DNA of 64,000 nt. It comes from Burhinus oedicnemus (lineage: Eukaryota > Chordata > Aves > Charadriiformes > Burhinidae). The notes under the pieces are model-generated. The model saw nothing but the letters and a program-made list of their open reading frames with translations. It was not told the DNA's origin and searched no databases. The first letter of the stretch is position 1. Each line of letters starts with the position of its first letter. This document shows positions 1-64,000 of the stretch, one piece after another. The position numbers and the translations under genes are program-made. The stretch lies in contig VFFE01006862.1 in assembly GCA_008921705.1 (NCBI GenBank), forward strand, positions 688,030 through 752,029, read 5' to 3'.

Positions 1-141
1 TGAATTTTTCTTTCCTCTTTGTGAGTCATGGACTTTTGTAGGGCAACAGTTGCATATTTTTATGGCTGCAGATTGAAGGCTGAGTACTATTACTTTTGTT
101 TGCTTTACTAGTTATTTTATGTACTGGGTCTGTTCTTCTAG

Positions 142-308
142 AGTGAGTATCGAAAACGTGGATTCCAGGAGGTTGTCACTCCAAATGTTTTCAACAGCAA
201 ACTATGGATGACTTCAGGACACTGGCAGCATTACAGTGACAACATGTTTTCTTTTGAAGTGGAGAAAGAAATCTTTGCTCTGAAACCTATGAACTGTCCA
301 GGACACTG
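142..308 (+). CDS. TARS1: TARS1 exon: class II motif 1 region and first zinc ligand
   Basis: Acceptor ttctag precedes it and donor gtaaat follows. It gives 55 codons plus two bases (TG) of a split Cys codon. The peptide runs from [14 protein letters not shown] (class II motif 1 area) to KPMNCPGH. The Cys of NCPGH is the first zinc ligand, used to recognise the threonine amino and hydroxyl groups. The split Cys is completed by the C that opens the next exon. This is the first exon in the window, so upstream exons are off the left edge. Confidence 0.95.
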
Positions 309-3300
309 GTAAATACATAGCAAATCCAGTTTAATTGTAAATATGGCTATCTTCAGGTATCCAGATGTGACATGCTGTCAGGAGTGATGTAATTATAAGT
401 CTTGTTGTCTAGGTGCTCTCTTTACTTGAGACACTGAGAAATGTAATTTTTCCATCATCACAGTGACTGTGTTTTAGACCACAAGCTTACCTTGGTACTA
501 CAAAACCTGGATATCCAAAATGGATACTGGGGCATTGTCAATTTTGTGGCAGTTTAGGCATTCAGGATTTAATGCCCAGTTTTAGGAGCTGTTTTATCTT
601 CTCTCTGTGAGGTCGGGGAAGCCTATCAGCTATAAAAGGATAGCTGCATTTGTTTTCCTGACAAAACTAGATGTGGATGATAGTTGTATTCAGATTACAT
701 AATTGGCATTATGGGCATGTGCTTAGGTACTCGCTGCTTCTTATTGGCTATTCTTTGCAGAATTTTGATTCTGGATGAGCTTCAAGTAATAAACTTTTCC
801 TTCAGCCTTATGTTTGATCATCGTCCAAGATCATGGCGTGAGCTGCCATTACGGTTGGCTGATTTTGGTGTTCTGCATCGCAATGAACTGTCAGGAGCTC
901 TTACAGGACTCACTCGAGTGCGCCGGTTCCAGCAGGACGATGCTCACATATTCTGTGCTATGGAGCAGGTATGGGCTGCTGTTAAATTAAATTGGGTTAA
1001 ATCAGATGAACTGATTTTTCCATATTTGAGACTTTATTTCTATCCTCATAAAGATTGAAGAGGAGATTAAGAGTTGTCTGCAGTTCTTGCGTACTGTATA
1101 TGATGTCTTTGGATTTTCCTTTAAACTGAATCTCTCCACTCGTCCTGAAAAGTATCTGGGAGATATTGAAGTGTGGAATCAAGCTGAAAAGGTAAACAGT
1201 AGTTTTATTAACTTTTTATATGAAAGCAAGGCTGCAGCTGGAAGTTCTGTAAGAACACGTTGCCTTCTGGGCGATACAGCGACAGCTGGACAGGAGCAAT
1301 ATAACTTTAATAACTGTCTTCAGTTCAGTCTGACTGCTGTAAATAGCTTACTCTCCATACAGATGCAGTCTCCATGTCAGAATCAAATTATCTCTCCTCT
1401 CTATTGTATTTTTGATCATTGGGAAAAAAAAAAAAAAGAGGAGAACCAACTCTGGCAGCCCCTGTAATAAGACTTAGAGCCATCTTCCAAAAGCCAGGTT
1501 GCTTTTGTGATGAAAAGGATGGGGTTAACCCCTGCAGGTGCAGTGCTGGGGAGAGGATAGGGCAGGAATAGACATCAGGTGAATCAGGGTGGATCCCCTC
1601 TCAGTATTATCTACAAACTCTGAATCTAGCATAAAAAGTTCTTGCATCTTAGCTAACACTGCTTGTTTGTCCTCTTCCAAAATGAATGTATTAATTTTGT
1701 TTGTTTAACTTTGGACTAAATTAATATTTTTTTTTAGTTGAGGCTCCTCCAAAATGTTCCTTTTTCAGAAAATAAATGAGTTGCAGCAGCAACTGAGAAG
1801 TACTGAGAATTTGGTAGTGTAACGTATCTGTAGCAGCAGGCTGACCTGATGCTACAACATGGAAAGACAGCGAATGATTGACAAACAGTAAGTGTATGTG
1901 TCCTTTATCTCTAGCAACTCGAAAACAGCCTCAATGACTTTGGTGAGAAGTGGGAGTTAAACCCTGGTGATGGAGCTTTCTATGGACCTAAGGTTAGTAT
2001 GTTGCTAACCCCTAGCTGGGTTGGGCTTTTAATTCTGTTTGGATGAGGCAGACAAAAGTTAAACAATTCCTTGCTTTCCATTGATACTATTGTAATCTTG
2101 GCAGTAGGGGTAACACGCAAATACTGTTCTTTGCAGTATAGCAGATGAGCAGAAAAAACACCAAAGTCTTCATGTGTTTACAAAATGATGCTAAATGTCA
2201 CTTTCCCCAGGAAGACAAGTTTGGGGCATCTATTTATGCAGAATGTTTGCCAGATGACGTCAAATATATACCTGACCAAGACAAAGTCCATCTAGTTAAC
2301 ATTTTGCTGTAAGTTAATTAAACAAATACAGATGGGCAATAAGTGCTGTTAATACATAAAGAATGTTTTTCATATCTTATTACGAGCAAGGGGGAGAAAA
2401 CAGTATGGTGATGCTCCTGGGTTTTATTCATGATCTTGGTAAAGACAACTTTTATTTTTCACTTACTGTCCTGCACATTCCCTTCCAATGTAACATTATA
2501 ACTAAATTTTTCCATGTCAGTAGGCATTTCTAAAGCACTGGTGCTGTTTAGGTTTGGCTGGAGGATATAGAACGAAACTAAGAGCTGGGATTAGGAAGAG
2601 GGGATTCTTTTATACTTAATACCATTTTAAGATGCTGTATAGCCGAAGTTTTGTGTTTTTTCAGATACATAAACTTTGACATACTTGAGAGAGAAATAAT
2701 ACTCTGTGATCCTGGTTTTCACATAGTTTTAACACTCATTTCATTAATTAAACTGAGTTTATGTGTATAAACTTACTTGTCTGCTGCTTAAACAGAGCTC
2801 ATTGGTTTAGTGGGGGACACGAACAGAAGGTGGCACTGCAAGATCCTGTGTTACAAGAGCAATTGCTGCATTAGAAATAATCATTTGGCCAATAAGTGAA
2901 TCTTAAGTCATGAGAAAAACAAAAATAAACTTACTGGTTGAAGAAATTCTTGAAAAATGTTGCTTCTACTGATGCAGTTTTGTAGCTGCATTGAGTTGCT
3001 TGGGAGTTTGGTATTTTAAAAAGCCCCTTGCATTGGCTTTGTGGTTTTGTTGGATGTTTTTTAAAGCTGTCTCTTCAGTTTGGAGAGATTAAGTAGGGCT
3101 TTCTAGAAATTTCCTGAGGTCTTTGAGCATAAGGACAGATAGCCTCACAAAATTACTTGTAAATCTTTCCCTAATAAACCTACACTACATTTATGTCTAT
3201 ATTGAGTCATCTAGTAAACTGGTTCTGATTTCTCTCTTTGTATGCTAATTGAATCAATTTCATTTTTATGGGTTGTAGGTGAAATGTGTTATAGCAGCTA

Positions 3301-6300
3301 ATAATTCATAATGTGAAATGCAAACAATATTTAGTAATTTCCTCTGTTGATTTGAAAGAAGGCAAATACCTGCTGGAACCTTTGTTAATCTTAATTAACT
3401 TTTTACTTGCTCCTAATACACTCTAGCCAAAGTAAGGTGAGCAAATCTGTAGAATTTTGCACTGATATTAATGGAAGCTAGTTAAAGTTGTATTTTTAAG
3501 TTAAGCTCTAGGATACCTTTAAACATACTGTTGGTTTTTTTTCCTACTCTGTAACTGAGTGATTTGAAATTAAAGAAGGTTGTAAATAATTTATTTTGAT
3601 AGAAGCTCTCCAGTGTGTAGCAGAATGATGATAAACTCTGGCTTCTGAATGCAAAATTGAAAGACATTTGGAACTTCAGTTAATAAAACACTGATCTGTT
3701 TGTTTGATATGTAAATTAAAGTAAGGCATACAACCCCAACATATAGCCATACTGGTAAAAAGGTGAATAAGGGGGCAATGTGATAAATGACTAAGGTCAG
3801 GACACTATAAATCTACTGTTTTCTATCCATCTCTCTGTCTAACTTGTATATTAAATGTAATCAGGATTAAAGTGTAAGATGCAATAGAAGGAATAGGCTT
3901 GACTGTAGATACTCATAATCAGAACAAGTGGTGTTGATTAGTATGATCCCCACTGGGAAGTGGACTGTTTAACAGTAGAATTCTCATACTGTATCCATGC
4001 CCTGAATTTGCAACATAAGCTACAAAGTGTTTAAGTACTGTATAATAAAGGAGCGTAAGTTTGCTGTTTGGGGTTGAAGAAATCTCATTTTTGGCGAGAC
4101 GTGTTCAATTCCTATTTTGCACTTGCGCTTATGTGTTGCTGGATTCACTCAGTGAAAAGGCCTATGAAAATCCCAGATTGAAACTCACAAAAAATAGTCT
4201 GAGGTGTTAAATGTAGTTCCCCCCTGAAGTAATGTCTCTCCACTTGCTCAGCCTTTCCTTACCTCTAATATTTTTTGCATCAGAACCTGCAAATCATTTG
4301 AGTCCTAATGTAGGCTGAAATAAAAGTATGTTGTCTAAAACCACATACAGTTCCTCTGCATTGAATGAAACCTTTCATCTTAAAATGGTGAGTTTGCTTT
4401 CAGAGGGGCATGCTTGTATCTTAAACTGTAGTAAAAGTTTGTGTCTTTTTGTTTCAAAGATTGACATTCAGATTAAAGATGCCATTGGCCGCTACCACCA
4501 ATGTGCTACAATCCAGCTCGACTTTCAGTTGCCAGTCAGATTTAACCTCACCTTTGTCAGGTAAGCACAGAGGCTGGTGGTTTTAATAGCTATATAGTCT
4601 AACTTTCCTGTCACTCAAAGGCATAAGTTTACATCAAGAAAAAAACCTTACATTTAAAAAAACCAAAAACCTTTCTTCACAGCCATGACGGTAATGACAA
4701 GACAAGACCAGTTATCATTCACCGGGCTATCTTGGGATCTGTGGAGAGAATGATCGCCATTCTGACTGAAAACTATGGAGGCAAATGGTAACATTGAAAA
4801 GTATATTCATTATTCCAGTTTGAGCACTTAGTGTAGAAGAGAAATTAGTCCCAAACATGCGAGAATCAAGAGGGTTTGTTGTACTTGTTTGCTACAGAGA
4901 CGTGCCGTAGGTGTACCACAGGGCAAATCCTTCTGAACCAGCTTCCTTAGATATTAAATAATTCTTGATCTTGTAGGCTCTACATGATACAACTCATGCA
5001 GGTGCAGCATTGTCCTGGTTTGAGGTAAAACAGAACCCAAACCATGACAAGCACACAGCTTGTCTGCCCAAGGAGTGTATCTCTCAACTTTACTCTTGCA
5101 GCTGGGCTGCCTTGCAATGAGTCATTTAAGTAGGTCATCTCCTTTACCTGCTGCAGTATAACACCTGATGGGCATGACCCCTCTAATTATAACAAGACTC
5201 AAAAGTAAATGTTTTCCTGTGATTAGTTAGAAATAAGATCCAAAACTCAATTATGATTTGTTGTCTGTTGTAAAATGCAACTTGACTCTTCAGGTCAAAA
5301 AGTACTTTTTGTCCACACTGCAATTCTTTTAGACACTCTGTTCTTCTTGAGAAATAAACTTTAACGAGTGTAGGACTGTCATTGCTTCTAAACCCAATCT
5401 AAGCAGTTGGCTTTATGAATCTGTTGTGTAGATCTTAGTCCTATCTCTTAATAGGATTTTTCACACTGAAAAAGCACTGAAAGCTATATAAACTTGTGTT
5501 TGTTTATTGAAGGCCGCTCTGGCTGTCCCCACAGCAGGTAATGGTGGTGCCAGTGGGACCAACATGTGATGACTATGCTCAAAAGGTGATGTACATGGTT
5601 TTGGGAGCTTTTTTTTTCAGTATATTGTATTTAGTTGCGATACGTGGTTATTAATAGTATTTATCCCATATTTATCCCGTAACTTTGCATGTTACATTGC
5701 ATCATTTTTATATTACAGTTAGCTACTGAAGTTGTAGATGTATCTGAAAGTGGACCTGAAATAGGTTTTGGGTATCTAAGCAACAAATGCTGATCTTTGT
5801 GAGGCTTTTATTTTTGGAAAACTTATTTTTTCACTCTAGCTCAAAAGCTGTCTTACCCTTCAGAAGGTTCTAGTCTCCCATGGGCATGTGCTTCTTGCAA
5901 AAGCAGTAAGGAAGGTGAAGATGGGTCTTTGCATTTTTAGCATCCAGGAGACCTTCTCCTGTAATTCTCTCAAGCACATTATACATAAATAAAATAGTAG
6001 GCAAAATAAAAAATAAAATCTTCTAATCAGAAAGCTCCACCATCCTGCTGTCTTTCACAATATCAAACTCAAATCACTCTTCAGCCCAAAACATTAGATA
6101 TTCACATCACTGCTTAGTTATTTAATGTTTATGTACTTGCATGATAGCTCACCTGTTTCCATTTCTTGGAACTGGGCTCATCTCCAATACCTGAGCCAAT
6201 GAGGGTGCGTTTGTTGTAGGGGTCAGACGAGCTTAACTGGCTTAAGTCTACAAGTCATAGTTCATTGTCATGAATATCCTATAGTGACAATTTAAATACT

Positions 6301-7883
6301 TTTCCTCCTAGGTCAGGCAGCACTTCCATGATGCTGGATTAATGGCAGATGTTGATGTAGATCCTGGGTGCACACTGAATAAGAAGATCAGAAATGCTCA
6401 GCTTGCACAGTATAACTTTATTCTGGGTAATGTATAGTGCATTTGTTACCTTATCCTGGCTGACCTGTTGCACAGGTTATAGGATTTGATCTTTCTTCTG
6501 TGAGCAACGCAGAGAGTGGTAGACACTGTTCTAGGTCACTTTGTTCCTAAGAGTCTCCATCCCAGAGAGCCTCTTCTGCCTACGATAGGCATTTCAGGCT
6601 TGTATAGCTTCACTGAAATGATGTCACTGTGGCTGAAGGGATTACTGCTGCTTTAGATAAAGGTGTTTGCTGTCTTCTGGTCAGCAGTGTGGAGACATAC
6701 GTAAAATCTGTTACCCTTTGTCAGTCAGATTGTTAAGCGATTTTCCATCCCCTCCTCCCCACCCTACCCCCCCCCCGCCCAGTAATTTATGCTCTTGTTT
6801 CAAGTGTAGCAAAAGAAGCACTCAGCTGTGGTACACTTGTGATCCATACATGCATGCATAGGAGAAAACTCTTCCACGAGAGGGTGGAAGAATTAGAAAC
6901 TGACCCTGAAGTATGTGATTTGAAGCACCATGTTAGTCATGTCATGTAAATTGAGGCTCTAGCATTCATCCTAAAACCATCTGGGATCTGTTATAGTAGA
7001 AGGAGCCTTTGACAGAGAAACTCTACCCTCAGAGTAATTGACAGAATCATGAATAAAGTTCTTTTGTTCTTTAAAACTTTAAGCGGATGATACAGATAAG
7101 ACTACAAACAAATGATCAGCCTATCAGGGAAAAAAAATCTCACCTAATTTATGTTCAGAGGTTGTTTCAAAGAGTTGTCCTACTGAATGTAGATTAGGTA
7201 CCAAAGAAATGCAGTCTCCTGTAGCTACCTCCAAGTATGTTATATAAAATCTGTATTAGTAATGAGACACACATATATTATCATGGTATGTGTATCTTAA
7301 TGTTTAAGTAAAATAGCTTTAGGATTTTCCAATAAACTGTCTTGCTGCCTCTGTAAAGAAAACAAATAGCTATTGGTTATTTATAGTCAAGTTGTCTTTC
7401 TGGTCTTTGCCTGTGGAGTACTCCATGTTTATTTCTCATTTTGACTTTGTGGTTATCTCTAAGAAGTCAGTCAGGCTAGACTTACTAAGTTTACTTTCAC
7501 TTATATTTTGCTAAGTTGCTGTTCATAACATACTGAAACCTATTAAATGATACGAGGTTAAATAAGGCTATTGGCTGTTACAGATCTAAGTGGGGGGAGC
7601 TGGGCGGAGGGCAAAGAAGGATTTGATGCATTGGTAAGCTTTTTAGAATTTTTGTTTAGTATGCCTAAGTTTTAGGGGGGGAGGGGGGAAGAGCTTCCTA
7701 AATGTTAATTCCTTTGTATCTTGGTTGTTTGTAGTTGTTGGTGAAAAAGAGAAAGCAAGTGGAACAGTTAACATCCGCACCCGAGATAACAAGGTGCATG
7801 GTGAGCGTACAATTGCAGACACTGTGGAGAGACTGCTGGAACTGAAACGCTGTCGCTCCAGACAAGCTGAAGAGGAATTTTAA
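142..7883 (+). CDS. TARS1: TARS1, threonyl-tRNA synthetase (cytosolic), C-terminal half, nine exons
   Basis: Threonyl-tRNA synthetase charges tRNA-Thr with threonine in the cytosol. The coding sequence joins 142-308, 806-968, 1054-1191, 1915-1992, 4460-4560, 4683-4787, 5513-5585, 6312-6426 and 7735-7883: 1,089 nt, 362 codons plus stop, about half of the 723-residue human protein; the 5' half lies left of the window. All introns are GT-AG and all phases agree. The zinc ligands known from E. coli ThrRS are present: Cys of MNCPGH (295-297), His of DDAHIF (945-947) and His of IHRAIL (4720-4722). Class II motif 2 (exon at 806) and motif 3 with its Arg (4747-4749) are intact. The last three exons form the anticodon-binding domain. 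Similarity to vertebrate TARS1, judged from memory, is very high, with no stops or frameshifts. The mitochondrial paralogue TARS2 and TARS3 are less likely given the closeness to TARS1 and the ADAMTS12 neighbour. Confidence 0.97.
806..968 (+). CDS. TARS1: TARS1 exon: class II motif 2 and second zinc ligand
   Basis: Acceptor ttccttcag, donor gtatgg. One base completes the split Cys, then 54 codons from [10 protein letters not shown] to FCAMEQ. It carries class II motif 2 ([16 protein letters not shown]), whose Arg contacts ATP, and the zinc-ligand His at 945-947. The open frame runs on both sides of the exon, so a naive ORF here looks longer (684-1058) than the true exon. Confidence 0.96.
1054..1191 (+). 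CDS. TARS1: TARS1 exon: catalytic-domain insertion
   Basis: 46 complete codons, phase 0 at both ends, from [10 protein letters not shown] to EVWNQAEK, with acceptor ataaag and donor gtaaac. The short 85-bp intron before it is the smallest in this part of the gene. The segment [19 protein letters not shown] matches the conserved vertebrate ThrRS core. Because it is phase 0/0, skipping it would keep the frame but would remove catalytic-domain structure. Confidence 0.96.
1915..1992 (+). CDS. TARS1: TARS1 exon: catalytic domain, GAFYGPK segment
   Basis: 26 codons, phase 0/0, acceptor tatctctag, donor gttagt. The peptide ends GDGAFYGPK, a conserved ThrRS active-site segment that continues as [11 protein letters not shown] in the next recognised exon at 4460. 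The 2,467-bp intron after it holds the candidate extra exon described at 2211-2308. Confidence 0.95.
1993..4459 (+). other. TARS1 intron, 2.5 kb, AT-rich
   Basis: The longest TARS1 intron in the window. Apart from the exon-like segment at 2211-2308 it is AT-rich, unremarkable sequence with no repeat I could identify and no convincing open frame. The other long TARS1 introns (309-805, 1192-1914, 4788-5512, 5586-6311, 6427-7734) likewise hold no recognisable gene. Confidence 0.8.
2211..2308 (+). other. Candidate cryptic or poison exon inside a TARS1 intron
   Basis: Seen in the sequence: acceptor ctttccccag directly before, donor gtaagt directly after, 98 bp with no stop in the incoming frame (32 codons, starting [13 protein letters not shown]). 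A branch-point-like ctaaat lies about 20 nt upstream. It does not belong to the ThrRS protein, because the flanking exons join seamlessly without it. Inclusion shifts the frame by two bases; I traced the shifted frame and it stays open through the 4460 exon and stops at TGA 4751-4753, with exon junctions downstream. That is the expected form of an NMD-triggering exon. Transcription or splicing is not shown. Confidence 0.4.
4460..4560 (+). CDS. TARS1: TARS1 exon: catalytic core strand ([22 protein letters not shown])
   Basis: Acceptor tttcaaag, donor gtaagc. 33 codons plus two bases of a split Ser. It contains [16 protein letters not shown], a strongly conserved part of the class II active site that contributes to the ATP/threonine pocket. 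The Ser codon (AG|C) is completed by the first base of the next exon after a 122-bp intron. Confidence 0.96.
4683..4787 (+). CDS. TARS1: TARS1 exon: class II motif 3 and third zinc ligand
   Basis: Acceptor cttcacag, donor gtaaca. One base plus 34 codons plus two bases (TG) of a split Trp. It encodes [18 protein letters not shown] then SVERMIAIL: the His of IIHRAI (4720-4722) is the third zinc ligand and the Arg of SVER (4747-4749) is the motif 3 arginine that binds ATP. Both are intact, so the enzyme is expected to be active. Confidence 0.96.
5013..5230. other. Possible fragment of an avian LTR (weak)
   Basis: Within a TARS1 intron, the sequence from tgtcctggtttgagg recalls the 5' start of some avian endogenous-retrovirus LTRs. 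I could not see a matching 3' terminus, target-site duplication or internal region, and it may be ordinary intron. Confidence 0.15.
5513..5585 (+). CDS. TARS1: TARS1 exon: start of anticodon-binding domain
   Basis: Acceptor tattgaag, donor gtgatg. One base completes the split Trp, then 24 codons from [10 protein letters not shown] to DDYAQK. This is the link from the catalytic core into the HGTP-type anticodon-binding domain ([16 protein letters not shown]). It reads PQQ where I recall PRQ in human, a mild substitution in the linker. Confidence 0.95.
6312..6426 (+). CDS. TARS1: TARS1 exon: anticodon-binding domain, middle
   Basis: Acceptor tcctcctag, donor gtaatg. 38 codons plus one base, from [16 protein letters not shown] to [11 protein letters not shown]. 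The segment [18 protein letters not shown] is a typical signature of the class IIa anticodon-binding fold. The last base begins the Val codon finished in the terminal exon. Confidence 0.96.
6749..6780. repeat. C-rich tract (G-rich on minus strand) in a TARS1 intron
   Basis: A run of short C blocks ending in ten Cs then GCCC. The minus strand has at least four separated blocks of three or more Gs, the form needed for a G-quadruplex. It is intronic and has no evident link to splice sites. Confidence 0.6.
7735..7883 (+). CDS. TARS1: TARS1 terminal coding exon and stop
   Basis: Acceptor ttgtttgtag. Two bases complete a Val codon, then 48 codons from [18 protein letters not shown] to QAEEEF and a TAA stop at 7881-7883. 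The C-terminal acidic QAEEEF end is the same as I recall for mammalian TARS1. It finishes the anticodon-binding domain. Confidence 0.97.
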
Positions 7884-8215
7884 CACCATCTGCTCTACCT
7901 GGCATAAAAACAGATTCTAGTTTTCCTAATTCAGTTAACCACAGGGTTTTTGTGCTGAACCAGATTTGAAATATATTTTACATCGGACCTCTTGCTTATT
8001 TTAGCAGAGATTTTGCTTTAGTCAGAAATGTCTCTTTTTTGTAAAAATCAATTTTTCACAAACCTTGAAGTAAAATTTCTTGGCCTCTGACCAATGACAG
8101 ATGAAGCAAGATGAAATGACTTTCTGTGACTGCAAGGGAAAATGGAAATGTTAATCAGGGATACCCATAGCATTCTACCTACCCTGTTAAGAATAAAGTA
8201 CATTGATAACAAATG
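7884..8215 (+). other. TARS1: TARS1 3' UTR (predicted)
   Basis: From the stop codon to shortly after the first AATAAA. Length of about 330 nt is reasonable for this gene. Two later AATAAA motifs (8739-8744, 8987-8992) could serve as distal sites, so the end is uncertain. Confidence 0.55.
8192..8197 (+). promoter_or_regulatory. Candidate TARS1 poly(A) signal AATAAA
   Basis: The first canonical AATAAA after the stop codon, 309 nt downstream, followed within 30 nt by a T-rich stretch (atgtttttcatg) that could act as the downstream element. Confidence 0.5.
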
Positions 8216-8422
8216 TTTTTCATGAAAGTTAAACAGAAGATGTCAGGCTTAAGAAACCACATAGTAACCATGCGCTGTGGCAGCTTTTGGAGTGTCTCCT
8301 TTAGCAAGGAAAGCAATAACTTACAGTCTTTTCTGCTGGTCTTAACAGCAATCAAATACATTGACTCTGAACAGTTCCCCGTCCCATGAACAGGGAAATG
8401 AACAGAGGTCTCCCACCTCCAT

Positions 8423-8486
8423 AGCGGTTGGCACCTCTGGGAGTGTCTCAGCTCTCAGTGCGTGACACTCCTGAGGTGGGGCCGCT
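8423..8486. repeat. Imperfect hairpin, about 23-bp stem, 16-nt loop
   Basis: The arms 8423-8447 and 8464-8486 pair as agcgg/ccgct, then cacctc/gaggtg, then gggagtgtc against gacactcct, with a one-base bulge and a small internal loop. It lies about 270 bp past the probable TARS1 poly(A) site. The length is at the low end for a pre-miRNA; a palindromic mobile-element relic is also possible. Confidence 0.45.
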
Positions 8487-11400
8487 TGCCACAGAGCACT
8501 GAGCCGCTAACCAAAGCCAGCTATACCCTTTTCCAAAGGCAGTATCTGAAATGTACTGGCTCTACGGGTAAGGCCGTTGTAGCTGTAGAAGGGGGATAAG
8601 ACTGTCTGGAAGAGGTCAGGTATAGCAGGGCCAAAGAAGCAGCTAAGAGAACCAGAAGAGAGAGTGTTTCTATTCTTATCACTGAGCTGTCCTTTCAGTA
8701 AGGCTGTATATGTCGCAGCAGAAACAAGAATGTACTGAAATAAAAAGGATAATGATTAATTTTTTTTTAAGACAAATGCAATTTTTCAATTTCACAGATA
8801 CAGTCCTCTTCAGCTGAACGCTTCCTTCCCAAGCCTGTAGTGCAGGGCATCATATACATACTCAATTAGCAGCCCCTCCTGTCTCACAGTTGAGGGATCT
8901 TATCGGCTGGGGCTTTGGTTTTCTTTGCGGGGCGGGGAAGTTTGCACATCTGGCTGACAAGAGGCAAATGTCTGTCACTGACATAAAATAAAATCATGGT
9001 CTGAGGTTTTTTGGTTTTGATTTGGTTTTGTTGGTTTTTTTTGTGAATCTTAACTGACCTGAACAGCTTGCAAAGGTGGTTGATAACTGTTTCTTTAGAA
9101 AGAAAGCTATTGGTACAGCTTTAGCAAAGATAAGACAAATCTGAGGACAGGTTTGAACTATCCTGTCTTTCAAGTATCTCCAAGTCTCAGCATTTCCTTT
9201 ATTTGGGCAGAAGCATTTAATCTAGCCTTTTCTCACCTCTTTCTCAGGGGTCATGGTGACATTATATCAGCACTTGAAGCCATTGTGAATTCAGACTCAC
9301 CAGACCCCAACCCCAGCAACTTTTAGCAAAATCTATTTCCTCATCCTTTGGTTCATTCAGACTAAATGTTCCATCTAACTGCTGTGGAAAAAGAAGAGGG
9401 GGAAATTGACTTTTCACCACCTTGCTGCTTTCAGAATTATTTCAGTGAGGGTTAAGTGGGTTTAAAACACCTCAATCTTATTTTCTGTATTTTGGATCTG
9501 CTTTACTTTGCTGTCAAGTCAATGTTTGTACAAAACAGCAGAATCGGATGTCAGCTGTCCCTGGGGTGGAAGGACTTCATCAAATGTTGAAGCAGAAACA
9601 GAGTAGATACCCATCCCCCAGGGAAGAGGAGCCACTAGCTCCATTTTTCTCTAGGAATCATGCCTTAAACCTTTCCGCTAGGCTGGGGTATTTGTTGATT
9701 TTTCACAGAGCGCTCTGCCTTTTGTTTTGGAGGGATCCATCCCTAGGCGCACTAGCATTAAACCGCTGTGGTCGTGTAATGAGGTACCGGTGCTGTAAAA
9801 TGCTAGCCACTACTGTGTCTGGCTCAGTAGGTGTCAGTCTTGGCCAAGTTATCCTACAGAAACCTCATTTACTTAGATCGTGCTTTTCAGTACCTATAAA
9901 ACAATATATATTTACATCTGTGAATATGTTATTAGAAACACGGCCTAAGGGTACCATCCAATAAAATATGTACCTCCAGCAGGGTGTGGACAGAACTGAG
10001 GTGTCTATGTCCAAATCATGATCACTGCAATGCTGCACTCAAGTGCCATCTAAACTCATGCTCTCTGCTGTTTTAAGTTCTCTAGCTGTCAAGAGCTGTG
10101 GGCGTGCACAGAAACAGCACTGGCCTGGCCCAAGCAGCACCTCCTCTCTCTTGGTTCAAGCAGAAGTCCTCTGAAGAGCGGTCTTCGGTCGCTGCTTATC
10201 ACCTTTGGTAGGACTAAGCTCCTGACATGGCCTAAGGGAGGAGGACGCAACTTTGGTGTTGTAGCTTAATGTTGGGACCACGTGTCAAGCAGGAGAGAAG
10301 ACTTTGTGTAATTCTTTCCAGGATCTGAGAAGGCTGAAAGCCACCCCTCCAGTTCTGCAAAGCATGCTCCGATTACCAGCATTAGGGCAAGAGAAATATA
10401 AAAAGTTGGGGTTTAGTCTGTACATCCCTAGGGAGTTTTTCATGGGAATGTAAATCACCTCATGTTTACCACAGACGACTCTGTGCCATGGGCATTTCCC
10501 ATGGAGCAGCTGACAAGGTACAGCTCCAACTCCACTTTGCTTCACAGAAAGTTTTGTTTGCTCCTACCTTAAAGCAGATTTCAAATCAAATTGCTGAAGG
10601 AGGCACACAGAATGACAGGGAAGGAAGATAATCTACCCTGATGGATCATCCAAGTGTACACAAATAAGGTCTGGCAGGAATTTCTGTACCTGGCAGGAAT
10701 CACTGTGCCAGGCTTCCATTTTCTGTGAAACTCCCCAGTTCTGCAAATTCCCCTGAAAGAGTTTCCCCTGGCCCAGAGCCATCTGGATGCTTCCAAGGGT
10801 AATTCCGCTAAGATTCTTTCTGTCACATCTTGGGATGAAATTCCCACAGTGGCTGACACTACTTCCTCAGTTACACACTGGGACAATCTGACGCAGTTTC
10901 AATACTCAGATTCAGTTAACGTTATGTCAACTTCTCTAAAAGCAGTGAAGCATCACCTTTAGGGAGAACCCGGCTGTAAAACTAATTGGTGTAGGCGCCT
11001 TTACACAGGCAGTCTTGCCCTGGCTATTTTTTTTCCATCGCATCCAAACCCAGTCCCTGCCTCTTCCCTCAGAAAAGCAAAACCAGCAAGCCCTCTGGTA
11101 AAAGAAAACTAGTTTGCCAAGTCTGACTTTTCCCATGTTAGAGTAGGCCAAAATTAAGGGACCTTTGAAAACTCATTTGAGGCCATCAGCTCATGCCTCG
11201 TGATTGCCTTAGCCTTCCCCACCATTTCTTAATTGCACCGTCAGTTCTGGCAAAGCTCTACACAATTGGCCCTCAAATCTGTTAATGGTACACTGGTGCT
11301 ATGAAAGTTAAGTATTGCTACAGGCTATGCTTATTTAAAAAAGATAGCACATAACTGCTTGATACTTAAAAAGACTATTTCCAAAACCATTCAGCCTTTC

Positions 11401-11893
11401 TACGCACTAGTGTTTTCCATCTGCCTTGGACAGGAATATTCTTTCACAGTTGTCTGTTTGCGGTTGATACCTCGTTAGCCACTGTGATCAAATATGCTCA
11501 TACAGAATGATCTACATTTGGACTTGTACCAAAGTTAAGTTTTTTCACATAGGAGAGCCTCTGGAGCAAGGCATGCATTAACATCTTCTGATAAATTACT
11601 ACAAAGAACATATGCTCAGAAAAACTGGGGCAGCCCAGAACATTTTGTAGTGTTCTCAGACATTAAATCATCTGGGCTACACCATTAGTTTCTATACATA
11701 AGATATCTGTACCCCTCTCAAAACAATATCCTTCCACAGGATCACAAAGCTCTTCTGCAAACAGGGAACATTCTGAGAGGCACAGAGGGCAGATGTGAAA
11801 ACTGGAAAAAACCCACCAACCAAACCCAAATTGATTGGATCCAGAAGAAGAAATATATTTATGTCAGTTAAACATGACAGAACTTCTACAAGT
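8487..11893. other. Intergenic, no gene recognised
   Basis: Sequence between the TARS1 end and the first CR1. It contains open frames of up to 138 codons (for example 9548-9964) that have no recognisable domain or supporting splice context. I see nothing else identifiable. Confidence 0.7.
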
Positions 11894-12343
11894 CATAGAA
11901 TCATAGAATCGTTTAGGTTGGAAAAGACCTTTAAGATCATCTAGTCCAACCATTGACCCTACTCTACCAGGTCTGCCACTAAACCATGTCTCTAAGCACC
12001 ACATCTACATGGCTTTGAAACACATCTAGGGATGGTGACTCAGCCACCTCCCTGGGCAGCCTCTTCCAATGTTTGATGACTCTTGCAGTGAAAAATGTTT
12101 TCCTAATGTCCAGCCTAAACCTCCCCTGGCGCAACTTGAACCCATTTCCTCTTGTCCTATCACTAGTTACTTGGGAGAAGAGATCAGCTGCCATCTCACT
12201 ACAACCTCCTTTCAGGTAGTTGTAGAGAGCAATAAGGTCTCCCCTCAGCCTTCTCTTCTCCAGACTAAACAATCCTAATTCCTTCAGCCACTCCTCATAA
12301 GACATGTTCTCCAGACCCCTCACTGGCTTCGTTGCCCTTCTCA
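11894..12343 (-). mobile_element. CR1 retrotransposon, 5'-truncated 3' end
   Basis: The left end carries the CR1 terminal octamer repeat in reverse (tcatagaatcatagaatc), followed by the conserved 3' UTR start. The minus strand then encodes the C-terminal tail of CR1 ORF2 (12323 down to 11979: [19 protein letters not shown] ... [14 protein letters not shown]). About 450 bp, so strongly 5'-truncated, as most CR1 copies are. It is non-functional because the RT core is missing. Confidence 0.9.
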
Positions 12344-15300
12344 GGTCAACTGTATATATCTCACTATATTAAAAGATAAGGTAGTAGGGACCACTAGAAT
12401 GGAGGCACAACAGCTGAATCCATAATGCGTCATGAGACAGCCTTGTCTTCCCCAAAGTCTTTGGAATTGCCTCTCTGGGATCCCCAGAGGGAGAAGCAGA
12501 AACTGAGACAAGAAGGTTGGCAGAGGTGAGCAGAGATCAGGCAAGAAAGCATGGAACCAAGACACGCAGTGCTCTCCTTACCGACATCCAGATGCAAACT
12601 ACAATTAAGCTCCTTGGAGTTTCAAGCATCCCATCCTGTGATGGGTTTGTCTCAGTAGCTTAGAATAGAGTATGTTCACTGCACGCCAGTTTGGGCCTGA
12701 CACTTCAAGCACCTTTTGCTGTCCATCACAAGAAGAAGCAGGCTTATAAACCAGACATTTATTGATTTATTACATTCCTGAAATGTGACGCTTCATTTAG
12801 GAATACTCAGAACTAACCCTTGTACACTGAGTGTGTATGGGAACATCAGCACAAGTTAACTTAATATTCTGCAAGGGCTTAAATGCACACTGACACTAAC
12901 CTAATCACGTTTAATTTGTGATTTCTCAATTGCACACATCAGGGACAAACTGTAACCTGTCTACAGCACATTAGCAATAAAAGGAAAATTTCTCTGTATT
13001 TTTATTTAATGGGATAAAGGCCCAGAAAGATGTGAAATCTCTACCCCTGCGTATCTGCAAGGATGTTGGGCTGCACACTGGAACAGCTTTGAATGAGATG
13101 AGCAATGGACAACTTAGCTCTGAATATGGTACAGCCACTGAAATGTCAAAATGGGATGAATTACTAAGCATGCCTTTCCAAGACGCCACTGCCAGCTGAG
13201 AGTTAATAATCATACAATGATATTAATTCATAAATACTCCACTTCTAGCTACAGGAAATCAAATCACGTATCTGTATTCTGAGTCCTGGCCTCCACGTCA
13301 AGACAGATGGTGTCAGTAGAAGGATCAGCTGGAGTCCAAATATCTTCAGATCATACTAATAGAACAAAGGGATCAAATGGACGCTTTCTTTAGGAGTAAG
13401 ATTTCTTTCTTCAGGGTTTTTAAACCACTGTGAGTCTTCGAGCAGATAATCCCTGGCCAAATTGTACATCCACTATAATACCAAGGTTCCCCGTTCTCAC
13501 ACTGAAAGGCAGAAGCCCCTACACTCCTCAGCATCAGGAGGCTGAGCTATCTGTATCTTTTATTGCCAGACATTTTTCTGAGATCGTTCACAGGGTGGAA
13601 ATAAAAATAATTTCATAATGTTTGGGTTTTACTTTCCAATGACAAGTTTGTTTTGTTTTTTCAGTATAAGACATTTTCCACAGAATAAGACTTTCAAGAT
13701 CTGACTAGAAACATCAAACAACAAATCTCCACTTCATCATATGATATATGAACATGTATCATTCTGGATTTGCAGGTGGGAACTTAGACTTCAGAAGGAA
13801 CAAAGAACACATTATTTAAAGAAATTCAGAGCTGTTTTTTTCAGGGCTCAGCTTCCTCAAACTAGAGCTCAATAATTCTTTTAGATTTCATGTACAGACT
13901 GTCAGGAATCTGGCATTTAGCCTGGCTGGTTTGGAAAGGACAACAACTCACTTGATCTGGAAAGCTGATAAAAAGAGCTGTTTAAAAAAACTCAGCTCTT
14001 GCAACTGAATTCAGGAAAGGTCTCAGCATCTAGAATGGGACTCAAGTGTAAACTAGAGCCCATGTTCAGTCCGTAACTGATTCTGCAGCCAGCTGCTGCC
14101 TGGCCCTGAAGTACCCAAACCGCAGAGGCAATGTCTTACTCATCTTAAAACTCCCAGCTTTCCATGCAATGAGTCCCTGTCCCCATTTGGCTCCCTCCTC
14201 TGCCTGAGGGCATCCAAAGCCAAATCCCTAACATCCAAAGAAGAGCGTATTATGAGGTTAGGGTCTCTCCTATATAGAAAAAGACATAAGAAAAGGGAAG
14301 AGAGCAAGGAGATACAGAAAACAAGGCCTGGCTGTGCTGTCTAGTAGATCTGGGGCTCTTGTTGGCAGTTTCAAGCACTTTCCTACTTTATAGGAAGGAG
14401 CTACTCTCTTCTCACCACCAGCACATAAAGTTAGAATCTTTCTTTACTATTTCTGCTTTAATGAATCTTGAATTCCCAGCGATTAACTCCTGAGGTTTTC
14501 AGATGCTCCACATAAAGCCGGTCGAGCACAAGGTGCAATGATGGGGTGTATCGCTTTGTGTTCTCAACAGAATACATTGCAAAGCAGTACTTTGTCTACA
14601 GGATAACCTGTATCTTCCAATTAACAAACTCATCAGAACAAGTACCATAAACCACTAATAAAATAATTTCAATCATTCCTACGTATGGAAGACAGTGCAG
14701 GGAGATTATGGCAAGCTGTGACTCTTTGTCTAGCAGTGTTTCCAAGTGAATGGAAGAAAGTAGCAGCTATATTTTGTGGCATCAGCCTGCAGAGGAACTA
14801 ACATACACCAAATAATGCAATTTTCCTTCCATGTCAATGAAGAAAAGCAAGTATTGCATTGCTTAGAAGCATCTGTCTTGCACTACCTCTTAAGATGATG
14901 AGAGGTGTCAGTATGTATCTCATTCAGAGCACTAGTCTCATGAAGAGATTGCTGAAGGTCAAAACACTGACACCATTCTTATCCCACCCTGCTGTAACCA
15001 GGATGAAGTGCTGCCACAGCTGGAAAAATGCAACAAAGCCTTGGACAGCAAACAGGAGGCAATCATGCAGTAGCTAAATCACAGCTTGAGCTGAGATCAT
15101 GGAGCAAGAAAAGGAAAAGGCTGCAGGAATTGTGTGAGAGGACAAGGACAAAGGAATGGAGGACAAAGTAGGGTACAGAAAACAAGAGACTGCTTTTAGA
15201 CTCAGACCTGGAAAGGTGAAGGAGAGCTGTTACCTGCCCGTTTACATTCATGTGCCATTTTGCTGTCAGCAGGAGGCAAGGGCCCCAGGCATGAGGCAAA

Positions 15301-16636
15301 GCCAAGCTCTCCAAAGCTGTTTATTTGCATCGTTTCCTTTCCTCTTGGCTTTCACTTCCACAAATGGGCTTTGTCAAACTGCTGCAGCAATTACACCTGA
15401 AGTGACCAAGGCCTGTGTGAGTATGACCCAGGGTGGCTTTTCCAATACCCCAACCCAGGGTCTACTGAGCAACATCTAAGAAACAGCCTAGTCACAATTT
15501 TCCCTTCCATCCTTCACCTGGAGTGCCTGGCTAATGCAGAACCTCCTCCACAACTGCCTCACCTATACCACCAAATAAAATATGTCAGACATCATTGTCT
15601 GGCTCCGAGGCCAAAACCCTCTTTTCCCTCCCCCAGCCCAAGGTGCCGTGTCCACGCTGCCTCCTGACAGCAGTGTCCTCCAGCTGCCTCCCCTGGCCGT
15701 GCCCAGCCGCACTCTGAGCAGAGGGCTAATGCTGGGCTGTGCTGAAGAATATGCCGACCTGCGTACAGAGTTACAGCCTCAGCCAACGTGCTGAGCATGG
15801 CTTAATTGCCGTACACCCACAGCTAATCAATCGCACTTGTTCAGACAAGTATTTCTGGGCTTGCTGTATTAGGGGGATACTACGAAAGTACAGGTGTCTG
15901 AGGGCTCGTGGGGTGGTGGGTATTTGCTGTCCCTGCTCTCCTAGCATAGATGCCATCTTAGATGACAAAGGAAATGATGATTTGAAGTTCAGCTGCATAT
16001 GTCAACCCAAAACAGGGACAGTGAAATCTCTGTTCTCATATGTGCCAAGAGCTGCCAAGTGGGGCCTCTCTGCAACCACCCTCTCTTCCCCACCGTGGCT
16101 GAGCAGCCTGTTTATTCTCAGGTTCAACCCCCTGGGAGAGTACCATTTGCTTATGAACAGTAATTGATACTGCTTTTGTTATGTAGCCTGTTTTTGAACA
16201 TGATACCATAAGCTTAAATGGATTATCTGTGCCACAGTCCGAGACAAGCAACAGTGACAGAGCAATCTAAAGAGAAATTCTACAAATCATAGTTTGCTGA
16301 TGGCTAACCTGTGCAAGCCAGGGTTTTATGCCAGTTGAAGGAATAAATGCTCAGCTCAAAACAATAACAGAAATCCCGACTAGAAGTTTCAACTTCCCAT
16401 CCTCAGCTCTGTCCCTCCATCGCAGGGTCATTCTTCTTAACAACTGTCCTGGTGATGTGGCAGTAAATCATATAATATGATTAATATAATAGTATTAATG
16501 GAATGTCAAGGGACCTCAAACAAGAACAAACCCTCATTGTTCAAAGCTGTACACAGGCAGCCTCTGCTGTAAGGAGCTGGCCATGTAATTACAGGGAGCA
16601 CCAGGAGTGCAGAGCACTGCAGTGACTTACCTGGTG
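12344..16636. other. Intergenic, no gene recognised
   Basis: Mixed-composition sequence without repeats or exons that I can name. A short perfect AT palindrome lies at 16466-16482 (aatcatat/atatgatt around one base). Open frames up to about 140 codons around 15.1-16.2 kb overlap each other on both strands and look like chance. Confidence 0.65.
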
Positions 16637-17205
16637 TCACAGAATCACAGGGGTTGGAAGGGACCTCTGGAGATCATCTAGTCCAACCCCTCTGCCAGAG
16701 CAGGGTCACCTAGAGCAGGTTGCACAGGATGGCATCCAGGCAAGTCTGGAATGTCTCCAGGGTCGGAGACTCCACCACCTCTCTGGGCAGCCTGTTCCAG
16801 TGCTCTGCCACCCTCAAAGGAAAGAAGTTCCTCCTCATGTTCAGATGGAACTTCCTATGGCCAAGTTTGTGCCCATTACCTTTTGTCCTATCACTGGGCA
16901 CCACTGAAAAAAGACCGGTGCCATCCTCCCGGCACCCTTCCTTTAAGTGTTTATAAGCATTGATGAGATCCCCTCTGAGTCTTCTCTTCTCCAGGCTAAA
17001 AAGACGCCAGTCCCTCAGCCTTTCCTCATAAGAAAGATGTTCCAGTCCCCTCATCATCTTTGTAGCCCTTTGCCGTACCCTCTCCAGCAGTTCTCTTTTC
17101 TTCTTGACCTGGGGAGCCCAGACCTGGACACAGTACTCCAGACGCGGCCTCACCAGGACAGAGTAGAGGGGGAGGATAACCTCCCGCGACCTGCTTGCCA
17201 CACAC
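16637..17205 (-). mobile_element. CR1 retrotransposon, 5'-truncated, with ORF2 C-terminus
   Basis: Starts on the left with the octamer tail tcacagaatcacagg and the CR1 3' UTR; the minus strand from 17201 to 16710 is an unbroken 163-codon stretch of the ORF2 C-terminus ([20 protein letters not shown], then [20 protein letters not shown]). An intact reading frame over about 490 bp suggests a relatively young copy. The RT catalytic region is absent. Confidence 0.93.
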
Positions 17206-19259
17206 TCTGCTAACCCCTGGAAGAGTCAGACCTTCAGGCTTGGAAACCAGGGCTCTGCTCCCCACACCGCACTGCCTCTCCCGTTCGCTTTGCCAAGTAG
17301 CATTTTTAAGCAGATGATTGTGTTTGTTAGAAGGAAGAGCAACCATGCACGTGTGCGTACGTAGGTGTGCAGAGTCTGCACCACTGCAAACAGGCATGGC
17401 ACAAGGGGATCGCTGTTTCTCGCACGACTCATTTTTAGCAGCTGCCAGTACTCGCTGACCCAGTCTTTGGCATCAGAGCAGTCAGTGAACCACGCTATCA
17501 GCCACAGAAAGAGAAAAGACATGCGGTCAAAACCATTTATCTTGAAAAGAATGGAGCTCCTCTGCTATTTAAGCTGCAGCTGTAAAAAGCCCCGCTCTGA
17601 GTCCCTGCAGCAATGCTCTGTGCTGTAGCATTTAGTTTGCGGATCGAGACAGTGACTCCGTGTTCTCAGTGGGGCCACCTTCACCTCAAATCTTCAACAC
17701 CTTTTGCCCCAGCCTGGTCCAGCCCAGCAGCTGCACAGCATTTGTAGATATTCACAGTACCCCTTTGAGGCCCAATTCAGCAAAGCTCAGCAGCCCTGCG
17801 TTACCTCTGCTAACGCTGACAGCAGGACCAAACCTTGGCCTCTTCTGCACACTTGCTGACCAGCTGTTTGCCACCCAGCCCCATCTGTGTCACCCACAGT
17901 GTACAGCTCTGCACGACCGGTTCCTTCGGACTGTATTGGCTCTGTCTCCGGGTCTGCAGGAAAGAGCAATCTCACAAGGACCATGCTGCCCAGCTGGCAA
18001 GAGGAGCCCCAGGAGCCCAGAGAGGTGCGGCTTGAAAAGCTGCAAACGGAAAAATCAGTCAAGTCCTTCTCGGGTCTACCTCGGCTTATGGTATTTCAGG
18101 CCCGTTACTGATGCAGTGCTCAAAATACCACCAGTGTCTTTAAAGAGTTATTATCTGTAAAAGGTCTTCAGTTCTTCAGAATACAACAGTCTTCATAAAC
18201 TATCTTGGATAACCATGTCTGGAAAAAACAGACCAAAAAAATCTAACCCCACAGCTCATCAGCAGGGCTTTCACACCAGGTACACCCACCATGCAGGCAG
18301 TTTTCATCAAACAGCATGCTCAAACATAATTCTAGAGGGAGATGAACACGTGCTGAGGCTTTGCAGCCCAGTTTGGGGTTATTATTCTGGATAACCCTGT
18401 GCAGTGTTTAGGTATCCACTTTGGTGGCTGGAAGATCTCTCTCAGCCATTCACAAAGGCTTGATCCCTGTCCCCAGTAATTTATCAGCAACTCTTTTTCT
18501 CCTTTCTGTTCTGTTCCATAAAAGCAACTTCAGAAGTTGGGTGAGCAATGAAGATGCTGCTACACAGCTCTGGAGTGTGCAGGAAGATCTATATTACCCA
18601 CTTGAAAAAGCAAAAGAATCAAAAGCCTGCTAGCTAGCAATTTGCTTTTTCCCTCCCTCCCATAGTTTTCAGTCTTCATGGTGGAGGCGGGGAGATTTTT
18701 CTCTCCACAGCTCTTTATTATTGTTAGATTTCTGTAGCATCATTTAAAAAAAGGCATTTATACTTGACAAGAACTATTGCTGCTCAAGAAATGGGATGAC
18801 CTGGTGGAGGGTAGGCACTGGGCAGGAAGGGCAGCATCACAACCCTCAGCAAGATTTACCTGCTATAATAGCAGCACACAAGAATTTCATAAGAAAAAAC
18901 TCATCAAAAAACTGCAGCCCAATAGTTTGCATCCTCAGATAGAACTCAGTGCGAGACAAGCTGGTTTTCTTTTCTCCATCTCAGCTGCAAATAACATTTG
19001 GCTCTCAGTTACCCTTTTTAAATGTGAAGTGAGAAGATGGAGTACTGAATTTCCTTAAGAAAGACAAGACATGATTTATTTCAGTTACCTACACTCTGTA
19101 AAGGACTGAGCTTGCTGAGTATGTTTCTAATACATGCTTGTTTTTGACAGCCTTTTTGCTTCAGGTGGCAACTGCGGGCAGCAGAGAGATTTTTGTGAGC
19201 ACATCTTTAACTGCCTCAGGCAGAGTCTGCTGGGCTACCATCAGTCAAGCAAACCAGTG
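17206..19259. other. Intergenic, partly GC-rich, no gene recognised
   Basis: The 17.4-18.1 kb part is richer in G+C than its surroundings and so has open frames in several phases on both strands (up to 166 codons at 17660-18160). None shows a domain, start context or splice pattern I recognise. The rest is unremarkable. Confidence 0.6.
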
Positions 19260-19990
19260 CTTTGAATTCACCTACCTGGTGTCTGTCTATCTCAGCTTCA
19301 GTAGGGCTTTTGCTACTGACTTCTGTAATATCCCTATTGACACATTGACGAAGTATGGACTCAGTAAGTGGGTGCGAGGTAGACTGAAAAGTGGCTGAAC
19401 TGTCAGGCTAAAAGGGTTGTGATTAGCAGCACAAAGTCCAGCTGGAGGGCAGTGACTAGTCGTGTACCTCAAGGTTGATACAGGGGACAGTACTGTTTAA
19501 CATCTTCATTAATGGTCTGGATGATGGGACAGAGTGCGACCACAGCAGGTTTGCACTGGGAGGAGTGGTTTATACACCAGAGGGTTGTGCCACCATTCAG
19601 GGGGTCCTCAATGGGCTGAAGAAATGGGCTGACAGGAACCCCAGGCAGTTCAACAAAGGGAAATGCAAAGTCCTGCACCTGGGGGCAGATAACCCCCCAC
19701 ACCAGTACAGGCTGGGGGCCTATTGACTTGGAAAGCTGTATGGGGATCTGGTGGACAAGGTGAACGTGAGACAGCAATGAGCCCTTGCAGCAAAGGCAAC
19801 CAACAGCAACCTGGGCTCCATCAGGCAGAGCATTGCTAGCAGATGGAGGGAGGTGATCCTTCCCCTCTGCTTAGCCTGGTGAGACACATCTGGAGTGCTG
19901 GGTCCAGTGCTGGGCTCCCCCACAGAAGAGACATAGACGTACTGGAGGGAGTCTCATGAAGTGCCACAAAGATCATGAAGGAAGCCTATT
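19260..19990 (+). mobile_element. CR1 retrotransposon RT fragment, old, plus orientation
   Basis: The plus strand resembles the CR1 RT domain: a decayed SKAFDT-like segment near 19290-19310 (FSRAFATDF), then QGTVLFNIFINGLDDG near 19475-19525, then a thumb-like region with KCKVLHLGADNPPHQYRLG. It has several stops and frameshifts, so it is an old copy. Both ends are degraded and no 3' tail is visible. Confidence 0.8.
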
Positions 19991-22929
19991 AGGGAGAAAT
20001 TCCACGCATTGCTCCAGATGTGATGGAAACAGAATCAGTAGCAGGTGGCTAGAAGAGTTGAGCTGGAGACTGTAAAAGGATACACACACAGACGTTTGTC
20101 AGAAAAAACCCTGCACTGGTATCAGAACAGTTTTCAAATTGGGAACTTACAGTAATGCAAATTTCATCCAAGCAATACTTAGATGAACACCCGAAGCTTC
20201 ATTCAAAATTATCCAAAGTTTTGCAAAACTTTTTTGTGAACATGGATTGAATTTCAAGAAAAAATATGTTGTAAAGCAATTATGCTTTTCTTTCTCATTT
20301 AAAAATGGGGAAAGGGCAAGCTTCTGCTGATGAAAATCTTATGAACTGCTGTTCAGTTTTATTCAACTGCCTCTTCAAAGTTGCATGACTTGGTATTTGA
20401 GATAGAAATCAAGTCCAATGCATCATTTTAGGACTCTCTTCAGATCACAGAGATAGCAATTTCATATGAGTCGTGATCTGACGTTCCATATGTTAATAAA
20501 TAACATCCAGTGCCATATAACATATAGCCCATAAAAGCTATTTAACAGTAAACAACAATAATAAATGATAGCACAGCTCACCAGTTACCGTGCAGTATTT
20601 CTCCAGTCTTTATGGGGGGGAAATGTAGGCACAGAAAGGAAATTAGACAGGACATCAGTTAGCACCATCATTTCAGAAACATGTTAAGTGTTATTTCTCA
20701 GTAGTTGCTAGGACTGCACACAGGGTCAAATAAATAGACACAGGTCAAGGTCTTGATTGCTTTTCAGCTTTCCACTAAGAACTACAACTTTGCCAAGACT
20801 TTACCTTGAAAGGAAGATGTTAGCTGTGGCAACATTCTTTTCTTTTTTTTTTCCCCATGGAAAAAAAATCACTTTCCCTAATAAGACATAATTTATTCTA
20901 AAATATGTCATTTTTGAAAATGAATTCTGAGCTTCCCACAGTTGAACAAAATATCTTCGGTGAAGTCTCTTTTTATCCATTAAAAAACTCCTGATGTGCT
21001 CCAGTTCTGAACTGTCTAGAGATTCAGAGTCCAGCTGTTATTTTATAAGCTAGAAACTGTTGACATTTAAAATAATATCTGATATTATTTCATACAGAAG
21101 GTGGCATTTTCAGTCATAAGATGGCTAAACAGAGAGTGAGCTCAGATCGTCAAAGATAAGCATTCCCAAAATGGTCAATTCAGAGGCAAATTATTCCTTG
21201 TTCGCAAGCTTATACAGTGGTGGCACAAGGGGAAAGTGGCAAGTCCTTCACTGAGACAATGAAATTCTTTCTCATATGAAAATTGCACACATTTTGACTT
21301 CATTTTGTCAGTCATCAATAACTACCACTGCTTTGGAGTTGTCCATGCATGTTTTGACTGACCCCAAGCCTATGGCTGTGCTTTTGGGATCCATCCAAAG
21401 GAACTGCAGCTCAGCACTACACAGGCAAGCAGGTCCAAAGAGCATGTGGATTTCCAGCAAGGTCACTGTCACCTGCCTCCTCTCACAAACTTCTGGCACT
21501 CCAAGTTGCCTTCTTCTTTCCCCTCCAAACTAGCAGTAGCTGGATCTGCTTACAAAACCATATACTTTCCCTTCTAAGCTGTTACTGAGCTAGACTAGTC
21601 TCCTCGGATCAAAAGCAGCTTTGTTCCTGGCTTCAACTATAGAGCTCTTTAGGATTATGTGCCCATTAAAGCAGTGATAAGGACAGCCAGCTCCCTTGCC
21701 TGCCTTCCTTCCTTAGTTTGGTTTTACTCTGTGGGAGTCATGGCCAACCAATGGCCCCTGGGAAAGAGCAGGAAAGCTCTGGATTAATACGTGTGTGCAT
21801 TAAGGTGGCAGCCTGGGGTTGGGATGCACCTTTTCCAACATGAGCCTGGAGCACAGCATCTCCCATTGCAGGTCTCCCTGCTGATCAAATCTTCAGACAC
21901 ATAGAAGTATTGGCTCAGGAATACTTTCAAAACCAGGATCTCCCACATCGTAACCCCCTCAGATGTGCTAAAAAGTTGCTCAGCCTGGGCTCTGCAAGGA
22001 GACAGTGCTCCTGCCTGGATCCAGAAAAGCTGCAAGCACACACAACTCCCTGGTGGTCCCTGTTGCTGCTGCCACACATCGGAAGCAATTGGTTTTGTGC
22101 TGCTGTGTCTCAGCGCATGGTCTACAGAAACAAGGTGTGTTACCTCTGGGGACACGTCAGTACCGTCCTCACTCTATAAAGTTCAGCTGCTTTCATAGCC
22201 AGGCTTCATCCAGCTGTAACACCGGGCCTGCAAGTTCCTGGCAGACAGCCTCAGGGGATGCCCTAGGAACATCTGTAAGGTGAAGCTTTACAGTCAGCAG
22301 AACAGCCATTAGTGTGAAGAGAAGCTGGATTAAGTTTTTTCTCTGCTGTAACAAATCCTCGTAGTCTTGCTGCTCCCATGTGCTGGTCTGCAGCTGGTTG
22401 GAACAGCAGCTGCCTAAGTTTGCAAAATACCTATGGTTTCAAATGCATCATTAGCAGTGTCAAAAGGCAACAGAGAAACACGTCATGCGATGGATCTCCT
22501 CTACAAGTCTCTTATTTTACTTTCTTCTCATTTTGGATGCAACCAGCCAGCTGACCCAAAGATGTCTCAACAAAAAGCTGAGATCAAAGACATTTCAAAG
22601 CTGTTGCTGAGCATGTTTTGAGGGTGCCTTGAAGTTGAAACTTCAGGAAGACAAAGATTAGGGTCATGGCTTTTACTAGGTTGGTTTGACGTGAACCTAG
22701 TAAAAGCCACAACGCTAACATAGCTTTCCTCCAACAATGAGCTTGGTTGGACTGGACAAAAGATAGCTGTGAAAAAATTCATTTTGCCCCATGTAAGATT
22801 TTGATTGTATAAACTACCACTATGTTAAACACAAGCACATTCAGAATTCATCATAAAAATAATATACAAGGGAAACATCAACCAAACACTTTAATTCCTG
22901 TACAGAGATACTCCTGCACAGAGATATTT
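19991..22929. other. Intergenic, no gene recognised
   Basis: AT-rich to about 21.2 kb, then mixed. It contains the perfect hairpin at 22667-22709. Open frames of up to 123 codons near 21.8-22.3 kb overlap on both strands and are not supported. Confidence 0.65.
22667..22709. repeat. Perfect 16-bp inverted repeat with 11-nt spacer
   Basis: Left arm tggcttttactaggtt (22667-22682), right arm aacctagtaaaagcca (22694-22709), exact reverse complements. The spacer is ggtttgacgtg. No T-run follows, and the stem is short for a microRNA precursor. Confidence 0.85.
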
Positions 22930-23600
22930 CTCCCATTAAATATCTTTATTGATGATCTGGAGCGACAACAGAAAATCAGTGCTGACAGTATTTGTAGATG
23001 ACACAAAAATTGGCGAGACAGTAAATGAGGGAGATGGGTTAGACAGGGTGAACTGGGTCACTTGCTAAAGTCAGTGGAATTTAAAGATCTACTTTCATCA
23101 AGGAAGAAAAACTAAAAGCAAAGATGAGAGGTCACATATAAGAGAGGGGGGTTGTACACTTAAGTTCTTGATATTAGAAAATAGCAGGATAGTAATGGCA
23201 AACCACCAACTGAGTTTATGTTTATAACCTAATGCTGGGGCTGTAATAATTAAATTTGACCCTGAAAAAATAATAAATGCCAGTGCTGTGTGCAGTGACA
23301 AGACCAGATTTGCAATGCTGTAGCAAGTTTATGTGTCTGCACTTTGAAGTTATATTTTTCAGGGTTCAAAAACAGAACAGAAAAAACTAAAGTCCATGAC
23401 ATACACCTTGGAATAACTGAAGAAAGTCAATGTATTTATTTCATTTAAGGGAAGACAGAGGTGATTTGACCAAAGTTTGCAAGAACCTCTCTGTGGAACA
23501 GATTTCTAATGGAGGCTACACCTATTCCTGGCACTGAAAGAGACCAGCACAGTCCTGAGGTTGGAAGCAGAAGGTACAAAAATGTCAGCTAGCAAAAGGC
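22930..23600 (+). mobile_element. Ancient CR1-like LINE fragment
   Basis: Near 22945-23020 the sequence (atctttattgatgatctgga, then gtagatgacacaaaaattgg) follows the CR1 RT pattern FINDLDE...FADDTKLG in decayed form. Near 23430-23520 weaker resemblance to the ORF2 tail continues (gggaagacagaggtgatttg). Many substitutions and indels make the limits uncertain. Confidence 0.5.
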
Positions 23601-26600
23601 AAAGAGCTTGAAAATGTGTGGTAATGAAATACGAGGTTAATCAGGAGTTTCAGTCATCACAGCAGCCCAAGTCATGAGCAAACAAGATGTCTTGATTTCA
23701 CTGGGGCACAACCTCCACATAGCTCAAATAAAGAACATACTTTTCCTTTGATCAGAACAAGTACTGTTAAGGATACAAAAGTCCTCTTACTAACAAACTT
23801 AATTCACTAATCTAGGGCTAAATATTTACAGTCATTCACCAAATGTAAAGGAAACCAATAAATAAATATGATGAATGAGGAGAAAGAAGCCCGTTGCCTG
23901 TGTAGCTGTAATCTACAGTAGATTTCACACTCCATATATGGCATACTTTCATCTCAGCAGGCAAATCCCATCTGAGAGGAAGAGGTGGCACGGGCTACTG
24001 CAGAGGATACACAATGTTCTTTCCTCAGAGACTTATTTTATTTCCCCTATAAAAGATCTTCAGGCTCAAGCACATGACAGCCCTGTGTGTGCAGAAACAA
24101 TGGCAGTCAGTCAGACATACCCTATAAATCTGTTTGGGGACTTTCGGTAATTGCTTACTGGGCCAATTAAGAATCAACTTGCCTTTGCTGTTGGCTAGTA
24201 AAACACACACGGTGAAACCAGCAACTTCCAGCTTTGTGCTCAGCAGATTTCCTGTATAAAACCAATGCAATGTGCTTGGCCACCAGAAAATAGCTTTTCT
24301 GAGTAACGGTTTCTTCCTCAGCTGACTGATTATTTATTAAAAAAAAAAGACCCTCTAGGGTTAAGATGAAACTGAGATGTTTCCCTGTGTGCTGGAGAGG
24401 CGACTGCTCCTTGCCCTCAGCTGACAGTCCTAAATACCACATTATACTGTCTGTGCTAACACAATTGTCACTATATAGTGGAAAGCTCGGTCAAGAGGAA
24501 AGACTGGAAAGGGACCACTCTGGCGTCCTGCACAAACCTGCACTTATGGCACTGACACCAAGTTGCAGCTAGGTACCCAATCCAAATGAGAACTCCAGGC
24601 AAGTGGCAGCTGATGGACCAACTACCCAAAAGAGTTTCTGTCCTGTGAACAGCACCCACCTACATTCCCCAACAGAAACATTTCATTTCAGAAGCATCAA
24701 AATTATCAGTTTTGACATCATTCATGATTTCTCATGGAACTTGACATAATGTGCAAAAGGTTTCAAACACTCCAATACTCCACTTCTCAGCAACTAAACT
24801 TTCTAGCATAGTTTGTCCCTGTTGCTGCTTAACAAAAACTTCACATTTACACAGAAACTCATTCTGCACCTAGGGCAAGGGTGACTGGCTGTAGCGGATG
24901 GAAAATTTCAACTCCAGTCTTGATTACCTTTCTGCAGTTTCAGGCCAAATAAGGGTCATGGCCATGGCAGTCACAGCAGCAGGATAAAATCTCCCTGGGC
25001 AAAGCTTAGAAGGACACTTCTTGCCTCCTCACAACAGCAGTCAGTGAACGCAGAGACATGTGTTGCTCAAAGGATTTGTTGAGCTCGGCAAATAATGTTG
25101 TGTTCCCCATCTCATCACTCTTTTGGATACTGAGAGTCCAACAAGGGGTGAAAGACACATGTCCCATTCGGAGGGTGAACGCAGGTCAAGCGGACTGAAG
25201 CTGAGCTCAAGTGGGTGTTGAAGAGGCAAAGGAGCAGCAGACCAGAAGCCCCAGCATCCTTGCATGGGTTTTACGCCAGCGCTGCCTGCTCCCAGCAGGG
25301 TCCCCAAATAAACGAGGGTACCCTTGTCAATCACACCACGTGTCCCTTGTGGGAGGGGAGCAGGAGCCAGCGGGAAGCTTCAGCCAAAATCAAGTTAGCT
25401 GAATGTGTAACTACAATACTTACCAAGACCCATTTCTTCTCCCATTAAATTCCAGCAGGGTCTGGCTGCTGCAATGTCCCCTCTGCCTCCTTGCCTAAAC
25501 TCACATTTGGAAGATAGGTGTGATTAGAAATGAAGTGACCTGGGAGCAACAGGAAACTGTCAGCTTCCAGGTCATATGCAGGGAGCACTTGCTAACAAGG
25601 GGGATGTCTGCTGTAGGCAAACCTGCTTCATGCTGGAGCCTGAGGATGCTCATGGCCTCCCCTCAGCTCAGATGCACTAACTTCAATTTTGCATTGCTGT
25701 GAAGCCAAGACCAGCTGGGCTCAATGTCTCATCAGATGGGCAGGAGGAGTAAAGTCAGTCCCTTTACATCTAGGTCCATGGCTGCTGGGTGCAGGGCCTG
25801 GCACTGCCTGCTTTTAGCTGGGGGCAGAATCTCACTGCTCCTTCAATGCACTCATTATTCCAGTGACTTGCTTTGACGACCAGGGCCAGGGCTGTGTCCC
25901 ATGAAGGCTAGGACTAGGGACGGGCACACATAGAAAAGAATTTGCAATTTTCCCCTGGAGAAAAATGCCATTCAATTAGCTTTCAGATAGTAGGTGTTGC
26001 AGCAAAGGACAGTAATTTTGTAAGCCAGCACTGTTTGTTATGAGTCTGATTCAGGCTCCCGCATATTATAACATGACAATGTATTTTTACTTTCAGAGCC
26101 AAACAACCAAATAATACAATTCCAAGTGAACACAGTGGATAAGAGGTAATTTAATCTCAAGCTTCATTAGTTCAGGTATTGTATGAAACAGATAACAGAT
26201 GCAGCAGGACAGAGAGAAAGCAGACTCTCCATGCCTGCCGTCTGTGTAAACAAGCATGTGGGGAGCTTGAAAATTCACTGCACTCCCAATCACAGACAGT
26301 CCTTGTGGGTTTGTAATAAAGCATTCCCTCTCTGCTAGTTCATTAATCAGCTTCCCTCACGCTGGAGCTTTCCTTACAGCAGTTTCCTATTAATGCCACG
26401 TTTGGCATCACTCCAGCATGCCAGTGTTCCCAGTGGGAATTTCCCCTAACGCCAGCACTACAGTAAACAGCAGTGCCCTTTGCCCAGGCAGTCCGGCAAG
26501 CAGGACCACAGAAGTGGCATTACAAGAGGGCAGCACGAGGTGCCTGTTCACATCCCAAGGATTACTGCTGCAGTAAAGTCACGCGCTGCCTTCCAATGCT

Positions 26601-27070
26601 CGTATGTAAAGTGACCTTCACCTGCCTGGGACTCCCCTTCTCTTTTGCAAGGAACGGGCTTGACCCCACACGCAGCCTTTTCTTGCTTCCAGCTTCCCCC
26701 AGCTTCTACACAAGGAGCACATTCTCTTTTTGCTAGCAGATAGTATTTAGGCAAATCCAAGGCAACCCTTAAGGCTTTAAAACCCAAGATTCACCTCTTC
26801 GTTCGTTTATTGAGACCTCATGCTATACAACAGGGAATTCAGGGGTTTTGTTCTGCCTTTATGGCATAGTAAGAGCTGATTCTTACACCATGTCCTTTGC
26901 TCAGTGCCTTAAGCACTGTATTGGCCTATTAATTAGGAAGCTGGGCTTAACCCTTTCCCTTTCAAAGGGAGGGAAGTCAGACTGCAGCCTCTCACAGACC
27001 AGGCTTTGGAGCAGACCTCTTTGATTACCCTTCATGAGCACCTCAAAAGTACGGTTCTCCACAGTCACAG
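23601..27070. other. Intergenic, no gene recognised
   Basis: No repeat, exon or RNA gene that I can name. Open frames here are below 100 codons and overlap on both strands. Confidence 0.65.
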
Positions 27071-27074
27071 TTAT

Positions 27075-27654
27075 CATCAAGACACTGGAGGAACCTCCTG
27101 GACTGTACATGCCTAGCTGTGTAGCCTTCCCAGCAGATACCAGGGTGACTGAAGTCCCCCATGAGAACCAAGGCCTGTGATTGTGAGGCCACTCTCAGCT
27201 GTCTGTAGAAGGCCTCATCAACTTCTGCATCCTGATCAGGTGGCCTGTAATAAACCCCCACAACAGTGTCCCTCATGTTAGCCTGCCCCTTAATCTTTAC
27301 CCACAAGCTCTCAACTTCCTCTTCACCTGCCCCCAGGGAAAGCTCAATACATTCCAGTTGCTCTCTCACATGAAGAGCAACTCCACTATCTCACCTTGCT
27401 GGCCTATCTTTCCTAAAGAGGACATAGCCATCCATGACAGCGTTCCAGTCATGTGAGCTATCCCACCATGTCTCAGTAATTGTGATGAGACCATGGCCCT
27501 GCAACCGCACACAGACCTCCAATTCTTCCTGTTTGTTCCCCATGCTGCGTGCATTGGTGTATAAGCATTTCAGAGAGGCAGATGAATGTGTAGTTTTTAC
27601 CCTTGAGAGGTGGTAGACCTTCTGATTCTCAAAAATACTAGCACGCTGCCCCAC
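27075..27654 (-). pseudogene. CR1 ORF2 endonuclease domain remnant
   Basis: The minus strand gives SLKCLYTNARSMGNKQEELE, ITETWWDSSHDWNAVMDGYV, then in another frame TVVGVYYRPPDQDAEVDEAF and LVLMGDFSHPGICWEGYTA. The order matches the exonuclease/endonuclease/phosphatase fold of CR1 ORF2, including the NARS, TETWW, YRPP and GDF(N) blocks. The last block has Ser where I expect Asn (GDFSHP against GDFNHP), a likely loss of a catalytic residue. A frameshift near 27370-27390 splits it. Confidence 0.85.
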
Positions 27655-27722
27655 AAGTGCTGGGCTACTGCACGCGGGTGCCCCTCCAGCAAGCCCAGTT
27701 ACATCCCTGTCCCCCTTCGAAT

Positions 27723-28206
27723 CTAGTTTAAAGCCCTCTCAATGAGCCCTGCTAACTCTTGCCCTAGAACCCTTTTCCCCCTGCGAGACAGGCTCTTCCC
27801 ATCTCTTACCAGCAGGCCTGGTGTCCTGTAAATCCAGCCATGGTCAAAGAACCCAAAGTCCTGCCGGTAGCACCAGTCTCGGAGCCAGGCATTGATCTGC
27901 TGGCTCTTCCTGTTTACCCCCTCATCGTTCCCCGCAACTGGAGGGATAGAGGAGAACATGACTTGTGCTCCCGACCCCTTGACCAGTCGTTTCCAGGCCC
28001 TGAAATCTCTTCATTGCCCTTGGACTTCTCCTCCCTACTTCATCACTGCCTGCCTGAAAGACCAGCAGGGGATAATAATCTGAGGGCTGTACTAGGGATG
28101 GAAGTTTCTTCTTTACATTATTAACCCAGGCCCCAGGGAGGCAGCAGACTTCCCTATATAGCAGATCTGGTCTACGTATCGGGCCTTCCATTCCCTTCAG
28201 AAGCAA
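27723..28206 (-). pseudogene. CR1 ORF1 esterase-like domain remnant
   Basis: The minus strand encodes, in two frames, MLLKGMEGPIRRPDLLYREV, LPSLVQPSDYYPLLVFQAGS, PVAGNDEGVNRKSQQINAWL and LGQELAGLIERALN, which correspond in order to the C-terminal SGNH-hydrolase-like domain of avian CR1 ORF1. A frameshift between the two halves (about 27920-27960) breaks it. In intact elements this protein is thought to bind nucleic acid and membranes or lipid during retrotransposition. Confidence 0.8.
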
Positions 28207-29120
28207 GTCACCTATGACAATGACCCGTCTTTTATTTTTTATTCAGGTGGTTTTGATGCAGGAGGTGGTCCGACTAGGCCTCGATGACACCTCCAAGCTG
28301 GAAGGACTATCACCCTCACCCTTGCCCAGTTCCCCTTGCAGAGCACTGTACCTGTTCTGCAACAGCACCTGGGAAGGTGGGGTAGTCACTGGGCCTTTGG
28401 CGCCTGTTGCCCCAGGATGGAGCATCTTGCCATTGCCCCTTGTTCTCCATGTCACCATGTTCAGTCAGTTGGAGAGAGGACAGGGAGTTCTCTGCAGCAG
28501 GGGCTCAGTCTGTCTGCTGGGTTTCTCTCATGGGAGGCAGGGTACGACTCCAAGCGTCTATCTCCCTCTTGCACTCCCTGATAGTTCTCAGCCTGCTAAC
28601 CTCCTCCCTGAGCGACATCGCTAAGCGGAGGAGCTCCTCTACCTGGGCACACCTCCTGCAGGCATGCTCACCGATGACACTCAACACCAGCGTAGGTGCA
28701 GGGCCCACCCTGCAGCCCAACACCTGGGTGGCAGCGTGTTCCCAGGAGAGCTCCATCTGGGAAGCTGCATCAGAGCTGGTGCCTGCAGAGCGCAGGGATG
28801 CCAGGGTCCTCTTCCAAGTGGCTACCATGGCTTTCTGTTCCTGGGTGACACACACTTGCTGCTTCCTTGCTCAATGCGCAGCGACACTGGAGCTGGTCTC
28901 CTTGGCAAGTGACCGTTGGCATGTTTATGCTCGTTTAGAACTGCTGCCGGTGGTGCTGGCTCCATCCACGCCGCATCAGCAGCCCTCCCACAAGCTGCCG
29001 GTCTTGGCACGAGCTAGCCACTTTTCCCGGCTTGAAAAAGGCCCAAAAAGAGCTCCTTGCCGGCCCTTTTCACCTCAATTCCCTTCCCCACTGCGGACTT
29101 CCCTACACTGGAGCTAGTCT

Positions 29121-31860
29121 CCTCGGAGAGAGTCAATATAAGGAGAAGGGATACGTCACGTCAGCCCCCAGCCAAAGCCACTGAATCCAGCTGAGGACAG
29201 CTGCTGAGGATCATATTCTCACCTGCTTGTAACATGACAGAGACAGAGATAACTCCAGCGGTCTAGCAAAAGACTGCCTCCCCAAAACACCCAATCCCTC
29301 CAAGTAGCTATTTTCCTCTGTTCCATATCTTTAACTTTGATTTAGTAAAAGCTACACCTAATGATTCATAATGGTAAAAGTTGATTAGCAGAAGCCCTTA
29401 AGAACCTTGATAAATTTTCTTTTTGATTTGATTGTATTCAAGTAGGCATCCTATGGCAACCCAGCTATTTAACAGCTTCCTGGTTTTCACATGTTCACCA
29501 GATTCCTCCCAAAATGCAGGCACCTCAACTCACAGAAGATGGCTGGCCACTTTGAAAGTACTATAGTTACTGCTCATCCTCCTGGCTCTTACTGCTGCCA
29601 CCACCACATCTGTAGGACAAACTTGTACTCCTTGGCTAACATATCCCAAGTTTTTTTCCTGTGAGGGTCCTGGAGATACCTGCAGTTGTTCATTAAGAGG
29701 AAGGAGGAGGTTGGGATCAATCAGTCACAGAAATAAGCAATATCCTTGTGTGAGCTCCCCATATTCTACCATCTCCAGGCGTCAGGGCTGGGGAGGGTGC
29801 AGTGCCGGGCAGCAGCAATAAACCGTGGTTCTTATTAACCACCTGTAGCAGAATGAGTCCCTGTAAACACAGTCAGATCAGTCAGCCCAATGAAGAGAGA
29901 GGTGTCTAGCACCAAGTCCTGTTCTCCAGGGGAAGACAATAACCCACTCAAAACAAGGACATTTATGAAATTCACTTCAACAGGGCTGAAATTTATCCCT
30001 CAATGTACTGTGTTTACACTGTATCCACAAAATTAATTTACCAGTGCTGCTGCATTAAGTGCCTCCATCTGGAACGTCACTCCTCAAATCCCTACTTCCC
30101 TCTCGCCTCATCCCATCATGATGCAAGTGTGCTCCTGCTGGAGAGCAGCCTGTACACCTAGAAATCTCCTGCTGAAAAGATCTAGTTCTGATTGTGCCTG
30201 GATACCACAAAGTAGCTGTTTTCACATTTAGGTACTAATGAGACACACCTATACACACCTCACTGCCTAGCCTGCTAAGAATGCAGAGCATGAGATCAGA
30301 CTCTACATGAAACTCAAGTGAAGACATAGGTTATTCCAGGTCGATGGTGAGGACGCTCATCTGGCTTTTGGCTTACCCAGAGCTGGTTCATAGCAGGACT
30401 GCTGTCACTAGGTGCCACAAGCCACACTCACCTTTGCAGCCAGCAGCCTTAGAAAGGCTTAGAGAAGGAAGACGCCCAACATCCCCAACAGTGAGTTGAA
30501 AGATGGTACCCGACAGTTTGAGGCACACATGATGTAGAGTTTGCTGTCACTATGCGTGACATTTAGGGTCTTCCTGAGCAGTGTTCTGCGTCTCAAAATG
30601 CCCTAAAACAACTTGTAGAATAGACAGATAGAGGTTGTATATATAACAATTAGCAGACAATCAGTCAGCGATTACTTATGAAATGTAGAAGACAACTTCT
30701 CCCTGTAGCTATCCCTGGATGCCTACATCTACATTACATACACTCAGTTCTGCTTAAGCACTTCCCATATATTTGCATAAAACTGGTACAGCCACTGACC
30801 GACAAATACTTTTCTACAGAAGTCATGGGGGAAAATGGACAACTGATTGCTCAAATGCACCCACACTCTAGGGACCCTATTTCTACAGAAACCACGGAAG
30901 GAATTGCTAGAGCCACAAGCATGGTCTCCCCTGCATGCTGATTTAATTTTGAGCTGGTGCTAGGCAGCCAAAAGGCAGTTCCTTTGGTGGGTGCTGTGTG
31001 ATTGGCCAGGCCAAAGAAGTACCGCGAGCCATGCCGCACAGTGCAGCAGACAGCAGAAACCGCTCCTCAGGCAGTGTGCTGTGCCACAAGTCATCCAGTG
31101 AATGCCTAATGCGCTTTCGCAAAGCGCAGGGAGCTTCAACTCATTTCTCAACTCAATCCATTCCTCTCCCTTAGAGCACCTGTGCAGGATGCTGTCCCTG
31201 TGGGCTGGAGATCCACACTTACTTTGTGAAGTAAGAAGGAGCAACTTCCTGCAACTCCCATAGGGTGTTATGAGGGCAAACCCACAGATGGATGCATGGG
31301 TGGAGTTTGGTAACTCAGTGCAAACTGATGGTGCTCTCTACCCAAGCATGTATGCCTCACTGCAATGCCTGTGCTCCTGGGCTGGCATGTCAAGGAACAG
31401 CGTTAGTGTGATTAAGCTTCTGGGCATCAGCAGTACTTGCAAAACTTAAGTATTGAAAAGATTCCGTGCGGTGGGAGTTTGGGGGAGTGGGCATGATCAT
31501 ATTTTATACAGCTCTTCTGGAAAACAAATACATCCTGCAACAGACACAACAGACATGCACACATCTGCTGCCAAGGAGGTAAGGCACATCTGCTTGGACT
31601 AGAACTGGTAAAATGTCATCTATTTCATAGGAAGTAACTAAGCCTATTAATGTATATTTTTACTTAGCATCATGCTTTATTCTGCTACTTTTTCCCTCAC
31701 CCTTTTTAATGATCTATTTTTTTGTTGGAATATCAAGCATCAAAATACCTCAATGATGAGGATTCCCCTCGAATAGAAAAGATACTTTCTAAGCTTTTTT
31801 TCCTTGGAACTCCTTCTTATGAATCTTCTTGCACTGGAAACATAAAACACCAGAGACATC
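29121..31860. other. Intergenic, no gene recognised
   Basis: Sequence between the CR1 5' half and the predicted ADAMTS12 3' end. No exon or repeat that I can identify; open frames are below 100 codons. Confidence 0.65.
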
Positions 31861-34652
31861 AGACATAAGCAATAACATTTATTGAAGCTTGAAAAAATAC
31901 GTCATCATAGTTTGCTTTTTAAACACTGAAATGCTAGAACAAGCAGTGAATGTGCCAAATAGACATTTTTTCCTGAGCAACCTGTTGAAGCTGATGTGTC
32001 TCAGGCTAGTATGATAATATAATGATATTATGGCTCTCCACTTAACACTCTATTCAATTTTGAGAATAGTGACCATCTGGGTTAGGATCATAAATCCACC
32101 TTCACTTAAAAATGGTTATGTCATAAGAAAGGAATCTTGCTAAATGGATGGGAAAGATGACTTGCACATATTAGTAGCATAGAGGAGATATTAGGCTGAT
32201 GAGTGTGATGTAAGAACCTATGTAAAATACAGCAGTGGCACTGCTCTATTATAACAGTTCATGTTGTTGTCACAGCCTTTTCCCTAAAGTTTTAAGCTGA
32301 GCAACAGTGATGACTGTGCTTCCCTGGGTAGAAAGATTATTTTGATTAATGTCCATAACATAATTTCACTTCATAATATAAATTCACTTTTATCCATTTC
32401 AAAGGAAATTACAGCTCCCTGAAGAAAACAATGAAGCCAGAAATGGTTTTATTCCACACTAGCCATAAGGAGCACTGAAAGGGATGACCCTCCCAATCAC
32501 TTTTCCTCCCACCTGCACTATATCCACTCAGTCAGCTCCTTTCTCATTAGCCACATACGTGACAGCCCACTTCTGCTGACCTCTGTGGATAAAACATTGC
32601 AGGTATCTCTGAGCACAGAAGAGTCTGACTCTGAAGTGAATCTAACTTTGTCTTGCCCAAATCCTAGAAGATTCTTCTGGGAATGTCAGAAGCATCTGCA
32701 CTGTCCACCAGTCTAGGTTGTTTGGCCATCAGAGAACTGCGCTGGACATAGCAGTACAGGCTCTGCTCTACACAATGCAGCCTGAGGCCAAGCCCTGCCT
32801 AAATGTTTCCTGAATCAGATGGGACACCTCCACCCCTTCACATGATTCAGTATTTCTGCATCCAGTGGAATAAGAACTGCACAGATTTCTATTGCTCAAA
32901 GGGTCAGTAGCCATTCAGGACCTCAGAAGGACATAAGCACACTGTGAAACTTAAAAAGCATTATGTCTGGCATTGGCCAGCAACACCATAGACATGTATT
33001 ATTTTAAGAGTATGTGCATGTATGCTACATACACACATGCACGTACATGCACCTTTGTAAGTCATCCCCCACGTCTGTTATATTAGCACCATGTTTTTAA
33101 CAGTGGATTTTAAGTTTTATCAGCACCTATAACTGGGGTTATATTGCCATCACAGAGGTTAATAAATCTAACCTTGCCATTCTGCATATCCTAAACTCCC
33201 AGAGATTTCAAGTGAAGAAGTAAGCCCTTAGCCAAAGGTCACAAACCTATGAAAAAGCATAAGTAGACTTGTGGCCATCATTATGTTAATACATTATAGC
33301 CAGGCCCAATATTTCTATTAACTTTCATAAAGGTCTGTCTAGAAATAGGGCTATTGCTAGTCATAGCTCTGTAACCATAGTGACACTTAGATTCATGGCT
33401 ATGTGTCTCACTCTACACTGCATAAAATGTGACATTTCCCTGTATTACAATCTCAAATTGTCAGGTAGCTAGGGAGTAAATCTGAGATTTTCAAAAGAGC
33501 ATGAACAGCCAAGGTGTTCAAATCCTACTGAATTTCAAAGGAATCTAAATGTCAGACTGTGTCCAGCTTTTTTGAAAATGCGCAGCTTTGCTTCAAAGGG
33601 TTTGGACTGGTCTCCCTAAAGTTTGCCATTTTCTTCAATAGCAAAACAGATACACTATTTGGCTAGTGCTCTCCTAATGCCTGAGGCACACAGCTATGCA
33701 GATACTCTCGGTCTCAGGCTCCTGTCCCAGGTACCCTCACTCTCACTATGATTAAGGATTTGCATGGGGGGAGAAATTTGCTGTGACTGAAGTGATAGAG
33801 TACTCTTGTGGATGTGGGCTTACACTCCAATAGGAGATACTGGATTAAATGATAGCTCTATCACTGAATATTGGTGTGAATTACAATCTATCTATTAAGG
33901 TGGTAGATGCAAACAGCTTTGCTTTCATGGTACCAAGAAATGTTGCTTAAAGTGTATTTGGGAACATAACATCCCATATTTGGTGGGGTTTTCAGGTTAC
34001 ACCAAGACACTTGTAGCAGAAGAAAACTGGCAAGGACAGGCTATTCCTGAGGTATCCTTTAGAGGTTCAGTCAAGTACTAAACTAACATTTTTTCTTTCA
34101 AAAAACCCAATGTTTCCATTTGGCCTGCCTATCATGATCAGTTATTATAAAACTCTGCTTTTAAATTTATGCAGTGAGCAAACAATTTAGAGAAACACTG
34201 GAACTTCACCTTGATTCCTAAAACCAGAAAGATGAGTGAGCGTAGAGGGACCTGGCCCACAGCACAGGTCTGTGTCTGCTGCCCTGTTGGGCGTCTTCAC
34301 TCAGCACTCTTGAGTAAGTGGTGCTGCTGTTTCAAATGGGTTTTGGAAAAGAGATGGAAGAAAGAACAGTCAAACATTCATTTAAAAAAATAAAAAAAAT
34401 TTTTGCAAGCTTGTTTCTAGCCTCTATGCATGCCTAAGTAGTACTAGCTGCTGGTACATTGCAAATTATGTTACGAATTTTGGACTATTACAGAATAAAA
34501 TCTGAAGCAGTAAATTAGGACCGATAACCCTAAGGGATGCGTTTTCCCAGTTCTGATCACAGATTTGCATTTATGTTGGATGGTTTAGAAAAAAGAAGAA
34601 ATGTAAAACCTGTAAACTGAAGCCCTACTCAAAGCAACTAGATAAAAAACAG
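31861..34652 (-). other. ADAMTS12: ADAMTS12 3' UTR (predicted, long)
   Basis: From the ADAMTS12 stop codon to the best-looking minus-strand poly(A) signal. About 2.8 kb, in keeping with the several-kilobase 3' UTR I recall for human ADAMTS12. Nearer AATAAA candidates exist on the minus strand (32448-32453), so shorter forms are possible, and another lies beyond (31676-31681). Confidence 0.4.
31878..31883 (-). promoter_or_regulatory. Candidate ADAMTS12 poly(A) signal
   Basis: TTTATT on the plus strand is AATAAA on the minus strand. It is followed, in minus-strand direction, by a GT-rich stretch (tgtctgatgtctctggtgtt) about 15-35 nt away, which is the usual arrangement of a cleavage site. Confidence 0.45.
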
Positions 34653-34888
34653 CTAGTGCCGAACAGCCTGGTTGTTGTTTTCTTGGTTTTGAGGTGATTT
34701 TCTTCTAGATTTAGTGTAATTTTGTTGTTTGAGGCCTCGCTGATCCCAGTATCTTGCTTTGTTACGAATTCGGGGCTGATGACACGTGAAGCAGCACTGA
34801 GTCTGTATTGATGGCAGCAAGCACTTGCCAATGCCTTTCAGCCTCTGGCAGAAGTGAACCGACAGTTGGTCTTTGCTGCAGGGTAGCC
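34653..34888 (-). CDS. ADAMTS12: ADAMTS12 terminal exon: PLAC domain and stop
   Basis: Acceptor caccatag on the minus strand; two bases complete a Gly, then 77 codons and TAG (34655-34653). The peptide [19 protein letters not shown]... has six Cys in the PLAC pattern (C, FC, KC, QCC, TC), then a basic, Gln/Asn-rich tail of about 40 residues ending AVRH. PLAC domains close many ADAMTS and papilin-like proteins. It is too fragmented in the wrong frame to appear as a long open frame, so it is easily missed. Confidence 0.93.
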
Positions 34889-37800
34889 CTATGGTGAAGA
34901 TGAGAAGAATTAGCTATATTTTGGTGACACATTACCTACAGTGTTTCTAGAATTTTAATGCTTTATACCAGACAGTCATGCCTGTTAAGTCTCTTATTTA
35001 TGATGGCTTTCTCTTCCTTTGTATTATGGGTCAGCTTGATCCCCCTGAAATTCTAGGACTTTTAAGTTAACAGGTCCTATTAAACTTCACATGACCTTCT
35101 GTCTTAGAAAATACAGCACTCTTTTATTACTGCTCAGTGAGGCTTTACTTTTGCAGCAGACATAGCTGATCTATGTTTTTCACTTTAATGTTTCTGCTTT
35201 TAAGAAATGCCAGAGGGAGTCTAGCAACAATGATTTGCGAGTCTGGTACTTTTGCATTTTTGTTAACAGTGCATTTAAGACAAGCGCAATGGGCTGGCAG
35301 TGTGCTGCAGAGCCATGCGGGGCAGGCAGAAAAGCATATACAAGGCGCGTGCAACTACATGTTCAGCTTGACTACACTTCGATTTCTGCAGCACCAGAAT
35401 AAGCCAGGGACTGGTACTGTATGTATTATGGTGCTGATAGGTCTGTGGTAGCTTTAATAAACTGAGACATGTCAGATTTAGTTAGATATTACAAAATGTG
35501 GGTCCTCAGCTGTGAGAAGAGATGGCTAGGGGGAGAGTCAAGGTTTACAAAAGCAGCAAGGTGGTGGATTAGCCAAAGGCAAGGCAAATCCCTCAACACT
35601 AGACCTAGGGAAACTCAATGAAACTAGTATAAAGGTAGTTTAAAACAGATAAAAGCAATTCTTTTCAAAGCAGGCTGTGAACCTGTGGAACTTGCTGCCA
35701 CAGTAGAGTGGAAACAGCATTGCAGGATCAAAAAGTGATGCAACATATTAATGGAAAAAGTTCCATATGTTTAAACTAAAGGGCGCTCAAAGGTGTGCTT
35801 TTAATAGTCCTAATATGTCAGTTGGGAATGCTGGAGGAATATCATGGAAACGAATTACAGGAAAGGACTAAACTCTTGTATTCTCCCTAAGCAGCATCTT
35901 CTAATGCATTGCTGGAGACACAATATTGGGTTGCATAGACCACTGATCTACCCAGTAGGGCATTTCTTATGTTTACTGGCCTCTTGAGCTTTTATTCACA
36001 GAAATAACTACTACTACTCTGTGAAGGTATTATTTATCTGAGTCTGTCTTTCTGAACATGAGAGGGACAGGAGATAAGCAGACCAATTCAATCCTAGGGC
36101 AATACATGTGCTAAAGATCTTTGAACGGCAGGACTCTCGAGTGTATGCCAGATCTGCACTGCCCTCAGGAGTCAATCCCTTCTCTCATTGCCAGATTGGA
36201 CCCTTACTGCTGACTTGCTAACAGGGAAGAATCCTCCTCCAAAAGGCCTCTGAAGGCTCTTCCAGAAGGACTCTGAGCTGCTGCTGCTCTTACCTGAGGG
36301 TAGCTGCTGTGCAGCACACAGACTACAGATAAAGATAGCCTTCTGTGAACTTCCTCCTGCCCCTGCCACTTCTTTTCTGGGCTATTAACCATCTACACAA
36401 CTGGGCTCCTGGGCCCTTGAAGGAAAAACGTACAGGACACCCTGGGCCACAAGAGGACTTCTCTCCACCTCTTCATGCTGGAGACAGTTTCACACTGTGG
36501 GCTACTGAATTCATAGTGCCAAGACTGTATCTGGGTTGACTCCCAGTCAGATTTTTCTTACAGTGTCTCACTTCACTCACTTGCCCTCCCAGTTCAGAAT
36601 TTGTGGTTCCCATAGAGGTATCTGTCTTAAGAAATGGCATCTGTGGGAACTCACAGCATGTCCTTCCACAGCCCTCAAAGCAGCCTGTGAGTTACTTAAA
36701 ACAGGTCAATACAAGCAGACCTGTTCATTTAGTTGTGGCATCATAAATTAGGGATGCGTGCTCAGAGAACTGCATTCCCCATCACGGCAACACAAGGCCA
36801 GTAGGGCTGGAGAACATGGCAATGTGATTCTGCCAACAGTGCAGCTGAGCAGTAGCAGGTTAGGCTGACCTATAATTACTGAGCTTGTAGTATTCACAAC
36901 AAGCTGATAAATTGGGTCAGCTCCCAGTTTTTGGAGAATCTCAGCACAAATGGAAAGCTTTTTGGAAACTATCTGATGCAGGTGTATTATCATACCTGTA
37001 CTTTTCCTGCACTCTTGCAGACTGCATTTCTGATACTCTGTGGGCTTGAGTTTATCCACACACATACTGTCATCTTCAGTTTCGTTAGTTTCTATATTCA
37101 TGCACTTCACAGTTCTTTGCTGAATGCCCCCTCCACAAGAAACGGTGCACTGAAAGAGAGTAATTTTAACATATATAAAAGTCTTTTACATGGCAATTGT
37201 GTAATATGCCAATATTTGAGCTGTAATGTAATGGGAAGCTAAAAATGTCATCTGATTCGGAACCAATGACATGGAAGTACTTCGTGTACTGTATTCTTCA
37301 TCTAGACACCTCCATGGTGCATTGTGGCCAGATTTGGCAGGATACAGTGGAGGGGTAAATAGTACAAATACAGCATCTTGGAATATGTAACCAGGGTGAG
37401 ATGACTGTTTTCTACACAGAAGGATGAGGATGACCTGAAATGCCAGCCCTACAAAGTAAGAGTAGTAATCCAAATTAGTACTGTACACTGGCATTTTTTG
37501 TTTCCTGTGTTTTCTCACCATTTAAACTAAACATGAGTAATCAGTTGGAATATTAGGTCTAGAAATGACCAAGTTGAAGATTTAAAAAAAGCTCAGTGAG
37601 ATGTTTTTTCTTTGGTGACATTTACACTGTGGTTACCCTTTCTTTATGCCCACAAAACAACTGCCAGCTGCTTGTTCTGGCTGCACACAGATGGCCATAA
37701 AAGAACATTTTCAGAACATTTTCCTGTACTATTCTGTAAATGTACTTTATTCTTCTGACATCCCAGAGTGTCTGAAAGCTCCAGATAACTTTAAATTCTT

Positions 37801-40800
37801 TTTCTCTTCAGATAAATAGTGGCCAGCAAGATAAATACTTCAACAGACACAGAATGCTGGCTAAAGAAGTGCAAGAGGTGAAGACAGGACTGGTACCTCT
37901 TTATTTTTTCTGCAAATTATCCTCTCTCTAATGTACATCTCTGTGCATAAGACACAATATTACTGATGTGAAGTACATGAAAAGATCTTAGGTACTGTTG
38001 CAGCACCTTTAGATTAATGTTTAAAATAGGTTTTTTATAAAGTAAAATAAATGTGATTAATAAATCAGTAAAATAGCTGCTGTACATTTTGGTATTCAGA
38101 TGCTTATTTTATGCATGTCCCAACATTTTAACTTCCATATTTACGTGTTAGAGTTATACTAACTCTCCATTGTATTATACTCGTATCCCATCTAATGGCT
38201 TTATGTCACAAACAACTCATTAAATTTTCTGGGTTAAATGACTCGCCATTATTTTCTTATTTGTGGCTCCTGGCTTTTGGTGTTCTTTCAATGTTCTCTT
38301 CTGCTGTGAGGACTATTTGTAATGTATGAATAGGTTTATTAAGGAAACTGGAGGGAAAGTTTTATTAGATATACCAGTTTCTTTATAACTAAACATGTAC
38401 TGAAGATACTGGAAAGTTCCCCAAAGATACAGTCCGTATTTGTCAATTAGATTTCCAGAAGCCAAAGTAGATGGCTGTTGCTCAAAATTCAGAATTTCTG
38501 TTTGCGTGGGTAAGTCCAATATTCCAAGAAACTGCTTTAAGGGTCACCCCACTGCCTCACTTCCCCCTCCTCCCCCAACCCTGATAGTCTCGAACAGTAA
38601 AACATTACAATGACTGGAGAGGCTCTGGAAGCACAGACAGACCAAACAGCCTGGTTGTACTTGGAAGTATTCAGCTAGGCATGTATCAGGGACTTCTGTT
38701 AACAACTTGAGCTTTTCTCTCCCTCTCTAAAGATGTTCTGTCCTGTCATTCTCTTGAAATGTTACCTTATTCTATATCTAACTGAACATGGTTGAATTTA
38801 CTACCCAGTAGCCTCTTCCAGTGGAAAATTTCAAATGAGAAATGGAAGAATGTCAGTGGCAACTCCTTTTCTATTAGAAAAGGAAAAATAAAACCAGCCT
38901 TCCATCCAACAACATCTAATGCAGCAACCAATGTTTATCACCTGAAGGAAATGCGATGGGCTGGCTGTGAAATATTTAGTAATATTTTCAAAAGATCTTC
39001 CTTCATAGCCCCAGCTGTGCATAAGAAACTATACTTGCCACAGGCACTGAGGTTCACAGACAAGTGGATAATGTGACCAAATATGGCCAACTCATGACAA
39101 CAAATAAACCAAAAAAGAACTGAATCCTACCGGGCCCCATGCCTGGTTAATCCACTGCGTACAAGGTTGCCTGTTACATGATGCAATGGCATTAGGTCTT
39201 TTTGTCCAGTCACAGTAGCCCTCTTCTGGGCAGTAGATATGTCGCTTTTGCTGGCCACCACCACATGTTCTCGAACACTAACAAAAGAGGTGCACAAACC
39301 CATGAGGAGCAAAGTGGGAATGGATGAGAACCCAGAAACAGACCACAAAGACAGCAGGAAATGTTCTTCATTTAGAAATGCGGAGCCACAGGTAACAAGA
39401 AGTGTGTCACTGACCCATGTGATTTAGAAAGATGTGCAGGGTAGCCTGCATACCAAGTCTTACAATCCAGATATGAAGAAAAGCTCTGCACTGAGACATT
39501 TATTTCATTGTATGCTTGGAAAGAGACAGGAAAAAAGCCATTATTGGCCCAAAATACTTGATGTAAAGCTGCTCCTGACATGTACGAATGCAAGGAATAT
39601 AGGACAAGGAATACAGAAGTGGCAACATAAACAGGCAACACAGAACTGCTCATGCAGCACCACTAGCAACAGTAACTTCCCCAACAGGAATGAGATTGGA
39701 AGTCACACATCTGCAGGATTAATCTGCCGTATTTACTAAAGACACTACAAGTTCATGAGATGCAGCATCTCATTTTTATAAGGCAGTTGGGGACATTAAA
39801 TTTCACCCAATGCATACAATAAATTTACTCGGCAATAAAAGCATCATATAAAGACAGTGACTCAGGTTATTTTTTAAACATTCTTTTGTCCACATTCTAT
39901 TAGTCTATTATTACTTACCAACTGATTTTTCACTATTATTCACTAGGTCTGCAGTACAGCCTTGAAATACACCAAAAATTTCGCACTCTGACATGAAATA
40001 AGGGGCCAAAGGCACCAGATATACTTTGAATAATGCATTGTTTCTGTCCTAAGAGGAATTGCATCCCTATGGACAGAGGACTAGAGTTGACATCTGATAA
40101 ATGAACCTTTTCAATCCAATTCTATCCAGTATCCTCAGCATGAAGACAACTGCCAGCATGGGACAAATGGTTTTGTAAGATTTTTTAAGTGGCAAACGAG
40201 GGCAATCATTTGGCTACTCTTATTTTTCAACCCTTTCTGACTGCTCTGACAGGAAATACGCATATTGCACATAGGTCTCCTCCTTACAGCAGGTGCCACA
40301 TTGCTTCCTCACAGTGGCATGTAAGGAAGCAATGTGATCACCTCCTTTGAAATCCAAAAGCGTCAGGTCCACAGTTCTGCAATCATTGTGGTGCCTTCTC
40401 CAAAGCTGCTTTTAGTGGGAGCAAACACTGAAATGTAATCAGATTGTGTGCTTTAGCTGACATAAATATGTGCCTGGCTGCCTATGAAAGTTTGTCGGCA
40501 TAGATTTATATTACAAAGTGACCCAAAAGTCAGATTTACCTTATGTCTGACCTCTGTCTCTGGCCCCATAACATTCCAACACAAAAATGTAAAGGAAAAT
40601 TCTAAATTAATCACAAAGAGAAAGCAACATTAAAATGGCAGCAAAAGGGATCAGTGTGAATGAATCAGAGTTACTGATCCAACAGGATAGCTAAAACAAA
40701 TCTTCCAGGCCATCTGCTTCTCTGTTTCACAGTATGGTAAATGACAGCTCTACCTGTGTATAACATGCAATCTTAGGAATGATTTTGGGAATTCTTACGA

Positions 40801-43800
40801 ATGTCTGTGGTAATTTTTGCTGTAACTATACGCAAGGACTGTAGAGCCTCTGAGTAGTACCAGCTGCGTGTCTTCCTTTGAGCAAAGTTTACGTAACAGC
40901 ATGGGATTAACAGTCTCTGTTAATTCACACCTAACTGCTCATTCCCAAAGCTTCTTTTAAAGAACAATACCTCATTCCAGGGCTCCACGTGCCACTGCAA
41001 GCAAGGCTCCATGTTACAACTACTGCTGAGTTGTGGTTTATATCCGAGTAATTGGCAATGAAAAGGCCTGAGAAGTCGCTTTTCACGAACATCAATGCAG
41101 TGAACATCTCGGGTCTTGAAACCGCCGTTGCAGTTAGCAGAGCACTGTACAGAAAACAGAAAGGGGCACATCTCCAAATGATGTTCCGCTGAGGGGCTGT
41201 CCCTTCCCCAGTTGCAGAGGAGGAGGAGGAGGAGGAGGACAGACTTGAGCTTTGAGCATCCTGACTCAGTGAGGAAATCTCCAGGTTACCCTAACAAGCA
41301 GCTGTTGTTAGGCTTAAAAACTGTGGTTTTCATCACAGCAAATCAGAACATGCCATATAAATATTTCCCTTTCTTTACTGGAATATCCATTAATAACACA
41401 GATGTGTATTTGATTAGGAAATCTTGCCAGTTATTTCAAAAAATGTCATAGTGAAAGAGTCATAATGCAATAAATAAAAAAAGCAAAACCTATATGCAGG
41501 GAAACTGACAGTTCTTTAATTGTTTCTGAGGGAGGGAGGGAGGAAAGAGGCACAGTTGAGCTGATTTCTCGTTCAGCCATGGAAGAGAGAGGTGTTCATG
41601 GCAGCAGATTGTGCAGGCTGGCAAAACTGCTCCTCATCTTAGCCCATAGACTTGAGTTGCTGCTGATACCACTGGGAGATGGTGGACTCACCCCACAGTA
41701 GCAGTTCCCACCCTCACCCTCCTTGCTCCTCCATGGCACCAGGAGGATCCATAACCCAAAAGCAGCCTGGATGTGAGAGAATGGGAGAGAGGAGAGAGAT
41801 ACCCTGAGCCTCACTCACAACCTGTGAAATCGCTTCTCAGCTTGGAGCACTACTGCTGAGCCAAGCAAGACCTTCCAGTCTCCAACTTCTCCCCAGAGCT
41901 TGCTCCGAGGCCTCATGTAGCAACACCGGGTTCTGTCCCCACATACCAAAGCCCAGGACCTCTCCTGCTAATGAGGAAGAACTAAATTTGCTGCACCAAG
42001 GATAAAGACAAATATACATGTAATCATTTTGCCTTCATCCAGAATTAAAGCAAACTCTGCCTACACCACTGAATAACCTCAGATCAGCTTTTGTCTTTAC
42101 TACCATGATGCAATACAACAACGGATGCTCTTCTCCTTTGCATAAATAAGCATTCTTCAGTTGAACAAGGAACCTGCATATAATATTTCCCCTGGGAGCT
42201 GCAGGATGGGTGGAAGGGGAGTCCATACTCTTGGTTCACAGAAGTTTCTGTCCCTCTGGATATAAACAATGGACAGAAGTGACTGTGGAAGAAACTGAGT
42301 ACACACAGCCCCAAAATACGTGCAAAATACATTTAGTATTAAACTCAGGCTGTAAGATCTAGTCTGAAGCACCTTTCTTTTAGGGCAAGGGAAGAGTTAG
42401 ACGAGAGTAAAGGAACTAGATGATCTCCAGAGGTCCCTTCCAACCCCTGTGATTCTGTGAACAGAGAAAACTTTATTACATTAGCACAGGAATATAGTCA
42501 TCTTGCTGTGCTAATGTGCCTTAGAAATGTTTTAAATGAGTAATGAGAAAAACAATTGCCCCTTGCAACAGCAAAGAAAAATACCCATTTTTATATATGA
42601 AATTGTAATTAGCTTTATATAGTTCAATTGCTGGAAAATAAGGGTATCTAACACAACAGAAATCTGCTAGGAAAAGCCTTTTGTCTCAAACTGACCTCAC
42701 AATTGGACTGACACTTTAAAACATTTGTTTCCCGTAATATTTTATGATTAAACCTGATTTCTAGTTACTTTCTGTGACATAACTATCCTCCACTTTTTGC
42801 AAGAGCAATAACATTAGGAAGAAAAAGTGAGAGTGAAATATGCCCTACTGCAACTGGCACTGCAGAATGTCTATATATCTTTTAAAATTAATTTTGAAGG
42901 TTAAATGTGGTTATATAATGCCTTGGCCTTGCCTGGACTTTCTAAACAGGCATGTATTTCATGTACAAATCAATTCTATGTCAAAGAGCACAATAATATA
43001 ATGTGGGCTTTGTAACTATAATCTTTTCTGTAGACTCCTCTTTGTATGAATCTGCCCTCTACTCCTGCGGCAACAACATTGTCTGCAAAAATGACACATA
43101 CTGAGAAAGTTTGAGAGATCTATCTTTCTCTCTATTAAATCAACCTTATTTCAAATAGAATTTTGTAGTTTTTCACTTTTGAGTCTTTAAAAATAACCCA
43201 CTGTTTGAAGCCCCAATTTTAGACAGCACGAAGACAAAATGTAACAAGTTTCAAGAAGTCACCAAAGTCCTTCCAGGTGTTCATCATGCATCTTACAACA
43301 CCAAAAAAGAACTCAAATGCAATTTCTTGGGTTCCACTTACCACCTTGGACGCTCTTCTGTGTCTTGACCAGGCTTGTGTACATAACTAGGACCAAATAA
43401 GACCCTAGACATAACAGGAATTCTCCCAGTACATTTTTCTTTAGTTTTTGTGATGTAAAACTTTAGAGGTTACATGAATAGACCATGTCATGTAAGAGAT
43501 GAATACACACTAGCAAGGGTGAATAGGAACATGCCAACTCCGTCTCCCAAATTCCCACCTGCTTTTTAAAAGTAGGATAAGCCTCTGGAGGCAGAGATCA
43601 AAAAGAAGCCCCATGCAAATAGGTAGAGCTTTGCCCTAGAACCTCCGTAGAAGATGGACGGTGAGCCTGGCTCTAGCTCTAGATGCAAGAGTTAATGAGC
43701 ACGACCCCCACACAGGAAGAACAAAATTCACAGCAGATGCGTTTCCATAAATAACTTACTCAGGAAATTAGTAATTAGTGCTGAATGGTCAACTGGAATT

Positions 43801-46800
43801 CATTTATGCATTCACTAAGTAAATAATTATTTTTAAAATGAAGTATTTAGAACTTCCTACTCATTGAAGTTAGCAAGTTTACTGTTCACACAGCTATGAA
43901 TGAAGTTACCTTGCTCCAATTTCCTGTTTTCCAGCTAGCACATGGGCGGAGATAACATTTTCTTGCAGGATCAGGCTTTTTTGTGTGCTGACAGTGAGAT
44001 ATGTTCCCGCTGCTGCATTCCACGTGTCTCCAGAAAGCCCCTATTCCACAGGTGGTAGAGCACTGCACACGGGTAAGAGAAAAGCCCAAGGGCAAACTCA
44101 ACGTTAGTAAATCATTCCAGAAACAATCCAGGAACCTAAATATAAATATCTAGAGCCATTTTAGATGACCTAGGTTATCTGAAATGCCCCAAAGAAGATT
44201 TCAAATTCACCTAAATCTTACTTAAGGTTCTGAAGGAGGGCTTTTTGTTGCTTTGTCAAGAAAATACCAATTCTCGTTTATACCATGCAAACTCCTGCTT
44301 ACTGAAACATTCTAAATCTGTACCAGCTGTTCCACTGTTTCCTTCTGTTATCTTTGGGGACACAAAGCAAAATGCCATTGCATTCAATTTTCATCACGGT
44401 TCCCTCTCTATCCCTAATACTGCTGATGAGATATTCAGCAAATTATGGGCATGATGCTGAAAACCCAAAATAAATTGCGTAAGACTCTTGGGAAAAGTGT
44501 GCAGGAAAAGGATTCTTGTAACTAAGATTTCAGAGAGTGGCTAAGTGTTTCCAACATTTGGGAGGGTTTTAGTGTCTGAGGTAAGAGAATATTGATCATG
44601 TCAGTCCAGATCCCAGGAGTGCACACTCTTCAATAAAAAAGTCACCATCATTATATTCTGAAGCAGGAAGAGGTGAAAAGTGGCTGGAGACACCCATTTA
44701 CCTTTTTCTCCCTTATAAAGGGAGGGACAGTGAACTACACACACAGAGTCAAATCGAACACATGCCAAGGAGCCTGTAGCTGGCACAACAAACAGCATAA
44801 ATAATCTTGGATTAAACCACCATAATAATGAAGACAGCAACTGTGATTGTGTGGTTTGAACTACCTAAACAAAAGTGGGAGAGTTACACAGGGAAAGCTG
44901 AATAAGTGTCCTTGGAAAGCTGAAGCTAAGGCAGGAAAAAGAAAAGACCACTGAAGACATGGATGTGTTACCAGATTCAATCAGAGAAATGGAAAAATGG
45001 CTAACGGTCACAAGAAAGAATTTTTTAAAAACTGCACATTATGAAGAAGTATGAATCTGCAATGCCCCTGCCACATGCCATCTCCAGCTTCCAAGATTCC
45101 CGGGACATCTGTCCAAGAGGCCACAAAGATCCTGCTAAATGGACTGAGTATGGCTCCTCCATTTTGCACAGTCACATACATATCCAAGACACCTTGTCTG
45201 TTCAAGAAGATGGACTGTCCTTGCCTTGGCTGCTGACTGTTTGATGGCTCCCCCAAACCCTGTCTGACAACAAGACTTTATTGAAGGGCTGCTTAGTCTT
45301 TAACCAAAGCCCCATTCTTGGCATTCAAGCTCCAGGGATGATGCTGGGCAGATCATACTTACAAAGCTTTATGTTCTTTTTTGAGGGACATGAAACACAG
45401 CAGGATTCTTTCAAAAAATGTTGTGTGCAGGTACAGAGACAAGAGAGAAGGCGTGATGCTGTAAATAACACTGGAGAAATGCTTTAGCTTTCTTGACCAT
45501 GGAGGAGGATGATTGGAAGATGTACATATATATACTTGCGCTGAAGTCCAGGAAGAGTTAAGAGGCGGGCTTATTGCTTTTCCCTTTGGTAATTCAAGAA
45601 CCAAGAGTTCTTTCTTGTCATAGTTGATGTCTCTTATAGAGGAAGGGGGTGCAGGTGACTTTTCATGACCAGTAACAGAGGTGCAGAATGAGAAGATCTG
45701 GTGGTAATGCAGTACCTTTGGCACCCAGAAAGCTCTTAGAAAGGGAAAATGACATAGACTCATAGAATCATAGAATGGTTTAGGTTGGAAGGGACCTAAA
45801 AGATCATCTAGTTTCCCACCCCCTTGCCGTGGGCAAGGACACCTCCTACTAGACCAGGTTGCTCAAAGCCTCATCCAACCTAGCCTTGAACGCTTCCAGG
45901 GATGGGACCTCCACAACTTCCCTGGCAACCTCTTCCAGTGCCTCGCTACCCTCACAGTAAAGAACTTGTCCCGAGATCTAATCTAAATCCCCTCTTCTAG
46001 TTTGAAGCCATTACCCCTCATCCTATCACCACATGCCCTTGTAAAGAGTCCCTCTCCAGCTTTCTTGTAGGCCCCTTTCAGATACTGGAAGGCTGCTATA
46101 AGGTCTCCCTGGAGCCTTCTCTTCTCCAGGTTGAACAACCCCAACTCTCTCAGCCTGGCCTCATAGCAGAGGTGTTCTAACCCTCTGATCATTATTGTGG
46201 CCCTCTTCTGGATCCACTCCAACAGCTCCATGTCCTTCTTATGTTGGGGGCTCAGAGGTGGACACAGTATTCCAGGTGGGGTCTCACGAGAGCGGAGTAG
46301 AGGGGCAGAATCACCTCCCTCGACCTGCTGGTCATGCTTCTTTTGATGCAGCCCAAGATATGGTTGGCCTTCTGGGTTGCGAGCGCACATTGCTGGCTCA
46401 TGTTGAGCTTCTCATCTACCAACACCCCCAAGTCCCTCTCCTCAGGGCTGCTCTCAATCCTCTCTGCCCCCAGCCTATATTTGTGCATGGGATTGCCTCA
46501 AACCAACATGCAGGACCTTGCATTTGGCCTTTGAACTTCATGAGGTTGGCACAGGCCCACCTCTCAAGCCTGTCCAGGTCCCTCTGGATGGCATCCCTTC
46601 CCTCCAGCGTGTCAACCGCTCCACACAGCTTGGTGTCGTTGGCAAACTTGCTGAGGGTGTACTCAGTGCCTACATCGATGTCGCCCACAAACATGTTAAG
46701 TAGTACCGATCCCAGTACTGACCCCTGAGGAACACCACTTGTCATGGCTTGCCACTTGGACATCCCAGAATGACCTGGGAAAGTGATAGGAAAGAAGTTA

Positions 46801-49800
46801 AAAGTTAAAGACAAAGGCACCTGTGTCACTGGGCACTGTTTTACTCTACTCCAATTAGCACTCTCCCTTGGGAGGTAAGTGTCAACAGTGTTACGGCATA
46901 CACCATTCTATTTCAGCGACTATCACTATTCTTGGGCACTATTTATCTACTAGTATAGACATATTCTAAGAAGCAAAGAACGTTAGAATATTGGCAGTCA
47001 CTAAAAGAGAAAAATAGAGAGCATAGCAAGAGGTTTATCTGGGTAGATGTGGCGGTCTTGAAATATCAGTGCCTTGGAGAGATGCCATCTAAAAACGGGC
47101 ACAAAGTTTTAAAAGGGACAGGTAAATAGAGCAAAAATAAAGTCAGAAAATTGCAGACTGAAAATGAATTTAAAGTAACAAACAATAAGAAAAGGTTCTG
47201 TGACTGTTAGAATCAACGTATGCGTGGGAAACACAAAACTTTCATTTCATGAGAAAGATAACAGCTGACTTGTTTACAGAATCACAGAATGGTTGAGTTT
47301 GGAAAGGACCTCTGGATGTCATCTTGTCCAACCCCCGCTGCTCAAGCAGGGTCACCTAGAGCCAGTTGCCCAGGACCATGTCCAAATGGATTCAGAGCAT
47401 CTCCAAGGACAGAGATTCCACAAATTCTTTTTCACCACCTTTTCTTCTTCAAACTTGAAAGCGAAAAAAATTAAATGTGCCAGGCTTCACATAGAGTTAA
47501 TTTTAACAAGAAACAATAGCTTGAATGAGAATAGAAAAACATTACTAAAACATTAAATAATAGTAAAGTTAGATGCATTAAGTATCCTCTAATTGATTTA
47601 ATCAGCTCGGTGAAACTGAATGTATTGACCTTACCTCAATATTCATTCAAGTGTTCTTGAATAATCTTTGTAATGTTGAGAATTATTTTTTACAACAGAT
47701 TGGGAAAATCCCAGAGGATTAGAGAAGAACACCTTTATTTTTAGGAAAAGAAAAAGGCGGATCTTAATGGAACACTTCGCCTAACTTTACTTCACAAGAA
47801 GATACAAAAGCAAATAATTAAACAATCAAGATCAAAATGGTAAATACTAATGAAGACGATAAAGCAATAAAATAGCCCACATGGACCTATCTAGAACAAA
47901 TTATTCAAATCAATCTCATATCATTCTCTGACAGGGGTTCCTGGCTTAATGAAAATGGAGAGCCAGCTGATGTGACACATTTTGACATGATCTCATAGAG
48001 CATTCTTTTAGCAAATGATGGAAATATGGTCTAGGTGAAATAATTACAAGATTGGTGCACAGCTAACTGAAAAACTGTAATTAAGTGGTCCTCAGTGATA
48101 TAGTGTCAAAATTAAGACATTTCAAATACGGTCCCGCAGGGCTCTGTCCAGAACCAAGCTCTCTTCAGTATTTTCATTAACTAATTGAATGATGAAAGCC
48201 AGCATACACTTATAACATTTTCAGATGATACCAAGTTGGAAGAGTTGGCAGGAATGTTGGAGGATGCAATATGAATTTAAAAACTTCTCACCAAGTTCAA
48301 AATTATAAGAAAACAGTAACGTGAAATTCAAAAACATATGCAAAATACTACATTTAGGGAGAACTCTTTGTATGTACATATATATATACACACACACATA
48401 TATACACACACATACCTCCCAAACAAAACTGAGAACATCTGCTGATCTAGAAATACCATGTTAAGTGATCCAGAGTTTACAACGGACCACAAATTGAATA
48501 AATCAAAGTGGGATGTTTACAAAACAAGACACATGTCATCCCAACATTCATAAAGAGGGTCATATATAAATTGATAGCAATTATTCCATTTTATTTGCCA
48601 GGTGTCAGCTGGGGCCATAATGAACATCACTGATAAAGAAATATATGATGAAACTGAAGCAAATCCAGAAAACAGTAATGCCACCAGATATTTGGAAAAC
48701 ACAAGGAAAATCTGAAAAGAACAAACTATCTTCCATGGCCTGCATATAAAAAATAGAATCTTCATTTTCAATACAGAAGATGTTGGTTACATGTAAGGAA
48801 AATATTTCTACGTACTGTAGCATCTCTGTATTACAGACTTTTGTTCAGGATATGCTGGGCTTGGGAGCACAACCTTTGCATGGACTTTCACTTGTAGGCT
48901 CTTTCACCCAAGCAGATCTAAATGCAGGTCTCTGGGCATGTGCAGGAGGAAATGCTTCACTTGTTCCACTTGAACATGGGAAGCTAAAGCCATTCTCACC
49001 TGGGCATGTGAAGGTACAAGATGAAACTTCAGACAGCCATTAGGAGCTCATGTCTTGAACAACTACTGATGTGGTGGTGACAGAGCAGGGATCCTACCTG
49101 CTGGCTGCATCCAGACAGAGGGCACCAACAGGACCTTGGTGATCTAGCTGTGCTGTAACTCCACTGCCATTAGATACACTAAGTTATCTCTTGCTGTCCT
49201 TTTTTAGCCCTACATTTCTGCATTTCCATCAATTTGCATCATGCAAAGCAGACCCAAGAGCAAACAGGTACAGAGAAACAGACCTTTGATAGCCTTCCCC
49301 ATCAATACAGAGACACAGAGGCAGATCAGCACAAGGAGGTTTCCAGATGTGGACCCTTGGCTACACTGATTAGCTTGATTAAAAAAGACCATGAGAAAAA
49401 TGAGGTAACTTGTTCAGATACCAAAGTCTCTCACCCTAGGTATCATGATTTGAAAAATATAACATCCGTTAGCATAAAAAGCACTCTGTTTACATAAAAT
49501 CTTGCAGTGGAAAGGATATTAAATAGAACTTTGTAAAATGTCAGTAGGCTCCCTGATGACTATATTGTCTTATTACAGTTGCTAGAATTGGGTGTCTGCC
49601 CCCTCACCAGCCCTGACCCCATGGTAACTACTGCCTCAGGCCACAGCAAGGTACCTGCACAGATGCATAATTGTGAAAAAGCCTGGTGCTGGGTATTGGT
49701 AAAGGAAAGTCAATAGCAATGTACAAAAAATCACAAGGACATCTCTGAGGCCACAGAAAACTTTGCAATGTATATTGCTTCTGCACAGAAAGCAGAAGTT

Positions 49801-52800
49801 ACACAAGTATTACAATCATTCAGTAATGACCAGGGATGAGAGGAAACTGAGACAAGTCACTGCCTTTCAGACCAAGTGTCTTCCAAATGCTTTACACCTC
49901 AAAAGAGTTTTCAAATGCCCTGTAAGCTGTACTTGCTTCAATTAATCAAACAGAAAGACAGCACTTTCGAAATTGAGTATTACAGGATGTTAACACCTGT
50001 TCTGATTGAATTTCATTACCTTTTTAATTTCTAAAGTTTGTTTTGGCACAGCCATTATGGCAGATAAAATAACGGTCTGTTTCTACATTCAAACAAGACA
50101 TAGTATAACACTGTAATTATTAGCTGCTGTATCCAAAGAATGCTGTACAACCACAACCAGTGGCCTGATGACTTTATTTTCTACGCCAACCAGACAAAAT
50201 GCTTTTACTTTACCAATGCTATAATGCAGTTCCAATACCCAATCACCTGAACTTCAAACAAAGGTGCAGAAATGCAGTGTCTCCACATGGACATGTGCTT
50301 GACAAATTACAAACCCCAGATATACCAGTTTAATTTTGGACTAACATTCTTGTCTTGGCTTTGTAGATTCAAACTGTTTTTACCAGGCTGAATGCTGCTC
50401 TGAGTTCGGAAGTATTTGTTTAATGGTGGATACGAATACTGATGGTGGGATGAGATAGAAATGTACCACAAAAATCTCTTATGCTAACAGCAAACTAAAA
50501 TATATATTTAAGTATCCGTGGTATTAGTGTGCTTTATACAGTAATAAAGCTAGCCTAACTACATGACCCTGATCACATACTAAGTTAGAAAACACATATA
50601 ATTTAGATAGAAATTATATGTAAGTGAAGGTTATAACCTAATAGCACATCTATCGCTAACTTGTGTTATGTACTTATTTGGAAATACAACCATATTCATT
50701 TGGTGTCTGCAGAATAATAGATTAATTTTTTGCTGTGCTCTAAAACAAAACTTTTGAGGTATTTCTGGTTCTAGTCAAACCTGAATGTCATGCCCCTGAA
50801 AGAGGAATGGAATGGAATTACGAATAGGATAGGATAGGATAGGATAGGATAGGATAGGATAGGATAGGATAGGATAGGATAGGATAGGATAGGATATTAT
50901 ATTTTCAGTTGGAAGGGACCTACAACAATCATCTAGTCCAACTGCCTGACCAATTCAGGGCCAACCAAAAGTTAAAGCATGTTATTAAGGACATTGTCCA
51001 AATGCATTTGAAACACTGACAGGCCTGGGGCATCGACCACCTCTCTAGGAAGCCTGTTCCAGTGTGCGACCACCCTCTGGGTAAAGAAATGCTTCCTAAT
51101 GTCCAGTCTAGACCTTCCCTGATGCAGCTTTGAACCATTCCCATGCGTCCTGTCACTGGGTACCAGGGAGAAGAGCTCAGCACCTCCCTCTCCATTTCTC
51201 CTCAGGAAGCTGTAGCGAGCAATGAGGTCGCCCCTCAGCCTCCTCTCCTCCAAACTAGACAAGCCCAAAGTCCTCAGCTGCTCCTCCCAGGACATTCCTT
51301 CCAGCCCTTTCACCAGCTGTGCTGCCCTCCTCTGGATGTGTCCAAGTCCCTTCACATCCTTCTGAAATTGTGGGGCCCAGAACTGCACACAGTGCTCAAG
51401 GTGAGGCTGCACCAATGCTGAATACAGTGGGATAATCCTCTCTTTTGACGGGCTGGTTGTGCTGTGCTTGGTGCACCCCGGGATGCGGTTTGCCCTCTTG
51501 GCTGCCAGGGCACGCTGCTGACTCACGTGGAGCCTGCTGTTGAGCAGCACCCCCAGATCCCTTTCTGCAGGGCTGCTCTCCTGCCACTCCCCTCCCAATT
51601 TATACTTGTGCTGGCGTTAGTCTGTCCCAGGTGTAGAATCTGGTATTTGGACTTGTTAAATTTCATGCCATTAATCATTACCCAGTGCTGCAATCTATCT
51701 AGATCCCTCTGCAAGGCCTCCTGTCCCTCAAGAGTCAACAGGTCCTCCCAGTTTGGTGTTCTCAGCAAACTAGCTAATGGTGCATTCAACTTCTGCATTC
51801 AGATCATTGATAACTATATCGAACACAACTGGCCCTAGAATTAAACCGTGAGGAGCAACACTTGTGTCTGGTCACCAGCCAGATGTAGCCCCATTCACTA
51901 CAGCCCTTTGAGCCCTGCACTTCAGGCAGTTCTTCACCCAGCACACTGTGAACCTGCTCATCACACAGTTGGGCAACTTGTTCAGAAGGATGCTGTGACA
52001 GACAGTGTCAAAAGCCTTACTAATATCCAGAAGAACTACATCTACAACCTTCCCTTCATCCACTTTCCATAGAAGGATATCAAATTACTTAAACAGGACT
52101 TTCCCTTTGTAAACCTAAGCTGAATGTGCCTGATGATTGGCATTATTCTTTACATGCCTTTAAACAGTACCCAGTATAATCATCCCCATAATTTTTCCAG
52201 GAATGAAGTTAGACTAAAAGGTCTGTAGTTTCCTGGGTCTTCCCTCACATCTTTTTTGCAAATTGGAATAACGCTGTCTAGCTTTCAGTCATCAGCGACC
52301 TCCCCAGACTCCCAAGACCTTTGGTAGAGGATCGAGAGGGGTCCTGCCATAACATCTGCCAGCTCCTTCTCTACTCTGGGATGAGTCCCATCAGGCCCCA
52401 TAGACTTGTGAACATTCAGTTGATACAGCTGGTCCCTTACAATTTCAGTGTCCAGTTATGCATAGTTTTGCAGAATCCATAAATACAGATCCATTCTATG
52501 TAAACTAATGTTTGATACTCCAGGTTACCAATTTTTTTGTAAGAGAAGTATTTCATTTGAATGTATGATACTCATTTCAGATAATCGTTGACAAACAAGA
52601 AGCTTTATTTCCTCAGCAGTGTTTCAGACAGCTGTTCACACTCTCCACTTCTTATGAGTTAAAAATAACTTACCTCGCTCCAGTTGCCTACGATCCAGTA
52701 GGCATCACCAGGCAAATTGTTGGATGTTATTAGGTGGCTGTTTTCTGTGACATTCGTTAAAACACCCCCGGATGTTGCACTTTGGTTCCTCAGAGCATGC

Positions 52801-55800
52801 TTGAGAGCTGACAATTGTGTGCTGGAGGTTACGGTGTCAGGTAGCTTCTTTTCTCTTTTGTCATCAGTCTGGTCTTTTGGTACACGACCAAACACTGTGG
52901 GCATTACTGTAACCGATGCTTGTGGGGTAGTTACTTCTACAACAGGCACATCAACTTGCAGACTGTTTGCTGTTGTTGGAAATGCCAACCCTTGGGCTGC
53001 TTTGCTAACAGGAAGGAGTGTAGAAGGTTCTTGGTGATGAGATGCTGGGGGGTGCTGAGAAGTCACGCTCTCATTTTGAAGGACAGCAGAGCTGGTATCT
53101 AGGGTTGTGCTCCTGGTTCTGATTTCAGGATTGAGTTCTGTGCTGTAAAGGATATCAGCTGGTTTCTCACTGCCTCCAACTGACCCATCAATGTCGTCAG
53201 ATTCTTCAGTTAAGTAATCATAGCTGGAAGTTATTTCTGGACTACTGGTAAAAGAGGAGACAGGAGTGTTCTCATTTCTTTGCACCTCACTCTCTACAGT
53301 AGAAACTAACTCACTTTCAGAAATATTTTCAGCATACCTTATAATTTCAGTACTTAAACTATTATGAAAAGGCCATGAAGTAGTATTTTGGTGTGAACTA
53401 TTTTCAGTAGACACAACCGGATAATTGTAAACATCACTTGATCCAGCAAAATTATTTTGTAATGTTTTGTTGGCTGCTCCATCTTCTTCTGAGACATTAC
53501 TCAAACCAGAGGATGTAGGCAAACAGGGAGTTACACTTTCAGGCTTGGGTATTTTTGTCGTTGTATGGGACCTTGGGCTTGGCATGGGTATTCTGTGAGG
53601 AGGACTCCGTTCAGGGTTAGTAGTTGTTTTTCTGATTATGATCTTTCCTCTTCTGGGTGCCGGTGGAGGTATCAGAAATCTTCCAGCAGAAGGACACTGC
53701 TGGAGACCACACAGGGCCTTAGAGTTTGGTCTTTTGGAAGTATCACATGGCTCATCATTATTTTTGGCACAAGTGACATTACGAGTCCTTATTCCACCAC
53801 CACAAGTAACCGTGCACTGCAAATGAAACAGAATTAATATATCTCCCCTCTTCATTCTGCTGCACATATCAATAAAAATAAGTATCAAATGGCACCTGTC
53901 TATAATAAAGAAGCATCATTACAAATAATCAATAACAAAGCTTTTCCTGAGGAACAAGCCCTTCATTCTAGTGATGTTCCACTATCATGGAGCTGTTTCC
54001 AAATTTTCAGAACAGTAAATACGACCTTGGAGAAAGAGAAGTGAAAAAAGACTATGTGAAAAAAAAAAAGAAAGTAATATGCTAGAATTTGATTTCTTCA
54101 GTAAATCACAAAAGTTGTTTAGCCAATACCTTTTCCACCAGCATTATAAAAAACAGACTAAAAACCTGCCATCAAAAACATAGCTGACTGGCTCAGTGCT
54201 GGCTACTCACAGTGCCACAAATCCACTGTGATTATTCATGTGGCTCACAGATCCTTGTTGACTTTATGAAATGGATTTTTCATTCAGTCCTAGTGTAACC
54301 ACCACATGCTGTCAGGGCTGCTAGCATGTGTCTCCTAAATTACAGACTACTGAAAATAATTAACCTATCTGGCTTCTATTTAAATGGAAGCACTGTTGTG
54401 TATAAAGGGTGCTGGAAGCTAAGGAGACCCAGTTTTTCTGTGATGTTTTTCATCCTCAGCCCCATAGGCACAGCCATGCCTTCAGCAGCTGTCGCTCCAC
54501 TGAGGACTTTCTGAAATTTCAACACACTTCTCTGGTTTGAGTTACTAAGGCTGGAAAACTGGTTTGGTATGAATGGAGTTGTTACATGCAACCTACTCAA
54601 GGAAGTCTTCCTAGGATGCAAGGGAGCCTGACCAGCTGATTCAGCTGGCTTAAACCAGGTGCTCAACATGATGTGATGAACACTCCTATTGCCAGCACTT
54701 TAAAGCCCCTGGTATATCTAAACCTTTTTAGAGCTACTCTAGGTCATGGAGCAGTAGAAACACCAGTGACTTTGTGTTACTGGGGCGCTCTCTGTTGTTA
54801 ACATCTGTAAAATAACATCAGCTCTGCTTCAACAGGAGCAGGGAAGAAAGCAGAGTAACCTCAGAGTAGATAAATTCATTAGCTATTCTGTCTGTCCTCC
54901 TTGCACTTCCAGCTCTATAGCTCGTTTAAAGTACTCGGAGGTATGTGAGTTTACATCGGCTGCCATTTGACCTCTGAAGTTATTCAGTAAAGGATTTTGC
55001 TTATTGAGGAAGACAGCAACTACTAACACTATGTTGCTGCTTACACAGAAATACAACACCCTTATTTTGTCAGACTTTGCCACTTGGATGATTTAGATAA
55101 GCATTTGTGTGAGTTAAAAGGAACATCCAACCTCATTAACTTTTTGGGGTAATGGCTGTCTCCCAGAATCAGCTTTGAAAAATCTCTGCTTGATTACGGC
55201 CATGTACTAATAAGAGATTCAGAATGGCTACAACACTCTATCCTCATTATCTGCCTAATTAACTACATTCAGTTTATAAGATACAGAATTATTTTCAAAC
55301 AGCCAGATAAGCTCAGAGCAAAAGGAAGTTTCTCCTGTGTAAAATCTCACCCGTACATTCACCAACAAAGAACATTCTGCAGTTACAAGTCTCCTGACAA
55401 TCCTGTCATTTGTACAGGTGAAATAGTCTGTCGTACGCTCCCTCCCCAGTTTCTACAGTTGTAGAAAGTTATTTTTGTTAATAACTTGCAAATCTAATCC
55501 AACGACACATGAGCACCAGCTGTATTCTGTAACAGCATGCCATTTCTATACAATCGTACTGCTAGCCATGTAATCCCAGTTTATTTTTTCACAGAGAGTT
55601 AAAAGATGGTGGCTATTCAATTCACAAAACAATCAATATTTAGTGATGATGGTTTGTGAGCAGCATAAACTGAATTAATACTGTCACAGAATTCTTTTAG
55701 TTCATTATCTGTATCTGCTCTCAAACACAATAGTGCTTGGTTAAAAAAAGAAAGCTAGGAGAAAGAATGGAGAGGAGTTTTCAAAAAGGATATAGACTAG

Positions 55801-58800
55801 ACTAGAATATTTTCAGTTGGAAGGGACCTACAGCAATCATCTAGTCCAACTGCCTGACCAATTCAGGGCCAACCAAAAGTTAAAGCATGTTATTAAGGGC
55901 ATTGTCCAAATGCATTTGAAATACTGATAGACCTGGGGCATTGACCACCTCTGTAGGAAGCCTGTTCCAGTGTGTGACCACCCTCTGGGTAAAGAAATGC
56001 TTCCCAATGTCCAGTCAAAAGCTCCCCTGGTGCAGCTTTGAACCATTTCCATGCGTCCTGTCACTGGGTACCAGGGAGAAGAGCTCAGCACCTCCCTCTC
56101 CATTTCTCCTCAGGAAGCTGTAGCAAGCAATGAGGTCGCCCCTCAGCCTCCTCTCCTCCAAACTAGACAAGCCCAAAGTCCTCAGCTGCTCCTCCCAGGA
56201 CATTCCTTCCAGCCCTTTCACCAGCTGTTCTGCCCTCCTCTGGATGTGTCCAAGTCCCTTCACATCCTTCTGAAATTGTGGGGCCCAGAACTGCACACAG
56301 TGCTCAAGGTGAGGCCACACCAACGCTGAATACAGCGGGATAATCCCCTCTTTTGACGGGCTGGTTGTGCTGTGCTTGATGCACCCCGGGATGCGGTTTG
56401 CCCTCTCGGCTGCCAGGGCACGCTGCTGACTCACGTGGAGCCTGCTGTTGAGCAGCACCCCCAGATCCCTTTCTGCAGGGCTGCTCTCCTGCCACTCCCC
56501 TCCCAATTTATACTTGTGCTGGCGTTAGTCTGTCCCAGGTGTAGAATCTGGTATTTGGACTTGTTAAATTTCATGCCATTAATCATTACCCAGTGCTGCA
56601 ATCTATCTAGATCCCTCTGCAAGGCCTCCTGTCCCTCAAGAGTCAACAGGTCCTCCCAGTTTGGTGTTCTCAGCAAACTAGCTAATGGTGCATTCAACTT
56701 CTGCATTCAGATCATTGATAACTATATCGAACACAACTGGCCCTAGAATTAAACCGTGAGGAGCAACACTTGTGTCTGGTCACCAGCCAGATGTAGCCCC
56801 ATTCACTACAGCCCTTTGAGCCCTGCACTTCAGGCAGTTCTTCACCCAGCACACTGTGAACCTGCTCATCACACAGTTGGGCAACTTGTTCAGAAGGATG
56901 CTGTGACAGACAGTGTCAAAAGCCTTACTAATATCCAGAAGAACTACATCTACAACCTTCCCTTCATCCACTTTCCATAGAAGGATATCAAATTACTTAA
57001 ACAGGACTTTCCCTTTGTAAACCTAAGCTGAATGTGCCTGATGATTGGCATTATTCTTTACATGCCTTTAAACAGTACCCAGTATAATCATCCCCATAAT
57101 TTTTCCAGGAATGAAGTTAGACTAAAAGGTCTGTAGTTTCCTGGGTCTTCCCTCACATCTTTTTTGCAAATTGGAATAACGCTGTCTAGCTTTCAGTCAT
57201 CAGCGACCTCCCCAGACTCCCAAGACCTTTGGTAGAGGATCGAGAGGGGTCCTGCCATAACATCTGCCAGCTCCTTCTCTACTCTGGGATGAGTCCCATC
57301 AGGCCCCATAGACTTGTGAACATTCAGTTGATACAGCTGGTCCCTTACAATTTCAGTGTCCAGTTATGCATAGTTTTGCAGAATCCATAAATACAGATCC
57401 ATTCTATGTAAACTAATGTTTGATACTCCAGGTTACCAATTTTTTTGTAAGAGAAGTATTTCATTTGAATGTATGATACTCATTTCAGATAATCGTTGAC
57501 AAACAAGAAGCTTTATTTCCTCAGCAGTGTTTCAGACAGCTGTTCACACTCTCCACTTCTTATGAGTTAAAAATAACTTACCTCGCTCCAGTTGCCTACG
57601 ATCCAGTAGGCATCACCAGGCAAATTGTTGGATGTTATTAGGTGGCTGTTTTCTGTGACATTCGTTAAAACACCCCCGGATGTTGCACTTTGGTTCCTCA
57701 GAGCATGCTTGAGAGCTGACAATTGTGTGCTGGAGGTTACGGTGTCAGGTAGCTTCTTTTCTCTTTTGTCATCAGTCTGGTCTTTTGGTACACGACCAAA
57801 CACTGTGGGCATTACTGTAACCGATGCTTGTGGGGTAGTTACTTCTACAACAGGCACATCAACTTGCAGACTGTTTGCTGTTGTTGGAAATGCCAACCCT
57901 TGGGCTGCTTTGCTAACAGGAAGGAGTGTAGAAGGTTCTTGGTGATGAGATGCTGGGGGGTGCTGAGAAGTCACGCTCTCATTTTGAAGGACAGCAGAGC
58001 TGGTATCTAGGGTTGTGCTCCTGGTTCTGATTTCAGGATTGAGTTCTGTGCTGTAAAGGATATCAGCTGGTTTCTCACTGCCTCCAACTGACCCATCAAT
58101 GTCGTCAGATTCTTCAGTTAAGTAATCATAGCTGGAAGTTATTTCTGGACTACTGGTAAAAGAGGAGACAGGAGTGTTCTCATTTCTTTGCACCTCACTC
58201 TCTACAGTAGAAACTAACTCACTTTCAGAAATATTTTCAGCATACCTTATAATTTCAGTACTTAAACTATTATGAAAAGGCCATGAAGTAGTATTTTGGT
58301 GTGAACTATTTTCAGTAGACACAACCGGATAATTGTAAACATCACTTGATCCAGCAAAATTATTTTGTAATGTTTTGTTGGCTGCTCCATCTTCTTCTGA
58401 GACATTACTCAAACCAGAGGATGTAGGCAAACAGGGAGTTACACTTTCAGGCTTGGGTATTTTTGTCGTTGTATGGGACCTTGGGCTTGGCATGGGTATT
58501 CTGTGAGGAGGACTCCGTTCAGGGTTAGTAGTTGTTTTTCTGATTATGATCTTTCCTCTTCTGGGTGCCGGTGGAGGTATCAGAAATCTTCCAGCAGAAG
58601 GACACTGCTGGAGACCACACAGGGCCTTAGAGTTTGGTCTTTTGGAAGTATCACATGGCTCATCATTATTTTTGGCACAAGTGACATTACGAGTCCTTAT
58701 TCCACCACCACAAGTAACCGTGCACTGCAAATGAAACAGAATTAATATATCTCCCCTCTTCATTCTGCTGCACATATCAATAAAAATAAGTATCAAATGG

Positions 58801-61800
58801 CACCTGTCTATAATAAAGAAGCATCATTACAAATAATCAATAACAAAGCTTTTCCTGAGGAACAAGCCCTTCATTCTAGTGATGTTCCACTATCATGGAG
58901 CTGTTTCCAAATTTTCAGAACAGTAAATACGACCTTGGAGAAAGAGAAGTGAAAAAAGACTATGTGAAAAAAAAAAAGAAAGTAATATGCTAGAATTTGA
59001 TTTCTTCAGTAAATCACAAAAGTTGTTTAGCCAATACCTTTTCCACCAGCATTATAAAAAACAGACTAAAAACCTGCCATCAAAAACATAGCTGACTGGC
59101 TCAGTGCTGGCTACTCACAGTGCCACAAATCCACTGTGATTATTCATGTGGCTCACAGATCCTTGTTGACTTTATGAAATGGATTTTTCATTCAGTCCTA
59201 GTGTAACCACCACATGCTGTCAGGGCTGCTAGCATGTGTCTCCTAAATTACAGACTACTGAAAATAATTAACCTATCTGGCTTCTATTTAAATGGAAGCA
59301 CTGTTGTGTATAAAGGGTGCTGGAAGCTAAGGAGACCCAGTTTTTCTGTGATGTTTTTCATCCTCAGCCCCATAGGCACAGCCATGCCTTCAGCAGCTGT
59401 CGCTCCACTGAGGACTTTCTGAAATTTCAACACACTTCTCTGGTTTGAGTTACTAAGGCTGGAAAACTGGTTTGGTATGAATGGAGTTGTTACATGCAAC
59501 CTACTCAAGGAAGTCTTCCTAGGATGCAAGGGAGCCTGACCAGCTGATTCAGCTGGCTTAAACCAGGTGCTCAACATGATGTGATGAACACTCCTATTGC
59601 CAGCACTTTAAAGCCCCTGGTATATCTAAACCTTTTTAGAGCTACTCTAGGTCATGGAGCAGTAGAAACACCAGTGACTTTGTGTTACTGGGGCGCTCTC
59701 TGTTGTTAACATCTGTAAAATAACATCAGCTCTGCTTCAACAGGAGCAGGGAAGAAAGCAGAGTAACCTCAGAGTAGATAAATTCATTAGCTATTCTGTC
59801 TGTCCTCCTTGCACTTCCAGCTCTATAGCTCGTTTAAAGTACTCGGAGGTATGTGAGTTTACATCGGCTGCCATTTGACCTCTGAAGTTATTCAGTAAAG
59901 GATTTTGCTTATTGAGGAAGACAGCAACTACTAACACTATGTTGCTGCTTACACAGAAATACAACACCCTTATTTTGTCAGACTTTGCCACTTGGATGAT
60001 TTAGATAAGCATTTGTGTGAGTTAAAAGGAACATCCAACCTCATTAACTTTTTGGGGTAATGGCTGTCTCCCAGAATCAGCTTTGAAAAATCTCTGCTTG
60101 ATTACGGCCATGTACTAATAAGAGATTCAGAATGGCTACAACACTCTATCCTCATTATCTGCCTAATTAACTACATTCAGTTTATAAGATACAGAATTAT
60201 TTTCAAACAGCCAGATAAGCTCAGAGCAAAAGGAAGTTTCTCCTGTGTAAAATCTCACCCGTACATTCACCAACAAAGAACATTCTGCAGTTACAAGTCT
60301 CCTGACAATCCTGTCATTTGTACAGGTGAAATAGTCTGTCGTACGCTCCCTCCCCAGTTTCTACAGTTGTAGAAAGTTATTTTTGTTAATAACTTGCAAA
60401 TCTAATCCAACGACACATGAGCACCAGCTGTATTCTGTAACAGCATGCCATTTCTATACAATCGTACTGCTAGCCATGTAATCCCAGTTTATTTTTTCAC
60501 AGAGAGTTAAAAGATGGTGGCTATTCAATTCACAAAACAATCAATATTTAGTGATGATGGTTTGTGAGCAGCATAAACTGAATTAATACTGTCACAGAAT
60601 TCTTTTAGTTCATTATCTGTATCTGCTCTCAAACACAATAGTGCTTGGTTAAAAAAAGAAAGCTAGGAGAAAGAATGGAGAGGAGTTTTCAAAAAGGATA
60701 TAGACTAGACTAGAATATTTTCAGTTGGAAGGGACCTACAGCAATCATCTAGTCCAACTGCCTGACCAATTCAGGGCCAACCAAAAGTTAAAGCATGTTA
60801 TTAAGGGCATTGTCCAAATGCATTTGAAATACTGATAGACCTGGGGCATTGACCACCTCTGTAGGAAGCCTGTTCCAGTGTGTGACCACCCTCTGGGTAA
60901 AGAAATGCTTCCCAATGTCCAGTCAAAAGCTCCCCTGGTGCAGCTTTGAACCATTTCCATGCGTCCTGTCACTGGGTACCAGGGAGAAGAGCTCAGCACC
61001 TCCCTCTCCATTTCTCCTCAGGAAGCTGTAGCAAGCAATGAGGTCGCCCCTCAGCCTCCTCTCCTCCAAACTAGACAAGCCCAAAGTCCTCAGCTGCTCC
61101 TCCCAGGACATTCCTTCCAGCCCTTTCACCAGCTGTTCTGCCCTCCTCTGGATGTGTCCAAGTCCCTTCACATCCTTCTGAAATTGTGGGGCCCAGAACT
61201 GCACACAGTGCTCAAGGTGAGGCCACACCAACGCTGAATACAGCGGGATAATCCCCTCTTTTGACGGGCTGGTTGTGCTGTGCTTGATGCACCCCGGGAT
61301 GCGGTTTGCCCTCTCGGCTGCCAGGGCACGCTGCTGACTCACGTGGAGCCTGCTGTTGAGCAGCACCCCCAGATCCCTTTCTGCAGGGCTGCTCTCCTGC
61401 CACTCCCCTCCCAATTTATACTTGTGCTGGCGTTAGTCTGTCCCAGGTGTAGAATCTGGTATTTGGACTTGTTAAATTTCATGCCATTAATCATTACCCA
61501 GTGCTGCAATCTATCTAGATCCCTCTGCAAGGCCTCCTGTCCCTCAAGAGTCAACAGGTCCTCCCAGTTTGGTGTTCTCAGCAAACTAGCTAATGGTGCA
61601 TTCAACTTCTGCATTCAGATCATTGATAACTATATCGAACACAACTGGCCCTAGAATTAAACCGTGAGGAGCAACACTTGTGTCTGGTCACCAGCCAGAT
61701 GTAGCCCCATTCACTACAGCCCTTTGAGCCCTGCACTTCAGGCAGTTCTTCACCCAGCACACTGTGAACCTGCTCATCACACAGTTGGGCAACTTGTTCA

Positions 61801-63632
61801 GAAGGATGCTGTGACAGACAGTGTCAAAAGCCTTACTAATATCCAGAAGAACTACATCTACAACCTTCCCTTCATCCACTTTCCATAGAAGGATATCAAA
61901 TTACTTAAACAGGACTTTCCCTTTGTAAACCTAAGCTGAATGTGCCTGATGATTGGCATTATTCTTTACATGCCTTTAAACAGTACCCAGTATAATCATC
62001 CCCATAATTTTTCCAGGAATGAAGTTAGACTAAAAGGTCTGTAGTTTCCTGGGTCTTCCCTCACATCTTTTTTGCAAATTGGAATAACGCTGTCTAGCTT
62101 TCAGTCATCAGCGACCTCCCCAGACTCCCAAGACCTTTGGTAGAGGATCGAGAGGGGTCCTGCCATAACATCTGCCAGCTCCTTCTCTACTCTGGGATGA
62201 GTCCCATCAGGCCCCATAGACTTGTGAACATTCAGTTGATACAGCTGGTCCCTTACAATTTCAGTGTCCAGTTATGCATAGTTTTGCAGAATCCATAAAT
62301 ACAGATCCATTCTATGTAAACTAATGTTTGATACTCCAGGTTACCAATTTTTTTGTAAGAGAAGTATTTCATTTGAATGTATGATACTCATTTCAGATAA
62401 TCGTTGACAAACAAGAAGCTTTATTTCCTCAGCAGTGTTTCAGACAGCTGTTCACACTCTCCACTTCTTATGAGTTAAAAATAACTTACCTCGCTCCAGT
62501 TGCCTACGATCCAGTAGGCATCACCAGGCAAATTGTTGGATGTTATTAGGTGGCTGTTTTCTGTGACATTCGTTAAAACACCCCCGGATGTTGCACTTTG
62601 GTTCCTCAGAGCATGCTTGAGAGCTGACAATTGTGTGCTGGAGGTTACGGTGTCAGGTAGCTTCTTTTCTCTTTTGTCATCAGTCTGGTCTTTTGGTACA
62701 CGACCAAACACTGTGGGCATTACTGTAACCGATGCTTGTGGGGTAGTTACTTCTACAACAGGCACATCAACTTGCAGACTGTTTGCTGTTGTTGGAAATG
62801 CCAACCCTTGGGCTGCTTTGCTAACAGGAAGGAGTGTAGAAGGTTCTTGGTGATGAGATGCTGGGGGGTGCTGAGAAGTCACGCTCTCATTTTGAAGGAC
62901 AGCAGAGCTGGTATCTAGGGTTGTGCTCCTGGTTCTGATTTCAGGATTGAGTTCTGTGCTGTAAAGGATATCAGCTGGTTTCTCACTGCCTCCAACTGAC
63001 CCATCAATGTCGTCAGATTCTTCAGTTAAGTAATCATAGCTGGAAGTTATTTCTGGACTACTGGTAAAAGAGGAGACAGGAGTGTTCTCATTTCTTTGCA
63101 CCTCACTCTCTACAGTAGAAACTAACTCACTTTCAGAAATATTTTCAGCATACCTTATAATTTCAGTACTTAAACTATTATGAAAAGGCCATGAAGTAGT
63201 ATTTTGGTGTGAACTATTTTCAGTAGACACAACCGGATAATTGTAAACATCACTTGATCCAGCAAAATTATTTTGTAATGTTTTGTTGGCTGCTCCATCT
63301 TCTTCTGAGACATTACTCAAACCAGAGGATGTAGGCAAACAGGGAGTTACACTTTCAGGCTTGGGTATTTTTGTCGTTGTATGGGACCTTGGGCTTGGCA
63401 TGGGTATTCTGTGAGGAGGACTCCGTTCAGGGTTAGTAGTTGTTTTTCTGATTATGATCTTTCCTCTTCTGGGTGCCGGTGGAGGTATCAGAAATCTTCC
63501 AGCAGAAGGACACTGCTGGAGACCACACAGGGCCTTAGAGTTTGGTCTTTTGGAAGTATCACATGGCTCATCATTATTTTTGGCACAAGTGACATTACGA
63601 GTCCTTATTCCACCACCACAAGTAACCGTGCA
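34653..63632 (-). CDS. ADAMTS12: ADAMTS12, C-terminal exons, with the TSR/mucin exon present three times
   Basis: ADAMTS12 is a secreted zinc metalloprotease of the extracellular matrix; only its non-catalytic C-terminal part is here. In transcript order the exons are 63632-62490, 58724-57582, 53816-52674 (three identical TSR plus mucin-spacer exons), 44062-43910, 41144-40971, 39277-39131, 37149-36996 (one TSR each) and 34888-34653 (PLAC domain and stop). With one mucin exon this is 2,007 nt and 668 residues; with all three it is 4,293 nt and 1,430 residues. Every junction is GT-AG and in phase. Identity rests on the domain order, the GLQQCPS segment after the first TSR, CDWTKRP in the fourth, and the PLAC six-Cys pattern. 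ADAMTS7, the closest paralogue, also has a mucin domain, but the sequence details and the TARS1 neighbour favour ADAMTS12. Upstream exons (signal peptide, protease, first TSRs) lie right of the window. Confidence 0.95.
34889..36995 (-). other. ADAMTS12 last intron
   Basis: About 2.1 kb, containing the ancient CR1 end at 35500-35970. The remainder holds nothing I recognise. Confidence 0.8.
35500..35970 (+). mobile_element. Ancient amniote CR1 3' end (turtle/crocodile type)
   Basis: The plus strand follows the 3' part of old CR1 elements: near 35665-35705 caggctgtgaacctgtggaa, then a Lys-rich ORF2 end (gcaggatcaaaaagtgatgc), and at the end tagaccactgatctacccag then gggcatttcttatgttt, which matches the conserved 'gaccactggtctgacccagtatggc' type ending of these elements. 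It is much more diverged than the bird-type CR1s in the window. Confidence 0.65.
36996..37149 (-). CDS. ADAMTS12: ADAMTS12 exon: last thrombospondin type 1 repeat
   Basis: Acceptor ctctttcag, donor gtatga on the minus strand. 51 codons plus one base: [18 protein letters not shown]..., ending SLQECRKST. The Cys pattern CxxxCGGG, then KC, MC, KC, EC is a TSR. It starts in phase 0 like the other TSR exons but ends in phase 1, joining the PLAC exon with a Gly. Confidence 0.95.
37150..39130 (-). other. ADAMTS12 intron, AT-rich
   Basis: About 2 kb of AT-rich sequence; no repeat or extra exon recognised. Confidence 0.8.
39131..39277 (-). CDS. ADAMTS12: ADAMTS12 exon: thrombospondin type 1 repeat with CDWTKRP
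   Basis: Acceptor tttgttag, donor gtagga on the minus strand. 49 codons, phase 0/0, from [16 protein letters not shown] to [11 protein letters not shown]. The [10 protein letters not shown] segment closely resembles the human counterpart. This donor departs from the consensus more than the others in the gene (CCG|gtagga). Confidence 0.93.
39278..40970 (-). other. ADAMTS12 intron
   Basis: About 1.7 kb with no repeat or exon that I recognise. Confidence 0.8.
40971..41144 (-). CDS. ADAMTS12: ADAMTS12 exon: thrombospondin type 1 repeat
   Basis: Acceptor ttctgtacag, donor gtattg on the minus strand. 58 codons, phase 0/0, from [18 protein letters not shown] to [10 protein letters not shown]. The RPFHCQLLG segment marks it as the repeat just after the CYLRPC-containing one. 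Asn replaces Gly in the usual CGGG (CNGG), similar to the CSGG I recall in human. Confidence 0.95.
41218..41239. repeat. (AGG)7 microsatellite
   Basis: Seven AGG triplets in a row, located 74 bp upstream (transcript sense) of an ADAMTS12 exon, where it reads as a CCT pyrimidine run. Confidence 0.9.
42414..42460 (+). mobile_element. CR1 3' tip, extremely 5'-truncated
   Basis: Only the last 47 bp or so of a CR1: ctagatgatctccagaggtc, ccttccaacccctg, then one octamer tgattctgtga. It lies inside an ADAMTS12 intron in antisense orientation. Confidence 0.85.
43910..44062 (-). CDS. ADAMTS12: ADAMTS12 exon: thrombospondin type 1 repeat after the mucin spacer
   Basis: Acceptor gtgtgcag, donor gtaact on the minus strand. 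51 codons, phase 0/0, from [16 protein letters not shown] to [11 protein letters not shown]. It directly follows the last mucin exon, whose end (IVGNWSE) supplies the start of this repeat. [13 protein letters not shown] is nearly the same as I recall in mammals. Confidence 0.95.
45760..46768 (-). mobile_element. CR1 retrotransposon, 1.0 kb, RT and ORF2 C-terminus, frameshifted
   Basis: Octamer tail at the left (tcatagaatcatagaatgg), then on the minus strand from the right: [27 protein letters not shown], then [35 protein letters not shown] and [20 protein letters not shown]. The RT catalytic block reads FAND where an active enzyme has F/YADD. At least two frameshifts split the open frame. It is 5'-truncated just before the GVPQG block. 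Confidence 0.93.
47277..47430 (-). mobile_element. CR1 3' end fragment
   Basis: Tail cagaatcacagaatggttga, then the CR1 3' UTR and the last codons of ORF2, about 150 bp, decayed at its right end. Confidence 0.85.
47885..48380 (+). mobile_element. Ancient CR1-like RT fragment
   Basis: Plus strand: tcccgcagggctctgtccag corresponds to the RT block PQGS, followed by a FINDLxx-like stretch (attttcattaactaattgaa) and a decayed ADDTKLG-like stretch (tcagatgataccaagttgga). Upstream, from 47885, weaker RT similarity is visible. Highly diverged, so an old insertion. Confidence 0.6.
48376..48416. repeat. (TA)n/(CA)n microsatellite
   Basis: Alternating TA and CA dinucleotides over about 40 bp at the end of the old CR1-like fragment. 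Confidence 0.9.
50826..50895. repeat. (AGGAT)14 pentanucleotide array
   Basis: Fourteen uninterrupted AGGAT units, preceded by a few GGAAT units (50804-50818). It abuts the 3' end of the CR1 at 50896, so it probably grew from that element's tail, which in this CR1 group is a pentamer rather than an octamer. Confidence 0.97.
50896..52456 (-). mobile_element. CR1 retrotransposon A, 1.56 kb, left flank of the tandem array
   Basis: The minus strand from the right encodes RT pieces [17 protein letters not shown], then [20 protein letters not shown] (52063 down), then [18 protein letters not shown], then an unbroken 208-codon ORF2 C-terminus (51598 down to 50972). Stops and frameshifts break the RT core, so it is inactive. 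Up to 51499 it differs from the two internal CR1 copies at about two dozen sites; beyond that they appear identical. Confidence 0.93.
52674..53816 (-). CDS. ADAMTS12: ADAMTS12 TSR plus mucin-spacer exon, copy 1 (most 3')
   Basis: 381 codons, phase 0/0; acceptor tttgcag and donor gtaagt on the minus strand. Residues 1-41 are a thrombospondin type 1 repeat ([16 protein letters not shown] ... CGLQQC). Residues 42 to about 370 are a Ser/Thr/Pro-rich mucin-like spacer with about ten N-X-S/T sequons in the exon, expected to be heavily glycosylated. It ends WIVGNWSE, the beginning of the next repeat. No stop or frameshift. In mammals this spacer varies fast, and only the flanking TSR is strongly conserved, as here. 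Confidence 0.96.
55804..57364 (-). mobile_element. Hybrid CR1 (B/A) at first unit junction
   Basis: The left 600 bp (3' end of the element) carries its own set of variants and a different tail flank (tagactagactagaat instead of the AGGAT array). From 56408 it equals CR1 A. It is best explained as a recombinant joining the 3' part of a second CR1 (B) to the 5' part of A. The ORF2 tail lost its last part relative to A: the frame stops after GSKLHQGSF at 56015. Confidence 0.9.
57582..58724 (-). CDS. ADAMTS12: ADAMTS12 TSR plus mucin-spacer exon, copy 2
   Basis: Same 381-codon product as copy 1, with identical splice sites. The intron between copies 1 and 2 is 3,765 bp. If spliced in, copy 2 ends GNWSE and copy 1 begins CTVTC, which recreates a proper TSR boundary (WSE-C), so the repeated protein would have alternating TSR and mucin segments. 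It may be a real coding exon, or an artefact if the array is a mis-assembly. Confidence 0.85.
60712..62272 (-). mobile_element. Hybrid CR1 (B/A) at second unit junction
   Basis: Appears identical to the hybrid at 55804-57364, with the same tail flank and variants. Its being a second hybrid, not a plain B, shows that the array extends by whole units. Confidence 0.9.
62490..63632 (-). CDS. ADAMTS12: ADAMTS12 TSR plus mucin-spacer exon, copy 3
   Basis: Third identical copy of the 381-codon exon, with the same acceptor and donor. Upstream ADAMTS12 exons, or further array units, lie beyond the right edge, so the total number of copies is unknown. Confidence 0.85.
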
Positions 63633-64000
63633 CTGCAAATGAAACAGAATTAATATATCTCCCCTCTTCATTCTGCTGCACATATCAATAAAAATAAGTA
63701 TCAAATGGCACCTGTCTATAATAAAGAAGCATCATTACAAATAATCAATAACAAAGCTTTTCCTGAGGAACAAGCCCTTCATTCTAGTGATGTTCCACTA
63801 TCATGGAGCTGTTTCCAAATTTTCAGAACAGTAAATACGACCTTGGAGAAAGAGAAGTGAAAAAAGACTATGTGAAAAAAAAAAAGAAAGTAATATGCTA
63901 GAATTTGATTTCTTCAGTAAATCACAAAAGTTGTTTAGCCAATACCTTTTCCACCAGCATTATAAAAAACAGACTAAAAACCTGCCATCAAAAACATAGC

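Follow-up and report, generated by a model that had tools for sequence, protein, structure and literature searches.

Identical head-to-tail copies of an in-frame ADAMTS12 mucin exon, joined at hybrid CR1 elements, in an assembly of Burhinus oedicnemus

Closest described systems

The closest working analogue of the locus considered here is the KIV-2 array of human LPA, the gene for apolipoprotein(a), in that both arrays are intragenic and each of their units contains complete in-frame exons. The LPA unit is described as about 5–5.5 kb, with exon copies that are 98–100% identical in the reference, and people have from 1 to more than 40 copies, the number of which sets protein length (PMC4378929). 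Is there an avian counterpart, with one complete exon per unit and the reading frame kept? That is the arrangement found for ADAMTS12 in the window, by which is meant the whole 64-kb stretch of Burhinus oedicnemus DNA analysed. The gene and the module are different from those of LPA, the LPA unit has two exons and the ADAMTS12 unit one, and while LPA copy number has been measured across people, the ADAMTS12 array is known from one assembly.

Two bird systems are also relevant. In parrots, CR1-mediated ectopic recombination has been proposed for exon loss, and there, as here, CR1s are a possible substrate for non-allelic homologous recombination (PMC8854603). However, what was proposed is a loss, whereas the ADAMTS12 array is an in-frame exon gain with the hybrid CR1 still visible. 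The other system is the chicken K locus (PRLR/SPEF2), where part of PRLR is duplicated in tandem, in association with late feathering; ADAMTS12 and PRLR are about 0.4 Mb apart on the turkey Z (PMC5863816). Tandem duplication and location on a bird Z (for ADAMTS12, that of turkey) are shared features, but the K locus duplication is 176 kb and truncates PRLR, in contrast to a 4.9 kb unit and a preserved frame in ADAMTS12 (PMC5863816).

Single-copy avian ADAMTS12, as in Larus (1,586 residues) and Alca (1,637 residues), has one mucin module. The exon order is the same here, and thrombospondin repeats (TSR) 5 to 8 and the last exon are as in Alca, yet at least three modules are predicted. The module is described as bearing the chondroitin sulphate chains that make ADAMTS7 and ADAMTS12 proteoglycans (PMC11925103; PMC4448532).

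Identity of the gene and its downstream exons

Among the matches listed, the top database relatives are bird ADAMTS12 proteins, and the mucin exon is 88% identical to that of Larus and 87% to that of Alca. With Alca torda ADAMTS12 as query, tblastn finds the mucin exon, TSR5–8 and the last exon in order, and PF19030 matches support C-terminal ADAMTS12 TSRs with an interposed mucin module. The assignment to ADAMTS12 made in an earlier note on this DNA, with its TSR–mucin order and four remaining TSRs, is borne out by both. The metalloproteinase, disintegrin-like, Cys-rich and spacer exons would lie upstream, beyond 64,000. The exons downstream of the mucin exons, located by tblastn and with fitting splice sites, are as follows.

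43910..44062, minus strand: TSR5 exon, phase 0/0
40971..41144, minus strand: TSR6 exon, phase 0/0
39131..39277, minus strand: TSR7 exon, phase 0/0
36996..37149, minus strand: TSR8 exon, ending in phase 1
34653..34888, minus strand: last coding exon, with the stop codon

Some bird ADAMTS12 models are without TSR5 or TSR7 and, since the TSR5, TSR6 and TSR7 exons are also 0/0, gain or loss of whole exons is tolerated in this stretch. In a tree of the window and 28 relatives, chosen by hand from 46 (among the 18 omitted were additional isoforms from a single species), the window groups with Charadrius, Larus and Alca with support of 93/93, which is under the 95 mark of the tool. Its nearest neighbour there is Charadrius, at 93% over 463 columns. 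By this placement, in which some labels derive from truncated names, a shorebird source is likely. Instead of the single mucin module usual in ADAMTS12 there are three identical mucin exons; orthology is unaffected by extra modules as it rests on exon order and similarity.

Three mucin exons in a tandem array

Each of the three exons is 1,143 bp, i.e., 381 codons, is phase 0/0 and is on the minus strand, one per unit. Each has TTTCATTTGCAG (TTTGCAG) directly before it and GTAAGT directly after, so AG and GT are intact in all three.

62490..63632, minus strand: mucin exon copy that comes first in the transcript, of those visible; AG/GT, 381 codons, identical
57582..58724, minus strand: mucin exon copy that comes second in the transcript, of those visible; AG/GT, 381 codons, identical
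52674..53816, minus strand: mucin exon copy that comes last in the transcript; AG/GT, 381 codons, identical

Three complete exons with intact splice sites and this phase had been claimed before, and they are indeed seen in the sequence. The start of the exon is an ADAMTS-type thrombospondin repeat (Pfam). Per copy there are 10 N-glycosylation sequons and 2 Ser-Gly pairs, and the 335-residue mucin part has 87 Ser/Thr.

A spacing of 4,908 bp is dominant among the repeats of the 64-kb window, with 7,829 shared 24-mer pairs, which at one offset is enough for a chance repeat to be rejected. The head-to-tail array with this unit length spans 50,899 to 64,000, the window edge. In positions 1–50,000 just one 20-mer is repeated, its occurrences being 3 positions apart, and as that is the only recurrence in the other 50 kb the array is not a background property of the window. 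The units, delimited by identity at the 4,908-bp offset, are:

50899..55806, minus strand: unit 1, last in transcript order
55807..60714, minus strand: unit 2
60715..64000, minus strand: unit 3, truncated at the edge of the window, with 3,286 of 4,908 bp present and its exon complete

Unit 3 runs into the window end, so the array size is a lower bound, at least 2.67 units. The earlier note put the start of the repeat at 51,500, whereas by offset identity its first position is 50,899; of the three units of 4,908 bp that it described, the unit length and head-to-tail order stand, but the third is partial (3,286 bp). Between units 1 and 2, 24 of 4,908 positions differ, and all are in 50,925–51,499, within the first 601 bp of the unit. 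From 51,500 on, the two are the same across 4,307 bp, and units 2 and 3 have zero differences across the 3,286 visible bp. As there is no N anywhere in the 64 kb, no gap separates the copies. With Rfam at its gathering cut-offs there were no matches in the window, and an RNA gene inside the unit was rejected on that ground.

CR1 elements at the unit joins

The earlier reading had no mechanism of the following type: each unit begins and ends within a CR1 LINE, and where two units meet the sequence is a CR1–CR1 hybrid.

50899..51788, minus strand: CR1-A, a CR1 LINE at the left array border (blastn/tblastn homology); the left edge is set by loss of homology and the right end is at least 51788
55807..56407, minus strand: CR1-B-type part of the first hybrid CR1, unlike CR1-A at 24 of 601 positions by unit comparison, its B origin being a deduction
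60715..61315, minus strand: CR1-B-type part of the second hybrid CR1, by unit comparison
56408..56481, minus strand: probable crossover interval, calculated (95%, from 4% divergence); the unit 3 equivalent is 61316–61389

All 24 differences between units 1 and 2 fall within CR1 sequence. In the visible part CR1-A and CR1-B are 4% apart, with 20 of the 24 differences being transitions, and the longest exact match between them, counted in that part (to 51,499), is 103 bp. The left flank of unit 1 is (ATAGG)14.6, which is unrelated to the sequence preceding units 2 and 3. On its left side, then, the array has what is looked for in non-allelic homologous recombination, a non-homologous outer flank and borders in homologous CR1 repeats, and the joins have the form of hybrids, with the differences ending at 51,499 and the same hybrid at both. 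Homology ends at the CR1 edge, and a wider segmental duplication was rejected for that reason.

Our reading is that CR1-A and CR1-B would be two independent insertions, with the internal joins reading B then A; CR1-B is known from the hybrids alone, and a pure copy of it would lie outside the window. Given 4% divergence, we infer at 95% that crossover was within about 74 bp after 56,407. Hybrid joins of this type would be the expected product of an unequal crossover between repeats in the same orientation.

Origin and age of the array

We consider the best explanation to be that two CR1s underwent unequal crossing-over very recently, which gave at least three copies of the mucin exon and a predicted ADAMTS12 with three modules, with a rough probability of 0.58; that the tandem copies are real is itself probable, to about that degree. 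CR1-B would belong to the intron that precedes the exon and CR1-A to the one that follows; a single crossover between the two would have yielded a duplication, and a second unequal exchange, now between identical units, could then have led to three or more copies.

How recent? Perfect identity of the units leaves two readings, a very young event or an error of assembly. Across the 7,593 bp compared, divergence between units is bounded at 0.04% (upper limit, 95%). The avian neutral rate is near 2 per 10^9 per site per year, and with it the age of the array comes out at under about 100,000 years. Standing variation can be as old as that, which makes polymorphism in copy number plausible, and we predict that the number of copies varies in the population. 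A wider proposal, which we regard as rather doubtful, is of a size-polymorphic Z-linked ADAMTS12, i.e., a KIV-2-like, CR1-seeded exon repeat in which a variable number of mucin/chondroitin-sulphate modules would separate the protease from the matrix-binding C-terminus, so that birds would differ in stalk length.

Could the assembly have created the copies?

The same hybrid at both joins fits one CR1–CR1 event followed by exchange of units, and fits equally an assembler loop walked repeatedly. The counterpart to unequal crossing-over is that the genome has a single exon, flanked by CR1-A and CR1-B, and that a CR1 loop followed by the assembler or polisher, or under-collapsed reads, led to the unit being written repeatedly, a false exon gain; to this we give a substantial chance, though one short of even. 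Absence of any difference over 4,307 bp (units 1 and 2) and 3,286 bp (units 2 and 3) is what repeat-loop assembly gives, the borders are in a repeat common to both ends, and the same join is present twice. Bird assemblies have documented false exon gains, and one class of false gain, termed ‘homotype’, is described as being without heterozygous differences (PMC9516828). It is to the other, heterotype, class that the lack of heterozygous-type differences and of any N between the copies is an objection, and a false duplication derived from two haplotypes was rejected since differences were expected and none was seen, a rejection that applies to heterotype and not homotype gains. Also against an artefact, an exact match of at most 103 bp between CR1-A and CR1-B is short for a long-read tangle, with the proviso that the visible part, in which it was counted, stops at 51,499.

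The survey of relatives adds to the case for an artefact. On masked realignment a second mucin module was present in none of the 150 proteins retrieved, and in the 43 proteins whose first mucin score was above 600, second scores reached 43 at most. The searches spanned lengths of roughly 690–2,190 and 1,265–4,025 residues, used cluster representatives at 90% identity and provided 120 of 681 and 120 of 155 matches, and the longest ADAMTS12 among the matches listed is 1,643 residues. In a body of literature with few subscription papers and no bioRxiv preprints, none of the papers found mentions an array of ADAMTS12 exons in its title or first lines. If an assembly loop is responsible, the locus is a useful warning that a false exon gain can leave the frame, the splice sites and the domain boundaries undisturbed.

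Predicted protein

The frame being kept with 381 codons and phase 0/0 per copy, the gain of 762 residues put forward in the earlier note holds in the sequence. The end of the exon (..YWIVGNWSE) and its own start (CTVTCGGG..) together make a complete thrombospondin repeat. This junction TSR scores 49.2 bits with PF19030 (cut-off 23.8), compared to 45.4 for the native Larus TSR4 and 42.3 for the native mucin-to-TSR5 join, so the suggestion that NWSE followed by CTVTC rebuilds a TSR boundary is upheld by a score above both native neighbours. Were all copies spliced, two extra TSRs and three mucin/chondroitin-sulphate modules would be predicted, and the product of three copies would be about 2,400 residues as against about 1,635 with one copy and TSR5, an estimate in which the protein ahead of the mucin exon is taken to be 967 residues long, as in Larus. 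Most likely the tripled module would connect the catalytic half to the C-terminal TSRs by a longer, more glycosylated, charged tether, and such a tether is predicted to alter matrix retention and reach rather than catalysis.

Another possibility is that the copies are real and the protein is unaltered, either as extra exons are skipped or as the array is a rare neutral or harmful allele, a passing structural variant. The very recent age indicated by the 0.04% bound over 7,593 bp is compatible with it, as is alternative use of exons in this stretch in bird models. We think it unlikely: the splice sites of the three copies are identical, with a consensus donor, GAG|GTAAGT, so that no copy looks weaker than another, and both frame and TSR boundary are preserved. 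More improbable still is replication-based amplification, with template switching via the CR1s in place of meiotic unequal crossing-over, from which identical units with one recurrent join are also expected; the join sits inside a long stretch of homology and not at microhomology, and homologous recombination is favoured for that reason.

Significance

If the array is real, it would show clearly, in a bird, how LINEs can drive the amplification of an exon in frame. It would then be a natural experiment in the stalk length of a protease-proteoglycan, in which the scar of recombination can still be seen, and what the mucin module does would be directly testable by comparison of birds with one, two or three copies.

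CR1 sequences in the window

The window holds additional CR1-like fragments:
11980-12345, CR1-like fragment
16758-17201, CR1-like fragment
19562-19876, CR1-like fragment
45923-46665, CR1-like fragment

Since three of these four have only 65.6–73.5% identity (blastn) to CR1-A, the CR1 LINE at the left border of the array, the additional fragments, on sequence divergence, clearly predate both it and CR1-B, the second CR1 inferred from the hybrid joins between units. Immediately adjoining the CR1-A 3′ end is a perfect (ATAGG)14.6 microsatellite (50824-50896), possibly an unusual CR1 tail.

ADAMTS12 models of other birds

The number of thrombospondin repeats (TSRs) varies among the retrieved bird ADAMTS12 models compared (P0002, P0020, P0024, P0028 and P0045), TSR5 being absent from those of Larus (X2), Apteryx and Mycteria, and TSR7 from those of Numida and Struthio; the differences reflect isoforms, annotation or real exon losses. 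In hoatzin isoform X3 (P0047) a shortened mucin exon runs directly into TSR5, and an internal splice donor is possible. In the model from the stork Mycteria americana (P0045) CR1 ORF2 residues replace the mucin exon start, which is probably an annotation error and suggests that CR1s are present in the corresponding ADAMTS12 intron of a stork.
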